In this document: positions 1-37,193 of the stretch, piece by piece
How the letters are laid out: every line of letters starts with the position of its first letter
How positions within the stretch are numbered: position 1 is the first letter of the stretch
Assembly (NCBI RefSeq): GCF_014696875.1
Contig: NZ_JACJQV010000177.1
Span: forward strand, 1 to 37,193
Source: Microcystis wesenbergii FACHB-1317
Lineage (GTDB): Bacteria > Cyanobacteriota > Cyanobacteriia > Cyanobacteriales > Microcystaceae
DNA: 37,193 bases
Reading direction: 5' to 3'
Made by a program: the position numbers and the translations under genes
Notes under the pieces: model-generated
The model's database searches: none
What the model was told of the DNA's origin: nothing
What the model saw: only the letters and a program-made list of their open reading frames with translations

Positions 1-2
1 TG

Positions 3-583
3 GTTATTTATCTAAGGAAAAGTGACTCCCCCAAAGTCCGACAGAATGATTATAAACAAGGGAAAACCTCTCATCAATTTGAAGTGATTAGACTCTGGGA
101 ACAACCCTCGGAACCCCTATTAAAGGCTCCCGGACTGTTTCCCTTTGCCATACTCGCTCAAGCTGAGAAACAAGAAAACTTACTGCGGCAAATTGCCCAA
201 GAAATCGAGCAAATCAGCGATAGTCGAGAACAAAGTAATCTGGCTGCATCTACCGCAATTCTACCGGGTTAGTATTAGAGAAAGACATCATTCAACGATT
301 ATTGAGGAAAGACATCATGAAAGAATCAGTTATCTATCAAGAAATCTGGTCGGAAGGTTTACAAGAGGGACGACAAGAGGGACGACAAGAGGGACGACAA
401 GAAGGAGAAGCTAACCTAGTTTTACGTCAATTAAATCGGCGTGTAGGGGACATTTCTCCCGAATTACTGCCCAATATCCGCAGTCTTGACCTAGAACAGT
501 TAGAAAACTTGGGAGAAGCTTTGTTAGATTTTCAGTCACTACAAGATTTAGAACAATGGCTGGAAAATTGCCGAGCCAGTTAG
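3..583 (+). pseudogene. Rpn-family recombination-promoting nuclease, frameshifted and 5'-partial
   Basis: The reading frame is open from the window edge (VIYLRKSDSPKVRQ...) to a TAG at 270-272. It continues in another frame from 269 (LVLEKDIIQRLL...) to 583. Joining the two frames with one extra T in the GGGTTAG stretch near 268-271 restores a continuous Rpn/PDDEXK-type protein of the kind abundant in cyanobacteria: a nuclease-domain tail with FEVIRLWEQP and LFPFAILAQ, then SNLAASTAIL, an IMKESVIYQEI helix, a Q/E/G/R-rich linker and a conserved C-terminal helical domain ending near LDFQSLQDLEQWL. The linker at about 361-405 is a 12-bp tandem repeat encoding QEGR. The N-terminal catalytic part lies outside the window. 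A single-base loss most simply makes this a pseudogene. A sequencing error is the main alternative. Confidence 0.75.
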
Positions 584-604
584 TACAAAAGAACCAAATA
601 ACCA

Positions 605-632
605 GGCCATGCCTTCGGCACAGCCTGGCTGC
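605..632. terminator. Hairpin downstream of the Rpn pseudogene, possible terminator
   Basis: The stretch contains CCAGGC...GCCTGG enclosing TGCC-TTC-GGCA, giving a two-part stem with a small internal mismatch. It starts about 20 bases after the Rpn stop. There is no T run after it, so it may be a repeat hairpin rather than a rho-independent terminator. Confidence 0.3.
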
Positions 633-661
633 ACGCACCTCACTCCTATAGAGTAACGCAC

Positions 662-694
662 AGAAAACGGGTTTCTCCGAGAAACCCGTTTTCT
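662..694. repeat. 33-bp palindromic repeat, copy 1
   Basis: This is a perfect inverted repeat AGAAAACGGGTTTCTC-C-GAGAAACCCGTTTTCT (16-bp arms, one central base). The same 33-mer occurs at 16547-16579 and 23672-23704. The flanks are partly shared: a GAGTAACGCAC side and an ACTCATG side. It is a REP/MITE-like mobile hairpin. Confidence 0.85.
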
Positions 695-751
695 ACTCAT
701 GCACTCATGCAAAAAGGGGAATAAATAATCAGTCTTTAATAACCAGATTTA

Positions 752-1307
752 GTATCAGACAGATTTAGGTGTTGGCTGTTGGGTTGCGCTTTTCCTGAGA
801 ATTGAGAGGTTTTCTTTAACATATTTATTCGCTCAACCCAACCTACAGTTTCGTAGGTTGGGTTGAGGCACGAAACCCAACAATAAACCCAAAGAAACCC
901 AACAAAAAGATTCAGACGGATTTAGGTGTTGGGTGTTGGGTTTCTACCGTAGGTTGGGTTGAGGCACGAAACCCAACAATACACCCAAGGAAACCCAACA
1001 AAAAGATTCAGACGGATTTAGGTGTTGGGTGTTGGGTTTCGCTTTCCCTGAGAATTGAGAGGTTTTCCTTAACATATTTATTCGCTCAACCCAACCTACA
1101 AAACTGTAGGTTGGGTTGAGGCACGAAACCCAACCATAAACCCAAGGAAACTAAAGTAGGTTGGGTTGACGTAAGGAAACCCAACAATAAACCCAAGTAA
1201 ACCCAACAAAAAGATTCAGACGGATTTAGGTGTTGGGTGTTGGGTTTCGCTTTCCCTGAGAATTGAGAGGTTTTCTTTAACATATTTATTCGCTCAACCC
1301 AACCTAA
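752..1307. repeat. Array of GTAGGTTGGGTTGA-type MITE-like repeats
   Basis: Several complete and broken copies of one element lie head to tail. A unit begins GTAGGTTGGGTTGAGGCACG and passes through short AAACCCAACAATA.ACCCAAGG subrepeats and AGATTCAGACGGATTTAGGTGTTGGG. It ends TTTATTCGCTCAACCCAACCTAC, the inverse of its start. Unit boundaries are visible near 853, 950, 1099, 1106 and 1307. No gene is visible here: the short ORFs in this stretch are translations of repeat DNA. Confidence 0.85.
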
Positions 1308-1314
1308 GAAACTA

Positions 1315-4300
1315 CTACAGTTGCGAGAACAGTTTTCGAGCATCGGCGATGATTTGATCACCCCAGAGATTTTTTTGCAGGGTTTCAACCTGAGCAAATT
1401 CAGGGTCGATTTTAAGCGCACTTTTAGCAAGTTTGATCGCTTTCTCCGTATTGCCTTGACGGTAGAGGGTAACAGCGAGAGCCAGTTGATTTTCGGCAGA
1501 TTGGGGGTTAATTTCCAGACTTTTTTGAAATTGGCTACTGGCCAAATTTAGATCGCCTTGTTCGTAATGAATTAAGCCAATATTGGTAATCGCAATCAGA
1601 TTTTTTTCGTCCAGTTCAAGAAGTTTCTGATAGTCTTGTAATGCCTCGCTATAGCGTTTTTGTCTTTTGTAAATTTCTCCCCGGAAATTATAAGACTCCT
1701 TGAGCTTAGGATCGAGATCGATCGCCCGATTAAAATCCGCTAGAGCTAAATCCCATTTTTGAGTTTGATAGTAAAGGATTCCTCGCATAGAGTAAAATGA
1801 AGCATCATCCGGCTTAAGCTCGATCGCCCGATTAAAATCCGCTAGAGCTAAATCCCATTTTTGCCATTCTGCGTAAGCGATTCCGCGTAGAAAATAGCCT
1901 TCTGACTTTCCAGCGATCTCGATAAATTTTGTTATATCCGCAATCGCTAAATCCCATTTCTTTTGTTGAGAATAAATACGAAAACGTTGTGCGTAAGCGA
2001 GCGCATACTTCGGATCGAGTTCGATCGCCCGACTGTAATCAGCTAAGGCGATATCCGATTTTTGCTGTTGTCGGTAAATTTCCCCGCGGTTGTAATACAG
2101 AACCGCATCGTTACCATTAAGCTCGATCGCCTTATTATAATCGGCAAGGGCGAGATCGAGTTGATTTTGACGGTAGTAAAGAGATCCCCGAAATCGATAA
2201 AATAACTCGAAATAAGGATTTAATCGAATCGCTTGGCTGTAATCGGCGAGTGCGAGATCTCCTTTTTTCTGTAACTCGTATAAAGCCCCTCGTTGGAAAT
2301 AGGCGAGTTCGGGATTTGGAGCGGTTTCGATCGCCTTATTATAATCGGCGAGAGCCAGATCCCACTTTTGTTGTTGGAAATATACACTTCCTCGACGACT
2401 ATAACCATCGAAATTACCGAGTTCGATCGCCCTGCTATAATCGGCGATAGCGAGATCCCACTTTTGTTGTTTATTGTAAAGATTTCCCCGCGCCTCGTAA
2501 CTCGCGGCGGAATTCGGATCGAGTTCGATCGCTCGATTATAATCCGCTAGGGCTAAGTCCCATTCGCGCCGCCCCTCGTATAATCCCCCGCGACCACCAT
2601 AACCGAAGGCGGAATTCGGATCGAGTTCGATCGCCCGGTTCAAATCGGCTAAAGCTAAGTCCCATTTTTTGAGGGAAACGTAGGCCAAACCGCGCATGAT
2701 ATAAGCGACAGCTTGATAAGAATAACTGTCGATCACTCTCGTGAAATCGGCGAGCGCTAACTCGTTTCTTCCTTGAAAATGATAGAAAATCCCCCGTGGA
2801 AAAGAAAGGATAGGATTATCGGGATCAATGCTAATCGCTCGATTATAATCCGCTAGAGCTAAATCCCATTTTTTACGCGCCATGTAAAATATCCCCCGAC
2901 TCGCATAAGCTCCTGCGAAATTAGCATCGATCTCGATCGCTCGGTTATAATCGGCTAGAGCTAAATCAAATTCTTTGCGCTCTTTGTAAACATCGGCGCG
3001 GTTTATATACGCCCTAGCGTTATTCGGATTTAACGCCAGTGCTTTATTATAATCGGCTAACGCGAGATCCCATTTTTTCCAAGCACCGTATAACATCCCG
3101 CGATTGCTGTACCAACCGGAACGGGGAGCGATTTCTATGGCGCGGTTGATCGCTTCTAAGGCTCGATCGTATTGTCTTACGTCCTGTCGTATAAAGGATT
3201 GTCGTATAACCAATAGCGTCGATAAACTATTGTAGTAATTCGGATTGCGGGGAAAGATTTTTATCGCTTGTTCATAGCTCTCGATCGCTTTTTCGTATTG
3301 ACCTAGACTTAACGCCCAATACAGTGAACCCCTCTGGTGTAAAATTTCAGCGTGAAATTCCGAACCTTGCTCGCGAGTGGGTAGGGTAGCGAGGGCTTTC
3401 TCGATCGCTTCAAGAGCGTCCCGATATTGATACTGACGATTGTAAACTAACGCTTTACCGTACCAAGCTAAATAGGTGTATTCGGGATTGTTTAATTGTA
3501 TCGCCCGATCGAAGGCTTGCAGGGAGCGATCGTCTTTTTTCAAGCGCCAGAGTTGATTTCCCCGCTCGATCCAGATGTCTGCGGAGGCGTTGGTTTCCGG
3601 TACTTCTACACTGACAAGAGTGCGATCGATCTGCTGCTGTTGTTGTGCTGTTAACTGGGGTTGAGCGGTAACGAAAGAAGATAATTTAACTCGAAATCTT
3701 TCCTGTAAACCGATAAAACTACTAATCGGAATCCCTAAGCTAAAACCTAGCTGAATTTTACCCTTAACCCCCTCAGAGCGTCCGTGAATACCGATCACCT
3801 GTCCTGCAGCGTTTAAGACTGGACCGCCGCTCATACCGCCGAAGGTAATACTGGTATAGACCATATCGTAACCGCCGCTCAGGGAACTAACCCTGATCGA
3901 TGCTCCACTTTGGGTAATCGTAAAATCACTCTGTCGCGTGGCGAGAAGTCCTTCCTCCTGACTTTTCACTGCACCGCCGCTAAAGAGCCATCCCGCTCGT
4001 TTATCGCCGATTTTGGGAAATCCCGCCACAAAAACGGGACTCTCTCGATTGGGGCTATAGTTGGCGATTTCTGCGACCGGATAATTCTCGTTACTCTCGA
4101 AGGTAAAAATGGCCAGATCGACCCCTTCCTGTCGAATAATGGTTTTTCGGTCGAGGGGAAGGGTTTTGCCGTCGCTGGTGACGACGGTGTAGGTGTAATC
4201 GGCACAGGTTTTCTCCTCGGCGATTTTCTCACAGAGGACATGATCGGCGGTTAATACGGTGTAGGTTTTTCCTTCGCGGGCGATAATTGCGCCGCTACCG

Positions 4301-5187
4301 TTGGCCTGACTGCTACTATCGATCCGGACGGTGAAACCCTTCGCTTTTGTTTCTAATTCGGCGATATAGCCAGTATAGGTGGGGTTTTCAATGCCCGGTG
4401 AGCTTTTCGGTAAGGGTAATTGGTACGCAGTCAGGATTTCGGGCCGGATGGAGGTTAATAGGGTATTGATGGAAATGCCCCAATTAACCGCTCTCATCTG
4501 TTGGATTTCTGTGTCTGTGGGTTTTGTGCCGTCTTCGTAGGTGTAGTTAGAGAGAATCGGATGGGCCGATCGCCCGTTAATGCCGATTAACTCCCCCTCG
4601 ACAAAAATGCCGCCGCCACTCATTCCCTGCACGATATCGCCACTATAACCGACGCTGTAGCCCTCTTGGAGGGGTCGATCGCTCACCTGTTCGATCTTTC
4701 CCTTCGTCGTCCGATACTGTCCCGTTTCGGCAACATATCCCGCAGCCACCACTTCTAAACCGATCTCGTCTTGATTGGGGGTAAACCGCGCGATGGTGGC
4801 GATCGAATAATTCCTGGTATCGCTAAACTCCAGCAGAGCGAGATCTTGATTTTCCGATAGGGAATTGGGGACAATGCGGGCCGCACGGCTGTGGCCGTCG
4901 TAAGTTTGTACCTGTAGGGTTTTCGTGTTGCGGGTAACGTGGGCGTTGGTTAGGATAAGGTAATTATCGCCTTTTTTAGCGATAATCGTCCCCGATCCCC
5001 GATTTGTCTCGCTAGTAATCTTAACGGTGACTCGTTGTAGGATTTGCTCCTCGGTAAGCTCCCGATCGCCCTGTGCCGTCAGAATGGGATGATTAGAAAT
5101 ATTTCCGGCAGCCGGGGTGACAAGGGTTAACCCGGGTTGAGGCAGTAGGGAGAAAAGAAGGATGAGGGCGATCGAAGGTTTGATCAT
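1315..5187 (-). CDS. Exported tandem double-trypsin serine protease with long TPR array (paralogue 1)
   Basis: This is a 1290-aa protein. Residues 1-26 form a signal peptide, so it should act in the periplasm or outside the cell. Trypsin-like domain 1 (about 50-250) has TNAHV (His83), NQDLAL (Asp115) and GMSGGG (Ser190). Domain 2 (about 283-500) has TADHVL (His316), GVDLAI (Asp357) and GMSGGP (Ser453). Both triads are therefore intact. From about 535 to 1270 there are irregular TPRs, then about 17 regular 34-residue units of the type RG.LY..QKKWDLALADYNRAIELDPN. No PDZ domain is seen. AAGG lies 10 bases before the ATG. The first ~200 residues are nearly identical to those of the 13649-16519 gene, and the rest has diverged. 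Substrates are unknown. The TPRs probably recruit partners or substrates (inference). The stop codon abuts the repeat array. Confidence 0.9.
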   Translation of the reverse strand: MIKPSIALILLFSLLPQPGLTLVTPAAGNISNHPILTAQGDRELTEEQILQRVTVKITSETNRGSGTIIAKKGDNYLILTNAHVTRNTKTLQVQTYDGHSRAARIVPNSLSENQDLALLEFSDTRNYSIATIARFTPNQDEIGLEVVAAGYVAETGQYRTTKGKIEQVSDRPLQEGYSVGYSGDIVQGMSGGGIFVEGELIGINGRSAHPILSNYTYEDGTKPTDTEIQQMRAVNWGISINTLLTSIRPEILTAYQLPLPKSSPGIENPTYTGYIAELETKAKGFTVRIDSSSQANGSGAIIAREGKTYTVLTADHVLCEKIAEEKTCADYTYTVVTSDGKTLPLDRKTIIRQEGVDLAIFTFESNENYPVAEIANYSPNRESPVFVAGFPKIGDKRAGWLFSGGAVKSQEEGLLATRQSDFTITQSGASIRVSSLSGGYDMVYTSITFGGMSGGPVLNAAGQVIGIHGRSEGVKGKIQLGFSLGIPISSFIGLQERFRVKLSSFVTAQPQLTAQQQQQIDRTLVSVEVPETNASADIWIERGNQLWRLKKDDRSLQAFDRAIQLNNPEYTYLAWYGKALVYNRQYQYRDALEAIEKALATLPTREQGSEFHAEILHQRGSLYWALSLGQYEKAIESYEQAIKIFPRNPNYYNSLSTLLVIRQSFIRQDVRQYDRALEAINRAIEIAPRSGWYSNRGMLYGAWKKWDLALADYNKALALNPNNARAYINRADVYKERKEFDLALADYNRAIEIDANFAGAYASRGIFYMARKKWDLALADYNRAISIDPDNPILSFPRGIFYHFQGRNELALADFTRVIDSYSYQAVAYIMRGLAYVSLKKWDLALADLNRAIELDPNSAFGYGGRGGLYEGRREWDLALADYNRAIELDPNSAASYEARGNLYNKQQKWDLAIADYSRAIELGNFDGYSRRGSVYFQQQKWDLALADYNKAIETAPNPELAYFQRGALYELQKKGDLALADYSQAIRLNPYFELFYRFRGSLYYRQNQLDLALADYNKAIELNGNDAVLYYNRGEIYRQQQKSDIALADYSRAIELDPKYALAYAQRFRIYSQQKKWDLAIADITKFIEIAGKSEGYFLRGIAYAEWQKWDLALADFNRAIELKPDDASFYSMRGILYYQTQKWDLALADFNRAIDLDPKLKESYNFRGEIYKRQKRYSEALQDYQKLLELDEKNLIAITNIGLIHYEQGDLNLASSQFQKSLEINPQSAENQLALAVTLYRQGNTEKAIKLAKSALKIDPEFAQVETLQKNLWGDQIIADARKLFSQL

Positions 5188-5220
5188 GGCTGTTACCTTG
5201 CTATTTCAAGTATTAATTAT

Positions 5221-5351
5221 CGTCGGTTGGGTTGAACCAAGTAAACCCAACAAAAAGATTCAGACGGATTTAGGTGTTGGGTGTTGGGTTTCGCTTTCCC
5301 TGAGAATTGAGAGGTTTTCTTTAACATATTTATTCCCTCAAACCAACCTAC
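5221..5351. repeat. GTAGGTTGGGTTGA-family repeat, single copy
   Basis: This is a near-complete copy with a variant left terminus (CGTCGGTTGGGTTGAACC) and the CCAACCTAC right terminus. It lies between the start of the upstream protease gene and the stop codon of the antitoxin-like gene. The TAG at 5356-5358 is five bases from its end. Confidence 0.8.
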
Positions 5352-5355
5352 GAAA

Positions 5356-5667
5356 CTACGGGCGCTCACTACTTAATTTAATCACTTGTTGCTCAGGAAA
5401 TTTAAGGATAAGTTCCCATTCTCCCCCTAATTCCCTCATCATACTGGTTAAATTTTCTAGGGTAAGATGTTGTTTTAAATCATCCGATTTTGCTGAGAAA
5501 CAGGGCTGTTCACTTTCGCTTTCCGTGATTTCTCCTGAAGAAAGTCTTAGGCGTTGAAGAAGTTCATCAATGATTTGCATTTCTTGTAAAAGCTCTTGGG
5601 TTTTAGCTTCAATTTTTGCCCTTCTTTCAGAGGGCAGTTTATCCATTTCTTCATCAAAGGTAATCAT
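5356..5667 (-). CDS. HigA-like (XRE-type) antitoxin, probably without its toxin
   Basis: The 103-aa protein begins with an acidic/basic helix (MDKLPSERRAKIEAKTQELL). It ends with LTSMMRELGGEWELILKFPE, closely resembling the C-terminal end of XRE antitoxins paired with Gp49/HigB toxins (pattern ..LR.YIEAMGGELE.....P). The segment where the helix-turn-helix should be (about residues 42-70) is weakly conserved, so DNA binding is uncertain. Its ATG overlaps the TGA of the upstream toxin remnant (ATGA), the usual toxin-antitoxin arrangement. Family assignment is by recognition. It could be a decaying antitoxin kept after loss of the toxin. Confidence 0.6.
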   Translation of the reverse strand: MITFDEEMDKLPSERRAKIEAKTQELLQEMQIIDELLQRLRLSSGEITESESEQPCFSAKSDDLKQHLTLENLTSMMRELGGEWELILKFPEQQVIKLSSERP

Positions 5668-5774
5668 AGATTTTCCTCCGTTAAGATTTTTAAATGGGCT
5701 TCAAATCTTTTTTCGGCGATGGGAATGTTTTTTTCATACCATCTTTTATCGCCAGTTTTATTTCCTCCTACTAG
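5664..5774 (-). pseudogene. C-terminal stump of a HigB/Gp49-type toxin
   Basis: Thirty-six codons ending in TGA at 5664-5666 read LVGGNKTGDKRWYEKN, then IPIAEKRFEAHLKIL. This matches the C-terminal end of Gp49/RelE-superfamily toxins (..LL.GG.KTG....WY...IP.A...F..HL). A stop codon lies directly upstream at 5775-5777. About 60-80 N-terminal residues are missing, and the family repeat begins at about 5781. The reading frame overlaps the antitoxin start by ATGA. The toxin is therefore non-functional. Confidence 0.7.
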
Positions 5775-5780
5775 CTAAAG

Positions 5781-6002
5781 TCGATTGGGTTGAGGCACGA
5801 AACCCAACAATACACCCAAGGAAACTAAAGTAGGTTGGGTTGAGGCACGAAACCCAACAATACACCCAAGGAAACCCAACAAGAGACCCAAGGAAACCCA
5901 ACAAAAAGATTCAGACAGATTTAGGTTTTGGGTGTTGGGTTTCGCTTTTCCTGAGAATTGAGAGGTTTTCTTTAACCTATTTATTCGCTCAACCCAACCT
6001 AC
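5781..6002. repeat. GTAGGTTGGGTTGA-family repeat, one and a half copies
   Basis: This starts with the TCGATTGGGTTGAGG variant end. A second GTAGGTTGGGTTGAGG start lies at about 5830, and the element ends AACCCAACCTAC at 6002, six bases before the stop of the next protease gene. CCCAAGGAAACCCAACA subrepeats lie inside. Confidence 0.8.
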
Positions 6003-6007
6003 GAAAC

Positions 6008-9000
6008 TCACCCCCCTAATTGTTGTAAAATCTGCATCACTTGTTCATAAGCAGCCATATTATTCTGTTGGAGGAATAATATAGCTGCTTGTTGTAGATC
6101 AATTTTTACTTTTTCGGGTTGTCCTAATATGGCATATAAACCACCACGACCTAAGTAAGCTTGAGCCAAATTAGGATTAATTTCAATAGCTTTGTTGTAG
6201 TCAGAGAGGGCTAATTCGTATTTTTTTTGCTCAAAGTAAAGAAGCCCCCGATTGTTGTAAGCCTCAGCATCATTAGGATTAATGTCAATAGCTTTGCTGT
6301 AGTCAGAGAGGGCTAAATCGTATTTTTGTTGGCGATGGTAAAGAACCCCCCGATTGACGTAAGCCTCAGCATAATTAGGATTAATTTCAATAGCTTTGTT
6401 CCAGTCAGCTAAAGCTAAATCGTATTTTTCTTGGAGACGGTAAAGAACCCCCCGATTGTAGTAAGTCCCAGCAATCTTAGGATTAATGTCAATAGCTTTG
6501 CTGTAGTCAGAGAGGGCTAAATCGTATTTTTCTTGGAGACGGTAAAGAACCCCCCGATTGACGTAAGCCTCAGCTAAATTAGGATTAATGTCAATAGCTT
6601 TGCTGTAGTCAGAGAGGGCTAAATCGTATTTCTGCAAGTCTTTGTAAAGAAGCCCCCGATTGTTGTAAGCCTCAGCATAATTAGGATTAAGTTCAATGGC
6701 TTTGTTGATGTCAGAGAGGGCTAATTCGTATTTCTGCAAGTCATAGTAAAGATTCCCCCGATTGTAGTAAGCCTCAGCATAATTAGGATTAAGTTCAATG
6801 CCTTTGTTGATGTCAGAGAGGGCTAATTCGTATTTCTGCTGGTTATAGTAAAGACCCCCCCGATTGTAGTAAAGTATAGCAAAATTAGGATTAATTTCAA
6901 TGGCTTTGTTGAAGTCATCTAATGCTAATTCGTATTTTTGTAGGTCTTGGTAAAGATTCCCACGATTGTTATAAGCATTAGCATGATTAGGATTAAGTTC
7001 AATAGCTTTGTTGTAGTCAGCTAAAGCTAATTCGTATTTTTTTTGGCGACGGTAAAGAATCCCTCGATTGACATACCAAGCAGCACGGGGAGCGAGATCA
7101 ATTGCCTGAGTAATCGCCGCTAATCCCTCATCATAGCGTTTTAATTCACTTAATACTGCCCATTTCTCATTATAGTAATTGGGGTTATTGGGAACCAGAG
7201 AAATCGCCTGATTAATCACCGTTAATGCTTGCTCATAATTTTCTCTGGCTTCTCTTTCTGTACCTGCAATTTTTGAGAAGTCACCTAAAAAGCGATAAAC
7301 TACACTTTGCCGTTGTAAAATACTACTGTGAAACTTCTTTAAATTTTCCCGTTTAGGTAAGGTATTAATCGCTTGTTGCAAAGCTTCTATAGCTGGTTGA
7401 TGTTCGCGTAATTCAAATAACGCTAATCCCTTACCATACCAGGCTAAATAGACATTATCGGGGTCATTTTGCTTAATCGCTTCATCAAAGGCTTTAATTG
7501 CTTCCTGATCCCTTGCTAACCGCCATAATTGTCCCCCCCTTTGTATCCAAATATCCGCCTTCGCATTGGTATTAGGGACAATAACACCAGTAATCGCTTG
7601 AATAATTTCTTGTTGTTGTTGCGGACTAACTTGGGGTTGAGCAGTGGTTAATAATTGCGGTTTTACCTTCAATCTTTCTTGCAATCCGATAAAAGTGCTA
7701 ATGGGAATCCCTAAACTATACCCTAACTGAATTTCCGTTACCCCTGCTCCTTCTGAACGTCCATGAATCCCTATTACTCTCCCCTGAGAGTCTAAGACTG
7801 CACCGCCACTCATGCCCCCAAATGTGATGCTGGTATAAACTAATTCATAGCCTCCGGTTAAAGAAGCAACACTTTGTAATGTTCCCCCTTGTTTATTCCT
7901 TAAAGGACTTTGGCGGGTTTGTAGTAATCCCCGTTCTTTCTCGTCAATTGTACCGCCACTAAACAACCATTTCGAGGGATTGTCGCCAATTTTGGCGAAG
8001 CCTGCGGCAAAAACAAAATCATCGGTATTTGGGTTATAATTCGCTATTTCCGCAACGGGATAATTGTCCAGGCTTTCAAACTGAAAAACTGCTAAATCTA
8101 CCCCTTCCTGACGGATGATGGTGCTTTTCTCGATGTTTCGAGTTTTGCCGTCGCTGGTGACGACGGTGTAGGTGTGATCGGGACAAGGTTTACTTGCAGC
8201 ATCTTGACTTTCTTCCTTCTTCTCACATAATACATGGTCTGCGGTTAAAACCGTGTAAATATTGCCTTTTTTAGCGATAATTACGCCACTTCCATTGGCT
8301 GTACTGCTACTATCAATCCGGACGGTGAAACCCTTCGCTTTCGCTTCTAATTCGGCGATATAGTCAGTATAGACGGTGGTTTCTATATCGGGGTTCACCT
8401 GCGGTAGGGGTAGGTTATAGGCGCTGAGGATTTCGGGACGGATGTAGGTTAATAGGGTATGAAGGGGAATGCCCCAGTTAACCGCTCTCATCTGTTGGAT
8501 TTCTTCTGCGTCTGTGGGTTTTGTACCGTCTTCGTAGATGTAGTTAGAGAGAATCGGATGGGCCGATCGCCCGTTAATGCCGATTAACTCATCCTCGAAA
8601 AAGATACCACCGCCGCTCATTCCCTGCACGATATCGCCACTATAACCGACGCTGTAGCCCTCCCGGAGGGGTCGATCGCTTGTTTGTTCAATTTTCCCGT
8701 TATCGGTGGTGTACTGCCCCGTTTCTGCGGAATAACCGGTTACAGTGATATCTAGTTCCGCATCCGGGGAAATGGCGCGAATTTTAGCGATCGGATAATC
8801 CCGGGTATCGCTAAACTCCACGAGGGCCAGATCCTTATCTTTTAAAAGGGAATTCGGCGCGATCGAGGCTGTGCGGGTTTGGCCGTCGTGGGTTTGGATC
8901 TGTAGGGTGGTCGCGCCACGGGTAACGTGAGCGTTGGTCAAAACGAGGTATATACTGCCTTTTTTCCCGATAATGATTCCCGATCCCCGATTTATCTCGC

Positions 9001-9157
9001 TAGTAATCTTAACAGTGACTTGACGGATCGATCGCTCGATCTGCGCGTCTGGGCTGTCTTCCGCCACGATCGCCGGAGCAGAGAAAGGGGATAGCGCTTT
9101 AACTGGTACGACGGGCAGAAGTAGGAGGCTTAGGAGTAGGGGAAAGGGTTTCAACAT
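6008..9157 (-). CDS. Exported tandem double-trypsin serine protease with TPR array (paralogue 2)
   Basis: This is a 1049-aa protein with an N-terminal signal peptide (hydrophobic residues 3-20). Trypsin domain 1 has His77 (TNAHV), Asp109 (KDKDLAL) and Ser181 (GMSGGG). Domain 2 has His308 (TADHVL), Asp354 (GVDLAV) and Ser450 (GMSGGA). An irregular helical segment is followed by ten regular TPR units (about 690-1025) of the type RG.LY..QKYELALSDYNKAIE.NPN, several nearly identical at DNA level. The 5' third is noticeably richer in G+C than the AT-rich TPR part, which suggests mosaic origin. It lies 39 bases after the COP23 gene on the same strand and is probably the last gene of a four-gene operon. 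No strong ribosome binding site is visible, fitting cotranscription. Substrate unknown. Confidence 0.9.
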   Translation of the reverse strand: MLKPFPLLLSLLLLPVVPVKALSPFSAPAIVAEDSPDAQIERSIRQVTVKITSEINRGSGIIIGKKGSIYLVLTNAHVTRGATTLQIQTHDGQTRTASIAPNSLLKDKDLALVEFSDTRDYPIAKIRAISPDAELDITVTGYSAETGQYTTDNGKIEQTSDRPLREGYSVGYSGDIVQGMSGGGIFFEDELIGINGRSAHPILSNYIYEDGTKPTDAEEIQQMRAVNWGIPLHTLLTYIRPEILSAYNLPLPQVNPDIETTVYTDYIAELEAKAKGFTVRIDSSSTANGSGVIIAKKGNIYTVLTADHVLCEKKEESQDAASKPCPDHTYTVVTSDGKTRNIEKSTIIRQEGVDLAVFQFESLDNYPVAEIANYNPNTDDFVFAAGFAKIGDNPSKWLFSGGTIDEKERGLLQTRQSPLRNKQGGTLQSVASLTGGYELVYTSITFGGMSGGAVLDSQGRVIGIHGRSEGAGVTEIQLGYSLGIPISTFIGLQERLKVKPQLLTTAQPQVSPQQQQEIIQAITGVIVPNTNAKADIWIQRGGQLWRLARDQEAIKAFDEAIKQNDPDNVYLAWYGKGLALFELREHQPAIEALQQAINTLPKRENLKKFHSSILQRQSVVYRFLGDFSKIAGTEREARENYEQALTVINQAISLVPNNPNYYNEKWAVLSELKRYDEGLAAITQAIDLAPRAAWYVNRGILYRRQKKYELALADYNKAIELNPNHANAYNNRGNLYQDLQKYELALDDFNKAIEINPNFAILYYNRGGLYYNQQKYELALSDINKGIELNPNYAEAYYNRGNLYYDLQKYELALSDINKAIELNPNYAEAYNNRGLLYKDLQKYDLALSDYSKAIDINPNLAEAYVNRGVLYRLQEKYDLALSDYSKAIDINPKIAGTYYNRGVLYRLQEKYDLALADWNKAIEINPNYAEAYVNRGVLYHRQQKYDLALSDYSKAIDINPNDAEAYNNRGLLYFEQKKYELALSDYNKAIEINPNLAQAYLGRGGLYAILGQPEKVKIDLQQAAILFLQQNNMAAYEQVMQILQQLGG

Positions 9158-9196
9158 GGTTATTATGGGGAAATTCGGGGTAAAACAGCGAAAATT

Positions 9197-9805
9197 CTAG
9201 CGGGTGGGAACGCAATTATTTTGCGGGCCAGCAGATCTCGTACCACAGGGTGCGTCGCGATCGGCGAGTGGTGCTTTGGCGAAAAACTCCGTCATCGAGA
9301 TATAGGTTTTATCTCCAGAACTCTGGAGGAGCATATCCGAGCTTTTCCCCTCTAGGATGTCCATGAGTTGTTGCAAGACTAAATCTGGATTGTCGTGGGG
9401 TTTAAGGGTAAAAAGTTGGCTATTACCATCGCAGGGATCGCCGGATCGTGAAACGCTGCAGATGATCGGGTATCCCTTCGCCCGGCCGGTGGTGAGATAG
9501 TTAAAACGCCCTTGATTATAGGCTTCCTGGAATTTTTTCGTGACTTCCTCGCAACGAACCGGGGAACGTTTGGAGAAATATTCCGATTTCCAGCCGATAA
9601 TCCGCACATTGCCGCTCCTTTGGGGAATCCAAGCGAGGGTGGCGGGGATTTTTCCTCCCGATGCGCGATCGAACACCTCTTTACAGAAGAAGGTGACGCC
9701 ATTCGGGGTGGTCGATTGGCTGAAACCGGGGGCGATACCACCGAGGAGGACAGTGGCGAGGAGGCCGACGCAAGCGAGACGGTGGGAAATATATCTAGAG
9801 TTCAT
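9197..9805 (-). CDS. COP23 domain protein, exported
   Basis: The 202-aa protein has a signal peptide (about 1-30, ending GFSQS). It is followed by the COP23 pattern: VTFFCKE, PATLAWIP, IIGWKSEYFS, RCEEVTKKFQ, YLTTGRAKGYPIICS and LFTLKPHDNP. COP23 was named for a membrane-associated protein with circadian accumulation in a unicellular cyanobacterium; its biochemical role is not known. Several cysteines (in FFCKE, RCEEV, IICS, DPCDG, APCG, NNCV) could form disulfides after export. GAGGAA lies 8-9 bases before the ATG. It is sandwiched between two exported trypsin-like proteases on the same strand, 59 and 39 bases away. That hints it is a partner, inhibitor or substrate of them (inference). Confidence 0.85.
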   Translation of the reverse strand: MNSRYISHRLACVGLLATVLLGGIAPGFSQSTTPNGVTFFCKEVFDRASGGKIPATLAWIPQRSGNVRIIGWKSEYFSKRSPVRCEEVTKKFQEAYNQGRFNYLTTGRAKGYPIICSVSRSGDPCDGNSQLFTLKPHDNPDLVLQQLMDILEGKSSDMLLQSSGDKTYISMTEFFAKAPLADRDAPCGTRSAGPQNNCVPTR

Positions 9806-9864
9806 AGGGATAGTTCCTCAGAAAATAGGGATTAGAATCGTGATTAGGGTCAAAATGGGATTAT

Positions 9865-10965
9865 TTAAGGGTTAGCGGCGGCGTTGAGGGTGTAGCGACC
9901 CGATTCACCCCCTTCGCGAGAGGTAGCCACTAGGATATAAACTCCATCGGCAGGTAATTCGGTTACAAGTCGAGCGTTAAAATCCCCGGGAGCGCGATCG
10001 ACGCGCTGGTCACTACGGGCGACCTGTGGGTATTTTGTCCCCTCGGAAGATTGGAGAACGCGATAGAGGACAAGATAGGGAGCGATCTCGTTGCTGTTCA
10101 TATCCAGAACGATTTTCTGTCCGGCACGACCCTCGAACCCGTAATATTGTTGGTTTTGGTCTTTGGTCAAGTTGCCTTGAATGGTCTGACCGTTAAGAGG
10201 GAGGGCGAGTAACTGTATCCGCTCTTGCTGTCCTAATGTTGAGACGGTGGAGACATCGCCTGTTTTAACTGCGGTGAGGAAAGCTTGCAGGCGATCGAGG
10301 GAAACGGCGAAATTAATGCCGCTCTGGGTAAGGCCGATCGGGTTTCCCGCACCGTCGTAAACGTAACTCCCGATATCGCCTGCGACGTTAACCCCCACCA
10401 CTTCCCCCCGTGAATTCAAAAGCGGCCCGCCGGAATTGCCTTTGTTGATATTAGCGTTGTGTTGCACAATGCCTTTTTCGGGGTCGAGACGGCTGATAAT
10501 GCCCTGGGTGAGGGTGTTTTGATAGTCCTCGTTTAAGGGTGTGCCGATGGCGAAAACGCTTTCGCCGACTTTGGCGGAGTTCGCACGGGCGAGGGGAAGA
10601 TAGGGCAGGTTTTGGCGGTTATAAATCCGCAGGACGGCTAAATCCACGCCATTTTTAGCGAAGCCGATCACGTCTGCCGAGGCCTGCTGTCCGTTGGAAA
10701 ATTTCACCGTCACCACCCGGGGTCCGTCCGCAACAACGTGGGCGTTGGTAATGATGATACCGTCGGGACTGACGAGAAAGCCGCTACCGTGGCCGCTGCC
10801 ATTTTTGACGGTGACGACGGCGGGGCTGGCTTTCTGATAGACTCTAGAAGCGGTCTGATCCTGCGCGAGGATGGGTGGAATGTTTTCCATCAGGAAGCCT
10901 CCTGGTTGAACCAGTAGGCCAGTGGTGGCCAGTAGCACCGATAGGGTGAAAGTAATTGGTTTCAT
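9865..10965 (-). CDS. Exported S1C (HtrA-like) trypsin protease with C-terminal PPC-like domain
   Basis: The 366-aa protein has an N-terminal signal or anchor segment (residues 1-34). The trypsin-like fold at about 40-235 has TNAHV (His76), GVDLAVL (Asp108) and NKGNSGGPL (Ser178), the HtrA/DegP signature. No PDZ domain follows. Instead residues 255-366 look like a bacterial pre-peptidase C-terminal (PPC) beta domain (GQTIQGNL, YYGFEGRAGQKIVLDM, LPADGVYILVATS...GRYTL). GAGGAG lies about 8 bases before the ATG. Family knowledge suggests protein quality control or processing outside the cytoplasm. Its position after a TPR gene and before COP23 suggests joint expression. Confidence 0.88.
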   Translation of the reverse strand: MKPITFTLSVLLATTGLLVQPGGFLMENIPPILAQDQTASRVYQKASPAVVTVKNGSGHGSGFLVSPDGIIITNAHVVADGPRVVTVKFSNGQQASADVIGFAKNGVDLAVLRIYNRQNLPYLPLARANSAKVGESVFAIGTPLNEDYQNTLTQGIISRLDPEKGIVQHNANINKGNSGGPLLNSRGEVVGVNVAGDIGSYVYDGAGNPIGLTQSGINFAVSLDRLQAFLTAVKTGDVSTVSTLGQQERIQLLALPLNGQTIQGNLTKDQNQQYYGFEGRAGQKIVLDMNSNEIAPYLVLYRVLQSSEGTKYPQVARSDQRVDRAPGDFNARLVTELPADGVYILVATSREGGESGRYTLNAAANP

Positions 10966-11081
10966 CGGGTTGGCTCCTCTTTAGTCGGGGGATACTTGCA
11001 AGTATGTTATCGTTGGTTTTTTTCCAATTATGCGATCAAGTTTTAAGTCCTCAGATTGCTTTTTTTACAAAAGTTTAGAGG

Positions 11082-11101
11082 GGGAGAGCGATCGCTCTCC
11101 C
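11082..11101. terminator. 20-bp palindrome with HIP1 core after the TPR gene
   Basis: GGGAGAGCGATCGCTCTCCC is a perfect palindrome centred on the cyanobacterial HIP1 octamer GCGATCGC. It lies eight bases beyond the stop of the minus-strand TPR gene and before the protease gene. It could form a hairpin in the transcript that attenuates or stabilises it. There is no clean T run, so terminator function is tentative. Confidence 0.4.
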
Positions 11102-11108
11102 TTGCAAC

Positions 11109-11603
11109 TTACGCACCTATCTGCCGTAGTGCTTCTATGGCGCTGTTGTACATTTCTGTGTTTCCCTGCTGGCGAAATAATTCGGCGGCCGTTGTTAGAT
11201 CGGCGATCGCATTTTGTCTCTGGTTAAATGCGAGATGGACGTATCCGCGGAAATGGTAAGCGTAGGCAGCGCGGGGGTTTAGTCGGATCGCGGTGTTCAG
11301 GTCTTGAAACGCCGGCCGCCATTGTTCGCGAATCGTGTAAATCATGCCCCGACCGAGGTAAGCTTCGGCATAGTCCGGATCGAGTTCGATCGCTCTGGTG
11401 AATTGAGCGAGGGCGAGATCATATTTTTCCTGTTGGATGTAGTTAATTCCCCGGTTAAAGTGGGCGATCGCTTCTTTGTAGTTCGTTTGAGCGATCAGGG
11501 TTTCGGCTGGTTGTCGGCTTTCTAGGGCGATGACGGGGCGAACAGTGGCGAGGGTGGAGAGGCCGATTAGGCTGACGGTGGTGAGAAGGGCGAAGGATTT
11601 CAT
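11109..11603 (-). CDS. Small exported TPR protein
   Basis: The 164-aa protein has a signal peptide (about 1-26, ending VIALES). Three TPR-like units follow: YKEAIAHFNRGINYIQQEKY, AEAYLGRGMIYTIREQWRPA and YAYHFRGYVHLAFNQRQNAI. It ends in the motif AAELFRQQGNTEMYNSAIEALRQIGA, also found at the C-termini of the large TPR proteases and of the gene stump at 12385. GAGGAA lies 8 bases before the ATG. It heads the probable operon with the S1C protease, COP23 and double-trypsin genes. It is likely a periplasmic scaffold or adaptor for them (inference). Confidence 0.85.
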   Translation of the reverse strand: MKSFALLTTVSLIGLSTLATVRPVIALESRQPAETLIAQTNYKEAIAHFNRGINYIQQEKYDLALAQFTRAIELDPDYAEAYLGRGMIYTIREQWRPAFQDLNTAIRLNPRAAYAYHFRGYVHLAFNQRQNAIADLTTAAELFRQQGNTEMYNSAIEALRQIGA

Positions 11604-11781
11604 GGGTAGTTCCTCGGTGAGGGTGATTTGAGCTTCTACCTAATTCATCGGTTGCTTTTTTGGGAATATGCAGGATAGGGCGATCAATTTTTTTTCCTTT
11701 CGGGTACAAAAGGAAAAAGCGCGGCAATCGGCATCGCTTTGTTATCATTTAGTGAAAAATACTTGTTTTTTTTGATGCAAT
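11604..11781. promoter_or_regulatory. Divergent promoter region between TPR-protease operon and Uma2 gene
   Basis: This 178-bp, AT-rich spacer separates divergently oriented genes and must hold both promoters. It contains an inverted repeat TTTTCCTTT...AAAAGGAAAA at about 11692-11717. No convincing -35/-10 pair could be assigned by eye. Confidence 0.4.
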
Positions 11782-12339
11782 ATGGTAAGCAAATCCCCGA
11801 CGATTACTGATGCGGAATTAATTCGCCTCAGTTGTCAGAACCCGGAATTAGGCTTTGAACGCAATGCAGATGGAACGTTAGTCACTATGCCCCCGATCGG
11901 AAGTATTTCAGCGAATCGAGAACTGAAAGCCGGCGCTCGCCTGCTCTACTGGGTCGAACAGAACGGGTTAGGAGAGGTATTTAGTTCTAGCGGCGGTTTT
12001 AAACTGGCCAATAGCGCGGTACGCTCTCCCGATGTGGCTTTCGTGGCGAGAGAACGTTTACCGTCCGGTTGGCAGGAAAGGGAGGATGAATTTCTCGATC
12101 TCGCGCCGGATTTCGTGATCGAGATCCGTTCTAAAACCGATAGTTTATCCAAGTTAAAGCGGAAAATGGAGGAGTATCGGGAGAACGGGGTGAAGTTAGG
12201 ATGGTTGATTGATCGCCACAATAAACAGGCTTTTGTCTATCGTCAGGACGGGACGATTACCTGTTATCCCGAGAACGCGATTTTAAGCGGGGAAGATGTG
12301 GTTCCGGGGTTCACCCTAGCGCTAGAAATCTTGCTGTAA
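11782..12339 (+). CDS. Uma2-family (DUF820) putative endonuclease
   Basis: The 185-aa protein has the Uma2 layout: TITDAELIRLSCQNPELGFERNADGTLV, a helix, GEVFSSSGGFKLANSAVRSPDVAFV (Asp84), then APDFVIEIRSKTDSLSKLKRKMEEYRENG (Glu114, likely part of a PD-(D/E)xK-type site), and LGWLIDRHNKQAFVYR...L. The length is normal for this very large cyanobacterial family of restriction-endonuclease-fold proteins, whose biological role is mostly unknown. It is the only plus-strand gene between 5 and 21 kb and is divergently transcribed from the TPR-protease operon. Confidence 0.9.
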   Translation: MVSKSPTITDAELIRLSCQNPELGFERNADGTLVTMPPIGSISANRELKAGARLLYWVEQNGLGEVFSSSGGFKLANSAVRSPDVAFVARERLPSGWQEREDEFLDLAPDFVIEIRSKTDSLSKLKRKMEEYRENGVKLGWLIDRHNKQAFVYRQDGTITCYPENAILSGEDVVPGFTLALEILL

Positions 12340-12384
12340 GATCGATCGCTTTTTTCGGGGTGAGATTCAAAATCGATCGAGTAT

Positions 12385-12516
12385 CTAGACCGCGCCTAAT
12401 TGCCGTAGGAATTGCAGGGCTTTTTCGCGTGCTGGCGCGTTCCCTTGCTGGCGGAACAGTTCGGCGGCTTGTCGGAAATCCTCGATCGCTTTTTCCTTGT
12501 CTAGCCGATAGACGTA
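12385..12516 (-). pseudogene. C-terminal stump of a TPR protein
   Basis: The minus-strand frame ending in TAG at 12385-12387 reads YRLDKEKAIEDFRQAAELF, then RQQGNAPAREKALQFLRQLGAV. This is a good match to the C-terminal end of the TPR proteins in this window (AAELFRQQGNTEMYNSAIEALRQIGA). Upstream it runs straight into a GTAGGTTGGGTTGA-family repeat that lacks its left terminus, so the rest of the gene appears to have been deleted with the junction inside the repeat. Confidence 0.7.
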
Positions 12517-12695
12517 AGGAAACCCAACAATAAACCCAAGGAAACCCAACAATACACCCAAGGAAACCCAACAATAGACCCAAGGAAACCCAACAAAAAG
12601 ATTCAGACGGATTTAGGTTTTGGGTGTTGGGTTTCGCTTTTCCCTGAGAATTGAGAGGTTTTCCTTAACATATTTATTCGCTCAAACCAAGCTAG
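12511..12695. repeat. GTAGGTTGGGTTGA-family repeat, left end missing
   Basis: The element begins internally at GACGTAAGGAAACCCAACAA. It contains four tandem CCCAAGGAAACCCAACAATA-type units (21 bp), then the AGATTCAGACGGATTTAGG segment. It ends with a degenerate right terminus CTCAAACCAAGCTAG. It separates the TPR stump from the HicB-like gene. Confidence 0.8.
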
Positions 12696-12704
12696 GGACT
12701 GCAC

Positions 12705-13001
12705 CTAGTTTTTTACACACAATTCCTGATGGTTTAAAATAGCTTCTGATACCTCAATGAGCAGAAAAGCGATCGCATCTTGATGATCCGGGTCGGTTAA
12801 AATGGTTTCGAGGGTGCTAGGGGTGGGAATTTCGTCCCCATCTGCCAACATGAAGGAAATATGACCTTTTAAGGCTTCAGTTGCCATTTTTTTAGCTTCT
12901 TCGATGGTTTCTCCTGCACTAATACAACCCGGAAAGTCATAAAATTGTACCCCATAATCACTATGTTTATCTTTATGAACGGTGGCTAAATAAGTAATCA
13001 T
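12705..13001 (-). CDS. HicB-like antitoxin, no HicA partner seen
   Basis: The 98-aa protein has a HicB fold pattern: a beta strand start MITYLATVHKD, then DYGVQFYDFPGCISAGETIEEAKKMATEALKGHI, typical of HicB (..G..V..PDLPGC.S.GDT.EEA..NA.EAL..). HicB proteins neutralise HicA mRNA interferases. A HicA gene would be expected immediately upstream. Instead there are about 30 bases and then a 105-bp MITE-like element (13031-13135). It may be a solitary antitoxin or a HicB-like protein of other function. The C-terminal stop lies near the end of the neighbouring repeat. Confidence 0.75.
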   Translation of the reverse strand: MITYLATVHKDKHSDYGVQFYDFPGCISAGETIEEAKKMATEALKGHISFMLADGDEIPTPSTLETILTDPDHQDAIAFLLIEVSEAILNHQELCVKN

Positions 13002-13030
13002 TAATTTCTCATTTCAGGTTCGCATTAGAT

Positions 13031-13135
13031 TAAGTAGTCATGCAAAATAAATTTCCTAGTGAAGATAGGCAAGAGGCAAGAGGCAAGAGGCAAAAGCTTT
13101 ATCGGAATGTGTAATTAATTTTGCTCAGGTACTTA
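13031..13135. mobile_element. MITE of the TAAGTA...TACTTA family, 105 bp
   Basis: The ends are imperfect inverted repeats: TAAGTAGTCATGCAAAAT on the left, and the inverse of TAAGTACCTGAGCAAAAT on the right. Between them are AAATTTCCTAGTGAAGA, a short AGGCAAG repeat and a TGTGTAATTAATT segment. A near-identical element lies at 33389-33492 in the other orientation, and a longer one, interrupted by a second element, at 29804-30212. No transposase is inside, so mobilisation would be in trans. Confidence 0.75.
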
Positions 13136-13461
13136 TATTCTTCGCGGATTGATGAAGTTAGAGATTCCAATAAGATTAATTTTTCCTCAATTGACAGGTT
13201 TTTTCCTTGTTTAATTAATGTTTGTAAAGACATTTTTTGCAAATCAAATTCAGGCACAAGTCGAGCCAATTCTTGTGTTTGTTGATTTTGTAAGTCAGTA
13301 ATTAATTCTTGTAAAAATAAAGAATCATTACTTAAGTCCGAAATTTCATCTTCATAGTTTTCGAGAGCTTCTATTTGTTGAATACGGTCACTATAATTTT
13401 TGAGAAGGGATTCGAGAGCTTCGATAATAAATTGGATGTCTTTAAATGATAGAGTTTTCAT
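13099..13461 (-). CDS. Hypothetical helical protein
   Basis: The 120-aa protein is not recognised. It is almost entirely helical and charged, with coiled-coil character at about 8-70 (FIIEALESLLKNYSDRIQQIEALENY, SLFLQELITDLQNQQTQEL). The segment NLSIEEKLILLESLTSSIREE (about 88-108) resembles the addiction-module helix LS..ERL.LIE.L..S. Its last ten codons (YLSKINYTFR) and stop lie inside the MITE at 13031-13135, so the original C-terminus was probably replaced by element sequence. The neighbouring gene is the HicB-like antitoxin. Function unknown. Confidence 0.6.
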   Translation of the reverse strand: MKTLSFKDIQFIIEALESLLKNYSDRIQQIEALENYEDEISDLSNDSLFLQELITDLQNQQTQELARLVPEFDLQKMSLQTLIKQGKNLSIEEKLILLESLTSSIREEYKYLSKINYTFR

Positions 13462-13511
13462 AGTTTACCTCAACTTACTTTTTTAAATCCTATAGTAATC
13501 ATAGCAATTAT

Positions 13512-13643
13512 CGTCGATTGGGTTGACCCAAGGAAACCCAACAAAAAGATTCAGACAGATTTAGGTGTTGGCTGTTGGGTTTCGCTTTTCCCTGAGAATT
13601 GAGAGGTTTTCTTTAACATATTTATTCGCTCAACCCAACCTAC
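13512..13643. repeat. GTAGGTTGGGTTGA-family repeat, single copy
   Basis: The copy has the CGTCGATTGGGTTGACCC variant left end and the CGCTCAACCCAACCTAC right end. Six bases separate its end from the stop codon of the protease gene at 13649. Confidence 0.8.
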
Positions 13644-13648
13644 GAAAC

Positions 13649-16519
13649 TTATCCCCCTAATTGTTGTAAAATCTGCATCACCTTTTCATAAGCAGCCATA
13701 TTATTCTGTTGGCGGAATAATATGGCTGCTTGTTGTAGATCAATTTTTGCTTTTTCGGTTTGTCGTAATATGGCATATAAAAGACCACGACCTAAGTAAG
13801 CCTCAGCCAAATTAGGATTAATGTCAATAACTTTGGTGAGGTCAGCTAAAGCTAATTCGTATTTTTCTTGGTAAAAGTAAAGAATCCCCCGACCTAAGTA
13901 AGCCTCAGCCAAATCATTATTAATGTCAATAGCTTTGTCGTAGTCAGCTAAAGCTAATTCGTATTTTTCTTGGAGACGGTAAAGAACCCCCCGATTGTTG
14001 TACGCCTCAGCATAATTAGGATTAATTATAATAGCTTTGCTGTAGTCAGAGAGGGCTAAATCGTATTTCTGCAAGTTTTTGTAAAGATTCCCTCGATTGT
14101 AGTAAGCCACAGCATCATTACGATTAAGTTCAATAGCTTTGTCGTAGTCAGCTAAAGCTAATTCGTATTTTTCTTGGAGACGGTAAAGAACCCCCCGATT
14201 GACGTAAGCCTCAGCATAATTAGGATTAATTTCAATAGCTTTGTCGTAGTCAGAGAGGGCTAAATCGTATTTTTTTTGGTCAGAGTAAAGAAGCGCCCGA
14301 TTGTAGTAAGCACCAGCATGATTAGGATTAAGTTCAATAGCTTTGTTGTAGTCATCTAATGCTAATTTGTATTTTTGTTGATCTCTGTAAAGATTCCCCC
14401 GATTGCCATACCAAACAGCACGGGGAGCGAGATCAATTGCCTGAGTAATCGCCGCTAATCCCTCATCATAGCGTTTTAATCGACTTAATACTGCGGATTT
14501 CTCGTTATAGTGATTGGGGTTATTGGGAACCAGAGAAATCGCCTGATTAATCACCGTTAAGGCTTGCTCATAATTTTCTCTGGCTTCTCTTTCTCTACCA
14601 GCACTTGTTGAGAAGTCACCTAAAAAGCTATAAACAACACTTTGCCGTTGTAAAATACTACTGTGAAACTTCTTTAAATCTTCCCGTTTAGGTAAGGTAT
14701 TAATCGCTTGTTGCAAAGCTTCTATAGCTGGTTGATGTTCGCGTAATTCAAATAACGCTAATCCCTTCCCATACCACGCTAAATAGACATTCTCGGGGTC
14801 ATTTTGCTTAATCGCTTCATCAAAGGCTTTAATTGCTTCCTCAAACCTGAATAACCGCCATAATTGTCCTCCCCTTTCTATCCAAATATCCGCCTTCGCA
14901 TTGGTATTAGGGACAATAACACCAGTAATCGCTTGAATAATTTCTTGTTTTTGTTGCGGACTAACTTGGGGTTGAGCAGTGGTTAATAATTGCGGTTTTA
15001 CCTTGAATCTTTCTTGCAATCCGATAAAAGTGCTAATGGGAATCCCTAAACTAAACCCTAACTGAATTTCCGTTACCCCTGCTGTTTCCGAACTTCCATG
15101 AATCCCTATTACTCTCCCCTGGGAGTCTAAGACTGCACCGCCACTCATGCCCCCAAATGTGATGCTGGTATAAACTAATTCATAGCCTTCGGTTAAAGAA
15201 GCAACACTTTGTAATGTTCCCCCTTGTTCATTGCTTAAAGGACTTTGGCGGGTTTGTAGTAATCCCTGTTCTTTATCGTGAATTGCACCGCCACTAAACA
15301 ACCATTTCGAGGGATTTTTGCCAATTTTGGGGAAGCCTGCGGCAAAAACAAAATCACCGGTATTTGGGTTATAATTCGCTATTTCCGCAACGGGATAATT
15401 GTCTCGGCTTTCAAACTGAAAAACTGCTAAATCTACCCCTTCCTGCCGGATGATGGTGCTTTTCTCGATGTTTCGAGTTTTACCGTCCTTGGTGACGACG
15501 GTGTAGGTGTGATCGGGACAAGGTTCACTTGCAGCATCTTGACTTTCTTCCTTCTTCTCACATAATACATGGTCTGCGGTTAAAACTGTGTAAATATTCC
15601 CTTCTTTAGCGATAATGACACCGCTACCGTTTCCACCGCTCGTACTATCGATCCGGACGGTGAAACCCTTGGCTTTTGTTTCTAATTCGGCGATATAGTC
15701 AGTAGGGGCGGTGGTTTCTATATCGGGGTTCACCGGCGGTAGGGGTAGGTTATAGGCGCTGAGGATTTCGGGACGGATGTAGGTTAATAGGGTATGAAGG
15801 GAAATGCCCCAGTTAACCGCTCTCATCTGTTGGATTTCTTCTGCGTCTGTGGGTTTTGTACCGTCTTCGTAGATGTAGTTAGAGAGAATCGGATGGGCCG
15901 ATCGCCCGTTAATGCCGATTAACTCCCCATCAACAAAAATGCCGCCGCCACTCATTCCCTGCACGATATCGCCACTATAACCGACGCTGTAGCCATCCCG
16001 GAGGGGTCGATCGCTCACCTGTTCGAGGGTTCCCTTTGTCGTCCGATACTGTCCCGTTTCGGCAACATATCCCGCGGCCACCACTTCTAAACCGATCCTG
16101 TCTTGATTGGGGGTAAACTCCGCGATGGTGGCGATCGGATAGTCCCTGGTATCGCTAAACTCCAGCAGAGCGAGATCTTGATTTTCCGATAGGGGATTGG
16201 GGACAATGCGGGCCGCACGGCTGTGGCCGTCGTAAGTTTGTACCTGTAGGGTTTTCGTGTTGCGGGTAACGTGGGCGTTGGTTAGGATAAGGTAATTATC
16301 GCCTTTTTTAGCGATAATCGTCCCCGATCCCCGATTTGTCTCGCTAGTAATCTTAACGGTGACTCGTTGTAGGAATTGCTCCTCGGTAAGCTCCCGATCG
16401 CCCTGTGCCGTCAGAATGGGATGATTAGAAATATTTCCGGCAGCCGGGGTGATAAGGGTTAACCCGGGTTGAGGCAGTAGGGAGAAAAGAAGGATGAGGG
16501 CGATCGAAGGTTTGATCAT
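13649..16519 (-). CDS. Exported tandem double-trypsin serine protease with TPR array (paralogue 3, chimeric)
   Basis: The 956-aa protein has a signal peptide and two trypsin-like domains with intact triads: His83, Asp115 and Ser190 in the first; TADHVL, GVDLAV and GMSGGA in the second. Seven regular TPR units follow near the C-terminus. Residues 1 to about 205 are almost identical to the 1315-5187 protein, including its signal peptide. From about residue 215 onward it follows the 6008-9157 protein, including EESQDAAS and the TPR region. It therefore looks like a recombinant of the two. It is 93 aa shorter than paralogue 2, which equals three 34-residue TPR units less the nine extra N-terminal residues. 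It follows the CHAT/CHASE2 gene by 65 bases on the same strand, with a palindromic repeat between. Confidence 0.9.
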   Translation of the reverse strand: MIKPSIALILLFSLLPQPGLTLITPAAGNISNHPILTAQGDRELTEEQFLQRVTVKITSETNRGSGTIIAKKGDNYLILTNAHVTRNTKTLQVQTYDGHSRAARIVPNPLSENQDLALLEFSDTRDYPIATIAEFTPNQDRIGLEVVAAGYVAETGQYRTTKGTLEQVSDRPLRDGYSVGYSGDIVQGMSGGGIFVDGELIGINGRSAHPILSNYIYEDGTKPTDAEEIQQMRAVNWGISLHTLLTYIRPEILSAYNLPLPPVNPDIETTAPTDYIAELETKAKGFTVRIDSTSGGNGSGVIIAKEGNIYTVLTADHVLCEKKEESQDAASEPCPDHTYTVVTKDGKTRNIEKSTIIRQEGVDLAVFQFESRDNYPVAEIANYNPNTGDFVFAAGFPKIGKNPSKWLFSGGAIHDKEQGLLQTRQSPLSNEQGGTLQSVASLTEGYELVYTSITFGGMSGGAVLDSQGRVIGIHGSSETAGVTEIQLGFSLGIPISTFIGLQERFKVKPQLLTTAQPQVSPQQKQEIIQAITGVIVPNTNAKADIWIERGGQLWRLFRFEEAIKAFDEAIKQNDPENVYLAWYGKGLALFELREHQPAIEALQQAINTLPKREDLKKFHSSILQRQSVVYSFLGDFSTSAGREREARENYEQALTVINQAISLVPNNPNHYNEKSAVLSRLKRYDEGLAAITQAIDLAPRAVWYGNRGNLYRDQQKYKLALDDYNKAIELNPNHAGAYYNRALLYSDQKKYDLALSDYDKAIEINPNYAEAYVNRGVLYRLQEKYELALADYDKAIELNRNDAVAYYNRGNLYKNLQKYDLALSDYSKAIIINPNYAEAYNNRGVLYRLQEKYELALADYDKAIDINNDLAEAYLGRGILYFYQEKYELALADLTKVIDINPNLAEAYLGRGLLYAILRQTEKAKIDLQQAAILFRQQNNMAAYEKVMQILQQLGG

Positions 16520-16546
16520 GGCTTTTACCTAGCTATTTTAAATAGT

Positions 16547-16579
16547 AGAAAACGGGTTTCTCCGAGAAACCCGTTTTCT
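16547..16579. repeat. 33-bp palindromic repeat, copy 2
   Basis: This is identical to the palindrome at 662-694 but in opposite flank orientation: the GTGCGTTACTC flank is on its right. It lies between the CHAT/CHASE2 stop and the start of the third double-trypsin gene and could act as an intergenic hairpin in the shared transcript. Confidence 0.85.
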
Positions 16580-16584
16580 GTGCG

Positions 16585-19053
16585 TTACTCAACGGATTTA
16601 GTATAAGAACGAAGAAAAAAGAAGATACCGGAGGTGGTGAGAAGTGCGATCGCTGGGGGGATAATCGGAACCCAGAGACCGAAATAACTAAAGAGAAGCC
16701 AACCGATACCAGTAAGGGAAATCACAGCGATCGCCACTGTCAAAAGTACCGTTTTTACCCGAAGAAAACGCCACGTTAATAATCCCCCCACCAGGGACCA
16801 ACCCAGCACCCAGAAAGCCTCCTGTAGGGGATTCCAGAAAGCGATCGAGGTACGTTTTCCTGTCATTGTATCGAGAATTTGACTGACCGCGTGCGCGTGC
16901 AAATAAACCCCCGGAATTGCTTCCGATGGGTTGCGACTAAAGGGGGTTAAAAAATCATCGATCCCGGGTTCTGTTACTCCAATCAGGACAATTTTTTCCC
17001 GGACTGATTCGGAATTAAAACCCGGATCTAAAACCTGTCGGAGAGATTTTTTCGGAGCAATTTTGATGATTGCATCGATGCCATTATCGGCGATTCGACG
17101 GTAAGCGAGCATAACTTGACGGCCGGATCGGGTATCGGATTGACTGGTTCTATAGGGGCCGCGGTTGGATTGTAGCCAGTCACCGAGATGAGTATCCCCG
17201 ATATTAATTTCTAGAATTCCCCGCTGCAGTTTATTGCAGTCAAAATCTTGATTCTGGGATTCTAGATATCGTTTGGCAATTAGGAGACTAAAACTAGGAG
17301 CATAATCTTTAAAATTACAGGACATTGAGTCAACTGTGGCCAAAGAATCCGGGGGAAGACAGGGAGAGGTGCGATCGAGTTTTGCCTGATATAAAAAACG
17401 ACGAATTCGGGGAACTCCGGCAATGGTTTCGTCTGGGACTATGTTACTAAAACCACTCTGATTTTTTGGCAGTTCCGGGGGTGGGGGAAATCCGTCCGGT
17501 TGCGGGTAATTATTGAACTTACAAATCGAGATAAAATTAGGAGTATTTTGTAATTGTTTGGCTAGGGGTGGATAATCTTGACTGGCAGCGATGGGACGGA
17601 GGATATCTAAGGCGATAATTTGCGGTTCGTAGGGCAGTAATTTATTTAAAAGCTGCGATAATGCTTCTCCTGCGAGGGAACGTTTTTGATCGCTTCCGGG
17701 TATTGTTGGTCTTTTCATACCCATGCGATCTTGATAGGCCCAATCTTGGCGATCGATGGTAATAATTAATAATCTTTCGTCGGGTTTATCTTTGGGTTTT
17801 AGTTGCATCAGACGATCATAAATATTTAATTCTAAGGGTTCTAAAATTCCTGTTTCTCTTATTGCCAAGACTGTCATCGTTACGGCTAAACCTAAACCGA
17901 AAGTTAGAGCAAATCGTCGCCAATTTTGTTGTTTTTGAGGGGAGTTACTAAAACTATGCCAAGTGGGGGGTTCTTCGGTGGGATTGGGGCAAACTACGGG
18001 CAACCAACTGGCACAGGGATAGTCTTTTTCCCAGTCATCGTGGAGATTTTTTTGGGCTTCATGTACGGCGCTATAGAGAGATTTATTATTGGTAAAAGCG
18101 GTTAAAAAGTATTGCAGAAATTTGGGAGAAACGGGATCGGGTAATTTCTCGCGCATAAAGATTAGATGGGGTAATGCCATCCCTTTTTCCCGGGATAGTT
18201 GTTGTGCCAAACCGATACCATCACAGGAGTTAAATATCGCTAACTTTAACCCGTTTTTAGTGGCTTCTCCCAGGGAAAAGCTAAAATCAGCTATCTTTAA
18301 TTTATGAGTTTCTGTTAGTTGAATTTCGCAATCTTGGCCATCTTCTGTACTGGCACTATGACCGCTAAAAAAGAGGATATTCCAAGTTTCTTGACGCAAT
18401 AACTGATTTAATTTTTGCGGGTGAGGGGCTTTTTCCCAGATAATTTCTGCTCCTGCTTTTCCCGCAATATCGTCTAAAGTTTTGCGATCTTCTTCGAGAA
18501 ATCTTAAGTCGGTGGCATAGCCTAAAATGGCTAAAATCCGAATTTTTTCATGATTTCTTAATTGTCTGCTTAAGGTATCGTATTCTGAGACAATAATGGC
18601 TATATCTGCGCCGGTATTTTGGAGAATTTCCCATTTTTCCCAGGGGAATCTTTGCAGCCAAATATTATCGGTTTGTACCCAGATACGAAAGTTATTACCA
18701 GAGCGCAGAATTGCGGTTTTTATCGGTTCAAATTCTGGGCTATTATTCAACCATTTGTTTAAGTTATCCTCAAATAATTTGGCTTTTTCTTGGCAGTTTT
18801 TAAAGACTAAATTCTGCTGAGAACTATTGGTAATTTGTTGGGGATTGCTATCTTTTAAGACTTTAAAAAATCCCTCTAATTCACTATAGTGACGTTGCCA
18901 TTGACGGTAAAGAGTTAATAACTCTAAATTAGCTGGTAGCCTTGCTTTGATCACAGTTTGGGGACGAGAATTAAGATCGGGACGAATTTCTAATTTTACT
19001 TTAAATCCCCGATCAAATGTGCCATCTAGTTCGAGAGTTAAGAGTTTAATCAT
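16585..19053 (-). CDS. CHAT protease-CHASE2 sensor membrane protein
   Basis: This is an 822-aa protein. The N-terminal half (about 1-360) carries a caspase-like CHAT domain with the catalytic dyad visible: His232 in LFFSGHSAS and Cys277 in AIFNSCDG, plus MALPHLIFMREKLPDPV. A membrane helix (about 379-397) leads to a CHASE2 extracytoplasmic sensor domain (about 400-735; LNIYDRLMQLKP, LLIITIDRQDW, VREKIVLIGVTEPGIDDFLTPF, PGVYLHAHAVSQIL). Three C-terminal membrane helices follow (about 740-812). Predicted topology: CHAT in the cytosol, CHASE2 in the periplasm. GAGG lies about 10 bases upstream of the ATG. The gap to the DUF1822 gene is only 15 bases. Inference: an external signal switches a cytosolic cysteine protease. 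Confidence 0.9.
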   Translation of the reverse strand: MIKLLTLELDGTFDRGFKVKLEIRPDLNSRPQTVIKARLPANLELLTLYRQWQRHYSELEGFFKVLKDSNPQQITNSSQQNLVFKNCQEKAKLFEDNLNKWLNNSPEFEPIKTAILRSGNNFRIWVQTDNIWLQRFPWEKWEILQNTGADIAIIVSEYDTLSRQLRNHEKIRILAILGYATDLRFLEEDRKTLDDIAGKAGAEIIWEKAPHPQKLNQLLRQETWNILFFSGHSASTEDGQDCEIQLTETHKLKIADFSFSLGEATKNGLKLAIFNSCDGIGLAQQLSREKGMALPHLIFMREKLPDPVSPKFLQYFLTAFTNNKSLYSAVHEAQKNLHDDWEKDYPCASWLPVVCPNPTEEPPTWHSFSNSPQKQQNWRRFALTFGLGLAVTMTVLAIRETGILEPLELNIYDRLMQLKPKDKPDERLLIITIDRQDWAYQDRMGMKRPTIPGSDQKRSLAGEALSQLLNKLLPYEPQIIALDILRPIAASQDYPPLAKQLQNTPNFISICKFNNYPQPDGFPPPPELPKNQSGFSNIVPDETIAGVPRIRRFLYQAKLDRTSPCLPPDSLATVDSMSCNFKDYAPSFSLLIAKRYLESQNQDFDCNKLQRGILEINIGDTHLGDWLQSNRGPYRTSQSDTRSGRQVMLAYRRIADNGIDAIIKIAPKKSLRQVLDPGFNSESVREKIVLIGVTEPGIDDFLTPFSRNPSEAIPGVYLHAHAVSQILDTMTGKRTSIAFWNPLQEAFWVLGWSLVGGLLTWRFLRVKTVLLTVAIAVISLTGIGWLLFSYFGLWVPIIPPAIALLTTSGIFFFLRSYTKSVE

Positions 19054-19068
19054 GAAGTTTTTCCTCGC

Positions 19069-20196
19069 TTATACTTGTAAATATTCGGTTACTCTTGCCG
19101 ATTCTAAAGCCACTTCAATGAAGAATTTATCCCCCAATTCAGCATCAAATCGATAACGAATAAATTCATCGTTATCTGTGGCAATTACTTCTCGAAAAAC
19201 CTGGCCAGTTTCGGTGAGAATACTTAATTTTAAATGGGGGGGTAAAGTGCTTGTTTCTCCGGTGGGGTAAACAGTCGCTTGCAGGCTAAATACTTCTTCA
19301 GTTTTAGCGATAGTAATCATCAAAGCGAGGGGATTTCCCAGTAATTCTACTCCTAAATCTTTGATGCGTTTAATTTCTGTATTTTTGAATGCTGGAACCA
19401 GTGACAGTGAGCTAAAATCGAGGATACTTTGCCAATCAATGGGGAAATTATCGGCAAACCAATTGGTTAACTTGACGGGGGATTTTTGCCGACGGGTAAT
19501 TAAAATTTTTCTCCAGTTACTATTGACGATAACTGCTGCCCATTCCTGAAAAGTAACGGCTTTTCTGGGAAAGATTAACTGAGGATTAGCTAAGATGTCT
19601 AGTAAGGTTGTCAATCTATCTAAAGATAGTTTTTCTTCCATCTTTTCCCGTTCAATCTTAACTGGTTGTAATTGATACTCTCCCCATAAATCCAAAGAAT
19701 CTGATCCTGATTGCAGTTGATTTCTCGGTAGAGAGTAGTTAAGATTACGCTTAATATATTGTCCTTTTTCCTTAATATCTTTATGGGTAGTATAACCCCA
19801 AATTCTTAGATGACTTTCGGCAGTGTTTACCTGTACCGCTAGATAATAATCACCAATTAATTGAGGAATATCTACCCATTCTTGAGGAATTTCGATCGCT
19901 TCTAGATCCAGAGTTTCGCTGGCAATAACTATTACTGACTTTTCGCCTAATTTAACGGTAAAACCATTAACTCCTAGTTGCCAGAAATCCTCTTGATTTT
20001 CTACTAAGCTAACCCCAGGCATCCCTGACTGTAGATAGTTATAAATAACTTGTTGACAAAGATAATTAACATAAAATCTCTGACGAATACTGGCATCAGT
20101 AAAACTGGCACTTTTTGCCCAACTTATCTCTTGAACATCTGCGGGTATTTCTAGCCAAATGCTATCAGGAGTTAGTTCTAACCAATCATTAACCAT
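19069..20196 (-). CDS. DUF1822 family protein
   Basis: The 375-aa protein is typical of the cyanobacterial DUF1822 family: WLELTPDSIWLEIP, RQRFYVNYLCQQVIYNYL, FWQLGVNGFTVKLGEKSVIVIASE, VDIPQLIGDYYLAVQVN...LRIWGYTTH. No signal peptide or membrane helix is seen, so it is probably cytosolic. I chose the ATG at 20194-20196 because AGGAGG sits seven bases upstream. A start 51 bases earlier would overlap the previous gene and has no such site. The upstream gene's stop lies just before this ATG, so translation is probably coupled. No biochemical function is known for the family. Its place between a sigma-like gene and a CHAT/CHASE2 gene suggests a regulator, adaptor or protease substrate. Confidence 0.88.
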   Translation of the reverse strand: MVNDWLELTPDSIWLEIPADVQEISWAKSASFTDASIRQRFYVNYLCQQVIYNYLQSGMPGVSLVENQEDFWQLGVNGFTVKLGEKSVIVIASETLDLEAIEIPQEWVDIPQLIGDYYLAVQVNTAESHLRIWGYTTHKDIKEKGQYIKRNLNYSLPRNQLQSGSDSLDLWGEYQLQPVKIEREKMEEKLSLDRLTTLLDILANPQLIFPRKAVTFQEWAAVIVNSNWRKILITRRQKSPVKLTNWFADNFPIDWQSILDFSSLSLVPAFKNTEIKRIKDLGVELLGNPLALMITIAKTEEVFSLQATVYPTGETSTLPPHLKLSILTETGQVFREVIATDNDEFIRYRFDAELGDKFFIEVALESARVTEYLQV

Positions 20197-20198
20197 AA

Positions 20199-21446
20199 TT
20201 AATCCTCCTGAGTTGTTGCGCTGGTTTGATAGTAGTATGTTAGCCATGGTTCTATTGCTTTACTAATAACTTCTCTATCGTGAGACTGGGAAGGAATATG
20301 CAGGTTTTCGCTGGCCCAGGGTAAAAACTTTTTAGCGAGGTGACGATAAACTTTATCCAGTTCCCTAGAAACCTGATATTGTTTGATAACTACCGTGGTG
20401 ATTTCTGTAATCTTAGCGGCAATTGCCACTTGTCCCAACCCTGAACCATAAGTCATCTCTAGAATTAACTGAATTTGCGGATGCAGTTTTGCCTGTTGCG
20501 GCTGCTGACAAATCTGTTCAATTTCTGCCCCTAACCAAGCTAGAATTTTTTGGTGGTTTTGTTGCGACTCGCGAAAATTTTCCGCCGCTTCTAATTGCTG
20601 CCAAGGGGTATCATGGTCAGTATCTTCGATCATTTCTTCCCTCGTGGTACTTTCCTCACCCCCTAAAGGTTGCTGTAGGGAAATTGTTTTTCCTTGGGGA
20701 AATAAATAATCAGAAATAGCTTGTCCCGCATCCTTTAACCATCGGGTAATTGTCCCAGAATTGATTTTGATGGTAGAGTGGCTATCCGAGTTATAAGCAG
20801 CGGCGATTTTTTGCCAGATTTCTGGACTAGGTTCCTGAATTTTACCATCGGTTTTTATTTTTGCCTGGGCATAAATTTCTTTATAGTAATCCCAAGCTAA
20901 AAGGTAATTTTCGAGAGTTTCTCCCACTAATCCCCTCGCCTGGAGAGCTTGGCTGAGACGCGCTCCGGTAGAATTAAGTAGTAGGCTCCAAGTATTATGG
21001 CCGAATGCTTGACTAATCTGACGGATGCGATCGATTAAGCGATATTTAATCCTCTGATTGGCAAAATTATCGAAGCGAGTGGAGAATAAAGGCTTAAAGT
21101 CAGCTAAGATAGCCTCAAAATCAAGAATTCCTTCGTTAAAGTAGTCTTCGATCTGATAATCTAGTTTAGCTTGATATTTTTGATAGATTTCGGCAGCAGC
21201 CCAGTAGCAAGGTTCCTGCAAATAAGCATATAAATGCCCACGAAAAAGATGATTTTTGGAACCGGGATTCTGATACTGTTGCTGAAAGAATAGGGACCAA
21301 TAATCCTCGGACTCGACATTAGGATCGATTGGGCCATAGCTTTCCATGTTACGACGCAAACGCCGATCGCAATTCCATTGTGTCCTATTTTGTCGCAAAA
21401 CTAAAAAGCAACAAAACTTCTCCAGCAAAGTCTCTCGTTTTTTCAT
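20199..21446 (-). CDS. Sigma-70-like transcription regulator
   Basis: The 415-aa protein has a segment DNFANQRIKYRLIDRIRQ (about 123-140) like sigma region 2.3/2.4 (F.NYA..RI...LID.IR). A C-terminal part, KLHPQIQLILEMTYGSGLGQVAIAAKI...LDKVYRHLAKKF, resembles the region 4 helix-turn-helix. It is longer than usual ECF factors. The middle (IQEPSPEIWQKIAAAYN...TITRWLKDAGQAI) also looks helical and DNA-binding-like. The start is uncertain: the first codon (21446) lacks a good ribosome site, and Met34 (21347; MESYGPIDPN) is an alternative. It is the first gene of the operon with DUF1822 and CHAT/CHASE2, an order I recognise from other cyanobacteria. Sigma activity is inferred, not shown. Confidence 0.7.
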   Translation of the reverse strand: MKKRETLLEKFCCFLVLRQNRTQWNCDRRLRRNMESYGPIDPNVESEDYWSLFFQQQYQNPGSKNHLFRGHLYAYLQEPCYWAAAEIYQKYQAKLDYQIEDYFNEGILDFEAILADFKPLFSTRFDNFANQRIKYRLIDRIRQISQAFGHNTWSLLLNSTGARLSQALQARGLVGETLENYLLAWDYYKEIYAQAKIKTDGKIQEPSPEIWQKIAAAYNSDSHSTIKINSGTITRWLKDAGQAISDYLFPQGKTISLQQPLGGEESTTREEMIEDTDHDTPWQQLEAAENFRESQQNHQKILAWLGAEIEQICQQPQQAKLHPQIQLILEMTYGSGLGQVAIAAKITEITTVVIKQYQVSRELDKVYRHLAKKFLPWASENLHIPSQSHDREVISKAIEPWLTYYYQTSATTQED

Positions 21447-21718
21447 CTAGCTAGTCCCCGTGGAGGTCAACTAAACTCTCTATCGTTCCACTTGCAGCTT
21501 TTATGCAGTATTTTGGCATTTTGTTACAAATTGATCATACTCGGTCTAGGAGAGTCACATTGACATACTCCCCCACCCCCAACAGCTAACCCCCATGGCG
21601 GACCAGAACGGGCATATTAAAAAAAAACCTGTCCACTGTTCCTGAGAAACGTTAACATAAGTTAACAACCCCTTAACAACCGATAAGATCATCCCCAATT
21701 TATCAGGAGTTCGACAGC
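21447..21718. promoter_or_regulatory. Divergent upstream region with three phased TTAACA boxes before ftsH
   Basis: The spacer lies between the sigma-like gene (minus) and ftsH (plus). TTAACA occurs at 21652, 21662 and 21673, that is at 10- and 11-bp steps on one helix face, 46-67 bases before the ftsH start. The second box with TAAGAT at 21684 (16-bp gap) could make a promoter. Alternatively the boxes are an operator. AGGAG ahead of GTG serves as ribosome site. Confidence 0.4.
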
Positions 21719-23572
21719 GTGAACAAAAACGGTAATAACAAAAAATGGCGCAATGCGGGACTATATGCCCTATTGTTAATCGTAGTCCTTGCCTTGGCCT
21801 CAGCTTTCTTCGATCGCCAGCCAGCAGTGCAACAGACTTGGAAGTATAGTGAATTTTTACAGGAAGTACGGGAAGGTAAAGTAGAAACCGTGCGCTTAAG
21901 TGCCGACCGGCAACGAGCGATCGTACCCACCCAAGATGGAGCAAATGTATTAGTTAACCTGCCCAACGATCCGCAATTAATCAACATCTTGGCAGAAAAT
22001 AACGTTGATATTTCCGTACTGCCCCAAAGAGAAGAAGGAGTATGGGTAAGAGCCTTCAGTAGCCTATTTTTCCCTATATTGCTTCTTGTTGGTCTATTTT
22101 TCTTGCTCCGTCGCGCCCAAAGTGGTCCCGGTTCCCAAGCGATGAACTTCGGCAAATCGAAAGCAAGAGTACAGATGGAACCCCAAACCCAGGTTACTTT
22201 CGGTGATGTGGCCGGGATTGAAGGGGCAAAATTAGAATTAAACGAAGTGGTGGACTTCCTCAAAAATGCCGATCGCTTCACGGCAATTGGGGCAAAAATC
22301 CCCAAAGGAGTCCTTTTAGTCGGTCCTCCGGGGACAGGTAAAACCCTACTCGCTCGCGCAGTAGCTGGAGAAGCGGGAGTCCCGTTTTTTAGCATTTCCG
22401 GTTCGGAATTCGTGGAAATGTTCGTCGGGGTGGGTGCTTCTCGCGTCCGCGACCTATTTGAACAAGCGAAAGCGAATGCACCTTGTATCGTCTTTATCGA
22501 TGAGATTGATGCTGTCGGTCGTCAACGGGGCGCCGGTTTAGGGGGTGGTAACGATGAACGGGAACAAACCCTCAACCAATTATTAACGGAAATGGACGGT
22601 TTTGAAGGTAATACAGGTATTATCATTATCGCCGCCACTAACCGCCCTGATGTGCTGGATGCCGCTTTATTACGTCCGGGTCGTTTCGATCGCCAAGTGG
22701 TGGTGGATCGTCCCGATTACGCTGGCCGCAAGGAAATCCTTAATGTCCACTCCAGAGGCAAAACCTTGGCCCAAGACGTGGATCTAGATAAAATTGCTCG
22801 TCGTACCCCCGGTTTTACCGGTGCGGATCTGGCTAATTTGCTCAACGAAGCCGCAATTTTAGCCGCACGTCGCAATTTAACCGAGATTTCCATGGATGAG
22901 ATCAACGATGCGATCGATCGTGTCCTAGCAGGTCCTGAGAAGAAAAATCGCGTCATGAGTGAAAAACGCAAAACTTTAGTTGCTTACCATGAAGCTGGTC
23001 ATGCTTTGGTGGGTGCTTTAATGCCGGATTACGATCCCGTCCAGAAAATTAGTATTATTCCTCGCGGTCGCGCCGGGGGTTTAACTTGGTTCACTCCTAG
23101 CGAGGATCGCATGGAATCCGGGTTATATTCTCGCGCTTATCTGCAAAATCAGATGGCTGTAGCTTTGGGGGGTCGTTTAGCTGAAGAAATTATCTTCGGT
23201 GAGGAGGAAGTGACTACGGGGGCTTCTAATGACCTGCAACAGGTGGCACGAGTAGCGCGGCAAATGGTCACTCGTTTCGGTATGAGCGATCGCCTAGGAC
23301 CGGTGGCCTTAGGTCGTCAAAATGGTAATGTTTTCCTAGGTCGTGATATCGCTTCCGATCGAGATTTCTCCGATGAAACTGCGGCAGCTATTGACGAGGA
23401 AGTGCGTAACTTAGTGGAACAGGCCTATCGTCGCGCTAAAGAGGTTTTAGTCAATAACCGCGCCATCTTGGACCAGTTAGCACAAATGTTAGTGGAAAAA
23501 GAAACCGTGGACGCGGAGGAGTTACAAAATATCCTCGCTCATAACGATGTGAAAATGGCGGCTTTAGCTTAA
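21719..23572 (+). CDS. ftsH: ATP-dependent zinc metalloprotease FtsH (cyanobacterial FtsH3 type)
   Basis: This is a 617-aa membrane protease. A helix at about 13-31 and another at about 113-131 flank a luminal/periplasmic FtsH-ext domain. The AAA module has Walker A GPPGTGKT (202-209), Walker B IVFIDE (257-262) and the second region of homology around [20 protein letters not shown]. The zinc protease motif is HEAGH (424-428). Length and sequence, including the N-terminus [26 protein letters not shown], match FtsH3 of Synechocystis as I recall it. FtsH3 pairs with FtsH2 in photosystem II repair and with FtsH1 in controlling the iron regulator Fur. The start is GTG at 21719, chosen because AGGAG lies about eight bases upstream. 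A strong terminator follows. Confidence 0.95.
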
Positions 23573-23594
23573 GTTTTGTAACATTTTCTTGACA

Positions 23595-23624
23595 AACAGC
23601 ATCCATCAGGGTGCTGTTTTTTTT
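23595..23624 (+). terminator. Rho-independent terminator of ftsH
   Basis: A ten-base-pair stem AACAGCATCC / GGGTGCTGTT (one G-T pair) with loop ATCA runs into eight T residues, 23 bases after the ftsH stop. Confidence 0.88.
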
Positions 23625-23671
23625 GATAGCTGTTAATCGGGTGCATCTCAATTTTTGTCAATCCCACACAG

Positions 23672-23704
23672 AGAAAACGGGTTTCTCGGAGAAACCCGTT
23701 TTCT
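23672..23704. repeat. 33-bp palindromic repeat, copy 3
   Basis: This is the same palindrome as at 662-694, with central G instead of C and the ACTCATG flank on the right. It lies in the gene-free stretch 23573-24119. Confidence 0.85.
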
Positions 23705-23756
23705 ACTCATGTAATTTGGGATTTTTAAGCGGAAACTTTCTCCTAAAGTTGATTCA

Positions 23757-23803
23757 AGGTAGGGTTGATTCAAGGTAGGGTTGATTCATGAATCAACCCT
23801 ACC
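23757..23803. repeat. Direct repeat ending in a perfect 30-bp palindrome
   Basis: CAAGGTAGGGTTGATT occurs twice in tandem. The second copy joins its own inverse at 23774-23803, giving GGTAGGGTTGATTCA facing TGAATCAACCCTACC with no loop. This is a likely hairpin-type mobile repeat. The surrounding 23573-24119 holds no gene I can support. Confidence 0.8.
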
Positions 23804-23968
23804 CAAACCCCGAAGCGCATTAGTTTTTCGGTGGGATGCTTACAGATAGCTGCTGATATATCTGTAATAATTTAAGAGTCACTGATAATTAATGTGGGAT
23901 GTACCCCTGTTAATCAGCTTCACAATACCCAGTTTAAATGCGTCTTAAGTAGGGAGGCACAATTATTT

Positions 23969-24033
23969 GTAGGATGGGTTAGCGGTAGCGCAACATGAGC
24001 GGACGTTGGGTTTCATGCTTCAACCCAACCTAC
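23969..24033. repeat. Short divergent member of the GTAGGTTGGGTTGA repeat family
   Basis: This 65-bp element starts GTAGGATGGGTTAGCGG and ends TTCAACCCAACCTAC, inverse termini like the larger family but with a different short core (GTAGCGCAACATGAGCGGACG). Confidence 0.65.
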
Positions 24034-24119
24034 GTTGATCTTATATTTAATTCCACCCACCCACTTAGCTTAACAGTCCTGTCTTTTCACTGTTCACTGA
24101 TTACTGTCATGTAGCATTG

Positions 24120-25067
24120 ATGACTACTTCCTCTTTACCTATTTTAATTGTTATTTGTGGGGCAACTGCCACAGGAAAATCCAGTTTAGCCCTACAATTG
24201 GCCGAAAAGTTTAATTCAGTAATTCTCAGTGCCGATTCCCGACAAATCTATCGAGAATTTAATATTGGTACTGCTAAACCTAGCTTAGAAGAATGTCAGC
24301 GGATTCCCCATTATCTAATTGATATTTGTGATCCTCAAGATAATTTTACCCTAGCACAGTACCAAGAACAAGCTGAGGATTTAATCAACAATCTCCACTA
24401 TTCTCCCCTGTTTTTGGTCGGTGGTACGGGACTTTATATCAAGTCCATTGTCAAAGGTTTAAAAATACCGAGGGTTTCTCCTCAAGCGGATTTAAGACGG
24501 CAATTACAAGCTTTAGGGCAATCCTATCTTTATCAAATTCTGACGCAGGTAGATGAGGAGGCAACTAAAAAAATTCATCCCCATGATCAGGTCAGGACTT
24601 TACGCGCTTTAGAGGTTTTTTATCTGACAGGAAAACCTATCTCTAGTCAGCAGGGAGAAAATCCTCCCACTTATCCGATTTTACAAATTGGTTTAGATTG
24701 TTCCCCAGAAAGTTTAGGCAAGCGGATCACTGTTCGTACTGATCAAATGATCGCCAGGGGATTAGTAGCAGAGGTGCAGAATTTGGGGGATAAATACGGT
24801 TGGGATTTGCCACTTTTGCAGACTTTGGGTTATGCAGAGATTAAGCAATATCTGCTCGGGGAAATTTCTTTAGAACAGGCGATCGATCTAATTATCCTCC
24901 ACACCCGTCAATTTGCCAAACGTCAGCGCACTTGGTTTCGTGCCGATGCTGATATTATCTGGTTTCCCGTCGATAAAGAAAATTTATTGGAATCGGTGGA
25001 ACGAGAAATTATTTTGTTTCTTGAGGGGTTGTCAAGGCCCGATATAAAAACACATCATCCTGATTAA
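24120..25067 (+). CDS. miaA: tRNA dimethylallyltransferase
   Basis: MiaA adds a dimethylallyl group to A37 of tRNAs that read UNN codons. The 315-aa protein has the P-loop GATATGKSSLA near the N-terminus, SADSRQIYREFNIGTAKP (substrate site), LVGGTGLYIKSIVKG, and a C-terminal QTLGYAEIKQYLLG and TRQFAKRQRTWFR, all family hallmarks. I take the ATG at 24120; the TTG one codon earlier is also in frame. The 3' end overlaps by 59 bases the convergent DUF2079 gene. No partner genes are evident, and upstream DNA is repeat-rich. Confidence 0.95.
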   Translation: MTTSSLPILIVICGATATGKSSLALQLAEKFNSVILSADSRQIYREFNIGTAKPSLEECQRIPHYLIDICDPQDNFTLAQYQEQAEDLINNLHYSPLFLVGGTGLYIKSIVKGLKIPRVSPQADLRRQLQALGQSYLYQILTQVDEEATKKIHPHDQVRTLRALEVFYLTGKPISSQQGENPPTYPILQIGLDCSPESLGKRITVRTDQMIARGLVAEVQNLGDKYGWDLPLLQTLGYAEIKQYLLGEISLEQAIDLIILHTRQFAKRQRTWFRADADIIWFPVDKENLLESVEREIILFLEGLSRPDIKTHHPD

Positions 25068-26415
25068 CGATTAACTGAAAGTTGTCATTTTGATTCAGTT
25101 TATTTAAGTGATCATCAATTAGTTCTGATGAACTAGACCAACCGGGATGACGGCGATCGAGTAGGATATAATTAAATTGATTTAAATCTAGGGATTGGGA
25201 ACCTTCGATCGCTAATTTGATCATTTCTCGATGGGTAAGATGGGGGGCAATTCTAGAAGTAGTCAAGACACTCTCACTGGTGGTAATTTGGGTGAGAGCT
25301 TTTTGGGTGGCGGACCAAGTATCGAGGGAATTTAAATACAGTGACCAAAAATAGCCGTATTTAGCTAAGGCAAAAAAGGCAATAATTGCCCAAGTAATTA
25401 TCCATTTAGGCTGCTTCAACCAGCTGCTATTATGGGCTAAAGTGGCGATAACCGCTAGAAATAAAAAGGGCAAAATTGGCAGGGAATATTGAGTGGTTAA
25501 GTTTTTTTGTGGGGCATGATCTGCTAATAAATTTAAAGCGAGTGCGGGAATAGCGGCAATTATTGGGGCAGAATAGCGCCAGGATAAACCCCAAACTAAG
25601 GGAATAATTAATAGGATTAGGTATTCTAGATTGTTGCCAGTAAAGATTTTTCCTAAGACAAGATCGGGTTTGAGGAAAAGATTAAAGATAATTGCTGGTA
25701 AACTATCTCCTAGATAACTATATCGAGAATCGGCCATTTCAATAACTGCTGATTTTCCTGTCAGTAGAGGGATTAATAATTTCGTGGCGATAATAAACCA
25801 AAGAATGCCGCTAATCATAGCAATTATTCCCGAGATTTTTTTCTTTTCCCAGAGAAGTAACCAGATACCCATTCCCAACAATGTTAAAGAGAGAATTGCT
25901 TTACAACCGAGAATAATAATGATTCCTAGACAAAATCCCCAGAGATTATTTAATCTTGCGGCCAAAATTGTCCAAAAAATTGCTGGAACTGCGATAACTT
26001 CAGGATGAAAATCAAAGAGATTAACATTAAAAATTAGGGGATAGAGCAGATAAACTAAGGCTAATGTATAAGCTTGTTTTTCTTTTAATCCCGCTTGTAT
26101 TGCCAATTGCCAGAGGGGAAAAGCACCAAGAGAAAGGGAAAAAGCTTGTAAGAAAAGCAGCCAATAAACGCTAGGATAAATTTTATAAAGTAAGGCTATA
26201 GGATAGAGGATAAAAGCGATATGATCGCCTAAAATATGGTAGTCCACAAAAGATATAATCGGTGGTTTACCTTGAGAAATTAGGTAAACTCCTTGATCGA
26301 ACCAACCAAGATCGAGAGCGTTAGATTGAAATAAAATATGTCTGATGCTGCTGCAAATAAACAGGATTATTGTGCCGCAAATAACTAACCAAAATAAATA
26401 ATTTTTTTTGTGCAT
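25009..26415 (-). CDS. DUF2079 multi-pass membrane protein
   Basis: The 468-aa protein has about ten hydrophobic helices. The N-terminal motif set is LDLGWFDQGVYLISQGKPP, YHILGDHIAFILYPIALLY and NLFDFHPEVIAVP, characteristic of DUF2079, a GT-C-like membrane family probably linked to sugar or lipid-linked transfer. The soluble C-terminal end (about 400-468; YILLDRRHPGWSSSSELIDD, LIVNQDDVFLYRA) matches the family. It is third in an operon-like row after the permease and the solute-binding protein (12-base gap). Its last 59 bases overlap the convergent miaA gene. The substrate is unknown. Confidence 0.85.
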   Translation of the reverse strand: MHKKNYLFWLVICGTIILFICSSIRHILFQSNALDLGWFDQGVYLISQGKPPIISFVDYHILGDHIAFILYPIALLYKIYPSVYWLLFLQAFSLSLGAFPLWQLAIQAGLKEKQAYTLALVYLLYPLIFNVNLFDFHPEVIAVPAIFWTILAARLNNLWGFCLGIIIILGCKAILSLTLLGMGIWLLLWEKKKISGIIAMISGILWFIIATKLLIPLLTGKSAVIEMADSRYSYLGDSLPAIIFNLFLKPDLVLGKIFTGNNLEYLILLIIPLVWGLSWRYSAPIIAAIPALALNLLADHAPQKNLTTQYSLPILPFLFLAVIATLAHNSSWLKQPKWIITWAIIAFFALAKYGYFWSLYLNSLDTWSATQKALTQITTSESVLTTSRIAPHLTHREMIKLAIEGSQSLDLNQFNYILLDRRHPGWSSSSELIDDHLNKLNQNDNFQLIVNQDDVFLYRALTTPQETK

Positions 26416-26427
26416 AATTATAAAGTT

Positions 26428-27285
26428 TTACCTGGATTCTTCGGGATTATTACGACAATACTGCCAGGTATGTATAAAATAAGAAGCAACTTCAGTAAAC
26501 CATGTTTTAAAAATATTTCTGTTCTCACTGGTGACGATAACCCCATTAATAAACTCTTGCCATTGGGGATCATTAGCGGGAAGAATAAAACCATAATAAT
26601 CACAATTTAAAGGATTGCGCGGGATAAGTTGATAATCTTTTCCTAGGGATAAACCGAGAATGACAGCTTCTCCAATTAGCAGAATCCCATCACTAGCAAA
26701 AGCATCTATTCCATTCCTTCTTAAACTTTGGATACCTCGCAGTCTTCCCGTCACTCCTTGAAATTCCTGATAGGTAGCAAGAGGATATTTTTGTCTTAAT
26801 AATTCTTGAGTGCTGGTATCTCGCAAAACTCCAATACTTATACCTTCTAAGGACGAGGAAAAGTTAAAATTATTCTGATTATCACTCCGAACTAAAAACT
26901 GAGTTCCCGTCACAAAAAAAGGACGAGAAAAACTGACAGCATTGGGTATATTTTTTCTGATACTATTAGGACCACACTCGAAATCAACGGTTTTATTTTC
27001 CAATAACTGGAAGCGATTAAATAAAGTTGATTTATAAATTTTGACACTGATGATCCGGAGGTTTAATTTATGCTTGAGTTCCCCTCTGAGCAATTGGATA
27101 AAATCTAAGCATAATCCCTGCAAATTATTATTACTATCTCGATAGCCAAAAGGAATGGCATCTTCTCTCATCGCTACTTCTAATAATCCCGTGCGTTTAA
27201 TTTTTTCTAGCACTGTTTCAGACTTAGCGGGGAGAGCAGCAAAAACATTAGATAAAATAACGAGAGTAAGAATGATTAATTTCAT
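26428..27285 (-). CDS. Periplasmic solute-binding protein (amino-acid type, SBP_bac_3)
   Basis: The 285-aa protein has a signal peptide (1-21, ending LPAKS). The SBP_bac_3 pattern follows: TVLEKIKRTGLLEVAMREDAIPFGYRDSNNNLQGLCLDFIQLL, then VDFECGPNSIRKN, VSFSRPFFVTGTQFLV, ISIGVLRDTSTQELL, NGIDAFASDGILL, YGFILPANDPQWQEFIN. The family binds polar amino acids for ABC importers or acts as a sensor. No permease or ATPase of that type is adjacent, so it may serve an importer elsewhere. It lies between the AI-2E-family gene (18 bases) and DUF2079 (12 bases). Confidence 0.88.
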   Translation of the reverse strand: MKLIILTLVILSNVFAALPAKSETVLEKIKRTGLLEVAMREDAIPFGYRDSNNNLQGLCLDFIQLLRGELKHKLNLRIISVKIYKSTLFNRFQLLENKTVDFECGPNSIRKNIPNAVSFSRPFFVTGTQFLVRSDNQNNFNFSSSLEGISIGVLRDTSTQELLRQKYPLATYQEFQGVTGRLRGIQSLRRNGIDAFASDGILLIGEAVILGLSLGKDYQLIPRNPLNCDYYGFILPANDPQWQEFINGVIVTSENRNIFKTWFTEVASYFIHTWQYCRNNPEESR

Positions 27286-27303
27286 GACTTTTGCCGAGAT
27301 TAT

Positions 27304-28341
27304 TTAAGATTTGTTATGGCCGTGATCCCATTTATCTAAAATGTCTTTGAATAATAATTCATCTAACCATGTTTTTACTACCACTGTCAAAGGTAAAGCC
27401 AATAATAAACCTAAGATGCCAAACATTTGAGCAAAGAAAATTTGAGCAATTAGGGTAATTGCCGGTAGTAAAGATACCTGTTTAGCCATGACAGTGGGTG
27501 TCAGCCAATAACTTTCGACATTTTGGATAATAAAATAGAGAATCAGAATAGCGACAATTTTCCAAGGTGCATCGATAACAGCAATTAGAATGGGAAAAAT
27601 CACACTAGCAGTCGGTCCGATATTAGGGATAAAATTGAGCAATCCTGCTAGGATAGCATGAACGAGAACTAGATTAATTTGTAGAAGCCAAAGACCGAAA
27701 CCACTGAATAATCCTACCATAGTTGAACTAATGGCAATTCCCAACAACCAATTACCTAAACCCGCTTCCGATAGGGTCAGAATTTCCTCGGCACGACGAC
27801 GATAGAAGTTAGGAAATAATTTTAAGAAAGCTTGTCGATAGGGTTGGGGGTTGGCTAACATCATCATTGCTAACACCAGCACGAATAATAATTGCAAAAT
27901 TGCCGCAACTGAGTTAGAAAAGAAGGTAAAAAAGTTACTAAAAACAAAGGTTCCTAAAGGTTGTAACTGCTGGAATAAATCAGTTAAATTAGGCAGCGAT
28001 GGCAACCAATCAAATTGAAATTGTTGTCGCCATTGAATCGAGTTATTGCGGACTAAATCCCAAGCTTGCGGTAAAAGTTCAATTAATTTTTGAAACTGTT
28101 CGATAAAGGGGGGAACAATAATTATAAAAAATAAAATCACAATTCCTAGACTCGTCAGCAGGGTGATTAAAATAGCCAAACCCCTTTTAATCCCCAATCT
28201 CTGCAATCCTTTTACACATCTATTTAAGGCTACGGTAAACACGATCGCCATAAAAATCAATAATAACAGCTGTCGAATCTGCCACAATACATACAGAGCC
28301 ATTATTAAACAGATAAACCCCAACCACTGACCAAATTTCAC
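27304..28341 (-). CDS. AI-2E family (PerM/UPF0118) transporter
   Basis: The 345-aa integral membrane protein has about eight helices. Family signatures are RGLAILITLLTSLGIVILF near 55-75, a long soluble loop around 85-135, AGLLNFIPNIGPTASVIFPILIAVIDAP and FGILGLLLALPLTVVVKTWLDELL near the C-terminus. Members export autoinducer-2 or other small molecules or act as sodium/proton antiporters; the substrate here is unknown. The start codon is GTG, with AAGG close upstream. It heads the three-gene minus-strand row with the solute-binding and DUF2079 genes. Confidence 0.88.
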   Translation of the reverse strand: MKFGQWLGFICLIMALYVLWQIRQLLLLIFMAIVFTVALNRCVKGLQRLGIKRGLAILITLLTSLGIVILFFIIIVPPFIEQFQKLIELLPQAWDLVRNNSIQWRQQFQFDWLPSLPNLTDLFQQLQPLGTFVFSNFFTFFSNSVAAILQLLFVLVLAMMMLANPQPYRQAFLKLFPNFYRRRAEEILTLSEAGLGNWLLGIAISSTMVGLFSGFGLWLLQINLVLVHAILAGLLNFIPNIGPTASVIFPILIAVIDAPWKIVAILILYFIIQNVESYWLTPTVMAKQVSLLPAITLIAQIFFAQMFGILGLLLALPLTVVVKTWLDELLFKDILDKWDHGHNKS

Positions 28342-28406
28342 GACCTTGATTTATCCTATCGGGACAAGTTTTATCATACAGCAGTCGGTCGGCGGTCGGC
28401 AGGAGA

Positions 28407-28561
28407 TAGGTTTTAGGTCTTGGGGTTTTGGAGTCTTGGGGTTTTGGGGTTTTAGTTCAATTTCCCCACTTCCCCACTTCCCCACTTCCCACTTCCCCAC
28501 TTCCCCACCTCCCCACCTCCCCACTTCCCCACTTCCCAACTTCCCCACTTCCCCACTTCCC
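28407..28561. repeat. C-rich minisatellite (TTCCCCAC units)
   Basis: From about 28461 to 28561 the plus strand is a run of CCCCACTTCCCCAC-type units of 8-9 bases with small variations (ACCTCCC, AACTTCC). It is preceded by GGTCTTGGGGTTTTGG repeats at 28412-28455. One strand is purine-rich throughout, so unusual DNA structures are possible. The rest of 28342-28687 shows no gene. Confidence 0.85.
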
Positions 28562-28687
28562 TAACAGCACAAATCAAGTTTTGTATCAATAATTTGCTAA
28601 TTTTGCTGTTATATGCTATACAGTTACACCACAAAACAGGATAGAAAAACGAGATTTTCTTAATTACTAGACTTTTTCTAAAATTTT

Positions 28688-28804
28688 ATGGCAACTCTCC
28701 CAGAGTCAAATTATCCTGAAAGAAATCCTCTCCTAGAAAATCCGACAAGACTCAGAGAAATTGTAGCCATTAATGCTTTTATCCTTGTATTAGGACTTCG
28801 ATAA
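28688..28804 (+). CDS. Small ORF (38 aa) translationally coupled to the DnaJ-pentapeptide gene
   Basis: ATG at 28688 opens a frame reading MATLPESNYPERNPLLENP, then TRLREIVAINAFILVLGLR. Its stop overlaps the next gene's ATG by one base (TAATG at 28802-28806), a classic coupling arrangement. The C-terminal 15 residues are hydrophobic, so it may be a short membrane peptide or the remaining N-terminus of a longer membrane protein. No good ribosome site is visible. I do not recognise the family. Confidence 0.45.
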   Translation: MATLPESNYPERNPLLENPTRLREIVAINAFILVLGLR

Positions 28805-29601
28805 TGAAAGAATTGGAGCGATACTATAAAGTTTTAGGGTTAGATCATGGGGCATCTCTCGACGAGATCAATCAAGCCTACAAAGATTTGGTGTTTATTT
28901 GGCATCCCGATCGCATTCCCAAAGATAATCAGCGTCTTTTGGAAAAAGCCACCGCTAAACTGCAAGAAATTAACCACGCTAGGGAACAATTGCGGGAAAT
29001 TCATCAAAATTCTCCTAAACGCTCCAATTCCGCCCCTAAAACTGAAAAACAGCCCGCCCACGCCTATAAAACTGCCTCCCCCTATCAGCCTCACCCTAGC
29101 CAACCGGGCCAAAATTCCCAAACCCACAGTCATAAAACCCATAGTCAACAAACCCATAGTCAACAAACCCATAGTCAACACAGCCACTCCCAGAATAACC
29201 ATCAGGTTCACAATCATGCCGCCTGGCGCCCTCACTATCGGGATTTAAACGGAGCCGATTTACAGGGAGCTAACCTGAAGGAAAAAGATCTCTCTAGTCG
29301 CAGTCTCATCGGGGCAGATTTAAGCCATGCGGACTTAAGCGATAGCTTCCTGCACAAAATTAACCTAGAAAAGGCTAATCTGTACAAAGCTAATCTTTTT
29401 CGCGCCAATCTCCTCGAAGCTAACCTTAAAGGCGCAAATTTACAGGAAGCCAATCTCATCGGAGCGGATTTAAGTGGGGCAGATCTGTCGGCGGCGGATT
29501 TACGCGGGGCAAAAATTGGCTTCGGTAAGCGTATTATGGTCAAATTAACTGGAGCAATTTTAACAGGAACAATTCTCCCCGATGGTTCGATTCATCAATA
29601 G
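28804..29601 (+). CDS. DnaJ-domain protein with His-rich linker and pentapeptide repeats
   Basis: The 265-aa protein has a J domain at about 6-68 (YYKVLGLDHGASLDEINQAYKDLVFIWHPDRIP) with the HPD motif at 34-36, able to stimulate an Hsp70. Residues 70-145 are a low-complexity Ser/Gln/His/Thr linker. Part of it is encoded by three 15-bp tandem repeats at about 29137-29181 (THSQQ) and is rich enough in His to bind metal. Residues 150-250 are pentapeptide repeats of A(D/N)LxxA type (GADLQGANLK, ANLYKANLFRANLLEANLKGANL), which fold as a right-handed beta helix. The fusion suggests an Hsp70 co-chaperone targeted to a site by the helix (inference). The start is fixed by the TAATG overlap with the small ORF. 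Confidence 0.9.
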   Translation: MKELERYYKVLGLDHGASLDEINQAYKDLVFIWHPDRIPKDNQRLLEKATAKLQEINHAREQLREIHQNSPKRSNSAPKTEKQPAHAYKTASPYQPHPSQPGQNSQTHSHKTHSQQTHSQQTHSQHSHSQNNHQVHNHAAWRPHYRDLNGADLQGANLKEKDLSSRSLIGADLSHADLSDSFLHKINLEKANLYKANLFRANLLEANLKGANLQEANLIGADLSGADLSAADLRGAKIGFGKRIMVKLTGAILTGTILPDGSIHQ

Positions 29602-29769
29602 ACCTCTTGTAAAAATCAAAAATTGTTGTTAGGGTTAGGAGTCAGGGGTCAGGAGTCAGTAGTCAGGAGAATTAAGAATGAATAATAATCAATTAAATGG
29701 TCTATTTAAGGATTTTATGCAATTTAATCCTTATTTTTACCGTTTTTGAACCCTCAAAAATTAATTATG

Positions 29770-29793
29770 CAAGAGGTTTCATTAAACCTCTTG
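29770..29793. terminator. Perfect hairpin downstream of the DnaJ-pentapeptide gene
   Basis: CAAGAGGTTT-CATT-AAACCTCTTG is a ten-base-pair stem, about 170 bases after the stop. Only scattered T residues follow (GCTAATTTTG), so termination is possible but not certain. Confidence 0.4.
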
Positions 29794-29803
29794 CTAATTT
29801 TGA

Positions 29804-30212
<409 letters not shown>

Positions 30213-30237
30213 TTTTTTTAATAGGAACTATCACCTG

Positions 30238-30690
30238 ATGGGCATTTGTTACACAATTGCTGCTGTTTTTCTAGGGATGCAATTAGCTGCAGGAGAAAAT
30301 TTATCGGCGGCGAATCCTGATTTTTTACGGCTGCAAAAAGCTCTAGAACAACACAATTTCATCGTCAAACTTGCCCCGCCACCAGTGCGAGGAGCCTACG
30401 GTTTATTTGATAGTAAAACTAGAATTATTTGGATTCATCCCCTAGTTTTTGACTTAGGTATTGCCCGACCAACATTAATTCATGAAGCTGTCCATGCCGC
30501 TCAACTTTGTCATGGAGGCAAAACAGTTAAAGCTCTTAATTTAGCCATAGAACCACCGGCAATGACCAGAAGATTTTTTATGAATTATCAGGGTTTTAGC
30601 AGACAAATTGAAGCCGAAGCCTATACTGTTCAAGTTCAGCCCGATGGTCTGGATTTAGTGATTTCTTTACTACAAAAATATTGTCCTTAG
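30238..30690 (+). CDS. Putative exported HExxH zinc metallopeptidase
   Basis: In this 150-aa protein, HEAVHAAQLC gives an HExxH zinc motif at 82-86. A downstream RQIEAEAYTVQ (about 122-131) supplies a likely third ligand, as in gluzincin-type sites. The N-terminus MGICYTIAAVFLGMQLAAGE is a short signal-peptide-like stretch. The frame stays open upstream into the MITE end at 30196 without a better start, so the original N-terminus may have been altered by that insertion. Family not recognised. It could be an inactive metal-binding protein. Confidence 0.65.
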   Translation: MGICYTIAAVFLGMQLAAGENLSAANPDFLRLQKALEQHNFIVKLAPPPVRGAYGLFDSKTRIIWIHPLVFDLGIARPTLIHEAVHAAQLCHGGKTVKALNLAIEPPAMTRRFFMNYQGFSRQIEAEAYTVQVQPDGLDLVISLLQKYCP

Positions 30691-30707
30691 AAAACCTGTT
30701 CATAAAT

Positions 30708-31358
30708 CTACCAATCTCGTTCTAATTCTTCGGCCACACGACGATAATCGGCGCTGGCTTCTTGGGCATTTTTACCGCGCCAATTGGTAATAGCAACCCC
30801 GTCTAAAACGGCTTTTTCGTGGGCCTTATAATTTCTGACAAAAGCATGACAGGCGGGAATACCTAATTCTAATAAAGTATTTTGTGCTTCTAAAGTTTCC
30901 TTAAGACTACGGGAATCCACTTTTGTTAACAAAACCCGATAGGCAATTCCTAAGGGTTTAACTGCCGTGCGTACCGTGTCAATTAAAGCCATTAAATCCA
31001 TCGGTGCGGGGGGAGTCGGTAAAATTAAATAATCCGATTCTGCTATGACTGCGGTAAGTAATTCGGAACGCAAAGCCGGTGGTGTGTCAATCACGATCAG
31101 ATCGTACTCGATAATTTGACGCAATTCTCCTAATTTCTCTGTATTAATTTGCTTGGCTAAATCAAATACCATACCCGCTTGATTTCTTTCTACCCACCAA
31201 GTGGAGGAACCCTGCGGATCCGCATCCACCAGCAAAACACGCTGATTCTGCCCCCAAATTGCCGCTAAATTGACCGCAGTGGTGGTTTTACCCACACCAC
31301 CTTTACCGTTGACAACAGCGAGGATTTTTGGGCTATTAGGCTTTAATTGCGAGGTCAT
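30708..31358 (-). CDS. ParA-family ATPase, no ParB nearby
   Basis: The 216-aa protein has the deviant Walker [10 protein letters not shown] (18-26, signature Lys19), Walker A' [11 protein letters not shown] (45-55), Walker [10 protein letters not shown] and [15 protein letters not shown]. Such ATPases position chromosomes, plasmids or cell organelles by cycling on nucleoid DNA. The length is that of small orphan ParA proteins. The signature lysine argues against a McdA-type carboxysome protein. No ParB-like gene or obvious centromere repeat lies adjacent. The 5' side, beginning two bases before the start codon, is filled with heptamer repeats and no ribosome site is visible. Confidence 0.88.
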
Positions 31359-31360
31359 TT

Positions 31361-31588
31361 TCAGTTATCAGTTATCAGTTATCAGTTATCAGTTATCAGT
31401 TATCAGTTATCAGTTATCAGTTATCAGTTATCAGTTATCAGTTATCAGTTATCAGTTACCAGTTATCAGTTACCAGTTATCAGATTTGAGTTTTAAGTTC
31501 ACTGTTTACTGTTTACTGTTTACTGTTTACTGATCACTGAAAAAAAGCTCCCCACTGATTACTGTTTACTGATTACTGATCACTGAAT
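31361..31588. repeat. Heptamer tandem repeats (CAGTTAT)n and (TACTGTT)n
   Basis: About 17 units of TCAGTTA run from 31361 to 31484 with a few C variants. A second series of TACTGTT-type heptamers lies at about 31501-31580, interspersed with GATCACTGA. They fill the space between parA and gatB. They resemble the short tandemly repeated repetitive heptamers of cyanobacteria. ORFs through them (SYQLSVI repeats) are artefacts. Confidence 0.9.
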
Positions 31589-31592
31589 ATAA

Positions 31593-33065
31593 CTAACCAG
31601 AAAGTTTTTGATCTAAGATTTGGCTAGTTAATTTAGGATCGGCCTTACCGCCGCTTTTTTTCATGACTTGACCGACAAAAAATCCCTTAAGATTGGTTTT
31701 ACCCGCCCGGAATTTTTCTAACTCGCTTGGATGGGAGGCGATAATTTCCTCGATCAGTTTTTCGATCGCAGAAGTGTCAGAAATTTGTATTAATCCTTTC
31801 TTTTCCACCAGCGCTTTCGGTGAACCGCCTTCGGTGAGAAGTTCGGGTAAAATTTCCTTAGCAATTTTGCCACTAATTGTTCCCGTTTCAATCAGTTTAA
31901 CTAATTCGGCTAAGTCTGACGCTTGCAGGGAAATTTCTGTGATCGTCAGCTTATTATTATTCAAATAAGCGGCGATATCTTGACTGATCCAGTTAGCGAC
32001 TAATTTCGCATTGGCCCCCGCAATTACGGCAGTTTCAAAATATTCAGCCACGGTGCGATCATCGGTTAAAACCCTGGCATCGTAGGCGGAAAGACCAAAT
32101 TCTTCTTCATAACGACGACGTTTACGAGCGGGTAATTCCGGTAATTCTTCCGCCCAAGCTTTTAACTGTTCGGGGGAGACTTCTAGGGGGGGTAAATCCG
32201 GTTCGGGAAAATAGCGATAATCGCTAGAACCTTCTTTTTTCCGCATACTAATCGTCCGTTGAGTAGCTTCTTCCCAAAGACGGGTTTCCTGTACGATCAG
32301 TTCGCCATTTTTGATCGCTTCAATTTGTCGATCGATCTCGTATTCTATGGCTTTTTGGATAGCACTAAAGGAGTTCATATTTTTGATTTCTACCTTAGTC
32401 CCGAACTTTTTAGTGCCTTTTTTGCGAACGGAAATATTGACATCGCAGCGCAGGGAACCTTCCTGCATATTACCGTCACTGATGCCGAGATAACGCACTA
32501 AACGCCGTAATTCTTGGGCATATTCCGCCGCTTCGGCCCCGGTGCGTAAATCCGGTTCCGAGACAATTTCCAATAATGGTACACCTGTACGATTAAAATC
32601 CACGAGGGAATGGGTGGAACCGGAGAGACGTTCGCTGCCAGCATGAACCAGTTTTCCCGCGTCTTCTTCCATGTGCAGACGGGTAATGCCGATAATTTTG
32701 CGGCTAACTTCCTTAGTTTTTTTATCGACGATCTCGATTTCTAGTTGACCCTGTTCGACAATAGGGAGATCATACTGGGAAATTTGATAATTTTTCGGCA
32801 GGTCGGGATAAAAATACTGTTTGCGATCGAATTTGCTATGAGGTGTGATTTTACCATCGATAGCTAATCCCAGTTTAACAGCACTGGCCAGGACTTCTTG
32901 GTTAAGGACGGGTAATACCCCCGGATAACCCAAACAGACGGGACAGACGTTAGTATTGGGGGGACTATCGAAGTTGGTAGGACAGGAACAAAATATCTTG
33001 CTTTTGGTGTTGAGTTGACAGTGGGTTTCTAAACCGATAATTGCTTCGTATTCAGTGGCAGACAT
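31593..33065 (-). CDS. gatB: Aspartyl/glutamyl-tRNA amidotransferase subunit B
   Basis: GatB binds mischarged Glu-tRNA(Gln) or Asp-tRNA(Asn) and phosphorylates it so that GatA-derived ammonia can form Gln-tRNA or Asn-tRNA. The 490-aa protein has full family length: IIGLETHCQLNTKSKIFCSC, zinc cysteines 26, 28, 41 and 44, GYPGVLPVLN, KNYQISQYDLP, HMEEDAGKLVH, VDFNRTGVPLLEIVSEPD, MQEGSLRCDVNISV and EIKNMNSF. The C-terminal helical and YqeY-like tail ends GKADPKLTSQILDQKL. No gatA or gatC is adjacent, as is usual in cyanobacteria. Confidence 0.96.
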   Translation of the reverse strand: MSATEYEAIIGLETHCQLNTKSKIFCSCPTNFDSPPNTNVCPVCLGYPGVLPVLNQEVLASAVKLGLAIDGKITPHSKFDRKQYFYPDLPKNYQISQYDLPIVEQGQLEIEIVDKKTKEVSRKIIGITRLHMEEDAGKLVHAGSERLSGSTHSLVDFNRTGVPLLEIVSEPDLRTGAEAAEYAQELRRLVRYLGISDGNMQEGSLRCDVNISVRKKGTKKFGTKVEIKNMNSFSAIQKAIEYEIDRQIEAIKNGELIVQETRLWEEATQRTISMRKKEGSSDYRYFPEPDLPPLEVSPEQLKAWAEELPELPARKRRRYEEEFGLSAYDARVLTDDRTVAEYFETAVIAGANAKLVANWISQDIAAYLNNNKLTITEISLQASDLAELVKLIETGTISGKIAKEILPELLTEGGSPKALVEKKGLIQISDTSAIEKLIEEIIASHPSELEKFRAGKTNLKGFFVGQVMKKSGGKADPKLTSQILDQKLSG

Positions 33066-33388
33066 ATTTTCTCGCTCTAGCCGACACAGGAATGATCTGT
33101 TTACTCATTATAGTCGCGATTCTGGAGCATTCCCTCCCTTCAAAAAACTTAATACTGTAGTTACTAATAACTTTCTGCACCTTTAATATAGCTCAAAAAA
33201 GATAATTTATCCAACCAATGTCCGCCATTATTTTTGATTTTATCAAAGGCATAAGATACATAGGTCGAGTTCGTAAATATTCTGATTGACTGGTAGCATT
33301 TGAAATGCCTACACAGCAAGCAGCCGACAAAATTGGCCAATTGTCAATAGCCTTTGAGATGCCTTTACCCTGACCCTAGAGGAGTTGG

Positions 33389-33492
33389 TAAGTACCTAAG
33401 CAAAATTAATTACACATATCTACCCCCCCTTGCCTCTTGCCTCCTGCCTTTTGCCTTTCTTCACTAGGAAATTTATTTTGCACGACTACTTA
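33389..33492. mobile_element. MITE of the TAAGTA...TACTTA family, 104 bp
   Basis: TAAGTACCTAAGCAAAATTAATTACACATATCT on the left and CACTAGGAAATTTATTTTGC...TACTTA on the right enclose a pyrimidine run with TTGCCTCTTGCC units. It matches the element at 13031-13135 in inverse orientation over nearly its whole length. The rest of 33066-33562 shows no supportable gene. Confidence 0.78.
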
Positions 33493-33562
33493 GCTCTTCA
33501 AATCGACTCCAGTTTGTCTCCCTGAGATAATTTTAATCTTGACTGTCCGCTAACAACCGGAA

Positions 33563-33937
33563 TTATCGGTTAGAAACGCAGTTTCCCCGGGACCAACCCC
33601 ATTCTTCCACTCCCACGGAAATTTGCGAACCGGGACGGACATCTCCTTTCGATAAGTCTATCAGAGTGACACTGACTGCGGCGAATAAACTGCCACGATA
33701 AATCGGTTGTCCTTTGTTGTTAGTATTTTTAAAACTAAGGCTAGAAACTTGGGGAGGTTGACCAGAACGCGTCCAGCGAATGCGTTCAAAACGTCCATTG
33801 ATAAATTCTGCCGAATAGGACCAACCGTTATTCATGCGACCTCGACAAAAAAGCTGTTGTGTGGCCACGGTAGCGGGAATATTGACAGATAAACTCAGAA
33901 GGCTGAATGCAGCGAGAGCGATCGGCAAAAATTTCAT
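33563..33937 (-). CDS. Small exported protein of unknown function
   Basis: The 124-aa protein is read from the ATG at 33935-33937, because MKFLPIALAAFSLLSLSVN is then a clean signal peptide ending near ATVATQQ. A start at 33970 would add 11 residues ahead of it. The mature part (LFCRGRMNNGWSYSAEFINGRFERIRW...ISVGVEEWGWSRGNCVSN) has two cysteines at its ends, possibly disulfide-linked, and looks like a small beta fold. I do not recognise the family. It lies nine bases after the alpha/beta hydrolase stop if the longer form is used, so cotranscription is likely. Confidence 0.65.
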   Translation of the reverse strand: MKFLPIALAAFSLLSLSVNIPATVATQQLFCRGRMNNGWSYSAEFINGRFERIRWTRSGQPPQVSSLSFKNTNNKGQPIYRGSLFAAVSVTLIDLSKGDVRPGSQISVGVEEWGWSRGNCVSNR

Positions 33938-33979
33938 AAAAGTTGGCACTATAGGGTCAAATAATCTCATTATAAGTTT

Positions 33980-34867
33980 TTAGCTCGCAAATTTAACTAT
34001 CGCGGCTGCGGTAAGTTCCGGTTTTTCGAGATGGGGAACATGACCACAGCGAGGAATCCAAACCAGTTGATTATTGGGTAAAGCCTGCTGAAATATCTTC
34101 GCGTCTTTTGTGCCTAAAATTTGATCGTTTTCTCCCCAAATAATCAGAGTTTCTCGGTTTATTTGGCTTAATTTCGGTAAAAATGCCCCATAACCGCCAC
34201 TTTTGGTAAAGGAGATTAAAGCCTCACTCCAGTGGGGACAATTCAGGTGCAGATTGGCACAGGTGCAAGCATCAACAGTGGCTAAAGTTGCATCAAAATA
34301 GGCAGTACGACTGATATTTTGACGCACGCGGGGATTGGCTAAAAAATTAGTTGCCCACTTATCGAGGGGAGAAAACATCAATTTACCCAAAACTGGGGGG
34401 TTAGCTAGTCCTGCGCTGTCAATCAGGACTAATTTTGCCACTATTTCCGGGTAGGAGAGGGCAAAATCTAGGGCCACTGCACCCCCCATGGAAGCACCGA
34501 CTAAAATCATTGGTTCGGCGATCGCAGTTCTCCAGAAATGGTAAAGATGGCTTTTAATAGTTTTCGGAGATACTTCTAAATCTGGGTATCGCTCAGTAAA
34601 ACCGAAGCCGAGCATATCTATCGCCCAAGTTTCCCTATTTTGGGCGAGTAAGGGTAGTAAACGCCGAAATTCCAGCAAGGAACTATCAAAACCGTGCAGA
34701 AGAACAAAGGGCGGTTGACCTTGCCCTTGTTGACTATAGGTAGTTAGAATCGATCGAGGATAGATGGGGCTATCGATGGCAATTTGTTGGATATTTTCGA
34801 GGAGAGCAAGGGAGGTATCTTCACTCAATCCCTCCCTAACAGTGGGTAAAAAGTTGGGATAATTCAC
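33980..34867 (-). CDS. Alpha/beta hydrolase
   Basis: The 295-aa protein has FVLLHGFDSS (oxyanion region), WAIDMLGFGFTERYP, the nucleophile elbow VGASMGGAVALDFALSYPE (Ser126), acid Asp248 in IIWGENDQILG and His276 in PRCGHVPHLEKPELTAA. The triad is complete. It resembles the cyanobacterial and plastid hydrolases of the MhpC-like group; the substrate cannot be read from sequence. No signal peptide is present. A cysteine cluster CTCANLHLNC (201-210) is unusual. Confidence 0.9.
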   Translation of the reverse strand: MNYPNFLPTVREGLSEDTSLALLENIQQIAIDSPIYPRSILTTYSQQGQGQPPFVLLHGFDSSLLEFRRLLPLLAQNRETWAIDMLGFGFTERYPDLEVSPKTIKSHLYHFWRTAIAEPMILVGASMGGAVALDFALSYPEIVAKLVLIDSAGLANPPVLGKLMFSPLDKWATNFLANPRVRQNISRTAYFDATLATVDACTCANLHLNCPHWSEALISFTKSGGYGAFLPKLSQINRETLIIWGENDQILGTKDAKIFQQALPNNQLVWIPRCGHVPHLEKPELTAAAIVKFAS

Positions 34868-34888
34868 GGATGAGGGCGAAAGTTTGAT

Positions 34889-34935
34889 GAGGCAACAGGC
34901 AAGAGGTGGTTAGATATGTGTAGTTAGTTGTCTCT
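34889..34935. repeat. Partial end of a TAAGTA-family MITE
   Basis: GAGGCAACAGGCAAGAGG followed by TAGATATGTGTAGTTAGTTG resembles the inner and terminal parts of the elements at 13031 and 33389, with a decayed terminus. It lies between the SIMPL and hydrolase genes. Confidence 0.4.
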
Positions 34936-34946
34936 AGCTACAGATG

Positions 34947-35657
34947 TTAATAGCTAATTTCGAGGGTGACAGCAGCGCGCAGGGTTTGTTCCCCTCCGAT
35001 AACTGGGCTACTGGCAGCATCGGCACTCCGAAAAACCGCTTCTGAGCGGGCTATTGGCACGGGATTACTGGTATTACCCACTTGGATAGAAACCGTTTCT
35101 TTCGGCACTAAACCGAGGGCTTGTAACACGATTGTAGCCTGTTCTCTAGCTTGTTCCGTGGCTTTGATGAGAGCGGTTCTTTGGGCAGCTGCGATCGCTG
35201 ATTCTCCAGCAGTAAAACTGACCCCATCGATGCGTGTTGCCCCGACTTTCACCGCTTCATCGATTAAACTCCCCGCTTGGGCTATATCAACCTGAAAACT
35301 AATCAAATTAGCCCCGATATAACCGATTAAACGTCTTTGATTGTTGCTGAAGTCGTAATTGGGCTGTAAACTAATGCCGGTGGTTTCCAATTTTTCCACT
35401 TGACGGGAACGGAGAAATTTAACCACCGCATCGCTACGAGTGGCGGTTTCCCGCTGCACCTTACCCGCTTCTTTGCCTTGAACTTCTACCCCTAAGCGCA
35501 CTATTGCTTGAGAAGTGGCGATATTTTCTATTCCTTCTCCCGTCACGGTAATTGTCCTCAATTCTCTTGTGTTTGCGTAACTAGGCATAACTAATCCGGT
35601 GTTGATGAGGATAAGGGACAGCAAAAAAGCCCAGCAAAATTTTTGGTAATTCATCAA
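34947..35657 (-). CDS. SIMPL (DUF541) domain exported protein
   Basis: The 236-aa protein has a signal peptide (1-28, ending MPSYA). The SIMPL pattern follows: LRTITVTGEGIENIATSQAIVRLGVEVQGKEA, LETTGISLQPNYDF...RLIGYIGANLISFQV, LIDEAVKVGATRIDGVSFT, LIKATEQAREQATIVLQALGL and a final TLRAAVTLEISY. Members are periplasmic or outer-membrane-associated, form ring oligomers in known cases and are linked to stress. Start is at 35657 or one codon later (Met-Met). Confidence 0.9.
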   Translation of the reverse strand: MMNYQKFCWAFLLSLILINTGLVMPSYANTRELRTITVTGEGIENIATSQAIVRLGVEVQGKEAGKVQRETATRSDAVVKFLRSRQVEKLETTGISLQPNYDFSNNQRRLIGYIGANLISFQVDIAQAGSLIDEAVKVGATRIDGVSFTAGESAIAAAQRTALIKATEQAREQATIVLQALGLVPKETVSIQVGNTSNPVPIARSEAVFRSADAASSPVIGGEQTLRAAVTLEISY

Positions 35658-35866
35658 AAATCTCTAGCGATCGATACTATATTTCGATTCTAGCCTTTAT
35701 TTTGGGCAATTGAGTGGAAGATTATCCCTTTTCCGTCACTTTCGGAATATTGGTGACTAAGCTCTGGGAAGCTGTAGTAATAAATATCGACAACTGTCCA
35801 ATTGCTTTGGCTCTCTTGGGGTTATGGTGATGGGCAAATCTTGTCGAAAAAAGGGCGTACGCTATA

Positions 35867-35944
35867 CGCCCCTACCAATCACACCACGCGCAGCGGTAGG
35901 GGCGCAACGTGGTCAGTGAGTTGATCGAACTGCTTGCGCCCCTA
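35867..35944. repeat. Two overlapping inverted repeats (TAGGGGCGCAA element)
   Basis: TAGGGGCGCAA at 35897-35907 faces TTGCGCCCCTA at 35934-35944, making a 48-bp MITE-like unit. Its left arm also pairs with CGCCCCTACC at 35867-35876. The remainder of 35658-36103 contains nothing else I can support. Confidence 0.65.
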
Positions 35945-36103
35945 ATCTAACATTGTCAACATTTTTCAGCCAATATCCCAGAGAGCCATTCATTTTAGGG
36001 AAGAAGTCAATACTAAGCTAAGACGTAATCCCTTGTGCAACAAAGAAAAAAAGCGGCGAAGAAAGGTCTCACTCAGTCATCCTAGAAGTATAAGATTGAC
36101 ACT

Positions 36104-36124
36104 CCCGTCGCGCTTATGCGAGGG
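36104..36124. other. Right-end hairpin of the IS605-type element
   Basis: CCC-G-TCGC-GCTTAT-GCGA-GGG forms a stem with a single bulged G just beyond the tnpB stop region. Such subterminal hairpins mark IS200/IS605 ends and are read by TnpA. The same DNA is where the 3' part of a TnpB guide RNA would be encoded. Confidence 0.5.
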
Positions 36125-36151
36125 ATTCTTGGTTCACTGACTCAAGTTGTC

Positions 36152-37193
36152 TTAGCAGGTATTTCTACCAACCAAAATAGAGCTTAAATCTCCCCAAGCG
36201 TTAGCTTCCGATATGCCCTATCGTAGCTTTTTTGAGTATATTTAATGCCGCCATCTTGTCCCTATCTTCCACATATCCGCAGGAACAAACATGAGTTCTA
36301 ACTGATAGAGACTTTTGGATTAACCGACCACAATTAAGGCATTCTTGACTTGTATAGTATAGGCGGGATTAACTGCTATGGTCAATCGTCCGTATTTAAT
36401 ACCAAAATACTCAATCCATTTTCTCAATTGTGACCAACCAGCATCATTGATACTCTTGGCTAGTTTTTGATTACGCACAAGGTTCTTGACTTTTAAATCG
36501 ACCTGAGCTATCAAGTCGTTTGACTGAATTAAACGGAGTGCCAATTTTTTAGCAAACTCTTCTCGTTGCCTACTTACTTTTAAATGTCCCTTGGCGTATT
36601 TTTGACTAGCTTTTTTGTAGTTATTAGACTGCTTTTGTCCTCTCTTAAACTTTTTAGACTTTCTTCTATTCAGTTTATTAAGACGCTTCTCGGCTTTTCG
36701 ATAATACTTAGGAGGCTCTACTGTATTCCCGTTACTGTCAGCATAAAGATATTTTAACCCCATATCTAATCCTAGGCAATGACCCGTCGATTCTGATTGT
36801 GGGGTTATATCTCTAGCATCGAGTTTTAGCATTAACTGGCAATAATATCCATCAGCCCTTTTAACTATTCTTATCCGTTGAATTTGCCATTCTTGAAAAT
36901 CCAACAAGTCTCGACTACCAATTAGTTTTAACTCCCCAAGGTTTTTTCCATCAGTGAAAGTTATTCTCTTGGAATTTCGATTAAGTTTCCAACCTGACTT
37001 TTTCAACTCAACAGAATGAGTACGTTTAGAGTATTTAGGATATCCTTTTTTACCAGCGATTTGGTTCTGGCAATTGTTAGAGAACCTAAGAATAGCAGTC
37101 CAAGTCCGTTCGCAAGCCTGTTGACAAGCTGTAGAGTTAAGGTCTTGAACAAAAGGGTATTCACTTCTTAATTGAGTGACATATTTATATACA
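36152..37193 (-). pseudogene. IS605-type tnpB, two frameshifts, 5' end outside the window
   Basis: Translated from the window edge, the frame reads YKYVTQLRSEYPFVQDLNS through LGLDMGLKYLYADSNG (first RuvC Asp), DLKVKNLVRN and NDAGWSQL to AVNPAYT. There TATAC is duplicated (TATACTATAC near 36356-36365), shifting the frame to a stop at 36320. Skipping the five bases restores YTSQECLNCGRLIQ, then VCSCGYVEDRDKMAALNILKK with both zinc-finger pairs and the final Asp. A further one-base insertion near 36213-36215 separates GH from SEANAWGDLSSILVG. The second RuvC position reads AQVDL where E-D-L is usual, so the catalytic Glu also seems lost. No tnpA is in the window. TnpB is an RNA-guided nuclease, here most likely dead. 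Confidence 0.82.

Follow-up and report, generated by a model that had tools for sequence, protein, structure and literature searches.

The window analysed here is the whole stretch of 37,193 nucleotides from a Microcystis genome. Its minus strand carries open reading frames for a sigma-70-like protein, a DUF1822 protein and a CHAT-CHASE2 protein, and all three lie exactly where the original prediction had placed them (3/3; Table 1). The 15-base gap that it gave between the DUF1822 and CHAT genes is likewise correct. A start-stop overlap of the sigma and DUF1822 genes associated with AGGAGG had also been claimed; the AGGAGG is there, but the overlap arises only with a longer ORF that begins at 20247. 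The TAA of the sigma gene occupies 20201-20199 and the ATG at 20196 lies two bases further on. Since both the relatives and the ribosome-binding site point to this ATG, it is most likely the start of DUF1822, and the two genes therefore do not overlap. The start position of the sigma gene is conserved among relatives. A fourth same-strand gene, coding for a double-trypsin-TPR protein, is found 65 bases 3' of the CHAT-CHASE2 gene, beyond a strong hairpin.

Table 1. Features of the sigma/DUF1822/CHAT-CHASE2 locus (positions are those of the window)
Feature	Position	Strand	Remarks
Promoter-like element ACTGCATAA-N16-GATA	21481..21509	-	5' of sigma gene; candidate autoregulatory promoter
Sigma-70-family protein, 415 aa	20199..21446	-	region 2 ~73-145, region 4 ~320-373; low-confidence stretch 251-286
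AGGAGG	20204..20209	-	likely ribosome-binding site of DUF1822
DUF1822 protein, 375 aa	19069..20196	-	putative partner of sigma, as anti-sigma or adaptor; alpha/beta mix with beta-rich C-terminal part
CHAT-CHASE2 protein	16585..19053	-	conserved EACC2-like N-terminus ~1-108, CHAT caspase-like protease 109-367
CHAT-CHASE2 protein, C-terminal side			hydrophobic segment 380-398, CHASE2 392-758, hydrophobic C-terminal stretch 769-815
Hairpin region	16520..16590	-	hairpin of 15 bp (z -4.39) with no U-run directly following; lies between CHAT-CHASE2 and trypsin-TPR genes
Double trypsin-like domain + TPR protein	13649..16519	-	N-terminus signal-like by a crude rule; fourth component, optional

The distribution of the three genes was analysed in two sets of fetched regions, a neighbour being defined as the next same-strand ORF of at least 90 aa at any distance. 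In set 1, a sigma-type gene is directly upstream of 127 of the 145 DUF1822 ORFs, a CHAT protein is encoded directly downstream of 90, and the full order sigma-DUF1822-CHAT is found at 77; co-occurrence of the trio is thus conserved, and the gene set is seen in many cyanobacteria. The corresponding figure for the full order in set 2 is 58/82, a biased value because the query used for fetching was mostly derived from trios. A sigma-type gene is present upstream while the next ORF is not a CHAT gene at 48/145 (set 1) and 13/82 (set 2) DUF1822 ORFs, both of which are upper bounds because a small ORF intervenes in a few cases (e.g. L021 and L120). The converse, a CHAT protein without an upstream sigma-type gene, is rarer (13/145 and 5/82, plus one at a contig end). 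The upstream slot is filled by two sigma types, a long one and a short ECF-like one, and with either of them the gene most often found next downstream of DUF1822 is that of a CHAT protein. A fourth gene, trypsin-TPR or DUF928, may follow; the former represents a double-trypsin-TPR family with a signal-like N-terminus that is linked downstream of the trio. Together with dN/dS values of 0.21-0.62 among Microcystis strains (nine comparisons), the recurrence of gene order indicates that the arrangement is more than chance.

Distance correlations, computed without control for species relatedness, were 0.79 for sigma-DUF1822, 0.84 for DUF1822-CHAT and 0.52 for sigma-CHAT; the partial correlations (n = 64) were 0.77, 0.83 and -0.44, respectively. 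When the neighbouring DUF928 gene was included (n = 23), the partial correlation was 0.53 for CHAT-DUF928 and 0.12 for DUF1822-DUF928. The correlations track gene order out to DUF928 and are therefore no evidence of contact; the notion of DUF1822 as a hub was rejected, since the chain continues to DUF928 and gene order explains it.

The CHAT-CHASE2 protein of the window matches the Pfam families CHASE2 (1.4e-47) and CHAT (1.7e-10), which bears out the proposed fusion of the two domains, and the catalytic residues His232 and Cys277 are present as predicted. No other family, Peptidase_C14 included, was matched in this protein at E up to 1. Among the 154 CHAT proteins encoded 3' of DUF1822, the His is present in 149/149 and the Cys in 147/147 of those aligned there (5 and 7 being unaligned, respectively), and the pair is invariant in 20/20 members of set A6. 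These proteins combine a constant N-terminus with variable C-termini: the N-terminal 100 residues, putatively an EACC2 domain, are conserved and CHASE2 is found in 99/154. Ten members without CHASE2 were scanned; nSTAND1 occurs in 4/10 C-termini, two of those with WD40, a periplasmic-binding-protein domain (Peripla_BP) in 3/10, and TPR and, below the cut-off, HEAT are also found.

Taken alone, the sigma-like protein of the window does not reach the cut-off of the sigma model TIGR02937 (5.4e-9; 35.9 bits versus 42.9), and no Pfam family was matched at E up to 0.1. Searches of solved structures with single window proteins (phmmer) returned nothing useful. The relatives of the sigma-like protein, judged by their sequences, clearly form a sigma family. 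Pfam region 4 is matched in 37/40 and region 2 in 30/40 (E up to 0.1), sigma factors of solved structure are matched in their regions 2 and 4, and TIGR02937 and FliA_WhiG are both matched in 40/40 (E up to 0.01). The best subfamily models for this long type are FliA_WhiG (40/40, 1.3e-14) and SigBFG (37/40, 1.7e-12); many ECF models match too, as does the sigma70-ECF superfamily model (40/40), so that the family appears somewhat closer to FliA/SigF models than to ECF ones. The short ECF-like type matches TIGR02937 in 15/36, and its profile matches SigK (3.2e-4) and RpoE (1.7e-3). In the genome to which the window belongs, the top match of the sigma profile is a 258-aa sigma (L235, 3.8e-15), above longer and shorter ones.

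The DUF1822 protein matches its Pfam family (E 4.8e-63), which exceeds its cut-off in 158 of the 244 sampled genomes of the phylum, and it has no evident membrane segment. The idea that DUF1822 is a TPR protein was rejected, TPR being matched in 0/46. In a fold search the lowest E was 6.1e-3, so that nothing was matched at the 0.001 level and no structural hint of anti-sigma function emerged; Csx30 is absent among the best 50 of 1156 fold matches. By its genetic linkage DUF1822 is a candidate anti-sigma factor, and in the literature searched a single paper names both DUF1822 and a sigma factor.

Short words are enriched upstream of the sigma genes. CTGCATAA is found in 19/118 sigma upstream regions versus 13/921 other genes, with a P of 2.8e-11 that is optimistic because the words were discovered on the very regions later counted and related loci are partly dependent. 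TGCATAA occurs in 30/118 versus 54/921, at similar rates whether a CHAT gene is present (16/68) or absent (14/50). Its reverse complement is also enriched (20/118 versus 30/921), an enrichment for which a plain promoter does not account. The two-part element has one match in the window versus 0.06 expected, and 6/100 shuffles held one. An EM-trained two-block matrix was uninformative: at the lowest threshold 30/59 held-out sigma regions scored versus 189/400 other genes, at the highest 7/59 versus 7/400, and in the window nine other places score above the site (13.0), which is thus unsupported by this measure. Exact-word counts were therefore relied on. Across 12 Microcystis genomes the element has 24 matches versus 2 for a backward control, and these reduce to three recurrent places: the sigma operon, a position within a coding gene (checked in G000) and one that lies ~870 bases ahead of the next gene start (checked in G089). 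A wider Microcystis regulon was accordingly rejected, as the 12 genomes yielded no other convincing target. The J-Box published for SigJ (GGGaAtacT) differs from the element, which is a candidate autoregulatory promoter of the sigma operon.

An anti-sigma-release circuit, as originally proposed, is plausible in view of the Csx29/Csx30/CASP-sigma analogue and of what is observed here, i.e. the genes with their recurrent order, the invariant His/Cys pair, the sigma-type family profile and the enriched upstream words, among them the candidate element. That a neighbouring protease accounts for all of the control is unlikely, since 48/145 DUF1822 ORFs of set 1 have a sigma-type gene upstream while the ORF that follows is not a CHAT gene. 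To the resulting reading, a cyanobacterial EACC2-caspase/DUF1822/sigma cassette in which CHASE2-gated CHAT proteolysis relieves a restraint of DUF1822 on sigma, we give a probability of roughly 0.45. CHASE2, presumably located outside the inner membrane, would sense a signal that reaches the EACC2-CHAT module in the cytoplasm by way of membrane helix one and there would switch on the His232/Cys277 protease. The protease would then lift the restraint, most likely by cutting DUF1822, and the freed sigma could start transcription from ACTGCATAA-N16-GATA, its own operon included, which would create positive feedback. The fuller version is unlikely as a whole: a self-amplifying caspase-type switch whose sigma, a distinct FliA-like lineage, has its own promoter type (ACTGCATAA-N16-18-GATA), with DUF1822 cut by CHASE2-gated CHAT as an anti-sigma class unlike the solved folds compared, and which in Microcystis may command the tandem exported double-trypsin-TPR family.

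The neighbourhood can also be read as a conflict or cell-death system, as published for the same gene set (PMC8195603), with the C-terminal domain as sensor, the caspase activated by autoproteolysis, DUF1822 as an adaptor and not a substrate, and sigma as one output among others. The nSTAND1 and WD40 C-termini agree with this; however, CHASE2 and the periplasmic-binding-protein C-termini fit envelope sensing equally well, no autocleavage site was identified and no PADLOC model matches the trio; we regard it as somewhat unlikely. Quite unlikely is a co-transcribed stress cassette in which CHAT acts on other proteins and regulation is a matter of sigma and DUF1822 as a pair apart. The pairs without an adjoining CHAT gene, the similar frequency of the upstream element without one and the nine CHAT matches in the same genome (that of the window included) would suit such a cassette; the fact that CHAT follows DUF1822 more often than any other gene, whichever sigma type precedes, would not. 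Cleavage of sigma itself, turning it off or on with DUF1822 as a scaffold, is very unlikely: residues 251-286 have a pLDDT below 50 in the structure model and might be an accessible linker, but residues 254-281 weakly match Sigma70_r3 (E 0.22) and the stretch may be ordinary region 3.2. Disorder is expected in region 3.2 of sigma factors. That the window protein has lost sigma function and merely binds DNA or acts as a scaffold is highly improbable, its missing Pfam match, a region 4 helix-turn-helix that carries an insertion and the split of the gene into two ORFs in L110 and L144 being outweighed by the 40/40 relatives matching sigma models, a dN/dS of 0.36-0.62 and RNAP/sigma entries making up 48 of the 50 fold matches listed, though all above E 0.001.

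If release of sigma by the CHAT protease is true, bacteria outside CRISPR would free sigma factors by caspase-like enzymes when the envelope signals, and the fusions to receptors would make up a family of plug-in sensors. With the promoter-like element, the transcriptional end can be tested directly.

Contrary to the original prediction, which knew of no described mechanism for this trio, the trio has been described and a protease-to-sigma model published. Kaur, Iyer, Burroughs and Aravind (2021; eLife 70394, PMC8195603) describe a constant EACC2-caspase with variable C-termini, CHASE2 among them, in a neighbourhood that adds an ECF sigma and DUF1822, and predict caspase-to-sigma signalling. 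The locus shares with that system the caspase-type N-terminal module, the variable C-terminus and the adjoining genes. It differs in that, for the long sigma, FliA/SigF models are a somewhat better fit than those for ECF, although the latter match too, in that DUF1822 lacks TPR, and in the promoter-like element and the trypsin-TPR or DUF928 fourth gene; the likely sigma type and the candidate start signal are what is added here to the gene set of 2021. CHAT cleavage of a sigma inhibitor was demonstrated for type III-E Csx29 (TPR-CHAT)/Csx30/CASP-sigma (Strecker 2022; PMC10028731), where protease, sigma and sigma partner also share one locus; there the trigger is binding of target RNA to Cas7-11-Csx29 and CASP-sigma is an ECF factor, whereas the window locus has a predicted membrane sensor. 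No Csx29 chain was matched by the CHAT profile, and among the window proteins scanned with Pfam no Cas7-11 effector came up. The CHAT region is weakly similar to that of HetF (NF045509), a cyanobacterial cell division protein (16/20 members, E up to 0.01), the window protein reaching 14.4-16.2 bits, below the cut-off of 1200.

A metacaspase-CHASE2 fusion in Trichodesmium was described by Asplund-Samuelsson (2012). In that protein, too, a caspase-type domain is joined to CHASE2, the inferred topology is the one inferred here, and metacaspase and sigma-70 genes share operons in Myxococcus and others (PMC3501461). Those proteins are called metacaspases, and DUF1822 is unmentioned in the portion of that paper available, whereas the window protein is CHAT and not Peptidase_C14. 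Relief of an anti-sigma by a protease is also the principle of regulated proteolysis in RseA/DegS and RsiW (as cited in PMC10028731). DegS, however, cuts an anti-sigma that has a transmembrane segment, whereas here the protease itself bears the sensor and the putative anti-sigma has no evident segment of this kind.

The order of the three genes is conserved well beyond Microcystis. In a phylum sample of 244 genomes searched for DUF1822, the domain is present in 168 (E up to 0.001; 158 exceed the family cut-off). The 140 regions retrieved represent 141 of the 150 DUF1822 matches listed, and neighbours were counted as the next same-strand ORF at any distance, using ORFs that we called ourselves with a minimum length of 90 aa. 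Among the 145 DUF1822 ORFs of these regions and the window, a sigma-type gene lies next upstream in 127, a CHAT protein next downstream in 90, and the complete order is found in 77; the original prediction had proposed to look for co-occurrence of the three genes across cyanobacteria. A second set (82 DUF1822 ORFs in 80 named loci) gave 75, 64 and 58, respectively, and is biased because it was fetched with a mostly trio-derived profile.

Within Microcystis, the DUF1822 gene occurs in 9 of 12 genomes, with an internal stop in one (G249) and a partial match in one; the window copy is 95–98% identical to those of Microcystis loci L144-L146. Between strains, dN/dS is 0.36–0.62 for the sigma gene, 0.21–0.39 for DUF1822 and 0.21–0.26 for the CHAT gene, and a natural disruption splits the sigma gene into two ORFs in L110 and L144 (the latter from Microcystis viridis FACHB-1342). 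A single weak DUF1822 match is carried by many small genomes (about 2 Mb) of f30, a distant family within the phylum; its role there is possibly ancestral or different.

The features of the window are collected in the table. The minus-strand trio with its 15-base second gap (DUF1822/CHAT) was found as claimed; the announced start-stop overlap of the sigma and DUF1822 genes, however, is true solely for a longer start at 20247, unsupported by relatives, and the gap to the most likely start at 20196 is 2 bases. The hairpin behind the operon is a candidate attenuator or repeat.

Positions of the operon, its putative control elements and the downstream array
Feature	Position	Strand	Remarks
ACTGCATAA-N16-GATA	21509-21481	minus	upstream of the sigma gene
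Sigma-like gene	21446-20199	minus	415 aa
DUF1822 gene	start ATG 20196	minus	start from alignment and ribosome-binding site
CHAT + CHASE2 protein	19053-16585	minus	822 aa
Hairpin	16520-16590		15 bp, z -4.39, no immediate U-run; between operon and first trypsin-TPR gene
Double-trypsin-TPR tandem copies	13649-16519, 6008-9157, 1315-5187	minus	
COP23 (circadian oscillating protein) gene and single trypsin-like gene	9197-9805 and 9865-10965	minus	within trypsin-TPR array
Uma2 putative endonuclease gene	11782-12339	plus	within trypsin-TPR array

The catalytic residues assigned to the protease, His232 and Cys277, were confirmed: in 154 CHAT proteins directly 3' of DUF1822, they are invariant wherever the column aligns (149/149 and 147/147). 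The N-terminal 370 residues of these proteins are constant and the C-termini variable, with CHASE2 in 99 of 154; ten non-CHASE2 members scanned have nSTAND1 (4, two with WD40), a periplasmic-binding-protein receptor (3), TPR (2) or HEAT (1, below cut-off). In the window protein, a simple hydrophobicity rule marks one segment (380-398) and further segments that overlap one another (769-815), which would place CHAT in the cytoplasm and CHASE2 outside. At one locus (L029:2161-5961), a Peptidase_C14-nSTAND1 protein occupies the CHAT slot behind DUF1822.

By itself, the window sigma-like protein gives a borderline sigma match. Its family (the long sigma) matches TIGR02937 in 40/40 members (best 1.1e-33), FliA_WhiG in 40/40 (best 1.3e-14) and SigB/F/G in 37/40 (1.7e-12); ECF subfamily models also match, more weakly than the latter two. 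At E up to 0.1, Pfam region 4 is found in 37/40 and region 2 in 30/40, and the family profile retrieves sigma F/FliA chains among solved structures (7.8e-8 and weaker). In a fold search with the window protein, 48 of 50 among the matches listed are RNAP or sigma entries, with low TM-scores and none reaching E 0.001 (best 2.8e-3). Residues 251-286 resemble by motif what we take to be sigma region 3.2, and the Sigma70_r3 match there is weak (E 0.22). We lean, without certainty, towards a FliA/SigF-like rather than an ECF factor. Other loci fill the upstream slot with a second family of short sigma-like proteins (a cluster of 54 members with a median length of 226 aa), of which 15 of 36 aligned members match TIGR02937 and whose profile finds the ECF chains SigK (3.2e-4) and RpoE (1.7e-3). 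Since two sigma types share one slot, the position upstream of DUF1822 appears to call for a sigma.

The structural model of DUF1822 (mean pLDDT 83) combines alpha and beta elements, its C-terminal part being rich in beta structure, and has no match at E up to 0.001 among solved structures. Kaur et al. 2021 (PMC8195603) label DUF1822 a TPR protein, a label not borne out here, as 0/46 members searched have a TPR match. Gene-distance correlations along the operon were discarded as contact evidence, because a DUF928 control accounts for them by gene order.

An element derived from words over-represented 5' of sigma genes consists of TGCATAA followed by [GC]ATA about 16–18 bases on. CTGCATAA occurs in 19/118 sigma upstream regions versus 13/921 other genes (p 2.8e-11), TGCATAA in 30/118 versus 54/921, and the two-part element in 14/118 versus 7/921; for short sigmas, TGCATAA is present in 4/53 regions. 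The window has a single match to TGCATAA-N15-19-GATA (0.06 expected; 6 of 100 shuffles contain one), and 8 of 12 Microcystis genomes share the element with a closely similar spacer, the matched sequences being read by eye. This site is a candidate self-regulated promoter. Against a simple promoter argue the enrichment of the reverse complement TTATGCA (20/118 sigma regions, L004-L223, versus 30/921) and the about equal frequency of the element with and without a CHAT gene; a two-way element or operator is possible. A generic scan of the minus strand from the sigma gene to the divergent gene listed no sigma-70-type site, a trained matrix did not favour the candidate promoter over other places, and no convincing further targets of the element were found. 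Sigma-DUF1822 pairs without an adjoining CHAT gene (L004-L007, L010, L015 and L016) have TAGGTNGG(C/G)T in common shortly 5' of the sigma start.

Same-strand genes up to 1 kb behind the CHAT gene number 111: 52 encode DUF928 (family named via Pfam for two members) and four, every one in Microcystis loci, double-trypsin proteins; by a crude rule, 64/111 bear a signal versus 266/987 background ORFs. A trypsin gene replaces CHAT directly behind DUF1822 in L084, L091 and L095, and lies between sigma and DUF1822 in L209. The sample contains 29 strong double-trypsin matches. A listed DUF1822 match lies no more than 15 kb away from 14 of them (6 of 11 genomes), where 0.40 would be expected; these are not independent, because several are tandem neighbours. 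The other 15 have no listed DUF1822 match at that distance. The three window copies are the genome's only strong full matches, no other coming near over the trypsin part; the copy at 13649-16519 shares 68 and 81% identity with those at 1315-5187 and 6008-9157, and TPR and trypsin pieces lie between the copies. The second trypsin domain of 13649-16519 matches the PADLOC models LmuA (9.6e-31) and RT-Protease_XI, which may merely reflect a shared peptidase fold.

The original prediction knew of no described mechanism for the trio; both the neighbourhood and a protease-sigma proposal have in fact been published. Kaur et al. 2021 (PMC8195603) describe EACC2-caspase genes with C-termini including CHASE2 and report that most of the TRADD-N-independent neighbourhoods have ECF sigma and DUF1822 genes adjoining. 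Their proposal runs from sensing through activation of an autopeptidase to a sigma output. In the literature searched, theirs is the sole paper to treat DUF1822 together with a sigma factor; EACC2 otherwise turns up in two unrelated papers, and DUF1822 is mentioned in two. A 2012 paper (PMC3501461) describes a metacaspase-CHASE2 fusion and caspase-sigma operons in other organisms, and a 2017 paper notes that genes for a CHASE2 sensor and DUF928 are clustered in a single Nostoc genome. The trio is an instance of a described system, untried experimentally as far as the literature searched shows, to which details are added here. The best supported reading is that the CHASE2 sensor would gate CHAT proteolysis, which would lift a restraint by DUF1822 on the sigma, and that the sigma would autoregulate its own operon via the candidate promoter. 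Frequent sigma-DUF1822 pairs without an adjoining CHAT gene weigh against such release. That a circuit of this kind exists is shown by Csx29/Csx30/CASP-sigma of the type III-E CRISPR protease system (Strecker 2022, PMC10028731).
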